NCBI RefSeq assembly: GCF_030403745.1
Contig: NZ_JAQMWP010000001.1
Location: 372,001 to 436,000, forward strand
Direction: 5' to 3'
Source of the DNA: Streptomyces sp. S.PB5
GTDB lineage: Bacteria; Actinomycetota; Actinomycetes; Streptomycetales; Streptomycetaceae
DNA length: 64,000 nt
Shown here: positions 1 through 64,000 of the stretch, one piece after another
Numbering within the stretch: the stretch's first letter is position 1
Layout of the letters: each line of letters opens with the position of its first letter
The notes under the pieces: model-generated
Database searches by the model: none
What the model was told of the DNA's origin: nothing
What the model saw: the letters and a program-made list of their open reading frames with translations, nothing else
Position numbers and translations under genes: made by a program

Positions 1-1
1 C

Positions 2-3000
2 CAGCGGGTCGGCCGCGCGGGCCGCGCCACCGGCAACGCCTTCATGGTCACCCTGGCCGACACCAGCCCCCGAGCGCTGTACCACCTCGCCGAACCACAG
101 CACCTCATCGCAGGCCCCATCCTGCCCCCCGGCTGCTTCCTGTCCGCGGGGGAGCTGCTGTGCCGCCAGTACACCGCCTTCCTGATCGACCGGGCGGCCC
201 GAGGCGCTCTGGAGGGGGTCATTCCGCTGCCGGACCGGACCACTCAACTGGTTGGCAGGGAAGGGTGGTTGAAGACGTTCCGCGATGCCACGAAGGGCCG
301 CGTGGACCTCGCGGAGGAGTTCCTGAGCCTGTTCCCCGAGATCGACGGGGTGCCCGGCTCCGGTGCCTCCCGCGACGCCCGCAAGACGCTGCGGCGCTAC
401 GCCGAGTACAAACTGGCCGACGAACTGGACCGGGCCAGGGACGCCTGGGAGGAGGAGCGCGCCGAACTCGTCCGACGCCGCGGCCTGATCAACGACGCGG
501 CCGATTCACTCCAGGAGCACGTGGAGGACGAGGCCCGCGAGAAGCGCAACCTGAACCGCGAAGCAGCCGGCGTGTCCAAGATCCTTCAGAAGATGGCCCA
601 GTCGGACGCCCAGGGATTCCTCGTCGAACACGGGCTGCTGCCCAACTACAGCCTCGTCGAGGACGGCGTACGGCTGGAGGCCCAGCTCAGCTACAAGCAG
701 CCCGCACGGAAGGCACGTCCGGCCGGTGAGGCGGGCACGGGCGAGACGCCCAAGGCCCGCTGGAGCAACGACCCGCGGACGTACGACCGGCCCGCCGAAG
801 CCGCCCTCACCGAACTCGCCCCGGGCAACGCCTACTACGTCCGCGGCTACCGGCATGTCATCGACGGCTTCGAACTCGGCCCGGTCCGCCAGGACTCGCC
901 CGACGGCACGCCCGTCGGGCTCCGGACCTGGCGGGTGTGCAAGGAGTGCGGTCACGTCCGCACCGGCGACCGTGCCGAGGAGGACACCTCACCCTGCCCC
1001 CGCTGTGGTGGTCCCGGAATCGGCGGGCGCACGGCGCTGTTCAAGGTGGTCGTCCCGCGCAAGGTCACCGCCCACGACAAGCGGGACGACGCACGCATCG
1101 TCGACGACCACGAAAGCCGCACACGAACCCAGTACACGACCGTCACCGCCGTCGACATCGACCCGGCCGACATCAAGCAGACCTGGCGGCACCAGAAGAC
1201 CACCTTCGGCGTGGACCATGTCCGCGAGGCGGTCATCCGCCGCTTCAACCTCGGCAAGAGCCGCCATGGCAGGCGTAACGACACCTACTTCGCAGGCACC
1301 GAGGTGGCCATAACAGGGTTCATGGTGTGCCCGCGATGTGGCGGCGCCACCGAGCGCGAGTCCGGTCAAGGCCCCGCCCAGGACACCCTCAGCCAGTCCC
1401 TGCTCGGCCGGGCCGAACTCGCCCACCACCGGCCGTGGTGCGTCACCCGTCGCCGCGACAAGCAGGCCAGGCCGGAGGACGTCCAGGTCATCACCGCCAC
1501 CGAGCACCGCACGGAAGCCCTGCGCATCCTGCTGCCGGCCGCCACGCTCAACGTCCCGGAACGCCTGGCCTCCTTCTCCGCCGCCCTCCACCTCGGCCTC
1601 GCCCTGCGCTACGGCGGCGACCCCGCCCACATCCGCTCCGCCCCCGCCACCGAACCCGACCGCGAGAGCGACCTCACCCGCAACTACCTCGTCCTCTACG
1701 ACGCCCTGCCCGGCGGCACCGGCTACCTCCAGCGTCTCGTCGACCGAGAGGGAGAGGAGTTCCGGGCCGTACTGGCCGCCGCCCAGCGGGAGTTGCGGGC
1801 CTGCCCCTGCAAGGACACCCCGCGCCGCGCCTGCCACCGCTGCCTGCTGGGGTACGCCCCGGAGCGGGACTACAAGGACCTCGACCGGCAGGAAGCCCTG
1901 TGGATGCTGGACAATCTGCTGGGCGCCGACGGCAGCAGCGGATGGGACGTCCGCAAGGACGCGGCCGACGCCGAACTCCGCTTCGTCGACCAGGCGGAGA
2001 GTGACCTGGAGCGTCGGTTCATCGAATGCCTCGACCGCTGGCTCGCGATCCCGGGCAACGCGGCCGAGGCGGGCCACGCCTCGACCCCCACCGGACGGGA
2101 CGGCAAGCAGTTCACCCTCACCCGGCCCGACGGCAGCCCCGTCCACTGGGAGGTCGTCGCCCAGAAGGACCTGCACGGCTACCGCACCCGGCCCGACCTG
2201 CTGTTCCGGCCGGTCGCCGGAGACACCACCAGTGACGGGGCCCCGCCCGTGCCCGTCGCCGTCTACTTGGACGGGTACCGCTGGCACGCCTCGTCCCGCA
2301 CCAACCGGATCGCCGCCGACGCGGCCAAGCGGGCCCGGCTGCGCGCCGACGGGATACTCGTCTGGCAGATCACCTGGGACGACGTGGCGGACTGGGACCG
2401 CAGCCTGAAGGGCGAGACGGCACGTGACCCGGACGCACCGGCCGATCCGCTCGACGCCGTCATCGCCGGCCGCGCGGCCGACGCCGCCTGGCCGCCGTAC
2501 GACGTGACCTCGGTCGCGGGCCCCGGAGCGATGGTGCGCGAGCAATGGAGCAACGCACGGCGCGACCCCGCGCAGATCGACGCGCTCCTGTTCGCCGGAG
2601 CGATCCCCTCCCTGCTGGGATTCCTGCGCGACCCCCGGCTGAACAAGTGGCAGCAGCTGGCCACGCTCGCCGTCAGCGCGCCGGCCGCCCAGCGCAGGCG
2701 CGACCTGGTCGACGCGGACCCGGTCACAGCCGTCGGCTGGATCGAGGCCGCCCTGCGCGACGAGCCCGCTCCGGCCGTCTCGGGGCAGGGGCTCAAACTG
2801 CTGTCCTTCCAGGACGGTTCGGGGCTGCTGCTCGTCCTCGCCGGAGCCCGGCGCCCGGACGGCAAGGGGCTGCGATGGAGCGCCCTCGCCGTCCTCGACG
2901 ACCGGCCCGAGGCCGTCGACGGCGACCGGGACGATCATCGGCGGCGATGGAAGGCGTGGCTGTGCTGGGGCAACGTCATCCAGTTCCTCGACCCCGACGG

Positions 3001-3520
3001 CACCGGCCAGGCGGATGGCATCGCCCTGGCCCGCACCACGCTCGACACCTTCGACGCGGCGCTGCTCGCCGCCACTGCCGGACCGGTCAGCGGGCTGCTG
3101 GCCGCGCTGCGCGACGAGGCTCCGGGAACGGGGCTGGCCCTGCCCGACGACACCGCCCAGGGCCAGGAACCGGCACCCGAACAGGCGGATGAGATGACCC
3201 CGTTGGAGCGAACCGCCTGGGAACTCGTCCTCGCGGAACTGAAGAAGTGGGGCGACCCGGAAGTCGCTGCTCTCGGCGAAGCCCTGGCCGGCCGTGGACA
3301 CGTCCCGGCGGGCAAGGCCGGCTGGGACGTCGAAGGAGTGTCACGCACGGTCGAACTCGCCTGGCCCGGCCCTAAGATCGGAATCGTCCTCACGGAGGAC
3401 GCCGAGGACACGGAGTACATGGCCCAGTGCGCGGCGGCCGGCTGGCACGTGCGCGCGCCGGAGGCCTGGGACGTGGAGGAACTCGCCCGTCTGGTGGGCG
3501 AGGAGGGGGGCGTGGCATGA
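2..3520 (+). CDS. SF2 helicase C-terminal part with DUF1998-type Cys cluster and nuclease-like domain (5' end outside window)
   Basis: The frame is open from base 2. Its first codons read QRVGRAGRATGNAF, motif VI of a superfamily 2 DEAD/DEAH helicase, so the ATP-binding half lies to the left of the window. Counting from the Met at 44, possible zinc pairs occur at about 299/317 (CKECGH, CPRCGG) and 430 (CPRCGG). A DUF1998-like cluster CPCKDTPRRACHRC is at 587-600. Residues 716-781 (RPDLLF, VAVYLDGYRWH, then KRARLRADGILVWQITWDD) resemble a Vsr/DUF559-type PD-(D/E)XK fold. Helicases with DUF1998 occur in DISARM-type defence and in the MrfA repair family. The stop overlaps the next gene's ATG (ATGA), so the two are probably co-translated. 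A DNA-processing role is inferred; the exact system is unknown. Confidence 0.85.
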   Translation, partial: QRVGRAGRATGNAFMVTLADTSPRALYHLAEPQHLIAGPILPPGCFLSAGELLCRQYTAFLIDRAARGALEGVIPLPDRTTQLVGREGWLKTFRDATKGRVDLAEEFLSLFPEIDGVPGSGASRDARKTLRRYAEYKLADELDRARDAWEEERAELVRRRGLINDAADSLQEHVEDEAREKRNLNREAAGVSKILQKMAQSDAQGFLVEHGLLPNYSLVEDGVRLEAQLSYKQPARKARPAGEAGTGETPKARWSNDPRTYDRPAEAALTELAPGNAYYVRGYRHVIDGFELGPVRQDSPDGTPVGLRTWRVCKECGHVRTGDRAEEDTSPCPRCGGPGIGGRTALFKVVVPRKVTAHDKRDDARIVDDHESRTRTQYTTVTAVDIDPADIKQTWRHQKTTFGVDHVREAVIRRFNLGKSRHGRRNDTYFAGTEVAITGFMVCPRCGGATERESGQGPAQDTLSQSLLGRAELAHHRPWCVTRRRDKQARPEDVQVITATEHRTEALRILLPAATLNVPERLASFSAALHLGLALRYGGDPAHIRSAPATEPDRESDLTRNYLVLYDALPGGTGYLQRLVDREGEEFRAVLAAAQRELRACPCKDTPRRACHRCLLGYAPERDYKDLDRQEALWMLDNLLGADGSSGWDVRKDAADAELRFVDQAESDLERRFIECLDRWLAIPGNAAEAGHASTPTGRDGKQFTLTRPDGSPVHWEVVAQKDLHGYRTRPDLLFRPVAGDTTSDGAPPVPVAVYLDGYRWHASSRTNRIAADAAKRARLRADGILVWQITWDDVADWDRSLKGETARDPDAPADPLDAVIAGRAADAAWPPYDVTSVAGPGAMVREQWSNARRDPAQIDALLFAGAIPSLLGFLRDPRLNKWQQLATLAVSAPAAQRRRDLVDADPVTAVGWIEAALRDEPAPAVSGQGLKLLSFQDGSGLLLVLAGARRPDGKGLRWSALAVLDDRPEAVDGDRDDHRRRWKAWLCWGNVIQFLDPDGTGQADGIALARTTLDTFDAALLAATAGPVSGLLAALRDEAPGTGLALPDDTAQGQEPAPEQADEMTPLERTAWELVLAELKKWGDPEVAALGEALAGRGHVPAGKAGWDVEGVSRTVELAWPGPKIGIVLTEDAEDTEYMAQCAAAGWHVRAPEAWDVEELARLVGEEGGVA

Positions 3521-5829
3521 ACTACGGGGCGGGGGCGGGTCGGCCGGGGGGCCGGGCCAGGACACGCGTCCAGGTCAACCGTCAGGCGTCCGGCGACACA
3601 GAGCGCCGGGGCGCGGCCGTCGCGGACGCGGTGGTGGACTTCGTCCAGCGCCTTCGCGACAACCGGAACAACCGAGCCCTGCGCCTGGCCTTCCTGCGCA
3701 AGGCGGGCGACAACGGTGACCTGTATCTCGCGCACCCCGACACCCACTGCATGGTGCTCCTCCTGTCGACCGACGGCGGCGACGAGATGCGGGTCCTCGC
3801 CGTACGCGACGGAGCTCGGGCCCGTGACGAACTCGCCCGGCTCACCGTGGAGATCAACCCCGTCTCGGGCGCCGTCGAGGTCGTCGACCAGAGCGAGGTC
3901 AGCGAGAACGTCCTCGCCCTGCCGGACCGGGCCACCCCCCTGTTCGCCGCGTACGACGACCAGACCCTGATCGACCTCGGTGTGGTGCACTCGCTCCTGC
4001 CGGCCATCCGCAAGGTCACCACGGACGAACAGTTCGCCAAGCTCCTCACCCACAACCTCCCCGAACTCACCCGCGACGTCCTGCTCGCCCTGCGCGACCA
4101 CGTGGAACCCGAGGACGTACGGCGGCACATCACCGACGAATGGCGTGCCGACGACGACGTCGACACCCACGACTGGGCGCGGGCGGCCAAGCGCCCCGTC
4201 TCCCAGGCGGAGACCGACGACGACGCCGTCCTCGGCGCGCTGGGCCGCAGCTTCGACGCCTGGCGGCTCTTCCTGCACCCCGAGCAACAGCGGCTCGCCG
4301 TCGCTGACTTCAAGGGATCGGCGAAGGTGACCGGAGGCCCGGGCACCGGCAAGACCGTCGTCGCCCTGCACCGCGTACGCCACCTCGTCGACCGGCTGCC
4401 ACCCGGCCATTCGCGCCCGGTGCTGCTCACCACCTACAACACCAACCTCGCCCTCGACCTCAAGGAGCGGCTGCGTCTGCTGGGCGGCGACGAACTGCTG
4501 CGCCGCGTCGAGGTCAAGTCCGTCGACGCGCTCGCCCGCGAGCTCGTCCAGGAGTCCCGCCTGGACGTGGGACGGCCGCTGAGCGACGACGCGGCCATGG
4601 ACCTTTGGCACATCGTGCGCACAGAGCTGAATCTGCTGGAATACGACGCCGACTTCCTGGACAGCGAGTTCAAGCATGTGATCCTCGCCAACCGGTGCGG
4701 CTCGTGGGAGGCCTACCGACGCGTCGGCCGACCGGGACGGCCTCGTCTCGGCAACGCCCAGAAGCACGACGTATGGCAACTCGTGCAGGCCTACAAGGCC
4801 CACCTGGGCACACCGCCGCGACGGACGACGTACGCGCTCATCGCCGACCAGGCCGCCGAACTCGAACAGCGGCGCATGGCCCGCGTCGAGGAACAGGCCC
4901 GCTACAAGGACGAACAGGGCGGCCGGGACCTCGTCCACCGGGAGGCGGGAAGCGGCATGTGGCTCAAGCCGCGTTACCAGCACGTCGTGGTCGACGAGGC
5001 ACAGGACCTGTCCGCCTCGCACTGGCGGATGCTGCGTGCCATGGTCCGCAGAGGACCGAACGACATCTTCCTCGTCGGCGACGCCCACCAGCGTATCTAC
5101 GGCAGCCGGGTCGTCCTCGGCCACCAGGGCATCGAGATCCGGGGCCGAGCTTCCCGCCGCCTCACCCTCAACTACCGCACCACCCGGCAGATCCTGGGCA
5201 GCGCCAACCGACTGATCGAGGGAGCCCCCTTCGACGACCTCGACGCCGGCACCGACACGCTCGACGGTTACCGGTCGGTGCTGACCGGACTCGCTCCCCA
5301 GTTCTGGCGCGCACCCGACCGGCTGACCGAGATGCGCGCTGTGGCCACGCTCATCAAGGAGCGTCACGACAGTCACGGGACGCCGTACTCGGCGATGGCG
5401 GTCAGCGCCCCCGACCGGGACTCCGTCATCGAGTTCGCCAACGTCCTGGTCAAGGAGTTCCACCTTCCGGCAGTGGAACTCGGCAGGGAAGGGGTGCGGT
5501 CCGACACCGACGCGGTGCGTGTCGGGACCATGCACCGGTTCAAAGGGCTCGAATTCCAGCGTGTGTTCCTGACCTCCGTCGGTGACGGTCAGGTGCCGCA
5601 CCAGCGCATCGAGCAGTACCGGGTCACGAACCCCGATCGCTACAAGCAGGAGGAGCAGAAGGCTCGATCGCTCGTGTTCGTCGCCGCCACTCGCGCGCGC
5701 GACGAGCTCATCGTCACCTGGAGCGGCAGGGCCAGCCGCTTCCTCCCGACCGATGCGGACGAGATCGCCTACCCGGCCGCGGATCTCTTCAGACACGATG
5801 GACCGCCGTCCGGATCGGCCGCCGCCTGA
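3517..5829 (+). CDS. UvrD/Rep-like superfamily 1 helicase, 770 aa
   Basis: The ATG overlaps the preceding stop by 4 bp, which sets the start and implies translational coupling with the SF2 helicase. Superfamily 1 motifs are in order: Walker A GGPGTGKT at about 273, motif II VVVDEAQDLS at about 490, NYRTTRQI at about 552, the motif V region VGTMHRFKGLEF at about 669 and motif VI FVAATRARDELIV at about 720. The first 250 residues form an accessory region with acidic stretches that I do not recognise. It probably unwinds or translocates on DNA together with the upstream helicase. UvrD-like helicases are often encoded beside nuclease-helicase defence genes, but membership of a defence operon is inference. 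Confidence 0.93.
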   Translation: MNYGAGAGRPGGRARTRVQVNRQASGDTERRGAAVADAVVDFVQRLRDNRNNRALRLAFLRKAGDNGDLYLAHPDTHCMVLLLSTDGGDEMRVLAVRDGARARDELARLTVEINPVSGAVEVVDQSEVSENVLALPDRATPLFAAYDDQTLIDLGVVHSLLPAIRKVTTDEQFAKLLTHNLPELTRDVLLALRDHVEPEDVRRHITDEWRADDDVDTHDWARAAKRPVSQAETDDDAVLGALGRSFDAWRLFLHPEQQRLAVADFKGSAKVTGGPGTGKTVVALHRVRHLVDRLPPGHSRPVLLTTYNTNLALDLKERLRLLGGDELLRRVEVKSVDALARELVQESRLDVGRPLSDDAAMDLWHIVRTELNLLEYDADFLDSEFKHVILANRCGSWEAYRRVGRPGRPRLGNAQKHDVWQLVQAYKAHLGTPPRRTTYALIADQAAELEQRRMARVEEQARYKDEQGGRDLVHREAGSGMWLKPRYQHVVVDEAQDLSASHWRMLRAMVRRGPNDIFLVGDAHQRIYGSRVVLGHQGIEIRGRASRRLTLNYRTTRQILGSANRLIEGAPFDDLDAGTDTLDGYRSVLTGLAPQFWRAPDRLTEMRAVATLIKERHDSHGTPYSAMAVSAPDRDSVIEFANVLVKEFHLPAVELGREGVRSDTDAVRVGTMHRFKGLEFQRVFLTSVGDGQVPHQRIEQYRVTNPDRYKQEEQKARSLVFVAATRARDELIVTWSGRASRFLPTDADEIAYPAADLFRHDGPPSGSAAA

Positions 5830-5931
5830 TCGCAGGTGTGCCGTTTCGGTCTGTGTGGTACATGAAGATCGCTGGCTTGTCATCGGTGCCCTCTCCTGGT
5901 CGGGCGATGACCAGGAGAGGTGCTCGTCCGC

Positions 5932-8508
5932 TCAGGCCGTGTTCCGGCTCTCCCAGCGGTCCCGGAACCACGCCAGCGCCTCGCCGAGCAACTCGCGGTT
6001 GCGATCGCTCTCCAGCGCCGAGAGTCGGAAGCTCGGGTGCAGTTCCAGCTTGCCCTCCGGGATGTCGACGCCTTCCAGGTCGTTGAGGCGCTTGAGGAAC
6101 TCGAGGCGTAGGCCGCGGTCGGTGAAGGGCTCTCGGGCGGCGAGGTACTGGAAGACCACCTGTGCCGTGCCGCCCCGTCCTGTGCCCGGGTAGAGCGTCA
6201 GGGGCCAGATGCCGCGGCCCGGGGCGCCTGCCTTCCCCAGCATGAGGAAGGCACTCGTCGTGACCTGGCCCGCCCCGTGGCCGATCCAGCCGCCGAGTTC
6301 CTCCCAGCGGGCGAGGAGTGCGCGTACCGCCTCGACGGTCTCGGGGGAGTCGTCCGCCGCGAGCTGGCGGAAGAAGCGGTCGGCGCGGGTTTCCTCGCCC
6401 GGGGTTTTCGGTGTGGTCTGTACGGAGATGGAGGCCGAGTCCTCGGTCTGGTCATCGGCGTCGGCTACCAGCAGGGCGAGGTCGTCGGCGTTGAGGCGTT
6501 GTGTGGGATCGGCGGCCCCGGTCACCGTGAAGGCGACGCCGTCCGCGGTCAGCCGGGAGCGGACGTCGCCGTCCTCGTCCCCTGAGGTCCAGCGGAAGCC
6601 GTCCGAGACCTTGCCCTCCGAGGTGAGCACCCGATACGCGTTCGCCACCCCGGGTGTTCCCGCCAGGTGGTTGCCCACGGCCTGGGCGCCGGAGCCGAGG
6701 AACGCGGCGAGATCGCCGTATGACGTCCAGGTGCCGTGGGGGAGTGCCGCGAGTACCTGGTGGGCCAGGTGCCAGTCCCGGCTGCGTTCGGCGCGGCCGA
6801 CTCCGTGGAGCGGGGACGGCCACAACGCCACCGCACGGTCGGTGAGTTCGTCGGCGCGGGCGAGGATCTCCTTCGCGCCCCAGCGTTCGGTGGCGGCGAT
6901 GCGGCGGTTCATCTCCAGGTGGCTGCTCTGGAGCAGGCCCTGCTTGCGCTCGAAGGGGTGGTTCGACAGTTCCGAGTTGACCGCGGTGAGCGTCAGGTTG
7001 CCGAGCGTGTGCTGCAAGCGGGAATGCAGGTCCTTCGGGTTCTCTCCGTCGGCGGCGTCCTCGCCCAGCATGCGCAGCCACTCGTCGCCGGGTGACTGCG
7101 GCATGACGTGCTCGATGGTGAGGCGCGCGGCGGCGAAGTCCACCGGCTCCGGATGCTCGTAGCTCTCCTCAAGTCGCTGCAGCACCAACTTGCGCTGCGG
7201 AGCGAGTCCGTAGCGGTAGAAGGGTGCCTTCTGGATTTTCTCGCGCAGCTCGTCGTCATCGGGCCAGAACCGGTTGTCGGCGGAGAGCACTTGGCGTAGG
7301 CCGTCGGCTACGGACACGTCGAGCGGCAGCTGTGCCGGTACGGCCTGGAAGATCCTGCCGAGGCTGTTCGGCGGCACCCGGCAGATCATCCGGCGCACGA
7401 GGAAGCTCTCGACATACGACAGCGCGCGGGCGGTGTCCGCGGAGTCGAGTTCCCCGCGCTCGCGCCGGTCCAGGAGCAGCATCAGCGCGGGATAGGTGGC
7501 CAGGGCCTGCCAGGTGTGCAGGCGATGCAGGTGGGCGCGGACGGATGGGTCCGGCTCCTCCTCCGGGTGGAGCAGGCGGCGGAAGAGGGCGGCGCTGCGG
7601 TGCAGCTCCTTGATGTACGCCTCGATCTCGTCCTCGCGTGCCCCGCCGCGCTCGAAGTGCTGCTGCTGAGACGCGTACAGGTCCTGGCGGCGTACCCGGT
7701 CGTCGCCGTCCAGGACCAGTTGGAGCCACATGAGCTGTTCCAGCTCTTCGTTGCTCAGGCTGGTCTGCAGCGGGAGCCAGTAGGTCTCGTAGATGTGCTC
7801 ACCGCGGGTGGGGAGCTTCATGAACAGGTAGTTGCGCAGCAGGTCGGCCTGGCTGAGCTTGAGCCCGGTGTTGTTGAGGGACTCGAAGATGCGGTGCACG
7901 TTGTCGCCGCGCTCGGCGGTGACCGCCACGAGGGTCAGCCGGGAGGTGATGGCCTGCTCGATACGGAACACGTCCTGCGGGGCCGCCGGATCGGCGGCCT
8001 CGACCAGCTTGCGGCGGAAGAAGGTGTACGCCGCGGCGACGCTGCCGCCGGCGGTCTGTTCCGTGTGCGGGCCGCGGACGTGCGCGGCGAACTGCGGCCG
8101 GTCCGCCTGGGTCGGCAGGAGTCGGAAGTGGTCGCTGCCGGTCTTCCGCTTGTTGATCAGGTATTCCTCGTCGATGCGCTCGGCCTCGTCGGGCTGAGCG
8201 TCTCTGATGTGATCGCGGATCGCGGCCAGCGCGAGGGAGAGCGTGGTCAGCCGCTGCTGACCGTCGACCACGAGCCAGCGGGGGAACGTCGCCTCGTTCT
8301 GCGGCGACGGAGCGAGTACGACGGACCCCAGGAAGTGCGTGTTCGCCTTCTCCCCGCGCTCTATCAGTTCGGCCTGCTCCAGGACGTCTTTCCACAGCTG
8401 TCCGAGCTGCTTCTCCGTCCAGGAGTACGTCCGCTGATAGAGCGGCACCTGGAACTGCTGGGCCCTCCCCTGCACGAGATCGGCGAACAGCGTCTCCTTC
8501 GCCTGCAT
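5932..8508 (-). CDS. GmrSD-type DUF262/DUF1524 nuclease with internal alkyltransferase-like domain, 858 aa
   Basis: An AAGGGGGG ribosome site about 8 nt upstream fixes the ATG at 8508. Residues 1-100 show the DUF262 signature: YQRTYSW at 24-30 and WLVVDGQQR ending at 86, the ParB-like catalytic motif of GmrSD enzymes. An HNH-type DUF1524 follows with EHVMPQ at 466-471 and HTLGNLTL near 500. Residues about 577-650 (VLAALPHGTWTSYGDLAAFLGS ending in YRVLTSEGKVS) resemble the DNA-binding half of O6-methylguanine methyltransferase and ATL proteins, but no PCHR active-site cysteine is visible. Residues about 690-858 are an unrecognised C-terminal domain. GmrSD proteins cut modified phage DNA; the ATL module may sense alkylated or otherwise modified bases (inference). 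It converges with the UvrD-like gene. Confidence 0.93.
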   Translation of the reverse strand: MQAKETLFADLVQGRAQQFQVPLYQRTYSWTEKQLGQLWKDVLEQAELIERGEKANTHFLGSVVLAPSPQNEATFPRWLVVDGQQRLTTLSLALAAIRDHIRDAQPDEAERIDEEYLINKRKTGSDHFRLLPTQADRPQFAAHVRGPHTEQTAGGSVAAAYTFFRRKLVEAADPAAPQDVFRIEQAITSRLTLVAVTAERGDNVHRIFESLNNTGLKLSQADLLRNYLFMKLPTRGEHIYETYWLPLQTSLSNEELEQLMWLQLVLDGDDRVRRQDLYASQQQHFERGGAREDEIEAYIKELHRSAALFRRLLHPEEEPDPSVRAHLHRLHTWQALATYPALMLLLDRRERGELDSADTARALSYVESFLVRRMICRVPPNSLGRIFQAVPAQLPLDVSVADGLRQVLSADNRFWPDDDELREKIQKAPFYRYGLAPQRKLVLQRLEESYEHPEPVDFAAARLTIEHVMPQSPGDEWLRMLGEDAADGENPKDLHSRLQHTLGNLTLTAVNSELSNHPFERKQGLLQSSHLEMNRRIAATERWGAKEILARADELTDRAVALWPSPLHGVGRAERSRDWHLAHQVLAALPHGTWTSYGDLAAFLGSGAQAVGNHLAGTPGVANAYRVLTSEGKVSDGFRWTSGDEDGDVRSRLTADGVAFTVTGAADPTQRLNADDLALLVADADDQTEDSASISVQTTPKTPGEETRADRFFRQLAADDSPETVEAVRALLARWEELGGWIGHGAGQVTTSAFLMLGKAGAPGRGIWPLTLYPGTGRGGTAQVVFQYLAAREPFTDRGLRLEFLKRLNDLEGVDIPEGKLELHPSFRLSALESDRNRELLGEALAWFRDRWESRNTA

Positions 8509-8611
8509 CGTGGTCCCCCCTTGGCAGTTGATGCGGTCGTGGCACGTGGGAACGACCATAGGGCTTACCGCTGACAGCAAGGGATCGGTCAGGCCATCTG
8601 GGAGGGCAGGG

Positions 8612-8654
8612 CCACCGAGCCCGGGCGGTCGAGGAGGGACGCCCGGCTCGGTGG
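8612..8654 (-). terminator. Hairpin downstream of the DUF4246 gene
   Basis: Arms at 8612-8626 and 8641-8654 (CCACCGAGCC...GGGC against GCCCGGCTCGGTGG) pair almost perfectly, with one bulged C and a 14-nt loop. It starts 9 nt past the stop of the DUF4246 gene and before the GmrSD ribosome site. No T-run follows, as is usual in Streptomyces. It suggests that the two minus-strand genes are mostly separate transcripts. Confidence 0.6.
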
Positions 8655-8662
8655 TGGTGGGT

Positions 8663-10171
8663 TCAGTGCTCGCAGAGGGAGAATTCGCGCTCGTAGAGCT
8701 GCTCGTTGTGTTCGTCGACGAAGAACTTGCGTTCCTGCATGAGTTGTTCGCGGTAGTTCTTGGCCTGTTCAAGCGTCATGGTCGTGGTGTCGGACCACGG
8801 TTGTTGTGGTGGTACGTCGGAGGTCGAGACGATTCTTTCCGACGGGTTGACCAGGAAGAACGCGAGGATTTTGCGGTGTCCCGGGCGGGTGGGGTCCTGA
8901 AGGCGGAATTCGCTGACGCGGTGCTGCAGGATGTTCGGGAAGGCCAGGCAGCGGCCCTGCGGGGTCGATGCCGATCCCAGTACCTGGTTCAGTGCGTCCT
9001 CGTTCTCCAGGCCGTAGACCTCACGCATACCGTCGTCGTCGCTCTGCTCGTATTCGGGGTCGTCCAGGGCGGTCCGGAAACTCAGTCGGCTTTCGGTGAT
9101 GTTCTCGCTGTCCCAGTAGTAGATGCCGGTCGAGACGATCCGCTCGTTCAGCATTCCCTCGACATGCCAGGAGCCGCCGGCGTACTCGGGCTTGTCCGGG
9201 GTGAGGTGGATGGTGGCGAGCTTGACGATGACCTGGAGGGGGCGACCCCGCAGGTCGATTCGGGAGGAGGCATCGGGCAGCTCGGGCGGGGTGAAGGCCG
9301 GGGCGTCCGGGATGACCGGGCGGCGGTTCTCCCACCAGTCGTCGTGGGCTTCTCCCCATGCTTGGCGGGCTGCTGTGTAGGCCTCGTCGTCGCTGTAGGA
9401 AGCCCGGTTCGGATACTCCGGTTCTGCGTCGTACCACCCGTAGGGGTCGGCCTCGATCCGCAGGGGGCGTGGGTGGCGCAGATCGGTGAGTACGTTCTCC
9501 AGCAGCGGGCGCATGCGGGCGAGCAAGTCCGGGAGGACGGCGGCCAGTTCGCGGTGGATTTCGGGGTGGACGTTGTTGACGTACGAACGGAAGGTGACTT
9601 CGCCGTCGTCACTGATGTCCACGTCCGTGGGCAGCCACTGGAATTTCTCCGAGAACTCGTAGCGTGAATAGCGGTCCGTCGGGTTCTGCCAAGCCCGGTC
9701 GGGTGCGCCGCTCACCTCGCGCGTCAGGCAGAACAGCGAGGGGTGGATCAGGTCCAGTACCTGGCCATCGGATCCGGGATGCCAGTCCTGTTCCGCTTCG
9801 GGGACCTCTTCCAGAACTTGAACTGCTTTGTGTAGCCGGGATGTGAGCTCGTTGTCCATCAACGTGTCCGACTGCCACACTCCGTCGACAGCGGAGACCT
9901 CGATTCCGGTTCGTTCGTCCCGCAGTGCGGCGTAATGCGCGAGTTCGGCCAGTACGTAAGCCACTTGTGCTTCGGTGAGGCCCTGGGCGACCGCTTCCTG
10001 CGTCCATCTGGCGACGATGTCGGCGTCGTTCATCTTGTCGAACCACCCGGGCTTCGCCCGGATGTGGGCGCTGCACTGCATCATCTGAAGTTCCCGCAGC
10101 GTTCGGGGTGTTGCGAACGATATGGAACGTGAAGCTTGAAAGGGCAGCGGGAAAGCGGTCAGGCCGGTCAA
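8663..10171 (-). CDS. DUF4246 family protein, probable 2-oxoglutarate/Fe(II) oxygenase-like, 502 aa
   Basis: A TTG start at 10171 is chosen because GGGAGGA lies about 9 nt upstream and because the N-terminal segment (FATPRTLRELQMMQCSAHIR, then KPGWFDK) is what I expect at the start of DUF4246 proteins, known from fungi and some Streptomyces. GGSWHVEG gives a possible H336-x-E338 pair. QHRVSEF (H417) followed by PGHRKILAFFLV resembles the distal His and the 2-oxoglutarate-binding Arg of cupin-fold dioxygenases. Substrate unknown. It lies upstream of the GmrSD gene on the same strand, but the intervening hairpin argues against one transcript. Confidence 0.85.
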   Translation of the reverse strand: MTGLTAFPLPFQASRSISFATPRTLRELQMMQCSAHIRAKPGWFDKMNDADIVARWTQEAVAQGLTEAQVAYVLAELAHYAALRDERTGIEVSAVDGVWQSDTLMDNELTSRLHKAVQVLEEVPEAEQDWHPGSDGQVLDLIHPSLFCLTREVSGAPDRAWQNPTDRYSRYEFSEKFQWLPTDVDISDDGEVTFRSYVNNVHPEIHRELAAVLPDLLARMRPLLENVLTDLRHPRPLRIEADPYGWYDAEPEYPNRASYSDDEAYTAARQAWGEAHDDWWENRRPVIPDAPAFTPPELPDASSRIDLRGRPLQVIVKLATIHLTPDKPEYAGGSWHVEGMLNERIVSTGIYYWDSENITESRLSFRTALDDPEYEQSDDDGMREVYGLENEDALNQVLGSASTPQGRCLAFPNILQHRVSEFRLQDPTRPGHRKILAFFLVNPSERIVSTSDVPPQQPWSDTTTMTLEQAKNYREQLMQERKFFVDEHNEQLYEREFSLCEH

Positions 10172-10240
10172 CTCTCTTGATCCTCCCGGTCGGTGTGCGG
10201 CGGCGGGAAGGATACTTCAGTGGACTGACACCGCTGCTGC

Positions 10241-10270
10241 AGGATCAGGATCAGGATCAGGATCAGGAGC
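10241..10270. repeat. Short AGGATC hexamer tandem repeat
   Basis: About four and a half copies of AGGATC run from 10241, in the 139-bp gap between the DUF4246 promoter side and the end of the membrane-anchored gene at 10311. It is a probable slippage tract. No other signal is clear in this gap. Confidence 0.7.
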
Positions 10271-10310
10271 AGGAGGAGTTGGGGTCCGCGGTCCCTGTGG
10301 TACGCCGGGA

Positions 10311-10979
10311 TCAGTTGGCCAGGGCCATGCGCTCCACGTAGGCGACCTTCACCGTCTTGATGTCGGACAGGTCATGGCCGTCTTCGAGGTTGACGTACTC
10401 GTCGAACTCGCCCTTGTCGGCGTCGGTCTTGCCGGCGGCCAGATGCGTCGTACCGATATAGGTCTGGCCGATGAATTCGCCGTCCTCGTCGAAGCCGTTG
10501 ACGAGGACGGAGTAGTTGGCGGGTTCGTCGCCCTTGTTGGTGATCTTGTAGACGAACTCGTAGGTCGTGGCGTCCGAATCGCCGTACGAGTCACAGTCGT
10601 TGTACGCGAAATCGTCGGTGTCGTCGCAGTCCTCGCCGTCACCGAACGAGTCGCTGTCCCCGGTGACGAGCTTGCCGCCCGACACCTCGACGTGGTCCAT
10701 GGGGTCACCGTCGCCGGCCAGCGCCCACCAGGTGATGCCGCCACCGGCGAGGAGTACGACGGCAGCAGCGCCGGCTATCAGGGCACGCTTGCGCCGACGG
10801 CCCTGTGGGGCGGCCCAGGGCAGGGAAGTCATGGGCGGCGCCGGAGGGAACGGAGGGAGCGAGGATCCCACGAGCTCGGGCTCGGAGATGGAGGTACCCA
10901 CGAGCTCGGGCTCGGAGATGGCTGACTGGGGTTCCGGCTGCTGGGGCGCCTTGTCGTTCAACTGGTTCTGCCTTGTCAT
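10311..10979 (-). CDS. Membrane-anchored hypothetical protein, 222 aa
   Basis: A proline-rich N-terminus is followed by basic residues GRRRKR, then one membrane segment (ALIAGAAAVVLLAGGGITWW), and an acidic extracellular part of about 130 residues with paired cysteines (EDCDD, YNDCD). The end (THLAAGKTDADKG...VKVAYVERM) is reminiscent of FxLYD-type domains. ATG 10979 is used; a TTG at 11033 would add 18 residues, and neither has a convincing ribosome site. The cytosolic part contains a duplicated ISEPELVG unit encoded by a 30-bp DNA repeat. Function unknown; probably surface-exposed. Confidence 0.75.
   Translation of the reverse strand: MTRQNQLNDKAPQQPEPQSAISEPELVGTSISEPELVGSSLPPFPPAPPMTSLPWAAPQGRRRKRALIAGAAAVVLLAGGGITWWALAGDGDPMDHVEVSGGKLVTGDSDSFGDGEDCDDTDDFAYNDCDSYGDSDATTYEFVYKITNKGDEPANYSVLVNGFDEDGEFIGQTYIGTTHLAAGKTDADKGEFDEYVNLEDGHDLSDIKTVKVAYVERMALAN
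10867..10921. repeat. 30-bp-period direct repeat inside the membrane protein gene
   Basis: Two identical 25-bp copies (10867-10891 and 10897-10921, core GAGCTCGGGCTCGGAGATGG) lie 30 bp apart. In the minus-strand gene they encode two consecutive copies of ISEPELVG. The period is a multiple of three, so copy number can vary without a frameshift. Confidence 0.85.
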
Positions 10980-11218
10980 GGGATCGGGCGGGGGCGGGGG
11001 CGGGGCTGCGGATGTGGAGGTCTGCTCCGGCAAGTAATAGCAGCGTGGCGAGTGTGGGCAAGGCGCAGGTGGCGAATCTGGCTGTCGTCTCGTCCGTGAT
11101 GGCGAACCTGTCTGACGTCTCGTTCCTGAGCCTGCCGACGGCGGCCAACGCGAGGAACACGCATGTGGCTCGCGGCCCGGTTCCGGCGGCGATGTCTTTC
11201 AGGCCTCCCGCGGCCCCC

Positions 11219-11824
11219 TCAACCTGTCAACGACGGTATGACCACCGAGTCCAGATAGTGGAGCAGGAACGCCCGGTCCGGTGGCCGGTTGGCCACCAGC
11301 GGTCGGGCCACCAAGGCGCCGATCAATACGTACGGCACGTACTGCAGTGCCGGGCAGTCCGCTCGTACCTCACCCCGGGCCACCGCTCGCCGGAGGATCG
11401 CCGCGAGGCCGGTGGGGTCGGGGTCGACGATCAGGTCCTGTAGGGCCCGCATGAGGTCGGGGTAGGTGTGGACGGCGTGGATCAGGCCTCGGACCAGGGC
11501 GGCTTCTCTGCGGAGTTGCTCGTCGTCGAGCTGTTCGACCATCGCGCGCAGGTCGCCTTGGAGGGAACCCGTGTCGATGTCGCCGACGGCGTTGCCCTTG
11601 GTCTGGCGCAGCGCCTCGGCGACCAGTTCCGGCTTGCCCGACCACTGGCGGTAGAGCGTGGCCTTGCTGCAGTGGGTGCGGGTCGCCACCGCGTCCATGG
11701 TCAGGGCCTCGTAGCCGACCTCGCGGAGGAGGTCGAGGACGGTGGCGTAGAGCTCGGCCTCGCGTTCCGGGGTGATGCGGCTGCGGCGCGTGCGTGGCGT
11801 GGTGGCCTGGTCCGTCGCTGTCAT
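11219..11824 (-). CDS. TetR/AcrR family regulator, 201 aa
   Basis: The N-terminal helix-turn-helix is clear (AELYATVLDLLREVGYEALT, then AVATRTHCSKATLYRQWSGK at about 45-65). The remainder is a helical ligand domain typical of the family. ATG 11824 is preferred because GAGGTG lies 6 nt upstream; a GTG at 11833 would add three residues. It is divergent from the TetR gene at 11968, with two mirrored palindromes between them, so it probably autoregulates and may control its neighbour. Ligand unknown, and no obvious effector pump lies immediately adjacent. Confidence 0.93.
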   Translation of the reverse strand: MTATDQATTPRTRRSRITPEREAELYATVLDLLREVGYEALTMDAVATRTHCSKATLYRQWSGKPELVAEALRQTKGNAVGDIDTGSLQGDLRAMVEQLDDEQLRREAALVRGLIHAVHTYPDLMRALQDLIVDPDPTGLAAILRRAVARGEVRADCPALQYVPYVLIGALVARPLVANRPPDRAFLLHYLDSVVIPSLTG

Positions 11825-11850
11825 CCGCGGCACCTCGTTCGAGCTTCGAG

Positions 11851-11865
11851 CGAAACGGTTTCGTA
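11851..11865. promoter_or_regulatory. TetR operator candidate, copy 1
   Basis: CGAAACGGTTTCGTA is nearly self-complementary (CGAAAC...GTTTCG). It lies 27-41 nt upstream of the minus-strand TetR start, and an inverted copy is at 11896-11910. Position and symmetry suggest a TetR dimer site overlapping the promoter. Confidence 0.7.
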
Positions 11866-11895
11866 CACATACACGGTAACCTAGGATGAGGTGAA

Positions 11896-11910
11896 TACGA
11901 AACCGTTTCG
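11896..11910. promoter_or_regulatory. TetR operator candidate, copy 2 (inverted)
   Basis: TACGAAACCGTTTCG is the exact reverse complement of copy 1, on the side facing the plus-strand TetR gene, 57 nt before its start. The mirrored arrangement implies coordinated control of both divergent promoters. Confidence 0.7.
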
Positions 11911-11967
11911 GTTGCGGAATGGGCCCTGGGCCCTGGGTCGTCTCGGGGGATGAAGGGAGAGCCAGTC

Positions 11968-12597
11968 ATGGCAGCCATCACGTCGCCGGTCCCGGCCGAA
12001 CCCGCCCCCGCCAAACCCGGCCGCCCCCGCGACACCACCGCCGACGACCGCATCCTCCGTGCCGTCGTCGACGAGCTCTCCGATCACGGGGTCGCCGGCT
12101 TCCGGATCAACAACGTCGCCGCCCGCGCCAAGGTCGCCAAGCGCACCCTCTACAGTCGCTGGACCGAGCGGGACGAGCTGATCCTCGCGGGGCTCAACAC
12201 CCTCGCCCTCGACCTCGTCCCGCCCCGCACCGGAAGCCTCGTCGGCGACCTCAACGCCCTCTACGACGACATCGCCGACGCCCTCGACAGCCCACGCTGG
12301 CTCATCGCCGCCCGCTGTTCCTTCGAGCTCCCCGACTACCCCGAGCTGTACGCCCTGTTCCAGCGGGACTGCATCGACAAGCCCCTCGCCGTCGTCGAGG
12401 ACGTCCTCCGGGACGCGCGATCGCGGGGTGAACTGCGCCCCGGCATCGACTGCTCCGTCGCCGCCGAGACCTTCACCGGGTCCATCGCGGGGTTCAGTTC
12501 GCATATCGCGCGGCTGAGGGGGGTCAGTGCGTACGGGGTGCGCGAGCACTTCCTCGACATGTTCCTGCAGGGGCTGCACGACGACGCCGGCAAATGA
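11968..12597 (+). CDS. TetR/AcrR family regulator, 209 aa
   Basis: The helix-turn-helix reads ILRAVVDELSDHGVAGFRIN then NVAARAKVAKRTLYSRWTER, at about residues 30-70. The start ATG has AAGGGAG about 9 nt upstream; an in-frame ATG at 11950 is less well placed. It is divergent from the other TetR gene with shared palindromic operators. The two proteins are not close paralogues, so one may sense a ligand and the other may provide cross-regulation. The next gene downstream starts 210 bp later and encodes a secreted hydrolase, which may or may not be a target. Confidence 0.93.
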   Translation: MAAITSPVPAEPAPAKPGRPRDTTADDRILRAVVDELSDHGVAGFRINNVAARAKVAKRTLYSRWTERDELILAGLNTLALDLVPPRTGSLVGDLNALYDDIADALDSPRWLIAARCSFELPDYPELYALFQRDCIDKPLAVVEDVLRDARSRGELRPGIDCSVAAETFTGSIAGFSSHIARLRGVSAYGVREHFLDMFLQGLHDDAGK

Positions 12598-12807
12598 CGG
12601 GCCCGGGGTGCCGGCTCACAGGGTCGCACAGTCACCGGCGCTGCACCGCCGACCAGTTGACACACACGCTGGCAAAAGCGGAAGCATCCCTCTAACTCAG
12701 GCTTTTCACTTCGATGTCGTATTGACACCGACACGGTCCGGGAGTTGAGTCTCCAGCCTGAGCAGGGCGTACCGCGCCCACCAACGCTCGGGCAGCGGGG
12801 GGCCGCC

Positions 12808-14856
12808 ATGGCGCATCATTCGGACGTCGTTCACCGGGCAACTCGGCGCTTACGCACCGTGGTTCGGGCACTGTGGGTCGGCGCGCTCGCCGTACTGGTC
12901 GCGGGGGCCGCGGTTGTCGTGGCACCGCCCGCCGTGGGTGCACCGGCGCAGCTTCCCGGCGGCAGTCCCGCCGCGCAGAGTGGGCTGTGGGTGGTGGCCA
13001 GGGCGGACGGCAGCGTGGTGCGCAGTTCCGGGCTCACCTGGCTGAACCGGTCGTCCACCGGGGTCTACGAGGCCCGCTTCGGCCGGGATGTCAGCGGATG
13101 CGTGTTCACGGCGAGCGTCGGCGACCCCGGCAAGGGGACCGTGCCGCCGGCCGGGCTCGTCTTCACCGCGGGTGGTCATCAGAGCCGGGCCGGGGTGTAT
13201 GTCGAGACCAAGAACTCCGGGGGCGGGCTGACGGACCTGCCCTTCCAGCTGACGGTGGACTGCGCGGGCGGTGACAGGGCCGTCGCCGAACCCGGCGGGC
13301 TGGTGCGGGGGTCGGCCACGTCGTTCACCCGCTTCGGGGTCGGGCGCTACGAGGTCGTGTTCCGCCATGACGTCAGCGCGTGCGCGTACCGGGTGACCGT
13401 CGGGGACCCCGGGGCCGGGCTGGTGTACCACCCCGCGCTGGCGTTCGCGGCCGGCGGGCATCTCGGCCCGTACGGGGTGTACGTCGAGACCAAGAACCTC
13501 GGCGGCGGGCTCATGGACGCGCCGTTCCATCTCGCCGTGCACTGCGCCCAGGACCCCCGTACCGGCTACCGGGGCAGCGCGGTCGTGGACGCCGCGGGCG
13601 GCCTGGTCCGTGGTGACGGGGTCCGCTCCGCCGCACGGACCGGGACGGGCCGCTACGAGGTGCGCTTCAGCGCCGCCGTCGAGTCCTGCGCACGGGTCGC
13701 GTCCATCGCCGATCCCGGGAACGGGCTGGTGTACGCGCCCGGACTGGTCTTCACCGCGGGCAGTTCCCTCAGCACGACGGGGGTGAGGGTCGAGACCCGG
13801 ACCCCCGACGGCACCCTGTCCGACCGTCCCTTCCACCTCCATGTGGACTGCGGCAAACGCGCCCTGTCCGACGAGAACATCTCGGTCCTCTCCCTCAACC
13901 TCCAGGGCACGGACAGCTCGTTCGGCCCGTGGCGGGACCGTCACGGCCGGCTCGCGGCATGGATGGGTGCCACCCAGACCGTGCCTGACCTGCTGGTCCT
14001 CCAGGAGACCCCCGCCAGCAAGTGCTGGTTCCTCGGCGGCTGCGACCCCAAGGACTACGAGGCCGTCTTCGGGCTGATGGCGAGGATCGAGTCGGCCACC
14101 GGGGTGCGCTACCGCGCCGCGCTGCTGAGCACCGGCCCGTCCGTGGAGGGCTGGAACCCGCTGTACCAAGGCCGGGCCGTGCTCTACAACCCGCAACGGC
14201 TGCGCAACATCAGCCCCGTGCCCGGCACGCTCGCGATCGGGTCGCCGTACGACAGCCTGTCCCTCACACCCGCCCTGCGCGCCAGCTACCCGTGCACGAA
14301 TCCGCCGGCGCACTGGGCCGCGTACTGCGCCCGGGTCGACTCCACCACCCGCGACACCAAGTACTGGGGGCCGCACTGGGCGATCCGGCCGGCCGCGTTC
14401 GCGCGGTTCGCGCTCGTGGAGCGCTGGCCGCTCGCCGTCCACTCGGTCGACGTATGGGACGTCCACGCGAGCAGCACCGCACCGGGACCGGACTACGCGC
14501 TTCTCGCCCAGGCCGTGGACCAGCTCGAACTGGCCGTGCCGCCCGCTCCCGGCGGCCGTCTCTTCCCGCCGGTCCTGGCCGGCGACTTCAACGCCGCCCG
14601 CGGCGACATCGACAACGAGGTCGCCACGGGCACCTTCGCCAAGTACGAGATCGCCGCGTTCCCGCCCGGGCCACCGGCGTCCGACGACGTCGTCGGCATC
14701 CTCGTCGGCGAACAGCGCTTCTTCCCGGCACGGTTCGCGGCCGCCGGCACGCACACGAACTTCCTGCCCAGCGGAGGGCCGGGCCTGTGCGGCGACCTGC
14801 CCAGCAGGTGGAGCGACCACTGCGCCGTCTACACCGAGCTCGCACCCACCCCCTGA
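12808..14856 (+). CDS. Secreted endonuclease/exonuclease/phosphatase-fold protein with three N-terminal repeats, 682 aa
   Basis: ATG 12808 has a G-rich ribosome site and opens an export signal (basic RRLRTVVR, then about 20 hydrophobic residues ending near VGAPAQ). Three repeats of about 90 residues follow, each with GRYEV(V/R)F-type and FTAGGH or FTAGSS segments and conserved cysteines. The C-terminal half is an EEP fold: VLSLNLQG, LVLQE, LAGDFNAARGD and SDHCAVY match the Asn, Glu, GDFN and SDH catalytic motifs. It may degrade nucleic acid or a phosphoester outside the cell, with the repeats acting as a binding or spacing module (inference). Confidence 0.88.
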   Translation: MAHHSDVVHRATRRLRTVVRALWVGALAVLVAGAAVVVAPPAVGAPAQLPGGSPAAQSGLWVVARADGSVVRSSGLTWLNRSSTGVYEARFGRDVSGCVFTASVGDPGKGTVPPAGLVFTAGGHQSRAGVYVETKNSGGGLTDLPFQLTVDCAGGDRAVAEPGGLVRGSATSFTRFGVGRYEVVFRHDVSACAYRVTVGDPGAGLVYHPALAFAAGGHLGPYGVYVETKNLGGGLMDAPFHLAVHCAQDPRTGYRGSAVVDAAGGLVRGDGVRSAARTGTGRYEVRFSAAVESCARVASIADPGNGLVYAPGLVFTAGSSLSTTGVRVETRTPDGTLSDRPFHLHVDCGKRALSDENISVLSLNLQGTDSSFGPWRDRHGRLAAWMGATQTVPDLLVLQETPASKCWFLGGCDPKDYEAVFGLMARIESATGVRYRAALLSTGPSVEGWNPLYQGRAVLYNPQRLRNISPVPGTLAIGSPYDSLSLTPALRASYPCTNPPAHWAAYCARVDSTTRDTKYWGPHWAIRPAAFARFALVERWPLAVHSVDVWDVHASSTAPGPDYALLAQAVDQLELAVPPAPGGRLFPPVLAGDFNAARGDIDNEVATGTFAKYEIAAFPPGPPASDDVVGILVGEQRFFPARFAAAGTHTNFLPSGGPGLCGDLPSRWSDHCAVYTELAPTP

Positions 14857-14909
14857 AGCCCCCTGAGGGCGGGGCGGGGCGCGAAGGACACCGAAGACAG
14901 GGGACGGTC

Positions 14910-15287
14910 ATGGAGACCACCGAGATCCTCGTCGTGAGCATCGGCTCCGAACCGGGCGAGGGCGAAGGCACGAGTGAGGTGGAGGGCGAGGGCCGCTGGC
15001 CCGTCGTGGCCCGACTGGCCCCGTCGATCACCATCTACCGCGCCGACGCGAAACACCTCCCCGAGCTGTCCACGCACGGCCGCCTCGCCATCGCGCGCTC
15101 ACCCCAGGGAGAGATCACGAGCAGCGGCGACTACACGCTCCTCCGCCAACTGGACGCGACAGCAGGCCTGTTCGTCGAGGCCTGGAAGGCGGCGGGGCCG
15201 CGCAAGCAGTCATCGAGGCCGGGCGACGGCCGGAACTGGGGCGACCCGGAATTCCAGCCGCCCGACCAGAACCCGAACGGAGTGTGA
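14910..15287 (+). CDS. Small hypothetical protein paired with the metalloprotease, 125 aa
   Basis: The ATG is preceded by AGGGGAC. The protein begins METTEILVVSIG, has an acidic segment, and continues APSITIYRADAKHLPEL; there is no signal peptide or membrane segment. Its stop is one base before the next start (TGA-G-ATG), so the two are almost certainly co-translated. It could be a chaperone, inhibitor or propeptide-like partner for the metalloprotease. Not matched to a family. Confidence 0.75.
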   Translation: METTEILVVSIGSEPGEGEGTSEVEGEGRWPVVARLAPSITIYRADAKHLPELSTHGRLAIARSPQGEITSSGDYTLLRQLDATAGLFVEAWKAAGPRKQSSRPGDGRNWGDPEFQPPDQNPNGV

Positions 15288-15288
15288 G

Positions 15289-17460
15289 ATGGCAGGAGAC
15301 CTCGACATCACCGAACGCGCCGTGCTCGGAGCGGACGCCGCCCAGCGGGGCGCCGCACCGACCTGGCCCGGCGTGGGCCAGACCCTGCACCGGTACGGCA
15401 GGGTCAGCGTCGTAGCCGTGCCCGACGGACCGGCCGCGGCGGCGCCGGGACCCGAACCCGGCGACACGGACGGCCTCACCGAAGTGGAGCAACTCGGCCT
15501 GGCCGCCCTGCGGTTGCGCGAGTCCACCGCGTACCGCACAGCCAAGACCCGCCGTCTGCGGGACGCGGAGCCCTGGGACATGCCCGACTGTACGGAGGTC
15601 GTACCCCAGCCCGGGCCACCCACCGCCTCCGCCACCGCCGCGGCGCCGACCAGCTCCTACCTGGAGGGCACCGTCGCGGTCGGCATCGTCATCGTGCAGG
15701 GCCCCACCGCCGACCTGCAGTTCTCCAACGACGAGATACTCAAGGTCGTCGCCGAGGTGCAGAACGGGCTCAGCTTCTACCCGACGACCAACCCCATCGC
15801 CGGCATCAGCTTCTCCTACGACATCCAGAACGTGGCCGTCGCGGTCGCCGCTGACCCCAACGCCCCTGACCTGGAGGCCCATTGGCGCAACCCCGCGATG
15901 GCGGCGATCGGCTACAGCGCCGACTTTGCCGGCGTGGGCGCCTACGTCGAGGACCTGCGCACCCGCTTCGGCACCCGCTGGACCTACTGCGGCTTCTTCA
16001 CCAAGTACCCGCTCAGCCACTTCGCGTACGCGAGCATCGGCGGTCCGCGCGTGGTCATGCAGTACGCCAACGACGGCTGGGGCCCCGACAACATCGACCG
16101 CGTCTTCGCCCACGAGACCGGGCACATCTTCGGCTGCCCCGACGAGTACGCCAACAGCAAGTGCGACTGCGGTGGCGCCTGGGGACGGTTCGGGCTGGTC
16201 AACGGCAACTGCGAGAACTGCGCGGGCGGTGGCGGCGTCGCCTGCCTCATGAAGGCCAACACCTTCGCGGTGTGCGAGTTCACCCCGGGCCACCTCGGCT
16301 GGTCACCGCAGCTGCTCGTCCGCAACTACGGCCACGCCGCCGGAGGCTGGCGCGTCGAGAAGCACCCCCGGCTCCTCGGGGACATCACCGGCGACGGCCG
16401 GCTGGGCATCGTCGGCTTCGGCGACGCGGGCGTGTACGTGTCCCCGGGCCACTCCGACGGCCGCTTCGAGACCCCGCGCCGGGTCATCGACAACTTCGGC
16501 TACGTGGCCGGTGGTTGGCGTGTCGAGCGGCATCCGCGCTTCCTCGCCGACATCACCGGCGACGGCCGTGCGGACATCGTGGGCTTCGGGAACGACGGCG
16601 TGTGGGTGGCTCTGTCGAACGGTGACGGCACGTTCGGAGCGATGACGATGCCGGTCGACAACTTCGGCTACGTGGCCGGTGGTTGGCGTGTCGAGCGGCA
16701 TCCGCGCTTCCTCGCCGACATCACCGGCGACGGCCGCGCCGACCTCGTCGGCTTCGGGAACGACGGGGTATGGGTCGCCCTGTCCAACGGTGACGGCACC
16801 TTCGGACCCATGAGGCTCGCCATCAACAACTTCGGCTACAACGCCGGGGGTTGGCGGGTGGAGCGGCATCCACGGTTCCTCGCGGACGTGACCGGGGACG
16901 GCCGCGCGGATGTCGTGGGCTTCGGGAACGACGGCGTGTGGGTGGCCCTGTCGAACGGTGACGGCACCTTCGGACCCATGAGGCTCGCCATCAACAACTT
17001 CGGCTACAACGCCGGGGGTTGGCGGGTGGAGCGGCATCCACGGTTCCTCGCGGACGTGACCGGGGACGGCCGCGCGGATGTCGTGGGCTTCGGGAACGAC
17101 GGCGTGTGGGTGGCCCTGTCGAACGGTGACGGCACCTTCGGGCCGCTGTCGATGCCGATCGCCGACTTCGGCTACAACGCGGGTAGCTGGCGGGTGGAGA
17201 AGCATCTGCGCCTCCTCGCCGACACCACCGGGGACGGCCGCGCGGATGTCGTCGGCTTCGGTGACGCCGGCGTCTGGGTGTCCCGGTCCCTCGGCGCGGG
17301 ACTCTTCGACCCGCCCGGACGGGTGATCGCGAACTTCGGCTACAACGCCGGGAGCTGGCGCGTCGAGAACCATCCTCGGTTCGTCGCCGACCTCACCGGC
17401 GACGGCAAGGCCGACGTCCTCGGCTTCGGCGACGCCGGCGTGTGGGTCAACCGCACCTGA
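15289..17460 (+). CDS. Metzincin-like zinc metalloprotease with seven FG-GAP/VCBS blades, 723 aa
   Basis: Residues 275-285 carry HETGHIFGCPD, matching the HExxHxxGxxD zinc motif of snapalysin-like metzincins (H275, H279, D285 as ligands, E276 catalytic). A cysteine-rich loop follows (CDCGG, CENCAGGGGVACLMK). From about 345 to the end are seven repeats of about 56 residues, each with TGDGRAD(I/V)VGFG(N/D), the calcium-binding FG-GAP motif, presumably forming a seven-bladed propeller. No Sec or Tat signal is visible, which is unusual for such an enzyme. Two central blades are identical at DNA level. Probably a protease with a propeller binding domain; its export route is unknown. Confidence 0.88.
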   Translation: MAGDLDITERAVLGADAAQRGAAPTWPGVGQTLHRYGRVSVVAVPDGPAAAAPGPEPGDTDGLTEVEQLGLAALRLRESTAYRTAKTRRLRDAEPWDMPDCTEVVPQPGPPTASATAAAPTSSYLEGTVAVGIVIVQGPTADLQFSNDEILKVVAEVQNGLSFYPTTNPIAGISFSYDIQNVAVAVAADPNAPDLEAHWRNPAMAAIGYSADFAGVGAYVEDLRTRFGTRWTYCGFFTKYPLSHFAYASIGGPRVVMQYANDGWGPDNIDRVFAHETGHIFGCPDEYANSKCDCGGAWGRFGLVNGNCENCAGGGGVACLMKANTFAVCEFTPGHLGWSPQLLVRNYGHAAGGWRVEKHPRLLGDITGDGRLGIVGFGDAGVYVSPGHSDGRFETPRRVIDNFGYVAGGWRVERHPRFLADITGDGRADIVGFGNDGVWVALSNGDGTFGAMTMPVDNFGYVAGGWRVERHPRFLADITGDGRADLVGFGNDGVWVALSNGDGTFGPMRLAINNFGYNAGGWRVERHPRFLADVTGDGRADVVGFGNDGVWVALSNGDGTFGPMRLAINNFGYNAGGWRVERHPRFLADVTGDGRADVVGFGNDGVWVALSNGDGTFGPLSMPIADFGYNAGSWRVEKHLRLLADTTGDGRADVVGFGDAGVWVSRSLGAGLFDPPGRVIANFGYNAGSWRVENHPRFVADLTGDGKADVLGFGDAGVWVNRT
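16810..17143 (+). repeat. Two identical 168-bp-period copies encoding propeller blades
   Basis: Bases 16810-16975 and 16978-17143 are identical by eye, with a period of 168 bp (56 codons). Neighbouring blades are similar but diverged. This indicates recent duplication or gene conversion of one blade. Confidence 0.9.
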
Positions 17461-17503
17461 GCACGGGAGGCACCGGAGGCACAGGAAGCACAGGAAGCAC
17501 GGG

Positions 17504-17857
17504 TCAGTGGGGGCCGGCGGAGTCCGTCGGCCCCAGCGACCGCTCCAGCACCCGCCGAAGATGCCGGTCGAAGACCTCGCGGGTGTCCGGTGTCAGGGTG
17601 CGCAGGGCGATGAGGGCGGTGATCACGACGTCGCAGAGTTCGCCCTGGACGTCGTCCCAGGTGTGGGTCGTACCCTTGCGCGGGTTCTGGCCCGTCGCGC
17701 CGATGACGGCCTGGGCGACCTCGCCTACCTCCTCCGAGAGTTTCAGCATCCGCAGGAGGAGGGCTTCCTTGCCGTCCAGGGGGCGACTGGTGTCGATCCA
17801 GGCCCACAGGGCGTCGATGCCGGCCCAGACGTCGGTCGTCGTCTCGCGATCACTCAT
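17504..17857 (-). CDS. MazG-like nucleotide pyrophosphohydrolase, 117 aa
   Basis: The central helix pair LKLSEEVGEVAQAVIG and later ELCDVVITALIAL give the EExx(E)...xxxD metal-binding pattern of the MazG/all-alpha NTP pyrophosphatase family, which removes non-canonical nucleotides. Length fits single-domain MazG-like proteins. The gene converges with the metalloprotease and leaves only 43 bp between stops. It starts at ATG 17857. Confidence 0.88.
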   Translation of the reverse strand: MSDRETTTDVWAGIDALWAWIDTSRPLDGKEALLLRMLKLSEEVGEVAQAVIGATGQNPRKGTTHTWDDVQGELCDVVITALIALRTLTPDTREVFDRHLRRVLERSLGPTDSAGPH

Positions 17858-17941
17858 GGACGCAGCCTGGCATGCGCCACTGACAGTGGGGGAGGCCCTA
17901 CCGTGCGGCGGTGGGACGGCGGTTCGGCAGGCGTCCCACCC

Positions 17942-18580
<639 letters not shown>

Positions 18581-18710
18581 GATGACTCCCGGGAGCTATG
18601 AACGGAACACCCCCCTCGCGTTTCCACCGTCGCACTCCTGACACCTCACGGAACCACTCGCGCCGCCGTTCGGGTGGCGGGTCCACAGCAGCGGTGTGAG
18701 TCTGGCTGGC

Positions 18711-19034
18711 ATGACGATTCAGACCGGCAAGCTCAGCGACCCCGCCGTCCGCGCCTTCGTCACCGCCGTCAATGCGCACGACCGCGACGGCTTCAAGGCT
18801 CTCCTCGCCCCGGGCGCGACCATGTCGGACGACGGCTCCGACCGTGACCTCGACGACTGGATCGACCGGGAGATCTTCACCTCCCACGGTCACATGGAGG
18901 TCGACAACGAGTCCCGCGGCGGCCGCGACCTCATCGCCCGCTACAGCAACGACACCTGGGGCGAGATGCGCACCAAGTGGCACTTCGAGGTCGACGGCGA
19001 CAAGATCACCCGCTTCGAGACCGGACAGGCGTGA
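18711..19034 (+). CDS. NTF2/SnoaL-like small protein, 107 aa
   Basis: Sequence features (VRAFVTAVNAHDRDGFKALL, ATMSDDG, then WHFEVDGDKITRFETGQ) match the cone-shaped NTF2-like fold of nuclear-transport-factor/SnoaL-type proteins. ATG 18711 is taken; GTG 18696 would add five residues and neither has a strong ribosome site. Function unknown. The next gene, an aldo/keto reductase, has its own promoter in the 113-bp gap. Confidence 0.82.
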   Translation: MTIQTGKLSDPAVRAFVTAVNAHDRDGFKALLAPGATMSDDGSDRDLDDWIDREIFTSHGHMEVDNESRGGRDLIARYSNDTWGEMRTKWHFEVDGDKITRFETGQA

Positions 19035-19108
19035 CGGGACAAGTGTGACGGGACAGACATGACCGCACAGGCGCGACCGCACAGGCCTGACCGGTTCCGC
19101 GAAAACGC

Positions 19109-19139
19109 TTGCCCTGGAGTGCACTTCAACTCCTAGCGT
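19109..19139 (+). promoter_or_regulatory. MerR-type promoter with 19-bp spacer
   Basis: A TTGCCC -35 (19109-19114) and a TAGCGT -10 (19134-19139) are separated by 19 bp, too long for ordinary polymerase binding. The spacer contains the dyad CTGGAGTGCACTTCAACTCC. This is the hallmark of promoters remodelled by MerR-family activators. The -10 ends 8 nt before the ATG at 19148, so the transcript should be nearly leaderless. Confidence 0.75.
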
Positions 19140-19147
19140 TCTCCGGC

Positions 19148-20128
19148 ATGGAGACCACACGCACTCTCGGCCGTACCGGCATCGAGGTCAGCCCGCTCGG
19201 CTTCGGCTGCTGGGCGATCGGCGGTGAATGGCAGGACGTCGGCGGACAGCCCCTCGGCTGGGGCAAGGTCGACGACGACGAGTCCGTACGGGCGGTCCAC
19301 CGCGCCCTCGACCTCGGCGTGACCTTCTTCGACACCGCCGACGTCTACGGCACCGGGCACAGCGAGCGCGTCCTCGGCCGTGCCCTCGGCAAGCGCCGCG
19401 ACGACGTGGTCGTCGCCACCAAGTGGGGCAACCTCTTCGACGAGCGCACCCGTGTCCTCAACGGGCAGGACGCCTCCGTGGAGCACCTCCGCGAGGCGCT
19501 GACCGCCTCGCTCACCCGCCTCGGCACGGACTACGTGGACCTGTACCAGTTCCATCTGTCCGACGCCCACCCCGAACACGGCGCCCGACTCCGTGACGCC
19601 TGCGAGGAGCTCGTCCGCGAAGGCCTCGTCCGTGCCTACGCCTGGAGCACCGACGACCCGGCCCGTGCCGCGGTCTTCGCGGAGGGCGAGCACTGCGCGG
19701 CCGTGCAGCATGCGCTGAACGTCATGCAGGACGCCCCCGAAATGCTCGCCCTGTGCGAGGAGTTGGGGCTCGCGAGCATCAACCGCAGCCCGCTGGCGAT
19801 GGGGTTGCTGGCCGGGAAGCGGCAAGGGCCCAAGGACGCCGGGGACATCCGCAGCAAGCCGCCGGCCTGGCTCCCGGGCTTCGGAGACGGTTCCGGGGCG
19901 GACCCCGAGTGGCTGTCCAGGATCGACGCCGTCAACGCGATCCTCACCAGTAACGGCCGTACGTTGGCCCAGGGCGCCCTCGCCTGGATCTGGGCCCGCA
20001 GCCCCCGCACGATCCCGATCCCCGGCTTCCGTTCCGTCGCCCAGGCGGAGCAGAACGCGGGCGCGATCGAGAAAGGGCCGCTCACCGCCGAGCAGTTGAC
20101 CGAGATCAACGCAATCCTGGAACGGTAA
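19148..20128 (+). CDS. Aldo/keto reductase, 326 aa
   Basis: The family signature is complete: LGFGCWAIGG near the N-terminus, FFDTADVYGTGHSE (catalytic Asp and Tyr), VVATKWG (Lys) and DLYQFHLSD (His). The C-terminal IPIPGFRSVAQAEQNAGA binds NADPH. The protein probably reduces aldehydes or ketones in the cytosol. No Shine-Dalgarno precedes ATG 19148; the MerR-type promoter positions transcription at or next to the start codon. Inducible expression in response to a small-molecule or redox signal is therefore likely; the regulator is not encoded beside it. Confidence 0.95.
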   Translation: METTRTLGRTGIEVSPLGFGCWAIGGEWQDVGGQPLGWGKVDDDESVRAVHRALDLGVTFFDTADVYGTGHSERVLGRALGKRRDDVVVATKWGNLFDERTRVLNGQDASVEHLREALTASLTRLGTDYVDLYQFHLSDAHPEHGARLRDACEELVREGLVRAYAWSTDDPARAAVFAEGEHCAAVQHALNVMQDAPEMLALCEELGLASINRSPLAMGLLAGKRQGPKDAGDIRSKPPAWLPGFGDGSGADPEWLSRIDAVNAILTSNGRTLAQGALAWIWARSPRTIPIPGFRSVAQAEQNAGAIEKGPLTAEQLTEINAILER

Positions 20129-20192
20129 GCGGCCCAACCTCTTTGAAACGACCGTCGAACGGCCGCCAGTAGCCCTGTCCGCCCCGAACGGC

Positions 20193-20276
20193 ACGGCAGT
20201 CGTTCCACCCGTCGGCGTGTACTCCGCGGTCCCGCGCGGAGTCCACCCCCAGCCGGCGCGGTGGAACGACTGCCGT
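20193..20276. terminator. Branched bidirectional hairpin between convergent genes
   Basis: A perfect 17-bp inverted repeat (20193-20209 with 20260-20276, ACGGCAGTCGTTCCACC and complement) encloses a second stem (20221-20228 with 20235-20242, ACTCCGCG/CGCGGAGT). It lies in the 281-bp gap between the ends of the aldo/keto reductase and SDR genes. This fits a shared terminator; the length and the nested stem are unusual. Confidence 0.75.
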
Positions 20277-20409
20277 CTCCCCCCTCGGTTTGGTCAGCGG
20301 AAGCCTTCTGCCCCAAGTGTGAAGTTCTGATGGAGGAGATGTAGAGCATAAGTCCGCGACCGGCTCAGATGACGCGGAGGTTCATATTCCGGTTGTGCAG
20401 ATTGAGACC

Positions 20410-21168
20410 TCAACCACGCCCGATGTACGGCATCGCCGTTGCCAGTACGGTCGCGAACTGCACATTCGCCGCGAGCGGTAGCTCCGCCATGTGCCGCACC
20501 GTGCGCGCCACATCGGCCACATCCATCACGGGCTCGGGCGCGACCTCCCCGTTGGCCTGCAGCGCTCCGGTCTGCATGCGCGCCGTCATGTCGGTCGCCG
20601 CGTTCCCGATGTCGATCTGTCCGACCGCGATGCCGTACGGCCGCCCGTCCAGGGACAGTGACTTGGTGAGCCCGGTCAGCGCGTGCTTGGTCGCCGTGTA
20701 GGCGACGGAGTGCGGGCGGGGCGTATGGGCGGAGATGGATCCGTTGTTGATGATCCGGCCGCCCTGCGGCTCCTGCTCCTTCATCTGCCGGTACGCCGCC
20801 TGCGCGCACAGGAACGCCCCGTTGAGGTTGGTGTCGACGACGTGCCGCCACGCGTCGTACGGCAGCTCCTCGACCGGCACCCCGCCGGGCCCGAACGTGC
20901 CCGCGTTGTTGAACAGCAGGTCCACCCGTCCGAACCGCTCCACGGTCGCCGCGAACAGCGCTGCCACGTCGTCGGGCTGAGCGACATCGGTGCGTACGAC
21001 GAGAGCGGCGCCCTCGGGGGCTGGCGCCGCCGTCTCCTCCAGCGTCGCGGGGCGGCGTCCCGCCAGAGCCACCGACCAGCCGGCCCGCAGCAGCTCCACG
21101 GCGACGGCCCGTCCGATGCCGGAACCGGCGCCGGTCACCACGGCGATCTTCGATCCACTGTCAGTCAT
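20410..21168 (-). CDS. Short-chain dehydrogenase/reductase, 252 aa
   Basis: Classical SDR motifs: [11 protein letters not shown] for the cofactor, NNAGTFG, a catalytic Ser in NNGSISAH and YTATKHA (YxxxK). Residues after GAGSGIG (LAGRRP) suggest NADP(H) preference. Length is typical. ATG 21168 is used; upstream in-frame starts lack homology support. The gene is divergent from phoD. Confidence 0.95.
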
Positions 21169-21306
21169 GGCATCGCAGCGTACGGGAGGGGCGTCCGCTG
21201 GCCGGAACTCATGCGTCCGCCATCTGGATGTCATGAACGCGATAGACGCGGGTCGTCCCCGGCCACTCCAATGCCTCCTGCATGCATCCGTCAGGGGAGG
21301 ACCGGA

Positions 21307-22947
21307 ATGACACCCGCAGCACACCCGACCCAGCACGCTCCCGAACTCCGCGCAGCCGCCCGCCACTTCAGCCGCCGCCGCTTCCTCACCGCCGGTGGCG
21401 CGGCCGCCGCCCTCGCCTTCGCCGTGAACCTGCCCACCGCCGGCACCGCGGCCGCCGCCGAACTCGACCCCGCGCAGCTCACCGCCGACCCCTTCACCCT
21501 CGGCATCGCCTCAGGAGACCCGCGGCCCGACTCGGTCCTGCTGTGGACCCGCCTCGCGCCCACCCCGTACCAGGCCGACGGCGGGCTGCCCGCCGAGCGC
21601 GTCACCGTCGGGTGGGAGCTGGCCCTCGACGAGAGATTCCGCAGCGTCGTCAGACGCGGCACGGCCACCGCGCACCCCGAGTTCCACCACACCGTGCACG
21701 TCGAGGTCGGCCACCTCGCCCCCGGCCACGCCTACTACTACCGCTTCCGCGCCGGGAGTTGGATCAGCCCGGCCGGCCGCACCCGCACCGCCCCCGCCGA
21801 GCGCTCCCGCACCTCCGCCCTCACCTTCGCCCTGACCTCCTGCCAGCGGTACGACCAGGGCTACTGGACCGCGTACAAGTACCTGGCCGAGGACGACGTG
21901 GACGTCGTTCTCCACCTCGGCGACTACCTCTACGAGTACGCGGTCAACGCGGTCGGCGGCGCCCGCGCCTACCCGGCCGGGACCCTCCCCGACCTCTTCA
22001 ACCACGAGACGGTGACCCTGGAGGACTACCGCCTGCGGTACGCCCTCTACAAGACCGACCCCGACCTGCGCGCCGCCCACGCCGCGCACCCCTTCGTCGT
22101 CACCTGGGACGACCACGAGACCGAGAACAACTACGCGGGCGACACCCCCGAGAACAACGTCCCGCCGGAGGAGTTCCTGCTCCGCCGGGCCGCCGCCTAC
22201 CGGGCCTACTGGGAGAACATGCCGCTGCGCCGCCCCCAGCTCCCCGAGGGCCCGGACCTGAAGCTCTACCGCCGTCTGCACTGGGGCCGGCTCGCCCAGT
22301 TCGACGTCCTCGACACCCGCCAGTACCGCTCGAACCAGGCCTACGGCGACGGCTGGCAGTTCCCGGGCCCGGAGTCGGAGGACCCGAGCCGCACGCTCAC
22401 CGGGGACGCGCAGGAGCGCTGGCTGATCGACGGCTGGCACCGCTCGGACGCCGTCTGGAACGTCGTACCGCAGCAGGTCACCTTCTCCCGCCGCCACAAC
22501 TCCACCACCCTGCCCTCCCGGGTCTCCATGGACTCCTGGGACGGCTACCCCGCCTCCCGCGAGCGGGTACTGGCCGGGGCGGAGGCCGCCGGGATCAGGA
22601 ACCTGATGGTCCTCACCGGCGACGTCCACGTCCACTACGGCTTCGACATCAAGCGGGACTTCGAAGACCCCGACTCCAGGACCATGGGTACGGAGATCGT
22701 CGCCACGTCGATCAGCAGCGGCGGCAACGGCTCGGAGAGACCGTCGAACTGGGCCACCTATCTCGCCGCCAACCCGCACTTGAAGTTCTACAACGGGCAG
22801 CGCGGCTACGCGACGGTGGCCCTCGGCCGGGAGCGGGCGCGGATCGACTACAAGACCGTGCCGTACGTGACCACGCAGGGCGCGCCGCTCACTACGTACG
22901 CCTCCTTCGTGACCGAGGCTGACGGCCAGGGGCTCAGGCCGGCGTGA
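21307..22947 (+). CDS. phoD: PhoD-type alkaline phosphatase, Tat-exported, 546 aa
   Basis: GGAGG precedes ATG 21307. A twin-arginine signal ([18 protein letters not shown], cleavage near AAAAE) implies folded export. Metal-site segments [35 protein letters not shown] and [12 protein letters not shown] match PhoD, a Ca/Fe phosphodiesterase-phosphatase that scavenges phosphate from teichoic acid or organic phosphates. Its last 14 bp overlap the end of the convergent oxidoreductase gene. I do not see a convincing PhoP direct repeat upstream. Confidence 0.95.
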
Positions 22948-23953
22948 GGCCGGAGGCCTCTGGGGTCTCCGACGGGTAGCGGACGCCGACGCGGTCCCGG
23001 ATCGTGTCGAGCGTCCGCATCACCGCGAGGGTGCCGTCGAGCGGCACGAGCGGCGACTCGGTCTCGCCGGCCCGCAGCGCGCGCATGACCTCGACGGCCT
23101 CGTGCTTGAGGCTGCCCCGGGGACCGGCCTCGGCCGTGAACTCCTCGGCGTCGCGGCCGTCCCGGTGCAGGACGAACCGGTCCGGGAAGAAGAAGCCGTA
23201 CGGCACGTCGATCCGCCCCAGCGAACCGGTGACCGACGCCGAGGTCGCCGTACCGCCGATGATCGAGCAGTGCACCGAGGCGAGCGCGCCGCTGTCCCAG
23301 GAGAGCAGGGCGCCGGTCTGGAGGTCGACGCCCTCGGGGGAGAGGGTGGCGCGGGCGGCGATGTCGGAGGGTTCGCCGAGCAGGAGCTGGGCGAAGGAGA
23401 CCGGGTAGACGCCGAGGTCCAGCAGGGCGCCGCCGCCTTGGGCCGGGTCGCGGAGGCGGTGGCTGGGCGGGAAGGGACCGGCGAGTCCGAAGTCGGCCTG
23501 GACGCTGCGGACTTCGCCGATCGCGCCGTCGTCGACGAGCGCCTTGAGTTGCCGTACGAGGGGGTTGCAGTACATCCACATGGCTTCCATCAGGAAGCTC
23601 CCGCGTTCGCGTGCCAGCCCTACCAACTCCTCGGCCTCGCGCGCGTTGAGGGTGAAGGCCTTCTCGCAGAGCACGTTGCGTCCGGCCTCCAGGCACAGAC
23701 CGGCGGCCGCGCGGTGTGCCGAGTGCGGGGTGGCGACGTACACGACATCGATGTCCGCGTCCTCGGCGAGCGCGCCCCACTCGCCGTACGCCCGGTCGAT
23801 CCCGAACCGCTCGGCGAACGCCTGGGCCGACGCCTCGCTCCGCGAGGCCACCGCCACCACCTCCGCGTCCGGCAGGTCGACCAGATCGGCGGTGAACGCC
23901 GCCGCTATCCCGCCGGTCGCCAGGATCCCCCAGCGCACGCTCTGCTCCGTCAT
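22934..23953 (-). CDS. Gfo/Idh/MocA family oxidoreductase, 339 aa
   Basis: The N-terminal Rossmann fold reads RWGILATGGIAAAF, and VVYVATPHSAHRA plus VLCEKAFTLN give the EK(P/A) catalytic motif. The C-terminal half carries GGGALLDLGVYPV, typical of the substrate domain. It probably oxidises a sugar or related alcohol with NAD(P). The start ATG 23953 has AGGGAC upstream. It is divergent from the exporter at 24053, sharing a 99-bp promoter region. Confidence 0.94.
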   Translation of the reverse strand: MTEQSVRWGILATGGIAAAFTADLVDLPDAEVVAVASRSEASAQAFAERFGIDRAYGEWGALAEDADIDVVYVATPHSAHRAAAGLCLEAGRNVLCEKAFTLNAREAEELVGLARERGSFLMEAMWMYCNPLVRQLKALVDDGAIGEVRSVQADFGLAGPFPPSHRLRDPAQGGGALLDLGVYPVSFAQLLLGEPSDIAARATLSPEGVDLQTGALLSWDSGALASVHCSIIGGTATSASVTGSLGRIDVPYGFFFPDRFVLHRDGRDAEEFTAEAGPRGSLKHEAVEVMRALRAGETESPLVPLDGTLAVMRTLDTIRDRVGVRYPSETPEASGLTPA

Positions 23954-24052
23954 CCCGGTCCCTGCCCTCGCTCTGGTGACACTCGCCTGACACTCGCCAC
24001 TGTGTACGAGCTGAGAGCATAGGTGGCGGATCGGACGGAGAGGGAGGGGCAC

Positions 24053-25351
24053 ATGCCCGAGAGCGGGGCATCGACACCGGAGCTTCAACAGACGGCTGGG
24101 AAGGGGGCCCAGCCGTCGTCCGCACGTGGCGTACGCCGTACCGGCTGGCTCGTCACCCTCACCCTCGGCGGCCTGACCGCCACGCCACCGCTGGCGATAG
24201 ACATGTACCTGCCGTCGCTGCCCGAGGTCACCCAGTCCCTGCACGCCCCCGCCGCGACCGTCCAGCTCACCCTCACCGCCTGTCTGCTCGGCATGGCCCT
24301 CGGCCAGCTGGTGGTCGGCCCGATGAGCGACCGCTGGGGCCGCCGCCGCCCGCTGCTCGCCGGACTCGCCGTCTACGTCGTCGCCACCGCCCTGTGTGCC
24401 GTGGCACCCACCGTCGAGACCCTGGTCGCCTTCCGGCTGACACAGGGGCTGGCGGGCGCGGCCGGGATAGTCATCGCGCGGGCCGTCGTACGCGATCTCT
24501 ACGACGGTGTGACCATGGCCCGCTTCTTCTCCACCCTGATGCTGATCGGCGGGGTCGCCCCGATCGTCGCGCCGGTCATCGGCGGGCAGATCCTGCGGGT
24601 GACGGACTGGCGGGGCGTGTTCGTGGTGCTGACGGTGGTCGGTGCGCTGCTGGCGGGGCTGGTGTGGGCCCGGCTGCCCGAGACGCTCCCCGCCGCCGAC
24701 CGGCACGCCGGAGGTGTGGGGGAGGCCCTGCGCTCGATGCGGGCGCTGCTGGCCGACCTCCCCTTCACCGGGTACATGCTCGCGGGCGGCTTCGCCTTCG
24801 CCTCGCTGTTCGCGTACGTCTCGGCCTCGCCGTTCGTGATCCAGGAGATCTACGGGGCCTCGCCGCAGACGTTCAGTCTGCTCTTCGGCCTGAACTCGGT
24901 GGGTCTGGTGGTCGTGGGCCAGATCAACGGCAAGGTGCTGGTGGGCCGGGTCAGCCTGGAGAAGGTGCTGGGCATCGGGCTGGTGATCGTGGTCGCCGCC
25001 GCGACGGCCCTGGTGCTGATGTCGTCGGGCGTCTTCGGCGAGGCGGGTCTGGCACCGGTCGCGGCCGCCCTCTTCGTCCTGATGTCGGCGATGGGCCTCG
25101 CCCTGCCCAACGCCCAGTCGCTGGCCCTGCTGCGCACCAGACACTCCGCGGGCGCCGCGTCCGCCCTGCTCGGCACGTCCTCCTTCCTCATAGGGGCGGT
25201 CGCCTCGCCGCTGGTCGGGGTCGCCGGGGAGGACACCGCCGTACCGATGGCCGTGGTCCAACTCGTGGCGGCACTGGTAGCACTTGGCTGTTTCATGGGA
25301 ATGTGCCGTCCTTGGAACAGACGTGCGACTGTGGAGGGGGCGGAGAACTGA
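24053..25351 (+). CDS. MFS drug exporter, Bcr/CflA subfamily, 432 aa
   Basis: Twelve membrane segments. The family signatures are PLAIDMYLPSLPEV in helix 1, LGMALGQLVVGPMSDRWGRRRPL (motif A) and an RAVVRDLYDG loop. These proteins expel chloramphenicol, bicyclomycin or related compounds by proton antiport. ATG 24053 has GGGAGG upstream and is preferred to GTG 24023. The serine hydrolase gene begins within or at its stop, suggesting one transcript. Confidence 0.94.
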   Translation: MPESGASTPELQQTAGKGAQPSSARGVRRTGWLVTLTLGGLTATPPLAIDMYLPSLPEVTQSLHAPAATVQLTLTACLLGMALGQLVVGPMSDRWGRRRPLLAGLAVYVVATALCAVAPTVETLVAFRLTQGLAGAAGIVIARAVVRDLYDGVTMARFFSTLMLIGGVAPIVAPVIGGQILRVTDWRGVFVVLTVVGALLAGLVWARLPETLPAADRHAGGVGEALRSMRALLADLPFTGYMLAGGFAFASLFAYVSASPFVIQEIYGASPQTFSLLFGLNSVGLVVVGQINGKVLVGRVSLEKVLGIGLVIVVAAATALVLMSSGVFGEAGLAPVAAALFVLMSAMGLALPNAQSLALLRTRHSAGAASALLGTSSFLIGAVASPLVGVAGEDTAVPMAVVQLVAALVALGCFMGMCRPWNRRATVEGAEN

Positions 25352-26505
25352 GCGCGCCGAGACTGCGCAGCGACACACCGGAACGGGCCGGACTCGACCC
25401 CGGGGAGCTCCATCGGCTGATCCAGGAGGTACACGACCTCACCACCGGCGAACGCCCCTGGGCGGCGGGCGCCGTCGTGGTCGCCGGACGCGGACCCGTG
25501 ATCGCCGTCGAGGAGGCGGCCGGGTGGGCGGTGCGGTACGAGTCCTACGACGCGGACGCCGACGCGGGCGTGGAACTGCCGCTGAGATCACGCGTCCCGA
25601 TGACCGTCGACACCCCCTTCGACCTCGCCTCCCTCACCAAGCTCTTCACGGCGGTCGCCGCGATCCAGCAGATCGAACGCGGCACGCTCGGCATCGACGC
25701 CCGGGTCGGCGCGTATCTACCGGACTTCCGAGCGGCCGCGGCACACGGGGTGACGGTACGGGAGCTGCTCACCCACACGTCCGGGCTGCGCCCCGAACTC
25801 CCGCTGTACGACTGCGCGGACGACGCGGAACGGCTGGAGCGGCTGCGGGCGGAGGCCCCGATCGGAGTGCCGGGCACTTATACGTACTCCGACGTGAATC
25901 TGCTCCTCCTCCAGCATGTGCTGGAGCGGATCACGGGGCGAGGGCTGGACACCCTCGTCCACGACGGCATCACGCGCCCGCTGGGGATGACGGCGACCGG
26001 GTTCGGACCGTGCCCGGGCGCGGCGGCCACGGAGTGCCAGCGGCGGCCGTGGGCCAAGGCGGACCGGGGCATGCTGCGGGGGGTCGTCCACGACGAGAAC
26101 GCGTGGGCGCTGGGCGGGGTCGCGGGCCACGCCGGGCTCTTCTCGACCGGGCGGGACCTCGCGGTGTTCTGCCGGACCCTGCTGGCGGGGGGCTCGTACG
26201 GCCCCGCGCGCATCCTCGGTCCCGACTTCGTGGAGCTGCTGCTGACGCCGCCGGGGCTGGGGTTCGCGATCGACCAGCCCTGGTTCATGGGGGAGCTGGC
26301 GGGCCGGGGCGCCGCCGGCCACACGGGCTTCACGGGGACGTCGTTGGTGCTTGACCGGGAGACGGACACGTTCCTGGTGCTGCTGGCGAACACGGTTCAT
26401 CCGCGGCGGAGGGTGGCGGACAGCCGGCCGAGGGCGGCGGCGGGGACGCGGGTGGCTCGGGCGGTCAGGGGGGCGGGGACGGGGACGAGGGCTGGGGCGG
26501 GCTGA
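25348..26505 (+). CDS. Serine hydrolase of the class C beta-lactamase/PBP4* family, 385 aa
   Basis: SLTKLF holds the nucleophile Ser and Lys (SxxK), TYTYSDVN supplies the Tyr motif and GHTGFTG the KTG equivalent with His replacing Lys. No signal peptide is visible, so it is probably a cytosolic esterase or peptidase. The start is uncertain: CTG 25348 overlaps the exporter stop (CTGA) and has GGAGGGGGCGG just upstream; in-frame GTG 25303 or TTG 25312 would add 12-15 residues. The last residues (GTGTRAGAG) and the stop codon come from a GC-rich DNA repeat that continues downstream. Confidence 0.88.
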   Translation: MSAPRLRSDTPERAGLDPGELHRLIQEVHDLTTGERPWAAGAVVVAGRGPVIAVEEAAGWAVRYESYDADADAGVELPLRSRVPMTVDTPFDLASLTKLFTAVAAIQQIERGTLGIDARVGAYLPDFRAAAAHGVTVRELLTHTSGLRPELPLYDCADDAERLERLRAEAPIGVPGTYTYSDVNLLLLQHVLERITGRGLDTLVHDGITRPLGMTATGFGPCPGAAATECQRRPWAKADRGMLRGVVHDENAWALGGVAGHAGLFSTGRDLAVFCRTLLAGGSYGPARILGPDFVELLLTPPGLGFAIDQPWFMGELAGRGAAGHTGFTGTSLVLDRETDTFLVLLANTVHPRRRVADSRPRAAAGTRVARAVRGAGTGTRAGAG

Positions 26506-26612
26506 TCGGGGGATGGGGGCGAGGGCTGGGGCGGGCTGATCGGGGGCGGGGACGGGGACGAAGGCCGGGGCGGGCTGACTGGGGGATGGGGGCGAGGGCT
26601 GGGGCGGGCTGA
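26487..26612. repeat. GC-rich tandem repeat spanning the end of the serine hydrolase gene
   Basis: Four copies of GAGGGCTGGGGCGGGCTGA (third with two substitutions) start at 26487, 26521, 26560 and 26594. Spacing alternates 34, 39, 34, giving a 73-bp higher-order unit. The first copy encodes the last codons and stop of the hydrolase. Confidence 0.85.
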
Positions 26613-26625
26613 CCGGATCGGTCCG

Positions 26626-26715
26626 GTGCCAGCGCCCCCTGGGAGCGGGGTCGAAGGGGCGGCGCCCCCTGGAGGACGGGACGGGTAGGGGCGGCGGGGG
26701 CGAGGAAAGTCGGTC
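26626..26715. repeat. Streptomyces-type intergenic palindromic element
   Basis: Arms rich in GGCGCCCC and GGGGCGG (around 26630-26672) are followed by ACGGGTAGGGGCGGCGGGGG (near 26680-26700). From memory, similar blocks recur between genes in many Streptomyces genomes. It probably acts as a terminator or boundary before the next gene. Confidence 0.5.
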
Positions 26716-26731
26716 CTCGCCTCGCCGCCCC

Positions 26732-26737
26732 TAGAAT
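26732..26737 (+). promoter_or_regulatory. -10 box for a leaderless transcript (Rsm22-like gene)
   Basis: TAGAAT ends 6 nt before the GTG at 26744, which has no Shine-Dalgarno. Transcription would begin at or beside the start codon. The -35 region is weak. Confidence 0.65.
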
Positions 26738-26743
26738 CACCAC

Positions 26744-27727
26744 GTGAACGCCCCCGTACCCCCGGCCGAGACCCTCCGCACCGCCCTCGCCGGCCTCCTC
26801 GACGGCCTCCCGCCGAAGCAGGCCGCCCAGGCGGTCGACCGGCTGATCGCCAACTACCGCGGGGCCACCCCCACCCACACCCCCATCCTCCGCGACCGGG
26901 CCGACGTGGCCGCCTACGCCGCGTACCGCATGCCCGCCACCTTCGAGGCGGTCCACGCGGCCCTGGAGGCGTTCGCCGAGGCCGTCCCCGACTGGACTCC
27001 CGCCGACCACACCGACGTAGGCGGCGGAACCGGCGCGGCGACCTGGGCAGTCACCGCGACCTGGCCGGCCGGCGACCGCAGCGTCACCGTCCTCGACTGG
27101 GCCGAGCCCGCACTCGCCCTCGGCAGGGAGCTCGCAGAGGCCAACCCGGCCCTGCGCGGAGCAAGTTGGCAGCGCTCCCGCATCGGCTCCGCGCTCACCC
27201 TCGACCCGACCGACCTCGTCACCGTCTCCTACGTCCTCAACGAACTCACCCCCGCCGACCGCACCGCCCTCGTCGACGCCGCCGCCACCGCCGCACAGTC
27301 CGTCGTGATCGTCGAGGCCGGTACGCCGGACGGTTACGCCCGTGTCATCGAGGCCCGGGACCGCCTGATCGCCGCCGGCTTCCGGATCGCCGCACCCTGC
27401 CCGCACAGCGCGGCCTGCCCGATCGTCCCCGGCGAGGACTGGTGCCACTTCTCCGCACGGGTCAGCCGCTCCTCCCTCCACCGCAAGGTGAAGGGCGGCT
27501 CCCTCGCCTACGAGGACGAGAAGTTCAGCTACGTCGCCGCCACCCGCGTCCCCGCCACCCCGGCCCCGTCCCGCATCATCCGCCGCCCCCAGATCCGCAA
27601 GGGCCAGGTCCTCCTCGACCTGTGCGAGACGGACGAGCGCCTGACCCGCACGACGGTCACCAAACGCCACGGGGATCTGTACAAGGCGGCTCGGGACGCG
27701 GACTGGGGGGATCCTTGGCCGCCGTAG
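26744..27727 (+). CDS. Rsm22-like small-subunit rRNA methyltransferase, 327 aa
   Basis: The protein has a class I methyltransferase core (DVGGGTGAATWAV for SAM, VTVLDWAEPAL, LVTVSYVLNEL) and a cysteine set PCPHSAACPI...DWCHFSARV that matches the iron-sulfur-binding segment of the Rsm22/METTL17 family, known from mitochondrial ribosome assembly. Residues RSSLHRKVKGGSLAYEDEKFSYV are also characteristic. It probably acts on 16S rRNA or ribosome assembly in the cytosol. Starts at leaderless GTG 26744. Confidence 0.88.
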   Translation: MNAPVPPAETLRTALAGLLDGLPPKQAAQAVDRLIANYRGATPTHTPILRDRADVAAYAAYRMPATFEAVHAALEAFAEAVPDWTPADHTDVGGGTGAATWAVTATWPAGDRSVTVLDWAEPALALGRELAEANPALRGASWQRSRIGSALTLDPTDLVTVSYVLNELTPADRTALVDAAATAAQSVVIVEAGTPDGYARVIEARDRLIAAGFRIAAPCPHSAACPIVPGEDWCHFSARVSRSSLHRKVKGGSLAYEDEKFSYVAATRVPATPAPSRIIRRPQIRKGQVLLDLCETDERLTRTTVTKRHGDLYKAARDADWGDPWPP

Positions 27728-28064
27728 TCACTTCATGGCGTACGCAAAGCTTCAATTTGACGGCAAGTCGGAAGTGAGGCCACTCGCCCGGAAAGGGAAT
27801 GTTCGCCAGTAAATCTCAAGTGAGCATTACCACTTCTGGTTGAAGAAGCAATGTGAGCCTCTTGTTCATCTTCTAATGATCTCTTAAGAATCTCCCCACA
27901 CTTGATCCAAGCGTGGGGGGTTCCGTGCGGTCCAGCACAGCCGCTCGTGCCGGCCGGAACGGAGCAGGCCGCGTCGGCATGGATCTCAAGATATGCGCTG
28001 TGAGTTCGACAATAATGCGGAAGCCACGTGCAAGTGCTGATGACGTCAGAATACGGAGACCTGA
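27728..28064. other. AT-richer gap without a supported gene
   Basis: These 337 bp have a lower GC content than the surroundings. Only short frames occur, none with a ribosome site and typical codon use. The stretch probably came with the SUKH gene that follows and may contain its promoter and the eroded end of a partner gene. Confidence 0.5.
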
Positions 28065-28541
28065 GTGTCGTCAATTGGGCAGTTGATGAACATCCTGGGG
28101 AACCCTTCGGGGAGGCATGAATCCAACTTCGACGCGGTAGAGAATCGTCTTGGGGTCAATCTGCCGGAAGAGGTGAAGGAGCTCTGTTCGATTTATGGCG
28201 ACCGGCTGATCTCTGGATATATTGCCGTCTATGGCGCCGAGTCCATGGTCGAGAAAAATGTTTGGATGAGTGATTTCGTTAGGGGTGGCCATTCCACCAT
28301 CCCTAGAGTCGTCCTCCCCGACGCCGGGGGTATGCTGCATTGGGGGCATTCCATCGAAGGGGATAGCTTCTTCCTTGAGGACCGAGGTGGTGGGAGATGG
28401 ACGGTCTCCGCATTTCGCAGGAATTGGCATGACTGGTACGAGTCGGATGAAGATGTAATCGATTGGTTGGTCGACGTCTTTGAGGGGCGCCATGCTGCGG
28501 ACTGGATGCCGGAATGGTCTGAAGTCCATTGGTTTGAATAG
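28065..28541 (+). CDS. SMI1/KNR4 (SUKH) family protein, 158 aa
   Basis: LGVNLPEEVKELCSIYGDRL, GMLHWGHSIEGDSFFLED and the acidic C-terminus fit the SUKH fold. In bacteria, SUKH proteins are commonly immunity proteins for contact-dependent or polymorphic toxins. GTG 28065 has GGAG 7 nt upstream. Codon use is unlike the neighbours (ATT, TAT, AAT, TTG, AGG, AGA are frequent), which indicates recent transfer. No intact toxin is adjacent, so it looks like an orphan immunity gene. Confidence 0.85.
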   Translation: MSSIGQLMNILGNPSGRHESNFDAVENRLGVNLPEEVKELCSIYGDRLISGYIAVYGAESMVEKNVWMSDFVRGGHSTIPRVVLPDAGGMLHWGHSIEGDSFFLEDRGGGRWTVSAFRRNWHDWYESDEDVIDWLVDVFEGRHAADWMPEWSEVHWFE

Positions 28542-28619
28542 TTGCGAATCCTGAGTCGCATACTCCTGTGGGTAAAAGTGAAATATCGTTTTCGGGCTCA
28601 CAGTAGGGGCCGGAGAGTC

Positions 28620-28852
28620 TGGCAGCGGCAGCGGCACTGATCGCTCTGTGTGTGACCGGGTGCTCAGCCAGCGCCCGCACAAGCACCGAGCAGAGAGGTG
28701 CGGGCGACTCGCTGACGGATTCCGCGTCGGCGGGCGCGAGGAGTGTCGACACACCCACCGGTGCGCGCCCCTTCGTCGGGACCCCGGCCGAGAAGTGGGC
28801 CACGGGCGCGGCCGCCATCAATCTTCGAGTTCCTGGAAATCGCCCTGGGTAA
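28620..28852 (+). pseudogene. 5'-truncated lipoprotein gene remnant
   Basis: After an in-frame stop at 28604 the frame reads LAAAAALIALCVTGCSAS, the hydrophobic core and lipobox (VTGC) of a lipoprotein signal, but no start codon or basic n-region remains. About 50 lipoprotein-like residues follow, ending in AEKWATGAAAIN. The frame then runs into unrelated sequence at about 28818 and stops at 28852. Confidence 0.6.
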
Positions 28853-29177
28853 GACCCCAGCCGGAGAGAAATGGAATGAGATCATGTCGTTCGTCAGCTA
28901 CTTCCCCGGCCGGGGGACCCTTCGTGAGACGGCCTACCTGGACGGCAAGGCCGAGGGCAAGACAGAGGGCAAGGTTGAGGACCGTGCCTCAATGGTCCTG
29001 CGCGTGCTGGCGAAGCGTGGCATCTCCGTCCCGGAGGCCACACAGGACCGCATCACCTCCTGCACCGACCTCGACACCCTCACCCTCTGGTTCGACCGTG
29101 CTCTGACCGCTGAGGTGGCCGAGGATCTGTTCGCCGAAGACCCGGGAGCTCCGGGGACGAGCCCTGAGCAGGTCTGA
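28821..29177 (+). pseudogene. 5'-truncated Rpn/PDDEXK transposase-like gene remnant
   Basis: From 28821 the frame reads IFEFLEIALGKTPAGEKW, then GKAEGKTEGKVEDRASMV and LRVLAKRGISVPEATQDRIT, with TALLED-like end VAEDLFAED. In my knowledge of Streptomyces this is the C-terminal third of Rpn-type proteins, where an acidic (E/K)G repeat precedes RG(I/L)xVP...I..C.D...L..W..RA. The catalytic N-terminus is missing; the sequence joins a lipoprotein fragment instead. Confidence 0.6.
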
Positions 29178-29482
29178 GCGTTGACTGAGCAGCAAGACGA
29201 GCACGGGGGTGTTGCCTATCCAGAACCGCCTGAGCCGCCGGGGAAGTTGGGGGTGTCGGGGGAGCTCGGTGAGGCGGAGGAGGGCAGGGGGCTGGCGCTG
29301 GTCGAGGTCTGGTCGGATCTGTGGGGATGGCATCCGCTGAGCCGGGGCGGCAACCGGGGCAAGCTGGTGTGGTGCGAGCTCGGCAGGTCTTGAGGGGGCG
29401 TGGGTGAGGGCGCCCGGCCTGGCGAACCGCCCCCGGCCCTGACGCGAGACGCCTCGTCTCACCCCCCTGCTACCGTCACCCC
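29178..29482. other. Gap with no convincing gene; one short open frame
   Basis: A 70-codon frame with a TTG start (29181-29393) begins MTEQQDEHGGVAYPEPPEPP and ends GNRGKLVWCELGRS. It has no ribosome site and no family match that I know, so it may be debris from the adjacent truncated genes. The rest is promoter sequence for the TetR gene. Confidence 0.35.
29471..29476 (+). promoter_or_regulatory. -10 box for a leaderless TetR transcript
   Basis: TACCGT ends 6 nt before ATG 29483, which has no Shine-Dalgarno; this is the usual geometry of leaderless Streptomyces transcripts. Confidence 0.55.
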
Positions 29483-30097
29483 ATGCCCAAACAGCCCGCC
29501 CCCGACACCACCCGCCGCAGCGAGAAGTCCCGTCGCGCGATCTACGACGCCGCCCTCGCACTCGTCGTCGAGGTCGGCTACCCCAAGACCACCATCGAGG
29601 GCATCGCGGCCCGTGCCGGTGTCGGCAAGCAGACGATCTACCGGTGGTGGTCGTCGAAGGCGGACGTACTCCTTGAGGCGTTCCTCGACCTCTTCGCGCA
29701 GGCGTCGCGGGAGGCGGGTGCGGAGCCCTATGTCATCCCGGACACCGGTGACCTCGCCGCCGACATCAAGGGCGTGCTGCGGGCCACCGTCGACCAGCTG
29801 AAGGACCCCCGGTACGCGGCGCCGTCACGGGCCCTGGCCGCCGAAGGGCTGGTCGACGAAGAACTCGGCCGGAGGTGCGCGGCCATGCTCATGGAACCGT
29901 CCCTGCAGCTCTATGTCGACCGGCTGCGCGCCGCGCAGCAAGCCGGTGAGGTGCGCCCGGAGGTCGACCCGCGCATCGCCCTGGAGTTCTTCATCTCCCC
30001 GCTGGCCCAGCGCTGGCTCCAGCACACCGGCCCGATCTCGTACGAGTACACCGACACCCTCGTCGACTACGCCCTCTACGGCCTCGCCCCGCGCTGA
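29483..30097 (+). CDS. TetR/AcrR family regulator, 204 aa
   Basis: The helix-turn-helix lies at about 20-65 (RRAIYDAALALVVEVGYPKT, then IAARAGVGKQTIYRWWSSKA). The C-terminal part resembles the TetR_C_11-type ligand domain (AAPSRALAAEGLVDEELGRR). It appears leaderless. It converges with the phosphodiesterase gene; no target is evident from position. Confidence 0.93.
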   Translation: MPKQPAPDTTRRSEKSRRAIYDAALALVVEVGYPKTTIEGIAARAGVGKQTIYRWWSSKADVLLEAFLDLFAQASREAGAEPYVIPDTGDLAADIKGVLRATVDQLKDPRYAAPSRALAAEGLVDEELGRRCAAMLMEPSLQLYVDRLRAAQQAGEVRPEVDPRIALEFFISPLAQRWLQHTGPISYEYTDTLVDYALYGLAPR

Positions 30098-30249
30098 GGC
30101 TGCCGCCGCGACGAGGACCGGCCCCGGACCGCGACTCCTGGCCGGCCCCGGACTGTGGCTCTTTTCGGGCCCCGGCAGGGTCTCCCGTCGCGGCTCCAAG
30201 CGGCAGCACCTGCCGCCGCCCCCTCCGGCCGCGACTCCTGCCGAACCCG

Positions 30250-31086
30250 CTACCTCCCCGCCCGCCCCCGCACCCCCGCCAGCCTCCCCGGCGTATCCGT
30301 GATCACCCCGTCGCAGCCCAGCTCCAGCACCCGGTCCCGCTGGTCCGGCTTCACCACCGTGTGGGCCCACACCCGGCGGATGCCCGAGTTCACCGCCCGG
30401 AGCAGGTCCGCGTCGCGCGCCTTGTGGTCGACGTCCAGGACGTCCACGTAGGAACGCCATTGTGACGGGCGGTCCCCCCGTAGCTGCTCAGCCGAGCGCC
30501 ACAAACCCGTCAGCAGTCCCGCGCGGTGGGTCCGCCGGGCCAGCGCCGGGTCGTTGGAGTGGACGATCACCGAGCGGGTCAGGCCGCGGGAGCGGATCAG
30601 CGACGCCAGTCGGGCCAGGCTGCGCGGGTCCTTCACCTCCAGCATCAGCACGGCCCGGCCGCCCAGCAGGTCCAGGACCCGGGCCACCGTCGGCGGGCGC
30701 TCCGAGCGCCAGCTGCCCGGGAGGGAGGCCTTGGGGCGCAGGCGTACACCCTGCCAGTCGCCCGCACTCAGCTTGCGCACCTCGCCGCCCAGATACGTCG
30801 TGCGGTTCAGGAGCGGATCGTGCATCACCACCGGCGTGCCGTCGCGCAGCATGCGGGTGTCGAAGTCCAGGACGTCGGCCGTACCGCGGACGTACGCCGC
30901 CATCAGGCCCGACATGCTGTTCTCCGGGACCTCGCGGGCGCCGCCGCGATGGGCGACGTATGTCACACGGGGGAGCGAGTCGAGGGTGAGTGGGCCGGGT
31001 CCCCACTCCAGCGGGATCGTCGGTCCCAGCAGGGAGAGCAGGGACATCGTCGACGTCAGGCCCGTCAGCGCGATCCTCGTGACCAT
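30250..31086 (-). CDS. Glycerophosphodiester phosphodiesterase family protein, 278 aa
   Basis: Catalytic motifs are present: VAHRGGAREVPENS (His, Arg, Glu-Asn), DFDTRMLRDGTPVVMHDP (metal Glu/Asp pair and second His) and LMLEVKDP (Lys). The N-terminus LTGLTSTMSLLSLL could be a weak export or anchor segment. It hydrolyses glycerophosphodiesters to glycerol-3-phosphate and an alcohol. ATG 31086 follows a TACCGT -10 by 7 nt, so translation is probably leaderless. Confidence 0.92.
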   Translation of the reverse strand: MVTRIALTGLTSTMSLLSLLGPTIPLEWGPGPLTLDSLPRVTYVAHRGGAREVPENSMSGLMAAYVRGTADVLDFDTRMLRDGTPVVMHDPLLNRTTYLGGEVRKLSAGDWQGVRLRPKASLPGSWRSERPPTVARVLDLLGGRAVLMLEVKDPRSLARLASLIRSRGLTRSVIVHSNDPALARRTHRAGLLTGLWRSAEQLRGDRPSQWRSYVDVLDVDHKARDADLLRAVNSGIRRVWAHTVVKPDQRDRVLELGCDGVITDTPGRLAGVRGRAGR

Positions 31087-31093
31087 GACGACC

Positions 31094-31099
31094 ACGGTA
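31094..31099 (-). promoter_or_regulatory. -10 box for a leaderless phosphodiesterase transcript
   Basis: On the minus strand TACCGT lies 7 nt before ATG 31086, with no ribosome site between them. Confidence 0.5.
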
Positions 31100-31264
31100 G
31101 GGGTGCCGGGGGGGCTAACCATGGCAAAGCGGGATATGACACCCGATCCCCATCCCCGGTACGCGCTGTCCCACCTACCCCGGTTGTCGGCTCCGGCCCC
31201 CCGGAGCGCAGGATGGTGGGACCATAGGGCATGCTGACGGCACCACGGCGAGGCGAGGGGATAG

Positions 31265-31996
31265 ATGAGCGCGGAGGTAGGCGGCCTGACCGGCCTGCAG
31301 GGCAAACTCACCCAGTGGCTGCGTGGACGCCGCCCGAAGGAGGCCGCCGACGACGGCGGTCGTGAGGCCCTGCTGCTGGCCGCCGCCGGGGCGGGACTGC
31401 CCCTCGCGCCCGCCGCGCACCCGGCCGGTTACCGCTGCTCGTGCGACCGGATCGGCTGTCCGACCCCCGCCCGGCACCCCGTCTCCTTCGCCTGGCAGAC
31501 GCAGTCCACCACCGACCGCGCCCAGATCGAGCGCTGGGCCCGGCACCAGCCGCAGGCCAACTTCATCACCGCCACCGGCATGACCCACGACGTGCTCGAC
31601 CTGCCCCTCGAAGCCGGGCGTGAGGCCCTGGAGCGGCTGCTCGCCTCTGGGATCGAGGTCGGTCCGGTCGCCGAGAGCGACGACGGCCGGCTCATGTTCT
31701 TCACCCTCACCCGCGGCACCCCCGAGGACGAGGACGAGTGGTGGCCCTGCGAGCTGGACTGCCACCCCGAGACCATGGACGAGCACCCGGGGCTGCGGTG
31801 GCATTGCCGCGGGTCCTACGTCCTCGTACCGCCCGCCCGGCTCCCGGGCGAGGGTCAGTCCGTGCACTGGGTGCGCGGGCCCGAGCATCCGCTGCCCGAC
31901 CCGCTGAGCCTCCTGGAGATCCTCACCGACGCCGGCGCCCGCTGGGCCGGCGAGGAGCCCGACCACGTCTCCGCGGCCTGGCCCCTGCGCGGCTGA
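31265..31996 (+). CDS. Bifunctional DNA primase/polymerase (prim-pol)-like protein, 243 aa
   Basis: GAGGGG precedes ATG 31265. The segment CSCDRIGCPTPARHPVSFAWQTQSTTD then IERWARHQPQANF matches the N-terminal part of prim-pol family proteins (conserved Cys/His loop, GxHP-like 'ARHP', W-x-x-P-x-A-N). The usual catalytic acidic residues are hard to place and no helicase domain follows. Stand-alone copies of this length are common in Streptomyces; function not established. Confidence 0.8.
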   Translation: MSAEVGGLTGLQGKLTQWLRGRRPKEAADDGGREALLLAAAGAGLPLAPAAHPAGYRCSCDRIGCPTPARHPVSFAWQTQSTTDRAQIERWARHQPQANFITATGMTHDVLDLPLEAGREALERLLASGIEVGPVAESDDGRLMFFTLTRGTPEDEDEWWPCELDCHPETMDEHPGLRWHCRGSYVLVPPARLPGEGQSVHWVRGPEHPLPDPLSLLEILTDAGARWAGEEPDHVSAAWPLRG

Positions 31997-32090
31997 GGCG
32001 CCCCCGCACAAGACACGGCTGAGGGGCCCCCATAAGAACCCGGGCTACTTGGGTCGGGGTTACTCGGACCGGGGTTACTCGGAACCGGCG

Positions 32091-33095
32091 CTACTCGCCC
32101 TTCGCCGCCGTCAGCCCCTGGATCCGCCCCAGCAGCGACACCCGCCCCCCGTCCGCGCCCTTCGCCGGGTCCAGTGCGACCTCGTTGGAGACGAACTCCA
32201 TCGTCAGCGACTGCTTGACCTCGCCGGTCGTCAGGGCGTCGACGGACGCGTTCTGCTCGGGGAGCGAGGTGCCGGTGTACGCGGTCTGCTTCATGAAGTG
32301 CCGCGTGGTGAAGAACACCAGCGCGCCGCCGTCCTCGGTGCGCAGCGCCAGCGGGGCGTAGTCGCCGCCCGTCAGCGACTCGTCGATGTACTGCGTGGCC
32401 CGCCCCGGCTTCTTGGCGTCCTTCTCGCGCTGGGTGCGCCAACCGCTGGTGTGCGCGCCCTCGGCGAAGGAGTTCCCCTGGCCGTTCTGCAGGTAGGTCG
32501 CGTAGTCCTGGCTCAAGTCCTTGGGGGCGACGGACAGTTCGGCGGAGTTCGCGGGGACGGCCTCGGCCCAGCCGTCCTTGCCGGTCTTGAACGTGGGTAC
32601 GTCGTCGGGCGCGACCAGCGTCAGATACGCCACCTGGAACGGGTCGTCCAGGGAACTGCGGGTGAACACGAACAGCCAGCGCGCGGTGCCGCCCTTGTTG
32701 GCGGCGGTGTCGGCGAGGAACCAGCGCGGCCAGCCCGCCTTCTTGGGGATGGTGAACTTCGCGTCGGACAGCTTCAGCGGCGTGTGCGAGGCGTTGCCCG
32801 CCGGGCTGTTGACCTTGCCCGCCTTCAGCCGCGCCGAGTCGATGTCGGCGAGGGCGCCGGTGACATGGTCCGCGTCCAGGGAACTGTCGTACGCCTTGTC
32901 GGCCTCGTTGTACGCGGTCGTGAACTGCTCAAGTGCCTTGGCGGCCTCGGCCTTGGTCGTCGCGGGGAGTACCTCGCGCTCCCCGTGGACCACCACGCAC
33001 CCGCTCGCCGTCAGCGACAAAGCGGTCACGGAGGCCGCTATCAGCACCCTCCGGTCAAGCCTGCGGAGCCTTCGAGGGCTGCGATCCCTGCTCAT
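32091..33095 (-). CDS. Putative lipoprotein at the end of the efe operon, 334 aa
   Basis: A basic n-region (RDRSPRRLRRLDRR) and SVTALSLTASGCVVV give a lipobox with Cys near residue 33. The mature part has no family match I can name; it contains WLFVFTRSS and ALVFFTTRHFMKQTAY segments and is likely to be extracytoplasmic. It overlaps the efeU end by 41 bp and is downstream of efeOBU, so it is probably co-transcribed under iron control, though a role in iron uptake is only inferred from position. Confidence 0.85.
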   Translation of the reverse strand: MSRDRSPRRLRRLDRRVLIAASVTALSLTASGCVVVHGEREVLPATTKAEAAKALEQFTTAYNEADKAYDSSLDADHVTGALADIDSARLKAGKVNSPAGNASHTPLKLSDAKFTIPKKAGWPRWFLADTAANKGGTARWLFVFTRSSLDDPFQVAYLTLVAPDDVPTFKTGKDGWAEAVPANSAELSVAPKDLSQDYATYLQNGQGNSFAEGAHTSGWRTQREKDAKKPGRATQYIDESLTGGDYAPLALRTEDGGALVFFTTRHFMKQTAYTGTSLPEQNASVDALTTGEVKQSLTMEFVSNEVALDPAKGADGGRVSLLGRIQGLTAAKGE

Positions 33096-33927
33096 CGGAT
33101 CCCTTCACCTTCCCCTTCCCGGAGGCGAACCCTACCGGGGCGAGGAACAGCGCGAGCGTCGGGATCAAGTACAGCAGCCACACCGTGACCTGGAGGACCG
33201 TCGGGTCCGGCTGGAAGTTGAAGATTCCCTTCAGCAGGGTGCCGTACCAGCTGTCCGGCGGGATGGCACCGGAGATGTCGAAGGCCTTGTCCGTCAGCCC
33301 CGGCAGCCAGTCGGCCTCCTGGAGGTCGTGGAAGCCGTACGCCAGTACGCCGGCCGCGACCACGACCAGCATGCCGCCGGTCCAGGTGAAGAACTTGGCG
33401 AGGTTGATCCGCAACGCGCCCCGGTAGAACAGCCAGCCCAGCACGACCGCCGTCGCGATACCGAGCCCGACCCCGATCAGCGGGCGCGGGGTGCCGTCAC
33501 CGGCCGCGCGCACCGACGCCCATACGAACAGGGCCGTCTCCAGGCCCTCCCGGCCGACCGCGAGGAACGCGGTGGCGACCAGCGCGCCGGTGCCCATCTG
33601 CAGGGCCGCGTCCAGCTTGCCGTGCAGTTCGGCCTTGAGATGCCGGGCGGTGCGCCGCATCCAGAAGACCATCCACGTCACCAGGCAGACGGCGAGGATC
33701 GACAGCGAGCCGCCGAGCGCCTCCTGTGCCTCGAACGTCAGCTCCTGGGAACCGAATTCGAGCGCGCACCCGAAGCCGAGCGCGAGGGCGACCGCGACGC
33801 CGATGCCGATCCAGATGGGCTTGAGAGCGTCCCTGCGGTCCGTCTTCACCAGGTAGGCGATGAGGATGCAGACGACGAGAGAGGCCTCCAGGCCTTCGCG
33901 CAGACCGATCAGATAGTTGGAGAACAC
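33055..33927 (-). CDS. efeU: FTR1-family high-affinity iron permease
   Basis: Two REGLE motifs (LREGLEASLV near residue 8 and VGREGLETALF in the middle) are the ferric-binding signatures of FTR1/EfeU. Seven membrane helices are visible and length (290 aa) is typical. GTG 33927 has GGAGG about 11 nt upstream, overlapping the end of efeB. It transports iron across the membrane with EfeO and EfeB. Confidence 0.95.
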   Translation of the reverse strand: MFSNYLIGLREGLEASLVVCILIAYLVKTDRRDALKPIWIGIGVAVALALGFGCALEFGSQELTFEAQEALGGSLSILAVCLVTWMVFWMRRTARHLKAELHGKLDAALQMGTGALVATAFLAVGREGLETALFVWASVRAAGDGTPRPLIGVGLGIATAVVLGWLFYRGALRINLAKFFTWTGGMLVVVAAGVLAYGFHDLQEADWLPGLTDKAFDISGAIPPDSWYGTLLKGIFNFQPDPTVLQVTVWLLYLIPTLALFLAPVGFASGKGKVKGSDEQGSQPSKAPQA

Positions 33928-33933
33928 GGTCTC

Positions 33934-35223
33934 TCACGCCTCCTTGCCGAACAGGGTGCTGCCCCACCAGTCGTCCTTGTCCCGGACGCCCGGCGGGACG
34001 GCGAACACCGCCGAACCCACGTGCTGGATGTACTCGTTGAGGGCGTCCGTGGCCAGGTTGCGCTGGATGCGGATGAAGCCCTCGCGGACGTCCTTCTGGT
34101 ACGCCAGGAAGAACAGCCCCGCCTCCAGCCGCCCGAGGCCGTCCGTGCCGTCGGTGAAGGAGTAGCCGCGGCGCAGGATCGTCGCCCCGTGGTTGGTCGT
34201 CGGGTGCGCGAGCCGGACGTGCGCGTCGGGCTTCATCGCCTTCAGGAACGGCTCGTCGCGCTCCTTGGCCTTGCCGACCGGGGCGCCCTCGCCCTTGTCA
34301 CGGCCGAAGATGTCCTCCTGCTCCTGGAGGGAGGTGCGGTCCCAGGTCTCGATGTGCATCCGGATGCGCCGGGCGACGAGATAGGAGCCGCCGACCATCC
34401 AGTCGGGCCCCGCCTTCTCGTCGACCCACACGAACTTCTTCAGCCGGTCCGGCTCGGTCCCCGCGATGTTGCGGGTGCCGTCCTTGAAGCCCATGAGGTT
34501 GCGCGGGGTCTGCTCCTCGGGCGTCGTGGAGGACGTCTTGCCGAAGCCGAGCTGCGACCACTTGATGACGACCTTGCCGAACCCGATGCGGGCGAGGTTG
34601 CGGATCGCGTGCACGGCGACCTGCGGATCGTCCGCGCAGGCCTGGACGCACAGGTCGCCGCCGCTGCGGTTCTTGTCCAGGGCGTCCCCGGCGAAGTGCG
34701 GCAACTCGACGAGCGCGTCGGGCTGTTGGCCCGCGAGGCCGAACTTCTGGAACAGGGAGGGCCCGAAGCCGATGGTGAGTGTGAGCCGCGAGGGCTTGAG
34801 TCCGAGGGCCTCACCGGTGTCGTCCGGCGGCGCCTCCGCCAGCCCTCCGAAGGCCCCCTCGCCGACGGCCTGGCCACCGGTCATCCGGCGGGCCGCGGCC
34901 GTCCAGTCCTTCAGCATCCGCACGAACTCGGCGCGGTCCTCGGTCTTCACGTCGAACGCGGCGAAGTGCAGCCGGTCCTGCACGGGCGTGGAGATACCGG
35001 CCTGATGGGCGCCGTGGAAGTCGACCGCGGCGCCCGCCTCGGCGGCGACGGTGTCGACGTCGTCACCGGCACGGGCCATCGCGACCGCGCCACCGGCCGC
35101 GACGGCGCCGAGCGCGAGCCCGGCCCCGCCCCAGCCGATGAGCGAACGCCGGGACGGAGCCTGCGGGTTCTCGGTCTGCGAGTTCTCGGTCCGCGGGTTC
35201 TCGGTCTGCGGGTTCTCGCTCAT
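33934..35223 (-). CDS. efeB: Deferrochelatase/DyP-type peroxidase, Tat-exported, 429 aa
   Basis: A Tat signal (SRRSLIGWGGAGLAL) follows a hydrophilic leader made of TENPQ-like repeats. NLMGFKDGTRN holds the GxxDG motif with the distal Asp, HPTTNHGATILRRGYSF the proximal region and Arg of dye-decolourising peroxidases. EfeB oxidises ferrous iron or extracts iron from heme outside the membrane, feeding EfeU. Start 35223 is 14 nt after the efeO stop. Confidence 0.95.
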   Translation of the reverse strand: MSENPQTENPRTENSQTENPQAPSRRSLIGWGGAGLALGAVAAGGAVAMARAGDDVDTVAAEAGAAVDFHGAHQAGISTPVQDRLHFAAFDVKTEDRAEFVRMLKDWTAAARRMTGGQAVGEGAFGGLAEAPPDDTGEALGLKPSRLTLTIGFGPSLFQKFGLAGQQPDALVELPHFAGDALDKNRSGGDLCVQACADDPQVAVHAIRNLARIGFGKVVIKWSQLGFGKTSSTTPEEQTPRNLMGFKDGTRNIAGTEPDRLKKFVWVDEKAGPDWMVGGSYLVARRIRMHIETWDRTSLQEQEDIFGRDKGEGAPVGKAKERDEPFLKAMKPDAHVRLAHPTTNHGATILRRGYSFTDGTDGLGRLEAGLFFLAYQKDVREGFIRIQRNLATDALNEYIQHVGSAVFAVPPGVRDKDDWWGSTLFGKEA

Positions 35224-35236
35224 CGGGTGCCCCCAC

Positions 35237-36400
35237 TCACTTCACGACGACGGCGGCGGCGAGCTTGGACAGCGGCTCCGCGAGGGCGTTCACCGCGTCC
35301 GAGAGCTCCTTGCGGTCGGCGTCGCCGACCTTGTCGTACGAGGTGAAGTCGTACTGTGCTTGCTTCGAATCGTCCGTGCGGTACTTGTCGAGCAGCGTGT
35401 TCAGCGCGGCGAACTGCTTGTCCAGCTCGGTCACCAGGGCCGGGTCGTTCTCCTTGGCTACGGCCTTCAGCAGCTCGTACGACTTCTCCGCGCCCTCGAC
35501 GTTGGCCTTGAAGTCGACGAGGTCGGTGTGCGAGTAGCGCTCCTCCTCGCCGGTGACCTTGCCGGTGGCGACCTCGTCGAGGAGCTCCTTGGCGCCGTTG
35601 GCCATGGAGGTCGGGGTGATCTCGGCCTTGCCGACCCGGTTCTGCCAGTCCTTGAGGTCGGTGATCAGCTGGTCGGCGAGCTCGGAGTCGCGGGCGGTGA
35701 GCTTCTTGTCCTTCCAGAGGGACTTCTCCAGGCGGTGCCAGCCGGTCCAGTCGGTGGCCGGGTCCTGGCCGTCCTCCAGACCGTCCTCGCGGACGTCGAC
35801 CTTGGGGTCGATGTCACCGAAGGACTCGGCGACGGGCTCGGTGCGCTCCCAGCCGATGCGGGAGGGGGCGTAGGCCTTCTTGGCCGCCTCGATGTCACCG
35901 TCCTTGACCGCCTTGGCGAAGGTCTCGGCGAGCGGCAGGGTCTCGTCGGCCTGCGCCTGCACATAGGTGCGGTAGGCGGCGACGGCCTTGTCGAGCCGGG
36001 GGTCGCGCTTGGCGGTGGAGCCGCCGGTGGCCTTGACGGCCTGGCGGATGCCGTCGCCCTTCATGCCGGGCTTGCAGGCGATCGTGTAGTCGCCGGCCTT
36101 CACCTCGGCGGTGACCCGCTGCTTGGTGCCGGGGCCGATGTTCTCGCGCTCGGTGACGACACGGTCGTCGGGGAAGAGGATGTAGACCTCGGTGACCTTG
36201 GAGCCCTTGTTCTCGATGGCGAGTTCGACGTGCCCGGCCGGGAACTCCTTCTTCGACACGTCGCACTTGGTGTCGGTGGCGGTCACGTTGATCACGCCGT
36301 CACTGCCGCCCGAGCTGCCCTTCTCGGTGCACCCGGTGACGGCTGCCAGGGCCGCCACGGTGGCGGTGGCGGTGACGACGGACAGACGGACGGCTCGCAT
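35237..36400 (-). CDS. efeO: Iron-uptake lipoprotein with cupredoxin and M75 domains, 387 aa
   Basis: The signal ends VAALAAVTGCTEK (lipobox). Residues about 35-115 form a cupredoxin-like domain (INVTATDTKCDV...YTIACKPGMKG). The M75 imelysin-like domain follows, with WTGWHRLEKSLW containing the HxxE metal motif. EfeO captures iron and passes it to EfeU. GGGAG precedes ATG 36400. It is first in efeO-efeB-efeU and has an iron box upstream. Confidence 0.95.
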   Translation of the reverse strand: MRAVRLSVVTATATVAALAAVTGCTEKGSSGGSDGVINVTATDTKCDVSKKEFPAGHVELAIENKGSKVTEVYILFPDDRVVTERENIGPGTKQRVTAEVKAGDYTIACKPGMKGDGIRQAVKATGGSTAKRDPRLDKAVAAYRTYVQAQADETLPLAETFAKAVKDGDIEAAKKAYAPSRIGWERTEPVAESFGDIDPKVDVREDGLEDGQDPATDWTGWHRLEKSLWKDKKLTARDSELADQLITDLKDWQNRVGKAEITPTSMANGAKELLDEVATGKVTGEEERYSHTDLVDFKANVEGAEKSYELLKAVAKENDPALVTELDKQFAALNTLLDKYRTDDSKQAQYDFTSYDKVGDADRKELSDAVNALAEPLSKLAAAVVVK

Positions 36401-36460
36401 GCGGGCTCCCGGAGATGGCGCGGTGATGGCCGAAAATGCGCGTGACAGGGCTCACACCGT

Positions 36461-36479
36461 TTGGTGAGGCTCGCCTAAC
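36461..36479. promoter_or_regulatory. Iron box (DmdR1/IdeR type) for efeOBU
   Basis: TTGGTGAGGCTCGCCTAAC matches the dyad TTAGGTTAGGCTAACCTAA at the core GAGGC-tc-GCCTaA. It is 61-79 nt before efeO. A second, poorer half (TGAGGCTTACCTG) follows at about 36484. Repression by iron-loaded DmdR1 is inferred. Confidence 0.75.
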
Positions 36480-36600
36480 TTATCTGAGGCTTACCTGCGT
36501 GATACCCCTCCGTTCCGTGATTCACCTCTCATAGACGGTGTAAGAGCACGAGCCGATCACGGTGACTCAAAACGGGCGCCAAGCAACGGTCAAAGGAGAT

Positions 36601-37422
36601 TCAAAGCTTCCGTTCGGGGTTTACGAGCAGTGCGCCGGTCCGGGGGTGCGGGAACACCTCGACGGCCTGGTCGTACACCTCCGACAGCAGCGCCTGTTCG
36701 AAGACCTCCTCCGGCGCCCCGTCGGCGGCGACCCGCCCGGCACGCAGGATCGCCACCCGGTGCGCGTACGCGGCCGCGAGCCCCAAGTCATGCAGCACGA
36801 CGACGACGGCGTCCCCCGCGCGAGCCCGCTCCCGGCACACCTTCAGCACCAGCTCCTGATGCTTGAGATCGAGCGCCGCGGTCGGCTCGTCGAGCAGGAG
36901 CAGCGGGGCGCGCTGAGCAAGCACCCGGGCGAGCGCGACCCGGGCCCGCTCACCACCGCTGAGCGCGGAGAAGGGGCGGGACGCGAAGTCGACGACATCC
37001 GTCTGCCGCATCGCCTCGGCGACGGCCCGGTCGTCATCGTCGGGCGCGGTGGCCGCCCAGGGGGCCCGACCCATCCGTACGACGTCCTCGACGGTGAAGG
37101 GGAACGAGAGCGACGCGGACTGCGGCAACACGGCCCGCCGCAGCGCGAGCTCCGGCGCGGACCACTCCGCGGCGGGGCGGCCATGAATCCGTACGACTCC
37201 GCCGGCGGCCGGAATGTCAGCGGCGAGAGCCCCGAGAAGCGTCGACTTCCCGGCACCGTTGGGCCCGACGAGAGCGAGCACCTCACCGGCCCGGACGACG
37301 ACGGACACGCCGTCGAGGACATGCCGGGCGCCGAGCCGGACATGGAGCCCTTCGGCTTCGGCGAGCACGTCGCCGGGCTCGGCGGGTGCCGGGGGAGTGG
37401 GTCGGTTGCGGAGGAGTCTCAT
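36601..37422 (-). CDS. hmuV: Heme ABC transporter ATP-binding protein, 273 aa
   Basis: Walker A GPNGAGKSTLL, Q-loop LPQSASLSF, signature FSALSGGERARVALAR, Walker B LLLLDEPTAALD and the H-loop VVVVLHDLG are all present. FPFTVEDVVRMGR and AYAHRVAILRAG are typical of HmuV/FhuC-type heme and siderophore importers. ATG 37422 has AAGGA about 10 nt upstream. It is the third gene of hmuTUV, separated from hmuU by 299 bp containing a repeat. Confidence 0.92.
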   Translation of the reverse strand: MRLLRNRPTPPAPAEPGDVLAEAEGLHVRLGARHVLDGVSVVVRAGEVLALVGPNGAGKSTLLGALAADIPAAGGVVRIHGRPAAEWSAPELALRRAVLPQSASLSFPFTVEDVVRMGRAPWAATAPDDDDRAVAEAMRQTDVVDFASRPFSALSGGERARVALARVLAQRAPLLLLDEPTAALDLKHQELVLKVCRERARAGDAVVVVLHDLGLAAAYAHRVAILRAGRVAADGAPEEVFEQALLSEVYDQAVEVFPHPRTGALLVNPERKL

Positions 37423-37721
37423 GGCCTGGGTCCTTGGGCTGAAGGGTTGGGGAGGCGGCGGCACCGCCGGGGGCGGGGTGCGGGCCGAGCGCCGTTGCGG
37501 CGGGGAGAAGGGGCGGGCGGAATGAAAGGGACGTGGGGGAGGTGCGGGCGGTGGAAGGGAGGTGCGGGTCGAGAGGGAGGGTGGCTGAGGGGATGGGAGG
37601 GGCCGAGGCTGATGTCGGGCGGTGCGGGGGACTTCCTCAGGGGCGCGGGGCTGTGTCGATGTGCGGCTCCGCCGCGTGGGCGCGATCGGCCCCCACTCGC
37701 CCGCAGACGCCGTACAACCCC
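37423..37721. other. Gap inside the hmu gene set
   Basis: This 299-bp stretch between hmuU and hmuV holds G-rich direct repeats and, at 37637-37694, a Streptomyces-type palindromic element. No gene is supported. It interrupts an arrangement that is usually contiguous. Confidence 0.6.
37637..37694. repeat. Streptomyces-type palindromic repeat element
   Basis: The block begins TCAGGGGCGCGGGGCTGT and contains GCGGCTCCGCCGCGTGGGCG with a small GCGGC/GCCGC stem. From memory, near-identical blocks are scattered between genes across Streptomyces chromosomes. Here it lies between hmuU and hmuV. Confidence 0.65.
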
Positions 37722-38813
37722 CTACGCCCATCCCCCTTGCCGGCGTCGCGTCCGCCGCAGCAGCCAGAAGAAGAACGGACTCCCCAGCAGCGCCGTCAGC
37801 ACACCCAACGGCAACTCCGCCGGCGCCGCGACAGTTCGCGCAGCGAGATCCGCCGCCAACAACACCAGCGCCCCCAGCAGCGCACTGCCCGGCACCAGGA
37901 ACCGATGCCCCGGCCCCGCCACCATCCGCAGCAGGTGCGGCACCACCAGCCCCACGAAGCTGATGATCCCGGACACGCTCACCGCCGCCGCGGTCAGCAG
38001 CGCGATCACCAGCACCAGAACGATCCGCAGCCGCTCCACATCCACGCCGAGGTGCCGCGCCGGCCGCTCACCCAGCGACAGCAGATCCAGCCGCCGCGCA
38101 TACAACGGAGCCACCATCAGGCCCAGAGCCGCACACGGCAGCACCGCCAGCACCTTCGGCCAGGTCGCCTGAGCCAAGGACCCCAACTGCCAGAACGTGA
38201 TCTGGTTGACCGCCGCCGTGTCCGCGAAGAACAGGAACAGCCCGATCACCGCCCCCGCGAACGCGTTCACCGCGATGCCCGTCAGGATCAGCGTCACGAC
38301 CTCCGTACGCCCCCCGGACCGCGACATCGCGTACACCAGCAACACCGTGCCGAGCCCGGCGACGAACGCGAACGCCGAAACCGTCCACGTGCCAAGGAAG
38401 TTGATCCCGAACGCGATCGCCGCGACCGCCCCCACCGCCGCACCCGAGGACACACCGATGACCCCCGGCTCGGCCAGCGGGTTCCCGAACACGCCCTGCA
38501 TCAGCGCACCGGCACACCCGAGCGACGCCCCGACCAGCAACGCGAGCACGATCCGAGGGAACCGCACGTTCCACAGCACGGACTCCGCGACCCGGTCCAA
38601 CTCGCCGCCGCCGAGGCCGACCTGGTGCTGGACGGACCCCAGTACATCCCCGACCGGGATCGGATACGCCCCGATCCCCGCCGCCACCGGCACGAGGACG
38701 AGCAGCCCCGCCACCAGTCCGACGGTCAGCGCCCATCCGGTGGACCGCCGTCTCCGGGGCGGGCATTCGGCCCCGCCGCCCGTCTCGGTCGCGGTCTTCT
38801 CCAACACCGTCAC
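37722..38813 (-). CDS. hmuU: FecCD-family heme transporter permease, 363 aa
   Basis: About ten membrane helices. Family signatures are PRIVLALLVGASLGCAGALMQGVFGNPLAEP and GIISFVGLVVPHLLR, part of the coupling region that contacts the ATPase. GTG 38813 overlaps the hmuT stop by 4 bp (GTGA), showing co-translation. It imports heme delivered by HmuT. Confidence 0.94.
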   Translation of the reverse strand: MTVLEKTATETGGGAECPPRRRRSTGWALTVGLVAGLLVLVPVAAGIGAYPIPVGDVLGSVQHQVGLGGGELDRVAESVLWNVRFPRIVLALLVGASLGCAGALMQGVFGNPLAEPGVIGVSSGAAVGAVAAIAFGINFLGTWTVSAFAFVAGLGTVLLVYAMSRSGGRTEVVTLILTGIAVNAFAGAVIGLFLFFADTAAVNQITFWQLGSLAQATWPKVLAVLPCAALGLMVAPLYARRLDLLSLGERPARHLGVDVERLRIVLVLVIALLTAAAVSVSGIISFVGLVVPHLLRMVAGPGHRFLVPGSALLGALVLLAADLAARTVAAPAELPLGVLTALLGSPFFFWLLRRTRRRQGGWA

Positions 38814-39832
38814 GCCGCACCGTCCTCCTTGTACAGCTGCTCCACGACCGACTTCAGCACCTGGTCGGTCCGCGGCCCGTAGTTGAGCAGAACCCCGTCC
38901 TCGACCGAGACGACCCGACGGTCCATCCCGGCCGGAGTCTGGGCGATCCCGGGAATCCTCACCAGCCCGTCGATGCCCCCGACCGACTCAAGTCCCTTGG
39001 ACATGACGAGAATCGCGTCCGGTGCCGCCTTCACGAGCGCCTCACTGGTGATCGCGGTGAAGTCCTTCTTCAGCCCCGACTCGGCCCCGGCGTCGACGGC
39101 CCCTGCGGCCTCGATGAGCGACGTGGCCCCCGACCCCTCACCGCCGATGAGGTACACGGACGCGGACCCGCGGAGATAGAGGAAGGCGACACGGAGCTTC
39201 TTCTTCGTGTGCGGAACGTGCTTGCTCGCGGCGGCGATCCGCTGCTCGGAGCGAGCCGTCAGCTCCTGGCCGGCCGCCGTCACGCCCAGTGCGTCGGCCA
39301 CCGTCCGGATCCGCGTACCGACGTCGTCGAGGCCGTCGGCCGGGTCGACCACCAGCACGGGAACGCCCGCGGCGCGGATCTGGTCCATCGCCTCCGCCGG
39401 CCCGCTCGTGGTCTCGGCGAGCACCAGATCCGGCTTGAGCGACAGCACGCTCTCGGCGGAGACGTCATGGCCGCGCGTGACGACCGGCAGCTTCGACGCC
39501 TGCGCGAAGGTCGCGGTGATGTCCCGCGCCACGACCCGGTCCCCGAGCCCCAGCGTGAAGACGATCTCGCTGAGGCTCCCGGACAACGGCACGATCCGCG
39601 CGGCCTTCTCGACGCTCACCTTCTCGCCGTCGGCGGACTCGACGGTGACCGGAAGCCGCGGGGTGGGGGTGCCGGCGAGCGGCTCCACCGAGTTGCCGCT
39701 TGCCGCGGAGGCGGAGGCGGCCGTGGACGCAGCCGGCGCCTCCGCCGTCGCACCACCCCCGCATCCCGTCACCGTCGTCAGAGCGAGCACCGCCAGCAGC
39801 GCACCCGCCGCTCGTGTACGCATGCGTCGCAC
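38810..39832 (-). CDS. hmuT: Heme-binding ABC transporter lipoprotein, 340 aa
   Basis: A lipobox LTTVTGCGGG is followed by a low-complexity Ala/Ser linker and a periplasmic-binding fold (RIVPLSGSLSEIVFTLGLGDRVV, LKPDLVLAETTSGP, KLRVAFLYLRGSASVYLIGG). GTG 39832 is preferred because GGAAGG lies 6 nt upstream and it leaves a normal signal length; ATG 39898 would add 22 residues without a ribosome site. It delivers heme to HmuUV. A shared iron box separates it from the divergent HtaA gene. Confidence 0.93.
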   Translation of the reverse strand: MRRMRTRAAGALLAVLALTTVTGCGGGATAEAPAASTAASASAASGNSVEPLAGTPTPRLPVTVESADGEKVSVEKAARIVPLSGSLSEIVFTLGLGDRVVARDITATFAQASKLPVVTRGHDVSAESVLSLKPDLVLAETTSGPAEAMDQIRAAGVPVLVVDPADGLDDVGTRIRTVADALGVTAAGQELTARSEQRIAAASKHVPHTKKKLRVAFLYLRGSASVYLIGGEGSGATSLIEAAGAVDAGAESGLKKDFTAITSEALVKAAPDAILVMSKGLESVGGIDGLVRIPGIAQTPAGMDRRVVSVEDGVLLNYGPRTDQVLKSVVEQLYKEDGAA

Positions 39833-39949
39833 CGCAGGCCTTCCTCTCCGCGCCCGTCCGACGTGCGCTTTCTTCCGGTGAGTCGACTGAGTTCCCATCG
39901 GGATACGACCGTGTCCGCTTCCGGACCTACCGACCCGAGAGGTTTTAGC

Positions 39950-39968
39950 TTAGGTTAGCCTTACCTAT
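39950..39968. promoter_or_regulatory. Iron box between hmuTUV and the HtaA genes
   Basis: TTAGGTTAGCCTTACCTAT is close to the consensus TTAGGTTAGGCTAACCTAA. It lies between divergent starts (hmuT side and HtaA gene at 40023), so one site may repress both heme operons when iron is sufficient. Confidence 0.85.
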
Positions 39969-40022
39969 CCTGACCAGAATCGATCAGATGCTGGCGGGAT
40001 TGACGATGCCCGGAGGTCGACG

Positions 40023-41450
40023 ATGTCCCCACCCCTGCGACCGCGCCTGTACGGCGGTGTCGCCGCGCTGTGCCTGGCCGTCCTGGGAGCCCTGCTCCCG
40101 GCGGCCACCGCGCACGCCGCGAGCCGGACCGTGCAGGGCGGCCGGCTCGACTGGGGCATCAAGGCGTCCTTCCAGAGCTATGTCACCGGCCCCATCGCCA
40201 AGGGGAGTTACTCCCTGACCGGCGGCGCGGCCACGGTCGGCAGCGGAGCCTTCCGCTTCCACTCGGCCACCGGCTCCTACGACGGCGGCACCGGCGCCTT
40301 CACCGCCGCCTTCTCCGGCGGGGTCCACTTCCTCGGCCACCGGACGGACACCGGCGCCTACCAGCTCGACCTCACCCTCAGCCGCCCCACCGTCCGCATC
40401 ACGGGCTCCTCCGGAACCCTCTACGTGGACGTCACCGGCAAGGCGAAGGACACCAGGACGGTCACGACGTCCAGCCAGGTGCCCTTCGCCTCCCTCTCTC
40501 TGGGCGGCATCGACATGAAGGGCGGCGGAAACGCGGTCGTCCTCAACAACCTCCCGGCCACGCTCACTTCACAGGGCGCCAAGTCCTTCGCCGGCTACTA
40601 CACGGCCGGGACCGCACTGGACCCGGTGAGCCTGTCGGTGGACGTCCAGACGGCGAAGGCCACCCCGACGCCTACCGCCACCGCCTCCAAGTCCCCTTCA
40701 AAGAAGGAGACTTCAGGCGACGGCATCGAGGACGGCGCCCTCGACTGGGGCGTGCGCCGCACCTTCCGCGAGTACGTCGTCGGCGACATCGCCAAGGGCG
40801 AGTGGACCCTGACCTCCGGCGCCCAGGACGGCGGAGCGCTCTTCCGCTTCCCGGGCGGCGACGGCACGTTCAAGAACGGTGACCTTCGGGCCTCCTTCAG
40901 CGGCGCGGTGCGCTTCACGGGGGCACACGGCCTCGATCTGAAGCTGAGCGCCGTACGAGCCACCGTCGAGGACGGCGAAGGCACGCTCTACGCCGATGTC
41001 GTGAGCGGTGACTTCACCGGCGGCAGGGTCCCGCTGGTCACCTTCACCGCGAAGGACCTCAAGGCCAAGAGCGGCCTGGTCCAGGTGACGGAGGCACCCG
41101 CGAAACTCACCGCCCAGGGTGCCGAGGCCTTCGCCGGCATGTACCAGGCCGGCACCGAGATGGACCCGGTGTCCCTCGCCGTCGCCCTCACCGACGACGC
41201 CGAACTGCCCGCCCTGCCCGACCTGGGCAGCGCCCCCACGGCGAGCGCCACGCCCGACGACTCCGACTCGGTGTCCCCGGCGGCCTCGACCGAGCCGGTC
41301 GCCGCCGACTCCACCTCCGACGGCGTCCCCGTCCTGCCGATCGGCCTCGCGGCCGGTGCCCTGCTGCTGGCGGCCGCGGTGTTCGCGGTGCTCCGCAGGC
41401 GCAGGGCACAGCCGGCGGAAGCGGCCGCCACCCCCTCGGAAGAGGACTGA
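40023..41450 (+). CDS. HtaA-domain heme-binding surface protein with C-terminal membrane anchor, 475 aa
   Basis: GGAGGT precedes ATG 40023. After a signal peptide (ending ATAHAAS) come two HtaA domains beginning RLDWGIKASFQSYV (about 40-190) and ALDWGVRRTFREYV (about 240-385), joined by a Thr/Ser/Pro linker. The end is a hydrophobic helix LPIGLAAGALLLAAAVFAVL followed by RRRRA, a membrane stop. HtaA domains bind heme in corynebacteria. Together with the next gene it probably relays heme to HmuT. Confidence 0.93.
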   Translation: MSPPLRPRLYGGVAALCLAVLGALLPAATAHAASRTVQGGRLDWGIKASFQSYVTGPIAKGSYSLTGGAATVGSGAFRFHSATGSYDGGTGAFTAAFSGGVHFLGHRTDTGAYQLDLTLSRPTVRITGSSGTLYVDVTGKAKDTRTVTTSSQVPFASLSLGGIDMKGGGNAVVLNNLPATLTSQGAKSFAGYYTAGTALDPVSLSVDVQTAKATPTPTATASKSPSKKETSGDGIEDGALDWGVRRTFREYVVGDIAKGEWTLTSGAQDGGALFRFPGGDGTFKNGDLRASFSGAVRFTGAHGLDLKLSAVRATVEDGEGTLYADVVSGDFTGGRVPLVTFTAKDLKAKSGLVQVTEAPAKLTAQGAEAFAGMYQAGTEMDPVSLAVALTDDAELPALPDLGSAPTASATPDDSDSVSPAASTEPVAADSTSDGVPVLPIGLAAGALLLAAAVFAVLRRRRAQPAEAAATPSEED

Positions 41451-41470
41451 ACCCTTCAACTCCGCCAGCC

Positions 41471-41490
41471 CGCGGCCCTGTTCGGCCGCG
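41471..41490 (+). promoter_or_regulatory. Hairpin between the two HtaA genes
   Basis: CGCGGCC (41471-41477) pairs with GGCCGCG (41484-41490) around a 6-nt loop, in the 69-bp gap before the second HtaA gene's AAGGAG. It may attenuate or stabilise the transcript. Confidence 0.45.
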
Positions 41491-41519
41491 CGGACCACCC
41501 ATCCAAGGAGAACCCGGCC

Positions 41520-43019
41520 ATGCCCGTCAGATCCCCTCGCCGCTCCCTCGCCCTCGCGGCCGCCGTCGCCACCGCGGCCGCCGTCGGTACCACCGCGCTC
41601 GCCGTGGCCGGTGCGACCAGCGCGTCGGCGGCCGAAGTACCGCTCAGCGGCTACGAGTTGACCTGGGGCATCAAGCAGTCGTACCGCACGTACGTGACCG
41701 GCATGGCGGCCGGCGCCTTCACCGCCACGGACGGCGCCTCGCAGGCCGCGGACAACGGAGCCTTCACCTTCACCGACGGCACCGGCACCTACGACTCCAC
41801 CGCGCACACCGTCGACCTCGGCTTCAAGGGCAGCCTGAAGATCGAGTCGACCCTGCACCGCTTCGAGATCACCCTGTCCGACGTGAAGTTCGACAGCGCG
41901 GCGGCCGAGATCACCGCGGACGTGACGAAGTCCGGTACGACCACGCAGGACGTCCCGCTCGCCGATGTCACGGTCACCCAGGCCATGTCGGCCATGGAGA
42001 CCAGGCTGACCGAGGAGGCCGCGGACGTCTTCGGCAGCGCGAGCTACGAGGGTGCGGCGGGCGACCCGCTGACGGTGGCCAAGGTGGCGCAGTCCCAGTC
42101 GCCGAGCCCGTCCGCCTCCGCGTCGGAGTCGACTTCCCCGAGCCCGTCGCCCTCGGCCTCGGCCTCGGCCTCGGCGTCCGCGTCGGCTTCGCAGAGCGCG
42201 AGCCCGTCCGCGTCGGCCTCGGCCTCGACGTCGCAGAGCGCGTCGCCCTCCGCCACCACCCCGGCCCCCGCGAAGGGCGACATAGCCGACGGCACGCTCG
42301 GGTGGGGCGTGAAGGAGTCCTTCCGTACGTACGTCGTCGACGGCGTCGCCAAGGGCGAGATCACGGCGTCCGGCGGCGCGACCCAGGCCGCGGACAACGG
42401 GATCTTCACCTTCGTCAAGGCGACGGGCGAGTACGACACCGACGCCGACACGCTCTCCGCCGCCTTCCAGGGCTCGGTCAACTTCAAGGGCCACGAGGAG
42501 AACGGCGAGTACGGCCTCGACCTGACCCTGTCCGACGTCAGGGCGACCCTCGACGAGGGCGCGGGCAGGCTGACGGCGGACGTGACGAGCCTGGGCGAGA
42601 AGTCGCAGGACGTGGTCCTGGCGGACCTGAAGGCGGTGAAGTCCGACCTGACGGCGACGGACGACGTCATCACGGTGAACGACGTGGCGGCCACCCTGAC
42701 CGAGGCCGGAGCGGAGGCCTTCGGCGGCTTCTACACCGCGGGCACGGAGCTGGACCCGGTCGACCTGGCCGTGGCGTTGACGGACGACGCGACCCTTCCG
42801 GACGACGACTCCAACGGCACGAGCGGCCCGTCCGCCACGGCGACCAACTCCGGCACGACGGGCGGCACGACCGGCTCGACCACCGGCGGCGTCACGGGCG
42901 GCCTCGCCAACACCGGTTCGGACGTACCGGCGGGCGCGCTGGGCACGGCGGCCGCGGTGACGGTGGCGGCGGGCGCGGGGGTCGTATTCGCGATGCGCCG
43001 TCGTCGTACGGAGGCGTAG
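41520..43019 (+). CDS. HtaA-domain protein with LANTG cell-wall sorting signal, 499 aa
   Basis: AAGGAG precedes ATG 41520. The signal peptide ends SASAAE. Two HtaA domains start at ELTWGIKQSYRTYV and TLGWGVKESFRTYV, separated by a Ser/Ala/Pro-rich linker (about 195-255). The C-terminus has LANTGSDVP, a hydrophobic helix and MRRRRTEA, a class E sortase signal (LAxTG). This copy is therefore likely to be wall-linked, whereas the upstream copy is membrane-linked, giving a wall-to-membrane heme relay (inference). Confidence 0.94.
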   Translation: MPVRSPRRSLALAAAVATAAAVGTTALAVAGATSASAAEVPLSGYELTWGIKQSYRTYVTGMAAGAFTATDGASQAADNGAFTFTDGTGTYDSTAHTVDLGFKGSLKIESTLHRFEITLSDVKFDSAAAEITADVTKSGTTTQDVPLADVTVTQAMSAMETRLTEEAADVFGSASYEGAAGDPLTVAKVAQSQSPSPSASASESTSPSPSPSASASASASASASQSASPSASASASTSQSASPSATTPAPAKGDIADGTLGWGVKESFRTYVVDGVAKGEITASGGATQAADNGIFTFVKATGEYDTDADTLSAAFQGSVNFKGHEENGEYGLDLTLSDVRATLDEGAGRLTADVTSLGEKSQDVVLADLKAVKSDLTATDDVITVNDVAATLTEAGAEAFGGFYTAGTELDPVDLAVALTDDATLPDDDSNGTSGPSATATNSGTTGGTTGSTTGGVTGGLANTGSDVPAGALGTAAAVTVAAGAGVVFAMRRRRTEA

Positions 43020-43029
43020 AACTGTCCCC

Positions 43030-43908
43030 GTGAACAGGGGACGGAGAGAACTGCTCGGACCGGGGCGGCTGGTACTGAACGTACGAGGCCGCCCCGGGCC
43101 GCCGTGGTTGCGCTTCGAGAAGGCGCAGGACGGCCGGCTCCTGCTGCGCCAGGGGGACCGGCCCGTGATGCTGGGCCGCTGGTCGGACTGCGGCTGCTGC
43201 CCGGAGCTGTCTCTGCACCGCCTCGACGGCTACCGCTCGCCCCTGCCGCCGCCGCGCTCGACGGCCCTGCGCTCCTCGGTCAACTGGCCGCACCAGTACG
43301 CGCGTTGGCTGGAGGACGCGGACGGCACCCCGCTGCTCGACGGACGCTGGGAGCTGGCCCTGCGGACCGAGTTCCCGCCGTACGTCTGGGGCGAGGAGTT
43401 CGTAAGGGAGTGGCCGGGCGGGCGGTTGGAGCTGTACTGCGGGGGCGGCTGGAGCGGAATTCTTCCCCTGCGCCGCCTCTCACCGCCGGACGCGGGACGG
43501 GTGAAGGCGTACCGCAAACACGCCCGCGAGGGCACCCTCGCGCCCGTTCTGCTGTGGACCGTGGCCTTCCTGGACGGCTGCGTGATCCTGGACGGCCACG
43601 ACCGGGCGGTGGCGGCGCTGGCCGAGGGACGGACGCCGGAGTGCCTGTTGTTGACCCAGGTACCCGACGAGAACGACTGGCGGCGGGCGGCCGACGAGAT
43701 GGCCGAGGGCCACGAGCGCCGTCTCCGCGGGCCGGCCCACGGTCCGGGTGTCGAACGCCAACGGGCCGCTCTGGAGAAGGGATACGCGGAAGCGCTCGCC
43801 ACCCTGCCCTACGGCCTGCCCCCGACCCGCTTCTGGCCCCTCCCCGGCGGAGCCCCCACCTGGGACGCCCTCGCCGCCCGCGCAATGTTTCAATGCCCCC
43901 GTGACTGA
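43030..43908 (+). CDS. Hypothetical protein with ParB/sulfiredoxin-like motif, 292 aa
   Basis: GTG 43030 follows the HtaA stop by 10 nt. The region VAFLDGCVILDGHDRAVAAL then EGRTPECLLLT resembles the ParB/Srx nucleotide-handling core (DGHxR). The N-terminal half is rich in Pro, Trp and Arg with CGCCPEL. No exported features. The end overlaps the PhzF-like gene by 8 bp. A role in heme uptake is not implied by sequence; position alone would suggest co-transcription. Confidence 0.8.
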   Translation: MNRGRRELLGPGRLVLNVRGRPGPPWLRFEKAQDGRLLLRQGDRPVMLGRWSDCGCCPELSLHRLDGYRSPLPPPRSTALRSSVNWPHQYARWLEDADGTPLLDGRWELALRTEFPPYVWGEEFVREWPGGRLELYCGGGWSGILPLRRLSPPDAGRVKAYRKHAREGTLAPVLLWTVAFLDGCVILDGHDRAVAALAEGRTPECLLLTQVPDENDWRRAADEMAEGHERRLRGPAHGPGVERQRAALEKGYAEALATLPYGLPPTRFWPLPGGAPTWDALAARAMFQCPRD

Positions 43909-44557
43909 CTACGACGTCCTCCGCGTCTTCTGTGCGCCCAACGGCGGATACGGCAACGAACTCGGCGTCGTCCGGGAGGGCTCCGTGATGCCCGACAGGG
44001 ACGAACGGCAGGCGTTCGCGGGCAAACTCGGCTTCAGCGAGACCGTGTTCGTCGACGACCCCGAGCGCGGCGTCATCGACATCTACACCCCCACCCTGCG
44101 GCTGCCCTTCGCCGGACACCCCTGCGTCGGTACGGGCTGGCTGCTGGACGTGCCCGAGCTGGCCACACCCGCGGGGCCCGTCGGCGCGCGGCTGGACGGG
44201 GAGTTCAGCTGGATCGAGGCGCGGGCGGAGTGGGCCCCGCCGAGGACACTGCGGCAGTACGCCTCCGCCGCCGAGGTCGACGATCTCCCCGTACCGCCCA
44301 AGGGCGAGTGGATCTACGCCTGGGCCTGGGAGGACGAGCCCGCCGGCCGGATCAGGGCCCGTGGCTTCCCCGGCCGCGACGACGGCATCGACGAGGACGA
44401 GGCGACCGGCGCCGCGGCGATCCTGCTCACGGACCTCCTCGGCCGCGCCCTGAACATCACCCAGGGCGCGGGCTCCCAGATCCTCACCGCCCCGCAGCCG
44501 TACGGATGGGTGGAGATCGGCGGCCGGGTGGTGCTGGAGCGCGAGCCCGAGCGCTGA
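43901..44557 (+). CDS. PhzF-family isomerase-like protein, 218 aa
   Basis: PhzF landmarks: VFCAPNGGYGNELGVV, LPFAGHPCVGTGWLL and DEDEATGAAAILL. The protein is shorter than the usual 260-300 residues, so part of the second half may be reduced. These enzymes use a Glu-mediated isomerisation; the usual Glu in the N-terminal half is not obvious here. GTG 43901 overlaps the upstream stop, so the two are likely to be coupled. Confidence 0.88.
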   Translation: MTDYDVLRVFCAPNGGYGNELGVVREGSVMPDRDERQAFAGKLGFSETVFVDDPERGVIDIYTPTLRLPFAGHPCVGTGWLLDVPELATPAGPVGARLDGEFSWIEARAEWAPPRTLRQYASAAEVDDLPVPPKGEWIYAWAWEDEPAGRIRARGFPGRDDGIDEDEATGAAAILLTDLLGRALNITQGAGSQILTAPQPYGWVEIGGRVVLEREPER

Positions 44558-44580
44558 GCCCTCCCAGGTCGCTCAGGCGC

Positions 44581-45228
44581 TCAGGCGCTCAGCGGGAACT
44601 CCTCGCCCAGCGCCCGGAACACCGCCGTGTTCAGCGCGAACGCCCTTTTGCACTCCGCCACGATCCGCTGCTTCTCCAGGTCGTCCGCCCGGACCCCGTC
44701 CAGCAGTTGGCGGTAACCCCGCTTGAACGCGGCCGGGTTGGCGATCCCCTCGAACACGTAGAAGCGCACGCCGTCGCCCTTGCGCGCGAAGCCCCACGTC
44801 CGCTCCGCCTTGTCGCGGATGATCTGGCCGCCGGACAGGTCGCCGAGGTAGCGCGTGTAGTGGTGGGCGATGTATCCGGCGGGCCAGCGCTCGGCGCACT
44901 CGCGCACCCGGTCCGCGTACGCCCGGGTGGCGGGCAGCGCGGACAGTCCCGTACGCCATGCGCGACCCCGCAGATGCTCCAGGTCGCGCTCCAGCGCGCC
45001 CAGCCGGTACAGCTCCGGCTGGATGAAGGGCCCGGCCACCGGGTCGGAGGCCAGCCGCTCGGCCCCGCTCTCCAGCGCCTCGTACACGAACCACAGCTGC
45101 TCGGTGTAGCGCGTGTACGCGTCCACACCGAGCCTGCCGCCGAGCATGTCGCTCATGAACGACGAGGTCTCCGCCTCGACGTGCTGTTCGTGGGACGCGG
45201 TGCGGATGACTGTCGAGAAGGAGTCCAT
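44581..45228 (-). CDS. hmuO: Heme oxygenase, 215 aa
   Basis: TASHEQHVEAE near residue 15-20 provides the proximal His region, and YLGDLSGGQIIRDKAER is the distal helix signature of HmuO-type enzymes. Length is typical. It opens heme to biliverdin, CO and iron in the cytosol, the step after HmuTUV import. The start at 45228 has an iron box 14 nt upstream. Confidence 0.96.
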   Translation of the reverse strand: MDSFSTVIRTASHEQHVEAETSSFMSDMLGGRLGVDAYTRYTEQLWFVYEALESGAERLASDPVAGPFIQPELYRLGALERDLEHLRGRAWRTGLSALPATRAYADRVRECAERWPAGYIAHHYTRYLGDLSGGQIIRDKAERTWGFARKGDGVRFYVFEGIANPAAFKRGYRQLLDGVRADDLEKQRIVAECKRAFALNTAVFRALGEEFPLSA

Positions 45229-45241
45229 GCGCCATATCCTC

Positions 45242-45260
45242 CGAGGTTAGGCTTACCTAA
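45242..45260. promoter_or_regulatory. Iron box for heme oxygenase
   Basis: CGAGGTTAGGCTTACCTAA agrees with the 19-bp iron box consensus at nearly all positions and lies just before the heme oxygenase start. Iron-dependent repression by a DmdR/IdeR protein is inferred. Confidence 0.88.
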
Positions 45261-45340
45261 GTCAATATGCTTGCCGACAGCCTGTCGGTAAAACCGTACA
45301 AGAAAAGACCCGCCCCCAGCAGGGGACGGGTCTCGGCGGG

Positions 45341-46198
45341 CTACGGCAGCGTCAGGATCTCCGCGCCGGTCTCCGTCACCACCAGCGTGTGCTCGAACTG
45401 TGCCGTCCGCTTGCGGTCCTTCGTGACGACCGTCCAGCCGTCGTCCCACATGTCGTAGTCGTGCGTGCCGAGCGTCAGCATCGGCTCGATCGTGAAGGTC
45501 ATGCCGGGCTGGATGACCGTCGTCGCGTGCGGGCTGTCGTAGTGCGGGATGATCAGGCCGCTGTGGAACGACGAGTTGATGCCGTGCCCGGTGAAGTCGC
45601 GGACGACGCCGTAGCCGAAGCGCTTGGCGTACGACTCGATGACCCGGCCGATGATGTTGATCTGGCGGCCCGGCTTGACCGCCTTGATCGCCCGCTCCAG
45701 GGACTCGCGGGTTCGCTCCACCAGCAGGCGGCTCTCCTCGTCGACGTCCCCGACCAGGTACGTGGCGTTGTTGTCGCCGTGCACGCCGCCGATGTACGCC
45801 GTCACGTCGAGGTTGACGATGTCACCGTCGTTGAGGACCGTCGAGTCCGGGATGCCGTGGCAGATCACCTCGTTGACGCTCGTGCACAGCGACTTGGGGA
45901 AGCCGCGGTAGCCGAGCGTGGAGGGGTAGGCACCGTGGTCGCACATGTACTCGTGCGCCACCTTGTCCAGTTCGTCGGTCGTGACGCCGGGGGCGATCAG
46001 CTTGGCCGCCTCGGCCATCGCCCGGGCCGCGATACGACCGGCGATCCGCATCGCCTCGATCGTCTCGGGCGTCTGCACCTCCGACCCGGTGTACGGCGTC
46101 GGCGCGGACTTGCCGACGTACTCGGGACGACGGATGTTTCCGGGGACGGAACGGGTGGGGGAGAGCTCCCCTGGAACGAGCAGCGACTGGCCAGACAT
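45341..46198 (-). CDS. map: Type I methionine aminopeptidase, 285 aa
   Basis: Metal ligands are in order: [16 protein letters not shown] (Asp, Asp), [11 protein letters not shown] (His), TIEPML (Glu) and QFEHTLVV (Glu). An N-terminal extension (about 40 residues, with IRRPEYVGK) is typical of actinobacterial paralogues. It removes the initiator Met. ATG 46198 follows a TAGACT -10 by 7 nt and has no ribosome site, so it is probably leaderless. Confidence 0.96.
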
Positions 46199-46205
46199 GA
46201 CAGCG

Positions 46206-46211
46206 AGTCTA
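46206..46211 (-). promoter_or_regulatory. -10 box for a leaderless map transcript
   Basis: TAGACT on the minus strand ends 7 nt before the map ATG; no Shine-Dalgarno lies between. Confidence 0.6.
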
Positions 46212-46256
46212 ACGAGCCCCGGTGGGGGAACATGTCCCTGGCGAGAGGAGCTGGTC

Positions 46257-46490
46257 ATGGCCCTGTTCAAGAAGCGCACGGTCGGCAAGCCGGGCGAGTG
46301 GTACTACTGCCTGGAACACAAGAAGGTCGAGGAGGGCCCCGAGTGCCCCGCCAAGGACCGCTTCGGGCCGTACGCCTCCCGGCAGGAGGCCGAGCACGCG
46401 ATGGAGACCGCTCGCGAACGCAACCTCGAGTGGGAGAACGACCCCAAGTGGCACGACGCCTCGACGGGCGGCACGACCGACGACGACTGA
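46257..46490 (+). CDS. Small conserved actinobacterial protein, 77 aa
   Basis: GAGGAG precedes ATG 46257. The sequence [21 protein letters not shown], then [20 protein letters not shown] and WHDAS, contains two cysteines and a SPOR-like '[11 protein letters not shown]' stretch. Many Streptomyces encode such a protein beside map. Function unknown; cytosolic. Confidence 0.85.
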
Positions 46491-46496
46491 GCCGAC

Positions 46497-46531
46497 GGGC
46501 CGGTGACGGGCGGCGGCCGGGACACCGGCCC
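46497..46531. terminator. Bidirectional hairpin between small protein gene and MFS gene
   Basis: GGGCCGGTG (46497-46505) and CACCGGCCC (46523-46531) are a perfect 9-bp inverted repeat between convergent genes ending at 46490 and 46548. Confidence 0.6.
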
Positions 46532-46547
46532 GCCGCGTCCCGGCCGG

Positions 46548-47885
46548 TCAGGCTTCCGCCGGGGACGTCACGACCTTCTGGGCCGCGGCCCGCTGCTTCC
46601 GCACCCGTGCCGCGTGCTCGTCGGTCCGGGCGTCGTACGTCATCAGCTTCGGCAGACACAGGGCCAGCAGACCCACCGCACCCGCGCACAGCAGACCGCC
46701 CGACCACACCGAGGCCCGTACGCCCCACCACGCGGCGAAACCGCCGGACCTGACCTGGCCGAGGGTCGGACCCACCGAGTACGACAGCAGCTCGATCCCG
46801 GCGAGGCGGCCGCGCAGCTCGTCGGGGATCGTCTGGTTCCACATGATCCCGCGGAAGATCCCGCTGACCATGTCACAGCCGCCGGCCACGGTCAGGAACA
46901 GCAGCACCAGCCATACGTTGCCGATGACACCGGCCGCTGCGATCGCCACGCCCCACAGCGCGGCCGAGAGCACGACCATCCGGCCGTGCCGGTGGATGCG
47001 TGCCGTCCAGCCGCTCGTCACGCTCACCAGCAGCGACCCCAGCGGGATCGTCGCGTACATCAGCCCGAGCGACCACTGGGCGTCCAGTTCGTCCGCGAGG
47101 AACGGCAGCAGGGCCAGCGGCATCGCGAGGAACATCGCGGCGAGGTCGACGGTGTACGTACCCAGCAGCTCCTTGCGGCTCCAGGCGTACCGGGCGCCCT
47201 CGGCGATCGCCCGCAGCGACGGCTTCGCGGCCTCGTGCGCGGCGGGGGAGGAGGCGATGGGGACGATCAGCGCGACCGATACGACGAAGGTGAGCAGGTC
47301 CGCGGCGTAGGCCCAGCCGAGTCCCGCGTACGCCACCACCAGGCCCGCCACGGCCGGGCCCGCGACCCCGCCGACGGTCCAGCGGAAAGTGTTCAGGGAG
47401 GCCGCGGCCGGCAGGTGCTCGTGCGCCACGATCCGCGGCCACAGCGAGTCGAGCGCGGGCCGCTGGACGGAGACGAGCGCGGAGGACAGCGCGGCGACGA
47501 CGTACAGCGGCCACACGGCGGGGCTCGGCATCAGCGCGTTGACCAGCAGCACCGCACTCAGCAGCCCCTGCCCGGCCTCGGTCCAGATGATCAGCCCCCG
47601 CTTGTCCAGCGCATCGGCCAGCGCACCGCCGTACAGGCCGAAAACGATCAGCGGTACGAGTTCCACCGCCCCGATCGCCCCCACGGCCGCCGCGGAGCCC
47701 GTCAGCTCCTTGATCTGCACCGGCAGCGCCACGAACGTCAGAAAGCTCCCGAAGTTCGAGATCAGCCCCGACACCCACAGCCGCCGGAAGTCCGCCGAGG
47801 CCCGCCACGGGGTGAGATCGGGCAGCACGGAACGGAGCCGGGAGGCTGCGGGAGAGGGTGGGGGAGGGGTCTCGTCGTCGGTCAC
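46548..47885 (-). CDS. MFS transporter, EntS-like, 445 aa
   Basis: Twelve membrane helices. NFGSFLTFVALPVQIKELTGS and the LFGGxxADRxxRR-like loop (YGGALADALDKRG) fit the enterobactin-exporter EntS branch. GTG 47885 is the start. Its substrate is unknown; siderophore or drug export is plausible, but no siderophore synthetase is in this window. Confidence 0.92.
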   Translation of the reverse strand: MTDDETPPPPSPAASRLRSVLPDLTPWRASADFRRLWVSGLISNFGSFLTFVALPVQIKELTGSAAAVGAIGAVELVPLIVFGLYGGALADALDKRGLIIWTEAGQGLLSAVLLVNALMPSPAVWPLYVVAALSSALVSVQRPALDSLWPRIVAHEHLPAAASLNTFRWTVGGVAGPAVAGLVVAYAGLGWAYAADLLTFVVSVALIVPIASSPAAHEAAKPSLRAIAEGARYAWSRKELLGTYTVDLAAMFLAMPLALLPFLADELDAQWSLGLMYATIPLGSLLVSVTSGWTARIHRHGRMVVLSAALWGVAIAAAGVIGNVWLVLLFLTVAGGCDMVSGIFRGIMWNQTIPDELRGRLAGIELLSYSVGPTLGQVRSGGFAAWWGVRASVWSGGLLCAGAVGLLALCLPKLMTYDARTDEHAARVRKQRAAAQKVVTSPAEA

Positions 47886-47971
47886 GAACGGTCATGGTCC
47901 GGCGGTACGGCTGTACCGGGCAACCGAATTTCAGGGCGCGGGTCGCCCGGGGGCCGGTCCGTCCGGCCGCC

Positions 47972-48574
47972 CTACCAGCGCGCCGGCGGCGGCGCCGTCA
48001 GCTGGTCCGTCAGGCGGGAGAGGCGGTCCCTGAAGCGGCGGCGGGCCCGCGGGGTCGGCAGGGCGTTCTCCCCGGCCGCCGCGCTGACCAGGTGCTGGAC
48101 GGTGTCCAGGTCGAGGTCGGGGCCGTCGGGCACGGCCAGGGATTCATGGGCCATGGCCGTGAGGTCGCCGTCGTCGGGACCCAGCGCCAGCACCGTCACC
48201 CCGCAGCGGCGGGCGTCGTGCACCCGTTCCAGCAGCGGGGCGTCCGGGGCCTTCGGGGACACCACCAGCAGCGTCTCGCCCCGCCGGGCCGCCGCCAACC
48301 GGCCCGGCCCCACCGACAGATGGGCCGGGTCCGAAGGCTGCGCGTCGTGCCGTACGAGGGTGGGGGCCAGCTCCGGTGTGCCCGACCAGGCCGCCTCGTC
48401 CACCAGATGGGCCGCCAGATGCCACGGCTCGTACTCCGGTGTGCCGACCAGCAGCAGACCCCCGCCGTGCGAGACCACCGACCCGCGCAGCACCCCGGCG
48501 AACTTCCGGGTCGCCCCCAACCACTCGGTCCCGGCGAGCACTTCACGCAGCAGCGCGACACGTACGGCGTCCAT
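47972..48574 (-). CDS. Conserved hypothetical cytosolic protein, 200 aa
   Basis: Features include RRGETLLVVSPKAPDAPLLERV and RRCGVTVLALGPDDGDLTAMA, which together look like a Rossmann-type sugar-phosphate isomerase (SIS)-like core. No membrane or export signal. ATG 48574. It lies upstream of the MFS gene on the same strand with an 86-bp gap. Function not assigned. Confidence 0.78.
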   Translation of the reverse strand: MDAVRVALLREVLAGTEWLGATRKFAGVLRGSVVSHGGGLLLVGTPEYEPWHLAAHLVDEAAWSGTPELAPTLVRHDAQPSDPAHLSVGPGRLAAARRGETLLVVSPKAPDAPLLERVHDARRCGVTVLALGPDDGDLTAMAHESLAVPDGPDLDLDTVQHLVSAAAGENALPTPRARRRFRDRLSRLTDQLTAPPPARW

Positions 48575-48680
48575 GCGGCCGCATCCTGCCGCAATCGGGC
48601 ACTCGTGACCCGTAGTTCACCCCGAATTCGCCCGAACCGGGCAGGAGGAGCGACCGACCACCCGAAGAGGAGCGCGCCCC

Positions 48681-49754
48681 ATGCCCGAGACCACCGTCCC
48701 CTTCCGCGCGGGCCGCGAGGGGTACGCCAGCTACCGGATCCCGGCGGTGGTGCGCGCCGCCTCGGGGGCACTGCTCGCCTTCTGCGAGGGGCGGGTCGAT
48801 TCCGCCCGCGACCACGGCCACATCGACATCGTCCTCAAGCGCTCCACCGACGGGGGCCGCACCTGGGGCCCGCTCCAGGTCGCCGCGAGCAACGGCACCG
48901 ACCTCGCCGGCAACCCCGCCCCCGTCGTCCTCGACACCGGCCGCGTCCTCCTCGTCCACATCCGCGCCGCCGCCTCGGCCAGTGAGGACGCCATCCTGCG
49001 CGGCAAGGTGAGCGAGGCCGACGGACGGCGGGTGTGGTTGCAGCACAGCGACGACGAGGGCCTGACCTGGTCCGCCCCGCGCGAGATCACCGAGTCCGTG
49101 AAGAGGCCCGGCTGGCGCTGGTACGCCACCACCCCCGGCCACGCCCTCCAGCTCGGCACCGGCCGGGTCGTCGTCCCCACCAACCACACCCTCCCGCCCA
49201 CCGGCACGGACATCGGCAACGAGCCGAAGTACAACAGCGGTCACTGCCTCCTCAGCGACGACCGGGGCCGGACCTGGACCCTCGGCTACGTCGACGAGAA
49301 CACCGACGGATACATCAACGTCAACGAGACCACCGCCGCCGAACTCCCCGACGGGCGCGTCTACTTCAACACCCGCAACGACTCACCGTCCCCCGGCAAC
49401 CGGGCCGACGCCCACTCCGAGGACGGCGGCAGGACGCTGCACCACCGCTTCCGCCCGCAGGCCGGACTCGACGGCCCCGTCTGCGAGGGCAGCGTCCTGC
49501 AGCTCCGTGACCCCGACGTACTCCTCTTCTCCGGGCCCGCCTTCCCCGGCGGGCGCGCCCTGATGACCATCCGCGCCTCCACCGACAGCGGTACGACCTG
49601 GCGCGCCCGCCACACCACCGACGGCCTGCCCGCCGCCTACTCCGACCTGGTCCGTGTGGACGACGGCACGGTCGGACTCCTCTACGAGACCGGCGACTTC
49701 GGCGCCTACGAGCGGATCGTCTTCCGGCGGGTGCCCGTGACGCGGCTCACCTGA
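48681..49754 (+). CDS. Exo-alpha-sialidase-like glycosidase, 357 aa
   Basis: YRIPAVV (the Y/FRIP arginine motif) and repeated Asp boxes (STDGGRTWG, SDDEGLTWS, SDDRGRTWT, SEDGGRTLH) define the six-bladed sialidase fold (GH33-like); catalytic Tyr/Glu lie in later blades (NVNETTAAEL, CEGSVLQL). There is no signal peptide or anchor, which is unusual for sialidases that act outside the cell. GAGGAG precedes ATG 48681. Confidence 0.92.
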   Translation: MPETTVPFRAGREGYASYRIPAVVRAASGALLAFCEGRVDSARDHGHIDIVLKRSTDGGRTWGPLQVAASNGTDLAGNPAPVVLDTGRVLLVHIRAAASASEDAILRGKVSEADGRRVWLQHSDDEGLTWSAPREITESVKRPGWRWYATTPGHALQLGTGRVVVPTNHTLPPTGTDIGNEPKYNSGHCLLSDDRGRTWTLGYVDENTDGYINVNETTAAELPDGRVYFNTRNDSPSPGNRADAHSEDGGRTLHHRFRPQAGLDGPVCEGSVLQLRDPDVLLFSGPAFPGGRALMTIRASTDSGTTWRARHTTDGLPAAYSDLVRVDDGTVGLLYETGDFGAYERIVFRRVPVTRLT

Positions 49755-49779
49755 CCGGCCGGGCCGGGCGGGGCGCACG

Positions 49780-49785
49780 TAAAGT
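49780..49785 (+). promoter_or_regulatory. -10 box for a leaderless F420 reductase transcript
   Basis: TAAAGT ends 6 nt before ATG 49792; there is no ribosome site. Confidence 0.6.
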
Positions 49786-49791
49786 CTGCCC

Positions 49792-50532
49792 ATGACCTCT
49801 ACCGACAGTGCTGCGCAGACCCCCTCGACGGCCCCGACGACGGCCCCCGCGAAGGCTCCCGCCAAGGACCCGTGGGACCTTCCCGACGTCTCCGGGCTCG
49901 TCGTCGGCGTGCTCGGCGGCACCGGCCCGCAGGGCAAGGGCCTCGCCTACCGGCTCGCCAAGGCCGGCCAGAAGGTGATCATCGGCTCCCGCGCCGCCGA
50001 CCGCGCCCAGGCCGCCGCCGACGAGCTCGGCCACGGCGTCGAGGGCGCCGACAACGCCGAGACCGCGCGCCGCAGCGACATCGTGATCGTCGCCGTACCG
50101 TGGGACGGCCACGGCAAGACGCTGGAGTCGCTGCGCGAGGAACTCGCCGGGAAGCTGGTCGTCGACTGCGTCAACCCGCTCGGCTTCGACAAGAAGGGCG
50201 CCTACGCGCTGAAGCCGGAGGAGGGCAGCGCCGCCGAGCAGGCCGCGGCCCTGCTCCCCGACTCCCGGGTCACCGCCGCCTTCCACCACCTGTCGGCCGT
50301 CCTGCTCCAGGACCCGGAGATCGACGAGATCGACACCGACGTCATGGTGCTGGGCGAGGAGCGTGCCGACGTCGAGATCGTCCAGGCCCTGGCCGGCCGT
50401 ATCCCCGGCATGCGCGGCGTCTTCTCCGGCCGGCTGCGCAACGCCCACCAGGTCGAGTCCCTCGTCGCCAACCTGATCTCCGTCAACCGCCGCTACAAGG
50501 CGCACGCGGGCCTGCGCGTCACCGACGTATGA
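49792..50532 (+). CDS. npdG: NADPH-dependent F420 reductase, 246 aa
   Basis: VVGVLGGTGPQGKGLAYRLA is the NADP-binding loop of Fno/NpdG enzymes, followed by IIGSRAADRAQ and VIVAVPWDGH. It moves hydride between NADPH and coenzyme F420. A Thr/Ala/Pro-rich leader of about 25 residues precedes the core. The presence of the enzyme shows that the organism uses F420. Confidence 0.95.
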   Translation: MTSTDSAAQTPSTAPTTAPAKAPAKDPWDLPDVSGLVVGVLGGTGPQGKGLAYRLAKAGQKVIIGSRAADRAQAAADELGHGVEGADNAETARRSDIVIVAVPWDGHGKTLESLREELAGKLVVDCVNPLGFDKKGAYALKPEEGSAAEQAAALLPDSRVTAAFHHLSAVLLQDPEIDEIDTDVMVLGEERADVEIVQALAGRIPGMRGVFSGRLRNAHQVESLVANLISVNRRYKAHAGLRVTDV

Positions 50533-50602
50533 GCCGATGGGGGACACTGGACGGCGACGCCCACGGTGTCCCCCGACGTACCCCGACAGGAGAACCGCCC
50601 CC

Positions 50603-50782
50603 ATGCCCCGCCTCGCCCTCTACGCCCTGATCGTCTGCCTCCTCGCCGTGGCGGCGGCGGTCGTCTCGTTCGTCCAGGGCAGCTTCCTCGGGATCGTGTG
50701 GGTGCTGCTCGCCGGGCTGTCCAGCAACATGTGCTGGTACTACCTCAAGCGCGGCAAGGCCGAGAAGGCCGTCACCCGCTGA
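50603..50782 (+). CDS. Small membrane protein, 59 aa
   Basis: AGGAG precedes ATG 50603. One helix at the start (YALIVCLLAVAAAVVSFV) and a second (GIVWVLLAGLSSNMCWYYL), then KRGKAEK. Hypothetical; the end overlaps the convergent M50 gene by 11 bp. Confidence 0.8.
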   Translation: MPRLALYALIVCLLAVAAAVVSFVQGSFLGIVWVLLAGLSSNMCWYYLKRGKAEKAVTR

Positions 50783-51569
50783 CCGAGCAGAAGTCGCTCG
50801 TCTGCCAGAACCGGTAGAGGTCCTGGCCGCAGTACGTCTCGAAGTCGCTGATGCCGAGCGAGGCCAGGATCGAGTCGATCACGTCGAAGAACGCGTGGTT
50901 GACCGACGGCACCCACAGCAGCGCGAACACGAACAGCAGGCCGAACGGCGCGAACGGCTCCACCTGCCGCTTGATCTTGTACGACAGCCAGGGCTCGATG
51001 ACGCCGTAGCCGTCCAGGCCCGGGACCGGCAGGAAGTTCAGGATCGCGGCCGTCACCTGGAGCAGGGCGAGGAAGGCCAGCGCGAACCGGAAGTCCGCCG
51101 GCACCCCGTCCAGGGCGTCCAGCCAGAACGGCGCCGTGCAGACGACCGCGAACAGCACGTTCGTCAGCGGCCCGGCCGCCGAGATCAGACTGTGCTTCCA
51201 GCGCCCCCGGATCCGGCCGTGCTCGATGAACACGGCGCCGCCAGGGAGGCCGATCCCGCCCATGATGACGAAGAGGACGGGCAGGACGATGCTGAGCAGG
51301 GCGTGCGTGTACTTCAGGGGATTCAGCGTGAGGTAGCCCTTCGAACCGACGCTGATGTCGCCGCTGTGCAGGGCGGTACGCGCGTGTGCGTACTCGTGGA
51401 GACACAGCGACACGATCCACGCGGCCGTCACGAACAGGAACACGGCCACGCCCGGCTGCTCGGCGAAGCCGGTCCAGGTGGCCCAGCCGGTCACCGCAGT
51501 GACGGCCAGGATCCCGACGAAGACGGGACTGATCCGCCGGTCGCTGTGGCGGGCGGCTGTGGTGGTCAT
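50772..51569 (-). CDS. Site-2-protease-like M50 membrane metalloprotease, 265 aa
   Basis: LCLHEYAHA is HExxH in a membrane helix and LNFLPVPGLDGYGVIEP the NxxPxPxLDG motif with the third zinc ligand. About six membrane helices; no PDZ domain. Such proteases cut anti-sigma factors or other membrane proteins. No partner sigma or anti-sigma gene is adjacent. Confidence 0.94.
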   Translation of the reverse strand: MTTTAARHSDRRISPVFVGILAVTAVTGWATWTGFAEQPGVAVFLFVTAAWIVSLCLHEYAHARTALHSGDISVGSKGYLTLNPLKYTHALLSIVLPVLFVIMGGIGLPGGAVFIEHGRIRGRWKHSLISAAGPLTNVLFAVVCTAPFWLDALDGVPADFRFALAFLALLQVTAAILNFLPVPGLDGYGVIEPWLSYKIKRQVEPFAPFGLLFVFALLWVPSVNHAFFDVIDSILASLGISDFETYCGQDLYRFWQTSDFCSVSG

Positions 51570-51673
51570 GGGGTTCCCCCGACTCTCGTACAGGCTCTGG
51601 GACTGCCCGACCGTACCGGGCGTACGACGAAAACGTCTCGCGGTCCGTCATCGGTTCCATGGAAGGTGGGGCC

Positions 51674-52324
51674 ATGGGACTTTGGCACGTGTTCTACGAG
51701 GACTGGCAGATGGAGTGCTGCGGTACGCCGTTCTCGGTGGGGGACGAGGTGAGCTGGCCGCTGCTGCTGGTGAGCGACGGCGAGACGCCGGGCGGGGGCT
51801 GGCACGACCAGTTGACCAAGGTGGCCGGGCCGGTGGCGGACGGGGTGCTGCGGGACGAGAACGGGCTCGTGGTCGCCGTGCAGGAGGAGACGGGGGAGTG
51901 GATGCGACTGGTCGGGCTGCTGACCGTCGAGACCCACGGTGCGAAGCTGCCCGAGGCACGGGGGCGGGTACGGGCCGTGCAGGTGGTGACGCAGGCGTAT
52001 GCGCGGTCCGAGCCGGACGGCCCGTGGGAGCCGGTTCCCGGGGAGCGGTCGCTGACGGCGGTGGACACCTGCCCGAAGTGGTTCGGCGACAAGGAGGCCG
52101 ACGGGCGCCGTCTGAGGGGCGCGGGCGTCCTGGCGACCCTGGAGGTCCCGGGCACCGACTCCTGGCTGTCCCACGCGGTGCGCGAGGCGAGCGGTCTGCC
52201 CGGAAACGCCCCGCCGGGTGCCGAGACCGAGGGCATCGACGGGGACTCGCTGGCGGCACTGCTGGAGACGTTCAGCACGGTGTCCGGCCCCGAAGAGCGC
52301 CGCGGGACCCGCCCGCGTCCGTGA
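51674..52324 (+). CDS. DUF6578-like hypothetical protein, 216 aa
   Basis: The sequence WHVFYEDWQMECCGTPFSVGDEVSW is characteristic of a Streptomyces-wide hypothetical family. GGAAGGTGG upstream favours ATG 51674 over ATG 51659. Two adjacent cysteines (ECC) near residue 14. No signal or membrane segment. It precedes the SARP gene by 32 bp on the same strand. Function unknown. Confidence 0.8.
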   Translation: MGLWHVFYEDWQMECCGTPFSVGDEVSWPLLLVSDGETPGGGWHDQLTKVAGPVADGVLRDENGLVVAVQEETGEWMRLVGLLTVETHGAKLPEARGRVRAVQVVTQAYARSEPDGPWEPVPGERSLTAVDTCPKWFGDKEADGRRLRGAGVLATLEVPGTDSWLSHAVREASGLPGNAPPGAETEGIDGDSLAALLETFSTVSGPEERRGTRPRP

Positions 52325-52356
52325 CCCCGTGACCGTCCCCGAACCCACCAGAGACA

Positions 52357-55300
52357 ATGGATCCCGTGCGCTATCGCATCCTCGGCACCACCCAGGTACT
52401 CCGTCCCGACGGCACCCCGCTCCCCGTGGGCGGGGCGCGGCTGCGTGCCCTGCTGACCGTGCTCGCGCTGCGGCCCGGCCGTACGGTCGCGGTGAGTCTG
52501 CTGGTCGACGAGGTGTGGGACGGCGACCCGCCCGCCGACGCGGCGGGCGCGCTGCAGGCCCTGGTGGGCCGGCTCAGACGGGCCCTCGGCGCGGACGCGG
52601 TCGCCTCGGCGGACGGCGGCTACCGGCTCGCCGCCGCGCCGGACGACATCGACCTGCACCGCTTCGAGCGGCTCACCGGTGAGGGCACGCGCGCGTTGCA
52701 CAACGGCGACCCCGCGAAGGCGGCCGGTGTCCTCGACGACGCCCTCGCCCTGTGGCGCAGCCCGGCCCTCGCCGACCTGCCCGACCGCACCGCCGAGGCG
52801 GCCCGCTGGGAGGCCCGGCGCCTCGACGCCCTGCGCGCCCGCCACACCGCCGCCCTCGCCCTGGGCCACGCCGAACAGTCCCTGCCCGAACTGACCGCCC
52901 TCTGCGACACCCACCCCCTCGACGAACCCCTCCAGTCCCTGCGCCTTCGCGCCCTGCGCGACGCGGGCCGCACCGCCGAGGCCCTGGCGGCCTACGAGGA
53001 GGTACGACGGCTGCTGGCCGACCGGCTGGGAGCGGACCCGGGTCCCGAACTGCGGGTGCTGCACGGGGAGTTGCTGAGCCCTCGGGGCCGAGGTAACGGC
53101 TTCGGCGCCTCCGAGGGCGAGCTCCGCCCCGCAGCCGGCGCGCCCCTGAACGGCCGGGACCGGTACCGGTACCGGGACCGGGACCTCGGACAGACCTGGG
53201 CCGGGGGAGCCGGGATCTCCGAGGACGGTGCCATCACGCCTCCCCCCGGTGCCCGCGCCGCCGTCGCCGCAGAAACCCCCGCCCCTGCCTCCCCCACACC
53301 TCACTCCGACGCCCCACCCCCCGCTCTCGGCAACCTCCGCGCCCGTCTCACCTCCTTCGTCGGCCGGGAGTCCGACATCGAGGCCATCCGGGGCGACCTC
53401 GCGACCGCCCGGCTCGTGACCCTGCTCGGGCCCGGGGGCGCGGGCAAGACCAGGCTGTCGCAGGAGGCGGCCGAGACGGTGCGGCACACCGCGCGGGACG
53501 GGGTGTGGCTGGCCGAACTCGCTCCGGTCGACGAGCCGGACGGGGTGCCGGAGGCGGTGCTCACCGCCGTCGGGGCGCGGGAGACCGTGCTGTACGGCGC
53601 GGGCGCGGAGGCGATGCGGGCCGCGAACGAACGGCACGCCGACCCCGTGGAGCGGCTCGCGGAGCACTGCGGCAACCGCCGGATGCTGCTGATCCTCGAC
53701 AACTGCGAGCATGTCGTCGAGGCCGCCGCCCGGCTCGCGGCGGAGCTGCTGGCACGCTGCCCGCAGCTCACGGTACTGGCCACCAGCCGCGAACCCCTCG
53801 GCGTGCCGGGGGAGTTGCTGCGACCCGTGGAGCCGCTGCCGGAGCCCGTCGCGCTGCGGCTGCTGGCCGATCGCGGGGCCGCGGCCCGGCCAGGGTTCAC
53901 GGTCGAGGCAGACGATGAGACCGCTGCGGCGTGCGCGGAGGTCTGCCGGCGGCTCGACGGTCTCCCCCTCGCCATCGAGCTCGCGGCCGCCCGGCTACGG
54001 ATGCTGACGCCGCGTCAGATCGCGGACCGGCTCGACGACCGATTCCGGCTGCTCACCTCCGGCAGCCGTACCGTCCTGCCCCGCCAGCAGACCCTGCGGG
54101 CCGTCGTCGACTGGTCCTGGGAACTGCTCGACGAGGACGAACGGGACGTGCTGCGGCGGCTGTCGGTCTTCGCGGGCGGCTGCGAACTCGCCGCCGCCGA
54201 GGCCGTCTGCGGGCCCCTCGCGCTGGAGGCGCTGGGCTCACTCGTCGACAAGTCCCTTGTCGTCGCCGCCCCTTCGGACGACGGCGGGATGCGCTACCGG
54301 CTCCTGGAGACCGTCGGCGAGTACGCGAGCGAGCGGCTCGACGAGACCGGGCTGCGGAAAGCGGCCGAGCGCGCGCATCTGACGTACTACCGCGAACTCG
54401 CCCGCACCACCGACCCGTTGCTGCGCGGCCCGCACCAACTGGCCGCCGTCGGCCGGCTGGAGCGCGAGTACGAGAATCTGCGCACCGCCCTGCGGCACGC
54501 CATCGCCGAAGGCGACGAGCAGGAGGCGCTCTGCCTGGGGCTGTCACTGGCCTGGTACTGGCAGATCCGCGACGTCCGCATCGAGGCCCGCAACTGGTAC
54601 GCCGAGATCATGGCCCTCGGCCCCGACCCGTTCACCGAACCGGTGCGCCGCGCCGCCCCGGTCCACCAGCGCAGCACCGACACACCGCCCCCGCTGACCG
54701 GCGAGGCCCTCATCGAGGCCCGGCGCGGGATCCACCTCGCCCATCTGGCCTGCATGGACACCGAGTTGGAGGCCTGGGAGACCCCGGAGGCCAAGGCCAA
54801 GCTGCACACCATCACCCAGGTCTACGAGCCCGGGCTGCCGCAGGTCTGCCGTCCCCCGGGCCTGCTCTGGTTCTACGCCGTGATGCTGAGCGGAGGAGTG
54901 GAGCGGCTGGCCGGGATCCTCGACGCCGCCGTCGACACCTGCCGCAGGACACCCGGTATGGAGTGGGAGCTCGCCGGCACCCTCCAGATCCGCGCCAACA
55001 TCCTCGCCAACCGGGCCGACTGGGCGGGCGACGCGGCCCGCGACGCCGACGAGGCGCTGGAGCTCTTCCAGACCCTGGGGGACGCCTGGGGCACCGCGGA
55101 GGCGCTCTCCGCGCGCGGCGAGGCCCGGGAGCGTTCGGGCGCCTATCTGGACGCCGCCGCCGACTACGAGGCGGCGATGGAGCAGGCCGACCGGCTCGGC
55201 GCCCGCGCCCAGAACGCCGTGCTCAAGGCCCGGCTCGGCAGCGCGCTCATGGAGGCGGGCCAAGGAGAGCGGGCCGAACGGATCCTGCGCGAGGTGATCG

Positions 55301-55839
55301 ACCGGCGGGACGGCGCGGGCAGCAACGAGGCCACGCCCGCCGCCCGGATGTTCCTCGCCGGACATCTCGCCATGACCGGCCGGACCGTGGAGGCGCGCGA
55401 GCAACTGCGGTTGCTGCGCGAGTGCTTCGCGATCGCCCACTTCGTCGTCTTCGATGCCTTCATCCTCGGCTCGGAGGCCTGGCTGGAGGCGATGGACGGC
55501 TGCTACGAGGCCTGTCTGGACAAGTCCCGGCTGGCTCTGGCCAGGGCCGACGACCCGCTGTCCGAGGCCATCGCCCCGTTCATGCTGCCCCTGTACCTGG
55601 CCATCGCGGCGATCGCGCTGGCCGCGGTGGACGACGGGGCCCGGGCCCGGGACGCCGCCCGCGTCCTCGGCGCCGCCCGCGCCGCGCTGCCGCCCGGCCA
55701 TGTGGCGACGTCCATCGAACGCGAGGCGTTCGGCCGTGCCGAGCGGCACGCGCGGGCCGCACTCGGCGACGAGGCCTACGAGGCCGCGTACACGGAGGGC
55801 GGCGCCCTCTCCCCCCGGGAGGCCGCCGCCCTGGTCTGA
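52357..55839 (+). CDS. SARP/AfsR-type regulator: winged helix, BTAD, NB-ARC, TPR; 1160 aa
   Basis: Residues about 1-95 are the OmpR-like winged helix (VRYRILGTTQVLRPDG, LVDEVWDGDPP) and 100-245 the BTAD domain (DLHRFERLTGEG, LADRLGADPGPEL). After a Pro-rich linker, LLGPGGAGKTRLSQEA (about 357) and LLILDNCEHVVEAAA form the NB-ARC ATPase. TPR-like helices fill about 700-1140. AfsR-type proteins activate secondary-metabolism or transporter genes by binding heptamer direct repeats. A convergent ABC exporter 35 bp beyond has such repeats in its promoter. Confidence 0.95.
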   Translation: MDPVRYRILGTTQVLRPDGTPLPVGGARLRALLTVLALRPGRTVAVSLLVDEVWDGDPPADAAGALQALVGRLRRALGADAVASADGGYRLAAAPDDIDLHRFERLTGEGTRALHNGDPAKAAGVLDDALALWRSPALADLPDRTAEAARWEARRLDALRARHTAALALGHAEQSLPELTALCDTHPLDEPLQSLRLRALRDAGRTAEALAAYEEVRRLLADRLGADPGPELRVLHGELLSPRGRGNGFGASEGELRPAAGAPLNGRDRYRYRDRDLGQTWAGGAGISEDGAITPPPGARAAVAAETPAPASPTPHSDAPPPALGNLRARLTSFVGRESDIEAIRGDLATARLVTLLGPGGAGKTRLSQEAAETVRHTARDGVWLAELAPVDEPDGVPEAVLTAVGARETVLYGAGAEAMRAANERHADPVERLAEHCGNRRMLLILDNCEHVVEAAARLAAELLARCPQLTVLATSREPLGVPGELLRPVEPLPEPVALRLLADRGAAARPGFTVEADDETAAACAEVCRRLDGLPLAIELAAARLRMLTPRQIADRLDDRFRLLTSGSRTVLPRQQTLRAVVDWSWELLDEDERDVLRRLSVFAGGCELAAAEAVCGPLALEALGSLVDKSLVVAAPSDDGGMRYRLLETVGEYASERLDETGLRKAAERAHLTYYRELARTTDPLLRGPHQLAAVGRLEREYENLRTALRHAIAEGDEQEALCLGLSLAWYWQIRDVRIEARNWYAEIMALGPDPFTEPVRRAAPVHQRSTDTPPPLTGEALIEARRGIHLAHLACMDTELEAWETPEAKAKLHTITQVYEPGLPQVCRPPGLLWFYAVMLSGGVERLAGILDAAVDTCRRTPGMEWELAGTLQIRANILANRADWAGDAARDADEALELFQTLGDAWGTAEALSARGEARERSGAYLDAAADYEAAMEQADRLGARAQNAVLKARLGSALMEAGQGERAERILREVIDRRDGAGSNEATPAARMFLAGHLAMTGRTVEAREQLRLLRECFAIAHFVVFDAFILGSEAWLEAMDGCYEACLDKSRLALARADDPLSEAIAPFMLPLYLAIAAIALAAVDDGARARDAARVLGAARAALPPGHVATSIEREAFGRAERHARAALGDEAYEAAYTEGGALSPREAAALV

Positions 55840-55874
55840 CGTCCGGCGTCCGACGCGCACCGACGAGGTGAACG

Positions 55875-56705
55875 TCAGCTCTTGGACTTGAACTTGTGGA
55901 TCGCGACCGGCGCCATGACCGCCGTGATCGCCACCGACCAGCCGAGCGTCACCCACAGGTCGTGCGCGACCGGACCGCCCACCATCAGTCCGCGCGCCGC
56001 GTCGGCGAGCGTGGACAGCGGGTTGTAGTCGGTGAACGCCTGCAGCCAGCCCGGCATGGAGTTCGTCGGCGCGAAGATCGACGAACCGAACTGCAGCGGG
56101 AACAGCACCAGGAAGCCCATCCCCTGCACGGCCTGCGCGCTCTTCATGACCACGCCCAGGGTGAGGAACACCCACATGATCGACGAGGCGAACGCCGTGG
56201 ACAGGGCGATCGTGGCGAGCAGCCCGCCCCAGTTGGTGATGTCGAACCCGACCAGGACGGAGACGATCATCAGCAGGGCGGTCGCGAACAGCATCCGCAT
56301 CAGCTCGACCGAGATCTTCGCGAAGAGCACCGAGCCGCGCCCGATCGGCAGCGACCGGAACCGGTCCATGACACCGGAGTTGAAGTCCTGGCTGAACCCG
56401 GTACCGACGCCCTGCGACAGCGTCATGCTCATCATCGCGATCATGCCGGGGATCACGTACTGCACGTACTGGTCCTGACCACCGCCCAGCGCCTGTCCGA
56501 TCGAGCCGCCGAAGACGTACACGAACAACAGGGTGAAGATGACCGGCATCAGCACGGCGTCGGCCATCGACTCCGGGTCCTGCCGGATCCACAGCAGATT
56601 GCGGCGGATGAGGGCACCGGTGTGCCGCAGATGCCCGCGCAGCGGGATCCGGACGTCGTCGACGGTGGAGACGGGGGCGGTGGGGGTGACGGTGGCGGCG
56701 CTCAT
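55875..56705 (-). CDS. ABC-2 type exporter permease, DrrB-like, 276 aa
   Basis: Six helices with MADAVLMPVIFTLLFVYVFGG and SGVMDRFRSLPIGRGS (ABC-2 signature loop) and a C-terminal HKFKSKS. ATG 56705 overlaps the ATPase stop (ATGA), so the pair is co-translated. Together they form a DrrAB-type drug exporter. The gene converges with the SARP gene. Confidence 0.94.
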   Translation of the reverse strand: MSAATVTPTAPVSTVDDVRIPLRGHLRHTGALIRRNLLWIRQDPESMADAVLMPVIFTLLFVYVFGGSIGQALGGGQDQYVQYVIPGMIAMMSMTLSQGVGTGFSQDFNSGVMDRFRSLPIGRGSVLFAKISVELMRMLFATALLMIVSVLVGFDITNWGGLLATIALSTAFASSIMWVFLTLGVVMKSAQAVQGMGFLVLFPLQFGSSIFAPTNSMPGWLQAFTDYNPLSTLADAARGLMVGGPVAHDLWVTLGWSVAITAVMAPVAIHKFKSKS

Positions 56706-57727
56706 ACGGCGACCTCCTCGCGGTCGTCGGCCGGTACGGCGTCCTGCGGGGCGCTCGCTCGGTGGCCGGTGAGGGACAGGAACACCTCGTCCAGGCTGGG
56801 GAGTTCGGTGGTGATGGAGGAGATCGTGATGCCGCGCGCGGTGACCGCGCCGACCACTGCGGTCAGCTGCTCGTCGCTGAGGATCGGCACGAGCAGGGAG
56901 CCGGCGTCGGTGTCCACGGTCGTGGTGGCGATGCCGGTGATGCCGAGGTCGTCGAGGTGGGAGGCGAGCGGGCGCAGCTGCAGCGGGTCCACGGGCCGGA
57001 CCCGCAGGGCGCGGCCGCCGACCTTCGCCTTCAGCTCCTCGATCCCGCCGCCCGCGATGACCTTCCCGCGGTCGACGACGGTCAGCTCGTCGGCGAGCTG
57101 CTCGGCCTCCTCCATGTACTGCGTGGTGAGCAGGACGGTGACGCCGTCCCCGACCATCCGCTTGACCTCGTCCCACACCTCGTTGCGGGTGCGGGGGTCG
57201 AGCCCGGTGGTCGGTTCGTCGAGGAAGAGGACGGCGGGGCTGCCGATCATGGAGGCGGCGAGGTCGAGCCGCCGCCGCATACCGCCGGAGTACGTGCTCG
57301 CCGGGCGCCGGGCGGCGTCGGTGAGCGAGAACCGCTCCAGCAGCTCGTCGGCCCTGCGGCGGGCCTCCTTGCGGGGCAGGTCGAGCAGCCGCCCGATCAG
57401 GTACAGGTTCTCCCAGCCGGGGAGCTTCTCGTCCACGGAGGCGTACTGCCCGGTGAGTCCGATGACCTTCCTGAGCTGGCGGGGCTGCCGTACGACGTCG
57501 TAGCCGGCGACGGTGGCCTGTCCGGCGTCGGGTGCCAGCAGGGTGGACAGGATGCGGACCAGGGTGGTCTTTCCGGCGCCGTTCGGCCCGAGAACACCCA
57601 TCACGGTGCCCTCCCGCACATCCAGGTCCACACCGTCGAGCGCCTTCGTCTCGCCGTAGTGCTTCACCAGCCCCCGCACGGTCACGGCGATGTCTGCGCC
57701 GATGGGGTTCTTGTCGATTCGCGTCAT
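56702..57727 (-). CDS. ABC exporter ATPase, DrrA-like, 341 aa
   Basis: Walker A GPNGAGKTTLV, signature YSGGMRRRLDLA, Walker B VLFLDEPTTGLD, then the DrrA-type C-terminal region (SLDEVFLSLTGHRA). ATG 57727 lies 7 nt after a CACCGT -10 and has no ribosome site, so it appears leaderless. Four heptamer repeats lie immediately upstream. Substrate unknown. Confidence 0.95.
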   Translation of the reverse strand: MTRIDKNPIGADIAVTVRGLVKHYGETKALDGVDLDVREGTVMGVLGPNGAGKTTLVRILSTLLAPDAGQATVAGYDVVRQPRQLRKVIGLTGQYASVDEKLPGWENLYLIGRLLDLPRKEARRRADELLERFSLTDAARRPASTYSGGMRRRLDLAASMIGSPAVLFLDEPTTGLDPRTRNEVWDEVKRMVGDGVTVLLTTQYMEEAEQLADELTVVDRGKVIAGGGIEELKAKVGGRALRVRPVDPLQLRPLASHLDDLGITGIATTTVDTDAGSLLVPILSDEQLTAVVGAVTARGITISSITTELPSLDEVFLSLTGHRASAPQDAVPADDREEVAV

Positions 57728-57734
57728 GGGCAAG

Positions 57735-57740
57735 ACGGTG
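57735..57740 (-). promoter_or_regulatory. -10 box for the DrrAB-like operon
   Basis: CACCGT on the minus strand, 9 bp downstream of the nearest heptamer and 7 nt upstream of ATG 57727. No good -35 is visible, as expected for a SARP-activated promoter. Confidence 0.55.
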
Positions 57741-57749
57741 TCAGGGCCC

Positions 57750-57798
57750 ACCGACAAACGACCGACAGGCCACCGACAGCCGTACTGCGCCACCGACA
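57750..57798 (-). promoter_or_regulatory. SARP-type heptamer direct repeats
   Basis: TGTCGGT occurs on the minus strand at 57798-57792, 57778-57772, 57767-57761 and 57756-57750. The last three start exactly 11 bp apart; the first is 20 bp further. SARP proteins bind heptamers with 11-bp (one helical turn) spacing ending about 8 bp before the -10. The SARP gene lies at 52357, so it is the likely activator. Confidence 0.75.
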
Positions 57799-57815
57799 AA
57801 CCCCCGACGAACGGC

Positions 57816-57853
57816 AGCAGCCCCGTCGGCGGGGGAAGATCGACGGGGCTGCT
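57816..57853 (-). terminator. panB terminator hairpin
   Basis: A perfect 13-bp stem (AGCAGCCCCGTCG at 57816-57828 with its complement at 57841-57853) begins 17 nt past the panB stop and precedes the ABC promoter. Confidence 0.75.
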
Positions 57854-57870
57854 TTGGTGCCACTGTGGCT

Positions 57871-58746
57871 CTAGTGGACGCTGTGCTCCTCCAGCGGGAA
57901 GGTGCCTCCCACCACGTCCTCCGCGAACGCCTTCGCCGCGTTGCCCATGACCTCACGGAGATTGGCGTACTGCTTCACGAACTTCGGGACCCGGCCGCCC
58001 GTGAGCCCCAGCATGTCGGTCCACACCAGTACCTGCGCGTCCGTCTCCGCGCCGGCGCCGATGCCGACCGTCGGGATGTGCAGGGTGCGGGTGACCTCGG
58101 CCGCCAGCTCGGCGGGGACCAGCTCCAGGACGACCGCGAAGGCGCCCGCGTCCTGGACGGCCTTCGCGTCGCGCAGCAGCTGCGCGGCCGCCTCCTCGCC
58201 GCGCCCCTGGACGCGGTAGCCCATGGCGTTCACGGACTGCGGGGTGAGGCCGATGTGGGCCATGACCGGGATGCCGGCCTCGACCAGGAGCCGGATCTGG
58301 TCGTAGGAGCGCTCGCCGCCCTCCAGCTTGACGGCGCCGACCCCGGCGTCCTTGATCAGCCGGGTCGCGGAGCGGAGGGCCTGTACCGGGCCCTCCTGGT
58401 ACGAACCGAAGGGGAGGTCGCCGACGATCAGGGCGCGGGAGGTGCCGCGGACGACCGCCGCCGAGAGCATCGTCATCTGGTCGAGGGTGACGGGCACGGT
58501 CGACTCGTACCCGAGGTGGCAGTTGCCCGCGGAGTCGCCGACGAGCATGACCGGGATGCCGGCCTCGTCGAAGACGGACGCGGTCATCGCGTCGTACGCG
58601 GTGAGCATGGGCCACTTCTCGCCCCGCTCCTTGGCGAGGGCGATGTCGCGAACAGTGATACGGCGTGTGCCCTTCCCCCCGTACAGCGCCTTGCTGCCGT
58701 CGGAGGGCCTGTTCTGAACAGTCTGGGCAGCCGAAAGCTGCGTCAT
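57871..58746 (-). CDS. panB: 3-methyl-2-oxobutanoate hydroxymethyltransferase, 291 aa
   Basis: MLTAYDAMTASVFDEAGIPVMLVGDSAGN, PVTLDQM, ALIVGDLPFGSY and VKLEGGE match PanB metal and substrate residues; VGIGAGAETDAQVLVWTDMLG is the C-terminal signature. It makes ketopantoate for pantothenate and coenzyme A. ATG 58746. Transcribed alone, with a hairpin terminator after it. Confidence 0.97.
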   Translation of the reverse strand: MTQLSAAQTVQNRPSDGSKALYGGKGTRRITVRDIALAKERGEKWPMLTAYDAMTASVFDEAGIPVMLVGDSAGNCHLGYESTVPVTLDQMTMLSAAVVRGTSRALIVGDLPFGSYQEGPVQALRSATRLIKDAGVGAVKLEGGERSYDQIRLLVEAGIPVMAHIGLTPQSVNAMGYRVQGRGEEAAAQLLRDAKAVQDAGAFAVVLELVPAELAAEVTRTLHIPTVGIGAGAETDAQVLVWTDMLGLTGGRVPKFVKQYANLREVMGNAAKAFAEDVVGGTFPLEEHSVH

Positions 58747-58891
58747 GGAACGGCTCCTAACACGTCATCTCGAGGCGCCCTCACGGCGTCCCCGGATCAC
58801 CTCCATGGTGGCACCTCGTGCCACGCGCGGCCAGAGCGAGGAGGGGGACATGAGTCACGGACCGCATGACTCCAGCGGCGTACGGCTCGGG

Positions 58892-58920
58892 CCCTAGGGC
58901 GTCTAGGGCTCGCGCCCTAG
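58892..58920. promoter_or_regulatory. Inverted repeat upstream of panB
   Basis: CCTAGGGCG (58892-58900) and CGCCCTAGG (58912-58920) form a perfect 9-bp inverted repeat around an 11-bp spacer that itself contains CTAGGG. It lies between divergent panB and the MFS exporter. It could be a regulator site or hairpin. Confidence 0.5.
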
Positions 58921-58950
58921 GTCGGTTCTCAAGGGCTCCGTAAAGAATTC

Positions 58951-58973
58951 CGATACGAGACGGTGCCGTATCG
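58951..58973. promoter_or_regulatory. Operator candidate at the DHA2 exporter promoter
   Basis: CGATACG (58951-58957) and CGTATCG (58967-58973) form a 7-bp inverted repeat with partly symmetric centre, overlapping the expected -35 of a promoter whose -10 TAGGGT is at 58983-58988. The TetR gene at 61514 is a natural candidate to bind here. Confidence 0.7.
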
Positions 58974-58982
58974 AAATAGGGC

Positions 58983-58988
58983 TAGGGT
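58983..58988 (+). promoter_or_regulatory. -10 box for the leaderless DHA2 exporter transcript
   Basis: TAGGGT ends 7 nt before ATG 58996, with no ribosome site between. Confidence 0.6.
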
Positions 58989-58995
58989 CGGACGT

Positions 58996-60606
58996 ATGAC
59001 TTCTCCTGCCGACCCTGCCCTCGCCGGCTCCCGCGTTCCGGAAGCCGTGCACAGGCGCCGCTGGGCGATCCTCGGCGTGCTGATGCTGAGCCTGCTGATC
59101 GTGGTGCTCGACAACTCGATCCTCAATGTCGCGATCAAGACGATCTCGACCCCCGCCCCGACCGGTCTGGGCGCCACCCAGAGCGAGCTGGAGTGGGCGA
59201 TCAACGCCTACACGCTCGTCTTCGCGGGACTGCTGTTCTCCGCCGGTCTCCTCGGTGACCGGCTCGGGCGGAAGAGGGTGCTGCTCGGCGGGCTCGTCGT
59301 GTTCGGCATCGGGTCCGCGCTCGCCGCGTCCTCCGGATCGCCGGGGGAGCTGATCGCGTTCCGCGCGGTGATGGGGCTCGGGGCCGCCTTCGTGATGCCC
59401 GCCACCCTCGCCGTGCTCATGAACGTCTTCGAGCGTGAGGAGCAGCCCAAGGCCATCGGGATCTGGGCGGGTGGCGTCGGGCTCGCCATCGCCATCGGAC
59501 CGATCACCGGCGGGGTGCTGCTGGACCACTTCTGGTGGGGGTCCGTCTTCCTGATCAACGTGCCGATCGTGCTGATCGCGCTGGCGCTGATGGTGTGGCT
59601 GGTGCCCGACTCGCGGGACCCGCGCCCCGGCCGTATCGACCCGATCGGTGTCGTGCTGTCCGTGGTCGGCCTGGTGCTGCTGGTCTACGGCATCATCAAG
59701 GGCGGCCAGCTCGCGGACTTCACGGACGCGACCGTGCTGGCGACGATCGGCGCCGGGCTCGCCGTGCTCGTCGCGTTCGTGGTCTTCGAGGCGCGCAGCG
59801 ACCATCCGTCCATCGACGTCATGTACTTCAAGAACAAGGTGTTCTCCGCCGCGATCGCCGCCATCGCGCTGGTCTTCTTCGCGCTGATGGGTGTGACCTT
59901 CTTCTCGGTGTTCTACACCCAGAGCGTGCGCGGGTACTCGCCGCTGCAGACCGGTCTGCTGATGTTGCCGCTGGCCGCCGCGCAGATGATCTTCGCGCCG
60001 CGGGCCCGGCTGCTCGTCGACCGGTTCGGGAACAAGGCCACCACCACGGCCGGGCTGCTCGTCATCGCCGCGACGCTCGCCGCGTTCGCCGGGTTCGAGT
60101 CGGACACGCCGATCTGGATGCTGGAGGTCGTCTTCTTCCTCATGGGCACCGGGATGGCGCACATCATGACCCCGGTCAGTGTCGTCATCATGCAGGCCCT
60201 GCCCCGCGAGAAGGCCGGCTCCGCCTCCGCGCTCAGCAACACCTTCCGCCAGGTCGGCGGCGCCCTCGGTATCGCCATCCTCGGCTCGGTCCTCTCCACC
60301 GCCTACCGCAACGGCATCGAGGACAAGCTCGGCCTGCTCCCGGCCGGCGCCCGCCACACCGCGGGCGAGTCCATCGAGGCCACCCTCGGTGTCGCGGAGA
60401 AGCTGGGCCCCCAGGGCAAGGCCCTCATCGCCCCGGCCCACGACGCCTTCCTGCACGCCATGCACACCACCGCCCTGTGGGGCGCGGGCATCGCGGTGAT
60501 CGGCGCGATCGTGTGCGCACTGTTCCTGCCCGGCAAGGCACCGGCCGCCGACAAGGACACGGGGGAGCGGGAGTTGGTGACGGCGGAGTCCGGGACGGGG
60601 GAGTGA
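58996..60606 (+). CDS. DHA2-family MFS drug exporter, 536 aa
   Basis: Fourteen predicted helices. [24 protein letters not shown] is the DHA2 motif D1, [14 protein letters not shown] motif A and [24 protein letters not shown] motif C of antiporters. It probably exports drugs in exchange for protons. Leaderless ATG 58996 with a palindromic operator at -35. A TetR gene follows after a 0.9-kb repeat region. Confidence 0.95.
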
Positions 60607-61513
60607 GGGACGGCGCGGGGGCGTATCCGGCGCGGTCGCGGAGATACATCCGGCACGTGACGCGGAGCGCACCCCGGACAAGCCGCGGGTCGCATGCGAC
60701 GCGGGCCACGGGGACACCCCGTCCGGGCCGGGCAAGTTCTACGGGTCGCAATCCGGCGCGGGCCGCGGGGACACCACCCCGCACAGACCGCGGGTCGCAT
60801 CCGCCGCGGTTCGCGCGACGCTTCCCGGGCGGGGCGCGGGACACATCCCGGACGGCCCGGGCACGCCCTGCACGGTCCGGGCCCGCTCCCGCCCGCGCGG
60901 CGGGCGCACCCCCGGGTTCCCGGGTCCGCCCCCGCCCAGCGGAGACACGTGCGGCGTCGGCCGCGGAGATGCATCCGGCACGGGCTGCGGGGCGCATCCG
61001 GGGCGGCCCGGGCACGCCCCTGCACGGGGCCGCGGAACATGCCCCGCACGGGCCGGGCACGCCTCGCACGGGCTGCGGGCTGCATCCGGCGCGGGCCGGG
61101 GCGCATCCGGGGCGGTTCGCGGAGCGCATCCCGGGCGGGCCGCGGAGGGGTACGCGCCGCGGACACACCCCGCGGGTTCTCGGGCCCCCCGCCGTGCGGG
61201 GAGACGTGCGGCGTCGGCCGCGGAGATGTATCGGGCACGGGGTGCGGGGCGCATGCGACGCGGGCCGCGGGGACACCCCGTCCGGGCCGCGGAGCACACC
61301 CCCGACGGGCTGGGCGCGCCTCGCACGGGCTGCGGGCCGCATCCCGGGCGGGCCGGGGAGGGGTACGCCCCGCGCGGGCCGGGCCCGAACCGCACGGGCC
61401 GGGCTCGCCCCCGCCCACGCCGCGGGTACACCCCGCGCCCTGTCCCGCCCCGGGCCCGCTCTCGCCCATGCCCGGGGGAGAATCCCCCCAGGACGAAGAA
61501 GGGATCCACCGAC
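60607..61513. repeat. Degenerate GC-rich repeat region between exporter and TetR genes
   Basis: About 0.9 kb composed of diverged copies of units such as GCGGGTCGCATCCGGCGCGG and GCGGGGACACCCCGTCCGGG. Larger blocks recur: GTGCGGCGTCGGCCGCGGAG at about 60950 and 61207, and GCGACGCGGGCCxCGGGGACAC at about 60697 and 61256. Several frames on both strands stay open because of composition, and none has a ribosome site, family motif or normal codon pattern, so no protein is called. Confidence 0.8.
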
Positions 61514-62161
61514 GTGAACAGCCTCGCCGAAGGCAACTCCCCGCAGGCGGGACCCGTGCGGGGCCGTCCCCGCAGTGAGGCCGTGGAGCGGGCCATTGTC
61601 GAGGGGGTGATGAAGCTGCTGGAGGAGGGGGTGCCGCTGGCGGAGCTGTCCATCGAGCGGATCGCCCGTACCGCGGGGGTGGGGAAGGCGACCATCTACC
61701 GGCGCTGGCGGGGCAAGGAGGAACTGTTCGTCGACGTCATCCGCAGCGCCGAGCCCCCGGACCTCGAACTGCCCGGCACCTCCCTGCGCGACGACCTCGT
61801 CGTCTTCCTGGAGTCGATGCGGCAGCGCGGCCTGGTCAGACGTTCCTCGGTGATCCTGCACAACGTGCACGCCCAGATGAAGAGCAGCCCGAAGATCTGG
61901 GAGGCGTACGACAACCTCGTCATCGCACCGCGGCGGCGGCTCGGCGTGGAGGTGTTGCGCCGAGGGCAGTTGAACGGTGAACTGCGCGCGGACATCGACG
62001 TCGACCTGCTCAACGACATCTTCATCGGCCCCATGCTGCTGCGTACCGTCATGCGCCCGGACGCCGACCTCCACGAGGGTCTGCCCGAGGAGATCGTCGA
62101 TGTGCTGCTCCAAGGCCTACGGCCCGTCAGCTCACCGTCCGTCAGTTCGACGAGTCCGTAG
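61514..62161 (+). CDS. TetR/AcrR family regulator, 215 aa
   Basis: The helix-turn-helix is at about 25-75 (AIVEGVMKLLEEGVPLAELS, then IARTAGVGKATIYRRWRGKE). The C-terminal part fits the TetR_C_11-like fold. GTG 61514 has AAGGGAT about 12 nt upstream. Proximity to the DHA2 exporter and its palindromic operator suggests that it represses that gene. Confidence 0.93.
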   Translation: MNSLAEGNSPQAGPVRGRPRSEAVERAIVEGVMKLLEEGVPLAELSIERIARTAGVGKATIYRRWRGKEELFVDVIRSAEPPDLELPGTSLRDDLVVFLESMRQRGLVRRSSVILHNVHAQMKSSPKIWEAYDNLVIAPRRRLGVEVLRRGQLNGELRADIDVDLLNDIFIGPMLLRTVMRPDADLHEGLPEEIVDVLLQGLRPVSSPSVSSTSP

Positions 62162-62348
62162 ACCTCGTGTGCGCGTTTCGTCACAGAGCGCGCTTTCTGC
62201 GGCCGCGTCAGGAACTACCGGCGGCGACTTGTTCGTGCTCGTACGGGTACGGCCGTCATGGGACGGCAGGAACGGAACCGATCATCCCCTAGGGTCTTGT
62301 GGCAGCGGGGGACGGACGGATGCACGGCAGGCAGTGAGGCGACGCGGT

Positions 62349-63398
62349 ATGGCGCAGCAGGCGTACATGGAGGAGACGGACAACGGCGGCCGGGGACCCG
62401 AGCGCCAGGGCTCCAGACTCCGGCGCCTGTTCGACCGCCTGGTCAGCGGATGGCGTGGCGACCCGAGAATCTGGCGTCGCGGCCTGATCGTCGCCGCGCT
62501 GGCGGTGCTGCTCGCCCTGGTGATGCTGCTGCACTCCCGCATCCCCAACCGCATCGGCAACCTGGGCAGCCTGACCGAGACCTTCCTGCCCTGGCTGGGC
62601 CTGATGGTGCCGGTGCTGCTGATCCTCGCCCTCGTCCGCAAGTCGGTGACCGCCCTGATCGCCGTCGTGCTCCCGGCGGTCGTCTGGCTCAACCTCTTCG
62701 GCGGACTGCTCACCGACAAGACCGGCTCCGGCGGCGACCTCATGGTGGCCACGCACAACGTCAACGCCGACAACCCCGACCCGTCCGGCACCGCCCGTGA
62801 CGTGGCCGCGTCGGGCGCGGACGTCCTCGCGCTGGAGGAGCTGACGGAGGGCGCGGTGCCGACGTACGAGAAGGCGCTGGCGGGGACGTACAAGTACCAC
62901 TCGGTGCAGGGCACCGTCGGGCTGTGGAGCAAGTACCCGCTGAGCGGGGTCGAGCCCGTCGACATCAAGCTGGGCTGGACGCGCGCCATGCGGGCCACGG
63001 TGGCCACGCCCGAGGGGCGGATCGCGGTGTACGTCGCCCACCTGCCGTCGGTGCGGGTGAAGATGGAGGCCGGGTTCACCGCCCGGGAGCGCGACAAGAG
63101 CGCCGACGCCCTCGGTGAGGCCATCGCCCACGAGCCCCTGGAGCGGGTCGTCCTGCTCGGCGACCTCAACGGCACGATGAACGACCGCGCGCTCAACGCC
63201 GTCACCGCCCAGATGCGCTCCACGCAGGGCGCGGCCGGCAACGGGTTCGGGTTCAGCTGGCCGACGTCGTTCCCGATGGCGCGGATCGACCAGATCCTGG
63301 TCAGGGGCGTCGAGCCGGAGAGCTCGTGGGCCCTTCCGGAGACGGGGAGCGACCATCTTCCGCTGGCCGCTCGTGTGAAGGTCGACACGTCCTCTTAA
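62349..63398 (+). CDS. Membrane endonuclease/exonuclease/phosphatase-fold protein, VanJ-like, 349 aa
   Basis: Three membrane helices at about 45-120 (GLIVAALAVLLALVMLL, ETFLPWLGLMVPVLLILAL, ALIAVVLPAVVWLNLF) precede an EEP domain: VATHNVNADNPD, VLALEEL, VAHLPSV, LLGDLNGTMND and GSDHLPLAARV. VanJ-type proteins with this plan act on undecaprenyl pyrophosphate and lower teicoplanin susceptibility. The exact substrate here is not known. GAGG lies about 11 nt before ATG 62349. Confidence 0.9.
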   Translation: MAQQAYMEETDNGGRGPERQGSRLRRLFDRLVSGWRGDPRIWRRGLIVAALAVLLALVMLLHSRIPNRIGNLGSLTETFLPWLGLMVPVLLILALVRKSVTALIAVVLPAVVWLNLFGGLLTDKTGSGGDLMVATHNVNADNPDPSGTARDVAASGADVLALEELTEGAVPTYEKALAGTYKYHSVQGTVGLWSKYPLSGVEPVDIKLGWTRAMRATVATPEGRIAVYVAHLPSVRVKMEAGFTARERDKSADALGEAIAHEPLERVVLLGDLNGTMNDRALNAVTAQMRSTQGAAGNGFGFSWPTSFPMARIDQILVRGVEPESSWALPETGSDHLPLAARVKVDTSS

Positions 63399-63484
63399 CC
63401 GCATGGAATACTGGGCCTGAGAGGCTTTGTTCCGCTGGTGAACATAAGCACCGCGGAACTACCCCTGAAAGGCACAGGCACCCC

Positions 63485-64000
63485 ATGCCCCTGGCCCTGC
63501 TCGCCCTGGCCGTCGGCGCCTTCGGCATCGGCACGACCGAGTTCGTCATGATGGGCCTGCTGCCCGACGTCGCGGCCGACCTGGACGTCTCCATCCCCAC
63601 CGCCGGTCATCTGGTCTCGGCGTACGCGCTGGGCGTGGTGATCGGCGCCCCGCTGCTGGCCGCCGTCACCGCGCGCATGTCCCGCCGTACCGTCCTGATC
63701 GGCCTGATGGCGCTGTTCATCGCCGGCAACGCGGCCTCGGCCCTCGCCCCCGACTACCACGGGCTGCTCGTGGCCCGCTTCGTCAGCGGGCTGCCGCACG
63801 GCGCCTTCTTCGGCGTCGGCGCGGTCGTCGCCACCGGCATGGTCGCGCCGGAGCGCAAGGCCCGGTCGGTGTCCCTGATGTTCCTCGGCCTGACCGTCGC
63901 CAACGTCGCGGGCGTGCCGGTGGCCACGCTGATGGGCCAGCACCTGGGGTGGCGGGCGACCTTCCTCGGCGTCAGCGCGATCGGCCTCGCGGCCATCGCC
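63485..64000 (+). CDS. MFS transporter, AraJ/sugar-efflux-like (3' end outside window)
   Basis: The visible 172 residues contain five to six helices. MPLALLALAVGAFGIGTTEFVMMGLLPDVA is the typical first helix of the AraJ/Ydhp branch (GTTEFxxxGLLP). TARMSRRTVLIG is motif A and LPHGAFFGVGAVV a conserved loop. An exporter role is likely; substrate unknown. The frame is still open at the right edge. Confidence 0.92.
   Translation, partial: MPLALLALAVGAFGIGTTEFVMMGLLPDVAADLDVSIPTAGHLVSAYALGVVIGAPLLAAVTARMSRRTVLIGLMALFIAGNAASALAPDYHGLLVARFVSGLPHGAFFGVGAVVATGMVAPERKARSVSLMFLGLTVANVAGVPVATLMGQHLGWRATFLGVSAIGLAAIA

What the first reader, a model, noticed from the sequence alone, without database searches (positions are those of the whole stretch)
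57735..57798. SARP heptamer repeats in a leaderless ABC exporter promoter next to a SARP gene
Four TGTCGGT heptamers, three at exact 11-bp spacing, end 9 bp before a -10 CACCGT that is 7 nt before ATG. This is the textbook arrangement for SARP activation, and a 1160-aa SARP-NB-ARC-TPR gene is convergent with the exporter. It defines a likely regulator-target pair without any biosynthetic genes nearby.
Basis: partly seen in the sequence, partly recalled or inferred. Interest (0 to 1): 0.75.

Follow-up and report, generated by a model that had tools for sequence, protein, structure and literature searches.

The report
SARP switch for a detox regulon
In Streptomyces, phased DNA repeats sit in front of a predicted drug-exporter operon that neighbours a large SARP regulator gene, and the same repeats recur before flavin-monooxygenase and reductase genes across the genus, so the regulator likely switches on a drug-defence set rather than antibiotic production.

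Summary
In detail: four TGTCGGT heptamers (plus a degenerate fifth) on the minus strand, three at exact 11-bp pitch, ending 9 bp before CACCGT, which is 7 nt before the ATG of a DrrA-type ATPase gene. In 154 Streptomyces-type exporter promoters, 144 keep three or more boxes in 11-bp phase, and the start codon usually follows the -10 by 6-7 nt. The convergent large SARP adjoins 135 of 138 exporter orthologues in a 150-genome sample.

Of 118 composite sites in those genomes (5 for the reversed control), 36 lie elsewhere: 20 precede FAD monooxygenases (13 Tet(X)-like, 6 rifampin-monooxygenase-like, 1 other) and 7 precede one short-chain dehydrogenase. A matrix trained on exporter promoters alone scores 27/30 Tet(X)-like and 26/30 dehydrogenase orthologues, 0/20 of a paralogue clade. 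In this genome the second site precedes the Tet(X)-like gene; the repeats led to no biosynthetic cluster.

Best reading: the SARP activates a dispersed detoxification regulon. Binding, activation, signal and defence role are inferred. Five exporters (G145, four in another genus) lack an adjacent SARP yet keep boxes or remnants, so another SARP as reader is not excluded.

The parts
57803..57809 (-). degenerate box CGTCGGG, 11 bp upstream of the first full heptamer
57792..57798 (-). heptamer TGTCGGT, 20 bp from the next (out of phase)
57772..57778 (-). heptamer TGTCGGT (box 3)
   Evidence: box 3 conserved
57761..57767 (-). heptamer TGTCGGT (box 2), 11 bp from box 3
   Evidence: box 2 conserved
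57750..57756 (-). heptamer TGTCGGT (box 1, proximal), 11 bp from box 2
   Evidence: box 1 conserved
57735..57743 (-). extended -10: TGA then CACCGT (57740-57735)
   Evidence: TG and the final T conserved in 154 aligned promoters
56702..57727 (-). exporter ATPase gene, 341 aa, DrrA-type, predicted leaderless
   Evidence: TIGR01188 405 bits vs cut-off 312
55875..56705 (-). exporter permease gene, 276 aa, ABC-2 type, overlapping the ATPase stop by ATGA
52357..55839 (+). large SARP gene, 1160 aa: winged helix, BTAD, STAND-type NTPase, weak TPR; likely reader of the array
   Evidence: adjacent to 135 of 138 exporter orthologues
57871..58746 (-). panB (ketopantoate hydroxymethyltransferase), upstream neighbour, not part of the pair

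Best explanation
The array before the ATPase gene is a set of phased TGTMGGY repeats to which the convergently encoded large SARP likely binds, recruiting RNA polymerase by predicted sigma adaptation to a predicted leaderless DrrAB-type exporter operon. Shown: the repeats, their 11-bp pitch, their fixed distance to a weak extended -10, their conservation, and the same composite site before Tet(X)-like and rifampin-monooxygenase-like flavin monooxygenases and a short-chain dehydrogenase in many Streptomyces genomes.
For: SARP adjacent to 135 of 138 exporter orthologues. Three or more boxes in exact 11-bp phase in 144 of 154 exporter promoters, with conserved extended -10; start 6-7 nt after the -10 in 137 of 153. 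Geometry matches the published SARP rule: repeats 11 or 22 bp apart, the last 8 bp from a weak -10, CACTGT in afsS (PMC10936776). 118 composite sites vs 5 control in 150 genomes; of the 36 away from the exporter, 20 precede FAD monooxygenases and 7 one dehydrogenase. Matrix trained on exporters only: 27/30 Tet(X)-like (18 of the 21 not already known from the pattern), 26/30 dehydrogenase orthologues, 0/60 antisense, 0/20 paralogues. ATPase passes the DrrA cut-off. Residue aligned with AfsR R92 is Arg in 133/133 orthologues and its contact base T is at least 95% in boxes 1-3.
Against: No binding or expression data. Five exporter loci lack an adjacent SARP: G145, with an intact array (score 40.3), and four of eight loci of genus g3, scoring -1.8, -0.5, 14.4 and 14.0. 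The recognition helix is shared with a paralogous SARP. The SARP gene's own upstream region carries no array. Only 4 of the next 20 Tet(X)-like genes and 6 of 30 rifampin-type genes carry the site. No target enzyme passes a resistance-family cut-off, and their nearest solved relatives include biosynthetic enzymes. Box 1 resembles the RecA-NDp element.
Confidence: 0.62

Rival explanations
1. Another SARP (AfsR, a paralogue, or a relocated orthologue) reads the array, and the adjacent SARP has a different job or shares the sites.
For: Five exporter loci keep boxes or remnants without an adjacent SARP. The recognition helix QALVxRLRR is nearly the same in a paralogous SARP.
Against: 135 of 138 adjacency in the genus sample. 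The four paralogue loci read carry no array. AfsR Thr88 aligns with Ala in 133/133 orthologues, which fits a different heptamer.
Confidence: 0.2
2. The regulon serves endogenous aromatic or secondary metabolism: the exporter and flavoenzymes tailor and export the strain's own products, so this is a dispersed biosynthetic regulon.
For: The nearest solved relatives of the two flavoenzymes include biosynthetic ones: AbsH3 for the first, PgaE/CabE among the best for the second. SARPs are known activators of biosynthesis (PMC10972967, passages).
Against: Exporter, SARP and array are nearly genus-wide while the enzyme genes vary between genomes. In this genome the Tet(X)-like gene lies between an aminotransferase and an alpha/beta hydrolase gene; no synthase among the four neighbouring frames scanned.
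Confidence: 0.15
3. The proximal box is a RecA-NDp/PafBC element and the exporter belongs to the DNA-damage response.
For: Box 1 is usually tTGTCRGTgg with 8 nt to the -10, close to TTGTCRGTG-N8-TAnnnT (consensus recalled), and both classes have leaderless-type starts.
Against: 0 of 154 exporter promoters has TAnnnT. The 46 RecA-NDp-type sites of this genome (control 1) are a separate set. Tandem phased boxes and the non-exporter sites are not explained.
Confidence: 0.04

Closest known systems
AfsR and the afsS promoter (S. coelicolor)
   Same: Winged helix-BTAD-STAND-TPR plan; 11-bp phased repeats shortly before a weak -10 (CACTGT there, CACCGT here)
   Different: Not AfsR (183 vs 1430 bits); different heptamer; Ala where AfsR has Thr88; exporter and enzyme genes as targets instead of afsS
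Cluster-situated large SARPs (PolY, RslR3; from PMC10972967, passages)
   Same: Large SARP with NTPase and TPR part, heptameric direct repeats as sites
   Different: Those sit in biosynthetic clusters; this one sits beside an exporter, with dispersed targets
DrrAB / OtrC-type drug exporters
   Same: ATPase passes the DrrA subfamily cut-off and is close to Otr(C) (405 and 401 bits)
   Different: Otr(C) cut-off of 750 not reached; permease only weakly DrrB-like; not in a producer's cluster here
RecA-NDp/PafBC promoters
   Same: Leaderless-type start, similar proximal box, 8 nt to the -10, sigma adaptation
   Different: Single box and TAnnnT there; phased array and no TAnnnT here

Membership tests
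SARP (large type) | N-terminal winged helix (Trans_reg_C) and BTAD | tested here: met
   29.9 vs 26.2 and 137.1 vs 22.1 bits
SARP (large type) | central STAND/NOD NTPase | tested here: met
   AAA_22 27.5 vs 27 bits; AAA_16 and nSTAND1 below cut-off; no NB-ARC match
SARP (large type) | C-terminal TPR | tested here: inconclusive
   TPR_16 21.2 vs cut-off 32.7
SARP operator | direct repeats 11 or 22 bp apart, last one about 8 bp from the -10 | tested here: met
   11-bp pitch; 9 bp from a 7-bp box, 8 bp if the unit is 8 bp
SARP operator | binding by a SARP and activation | not testable with these tools
   needs footprinting and transcription assays
AfsR orthologue | NCBIfam AfsR equivalog cut-off | tested here: not met
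   183 vs 1430 bits
DrrA subfamily (ATPase) | TIGR01188 cut-off | tested here: met
   405.4 vs 312.45 bits
DrrB subfamily (permease) | TIGR01247 cut-off | tested here: not met
   53.6 vs 223.05 bits
Tet(X) (second target in this genome) | NF033111 cut-off | tested here: not met
   126.2 vs 750 bits
Rifampin monooxygenase (target in other genomes) | NF033145 cut-off | tested here: not met
   361.3 vs 800 bits
RecA-NDp/PafBC promoter | TAnnnT -10 at 8 nt after TTGTCRGTG (consensus recalled) | tested here: not met
   0 of 154 exporter promoters

The most novel reading that the evidence does not exclude
A nearly genus-wide STAND-type SARP is an intracellular sensor of toxic natural products that switches on a dispersed drug-defence regulon (exporter, flavin monooxygenases, reductase): a SARP whose primary output is resistance rather than biosynthesis.
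Probability: 0.5. Interest if true: 0.8.

Novelty: new variant of a known kind. Interest (0 to 1): 0.63.

Why it matters
SARPs are known as activators of antibiotic biosynthesis clusters. If a conserved, non-cluster SARP runs a drug-defence regulon in most Streptomyces, its code (TGTMGGY boxes at 11-bp pitch plus an extended -10) becomes a way to find uncharacterised drug-modifying enzymes and exporters in any Streptomyces genome, and it gives a STAND sensor whose signal can be sought directly.

Tried and rejected
Search for a linked metabolite cluster through the repeats: nothing found. Exact TGTCGGT pairs occur only at the exporter; the TGTMGGY pair gave one more site, inside a transporter-like coding frame. 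The composite with up to 3 mismatches gave 26 sites vs 32 for the control in this genome, so most are chance; only the exporter and the Tet(X)-like gene show clear arrays. Three single-box sites with an ATG 6 nt after the -10 (L236, L247, L249) remain unexplained.

SARP autoregulation: no array in the upstream 200 bp of 63 SARP genes read, nor in the window's; isolated heptamer-like strings in 4 of 63.

Co-loss test: 12 of 150 genomes have no ATPase match stronger than 1e-110 (G030, G037, G043, G047, G050, G057, G079, G105, G113, G120, G121, G135). Eleven have no composite site and no Tet(X)-like match at 1e-80. G079 has a site, the SARP and a disrupted ATPase; G057 has remnants; G047 has a 50% SARP relative. 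Genome size and phylogeny confound this, and the loci without an adjacent SARP keep boxes or remnants, so co-loss is not shown.

Heptamer-helix covariation: the two g3 loci with TGTCAGC boxes and an adjacent SARP (L425, L426) alone have Thr at position 71, which aligns with AfsR S91, a backbone contact. Two related loci; not counted as evidence.

Rows dropped: from the 154 promoters L061 (ATPase start off the contig), L038 (short promoter) and L192 (no ATPase). L068 was mis-anchored by its projected start and left out of the matrix; its array is present (48.5). The permease query was out of frame and was corrected.

Literature: searches aimed at this SARP, heptamer or regulon showed no report of it. 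Searches had 147 and 765 papers, of which only 20 and 10 were listed; the library holds open-licence papers only. The locus name SCO2259 is recalled; it gave 0 papers.

Full report
Observation. Minus-strand TGTCGGT heptamers at 57792-57798, 57772-57778, 57761-57767 and 57750-57756 are real. The last three are spaced exactly 11 bp, the first is 20 bp from the second, and a degenerate CGTCGGG lies at 57803-57809. CACCGT follows the last box after 9 nt, preceded by TGA (an extended -10), and ATG 57727 follows after 7 nt. The triple did not arise in 200 first-order Markov windows, and exact pairs occur only here in the 10.85-Mb genome.

Genes. The ATPase (56702-57727) passes the DrrA subfamily cut-off (405 vs 312 bits) and scores 401 bits on Otr(C), below that cut-off of 750. 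The permease (55875-56705) overlaps it by ATGA and is only weakly DrrB-like. The convergent gene 52357-55839 encodes a winged helix, a BTAD, a STAND-type NTPase (AAA_22 just above its cut-off; no NB-ARC match) and a weak TPR. Its nearest solved structures are AfsR entries, but it is not AfsR (183 vs 1430 bits). Upstream lies panB. Of 18 further frames of the window scanned, none matched a biosynthetic synthase family; several of those frames are probably not genes, and the rest of the window was not scanned.

Conservation of the exporter promoter. All 80 named Streptomyces loci found with the SARP keep the ATPase convergent to it; they were chosen by the SARP, so this is no test by itself. In a sample of 150 Streptomyces genomes, 138 have an ATPase orthologue (best E at or below 1.4e-144; the other 12 weaker than 1e-110). 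I fetched the surroundings of 74 of the 138: the SARP is convergent in 71. Two of the other three stretches end at a contig end; the third (G145) has no SARP in 8.5 kb downstream, a stretch with runs of N, nor in the flanks fetched later. For the other 64, one search lists a SARP hit on the same contig within about 6 kb (compared by eye). So 135 of 138 are adjacent. Aligned on box 1, 154 exporter promoters show three or more boxes in exact 11-bp phase in 144 (107 with three, 37 with more), two boxes in 9; the one with a single box was mis-anchored and has its array. Boxes 2 and 3 read TGTMGGY. Box 1 reads TGTCRGY, is preceded by T in 73%, and is followed by TG at +13/+14 and a T at +21. The projected start is 6 or 7 nt after the -10 in 137 of 153, so a leaderless start is a conserved prediction.

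Fit to SARP sites. Published SARP sites have repeats 11 or 22 bp apart, the last one 8 bp from the -10; afsS has a weak CACTGT -10; on it, sigma region 4 sits on the AfsR protomers instead of the -35 element (PMC10936776, passages and section 7). In AfsR, R92 contacts the third base (T) of the repeat. The aligned residue is Arg in 133 of 133 orthologues, and that base is T in at least 95% at boxes 1-3. AfsR T88, which contacts the fifth position, aligns with Ala in 133 of 133, which agrees with a different heptamer. The residue alignment is mine.

The regulon. The composite TGTMGGY-N4-TGTMGGY-N6-TGNCANNNT with up to one mismatch gave 118 matches in 150 genomes (91 genomes), against 5 for the reversed pattern. 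By coordinates, 82 lie at the exporter, one of them at the disrupted copy of G079. I fetched all 36 others. Thirteen precede one Tet(X)-like FAD monooxygenase, six a rifampin-monooxygenase-like FAD monooxygenase, one a further FAD monooxygenase, seven one short-chain dehydrogenase, three an alpha/beta hydrolase, a GDSL hydrolase and a DUF4440 protein, and six other genes or none within reach. One member of each named class was scanned with Pfam; the others were assigned by eye from their N-termini. In this genome the second site (G000:C45:429727, one mismatch) precedes the Tet(X)-like gene.

Independent check. A matrix trained on 153 exporter promoters alone was applied to upstream regions of orthologues picked by protein similarity. 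Scores of 10 or more: 27 of the 30 best Tet(X)-like genes, the query included (0 of 30 antisense). Nine of the 30 were already known from the pattern, so 18 of 21 others. Further down the list: 4 of 20 chosen at 64-80% identity, 0 of 20 in a clade at 55-61%, and 6 of 1000 random 250-bp windows drawn from loci that themselves hold exporter promoters. Dehydrogenase orthologues: 26 of 30, the other four at 7.1-9.3, 0 of 30 antisense; rifampin-type relatives: 6 of 30, namely five of the six closest and one further. In the 80 named loci (2.47 million strand-bases) one hit lay outside exporter promoters. The upstream regions of three of the 30 Tet(X)-like genes score low; two of these (L300, L319) hold TTCCA-type inverted repeats seen by eye, perhaps other control.

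What the targets are. The Tet(X)-like protein scores 126 bits on Tet(X), far below the cut-off of 750; its nearest solved relative is AbsH3. The second flavoprotein scores 361 bits on rifampin monooxygenase (cut-off 800); its nearest solved relative is a rifampin monooxygenase, followed by oxygenases of polyketide pathways. None passes a resistance-family cut-off, so drug inactivation is inferred from kinship and from the company of a DrrA-type exporter. In this genome an aminotransferase and an alpha/beta hydrolase gene flank the Tet(X)-like gene, and no synthase was found in the four frames scanned.

Mechanism. Most likely the SARP, switched by its NTPase/TPR part on a toxic signal, binds the phased boxes as side-by-side protomers, takes the place of the -35 contact and drives the weak -10. 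Binding, activation, signal and defence role are inferred.

Results against. Outside Streptomyces the exporter is family-wide (13 of 17 genera of the family sample, its own included, at 1e-110). Of the non-Streptomyces genomes I read 18 loci, from four genera, among the rows listed. Fourteen have the adjacent SARP and score 6.5 to 34.6 (12 of 14 at 10 or more); four of eight g3 loci lack it and score -1.8, -0.5, 14.4 and 14.0. Two of these four (L423, L424) still show phased TGTCAGC boxes, so another or a relocated SARP may act there. G145 keeps a strong array (40.3) without the SARP. The recognition helix is shared with a paralogous SARP, whose four loci carry no array. Box 1 resembles the RecA-NDp element; sites of that type form a separate set of 46 here (control 1), and among the 30 fetched I recognised recA, uvrA, uvrB and radA by eye; none of 154 exporters has their TAnnnT.

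Known or new. The passages seen (PMC10972967, PMC12224297; PMC10936776 with section 7) treat SARPs as activators of biosynthesis. The searches named under Tried and rejected showed no report of this regulon, within their listing limits. I call it a new variant of a known kind. Confidence in the best explanation is set at 0.62, mainly because of the five exporters without an adjacent SARP and the missing binding data.

Noticed in passing
G000 (own genome), 46 sites; loci L260-L289: TTGTCRGTG-N8-TAnnnT (RecA-NDp/PafBC type, consensus recalled) occurs 46 times vs 1 control; many have an ATG or GTG 6-7 nt downstream, and recA, uvrA, uvrB and radA are among the genes recognised by eye.
   Followed up: partly
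L423-L426 (genus g3): In this genus the heptamer has shifted to TGTCAGC in several exporter promoters, and four of eight loci lack the adjacent SARP.
   Followed up: partly
L203 / L367 (G033 contig 42): The Tet(X)-like gene and a rifampin-monooxygenase-like gene lie head to tail about 50 bp apart behind one array, apparently one operon.
   Followed up: no
L300, L319: Tet(X)-like genes without the array have TTCCA-type inverted repeats upstream, seen by eye, perhaps control by another regulator.
   Followed up: no
L236, L247, L249 (own genome): Single heptamer-like box, weak -10 and ATG 6 nt downstream, without a tandem array; function unknown.
   Followed up: no
window 57816-57853: Inverted repeat AGCAGCCCCGTC/GACGGGGCTGCT between panB and the array, seen by eye; no T run, and the terminator scan did not report it.
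   Followed up: no
window 58963-60606 (+) and 61226-62161 (+): An MFS transporter frame and a TetR-family frame lie beyond panB.
   Followed up: no
window 5932-8772 (-): GmrSD-type (type IV) restriction endonuclease, both Pfam halves matched.
   Followed up: no
window 33934-35223 (-) and 41520-43019 (+): Dyp-type peroxidase and an HtaA haem-domain protein, with an ABC ATPase at 36601-37731 (-), suggesting an iron/haem region.
   Followed up: no
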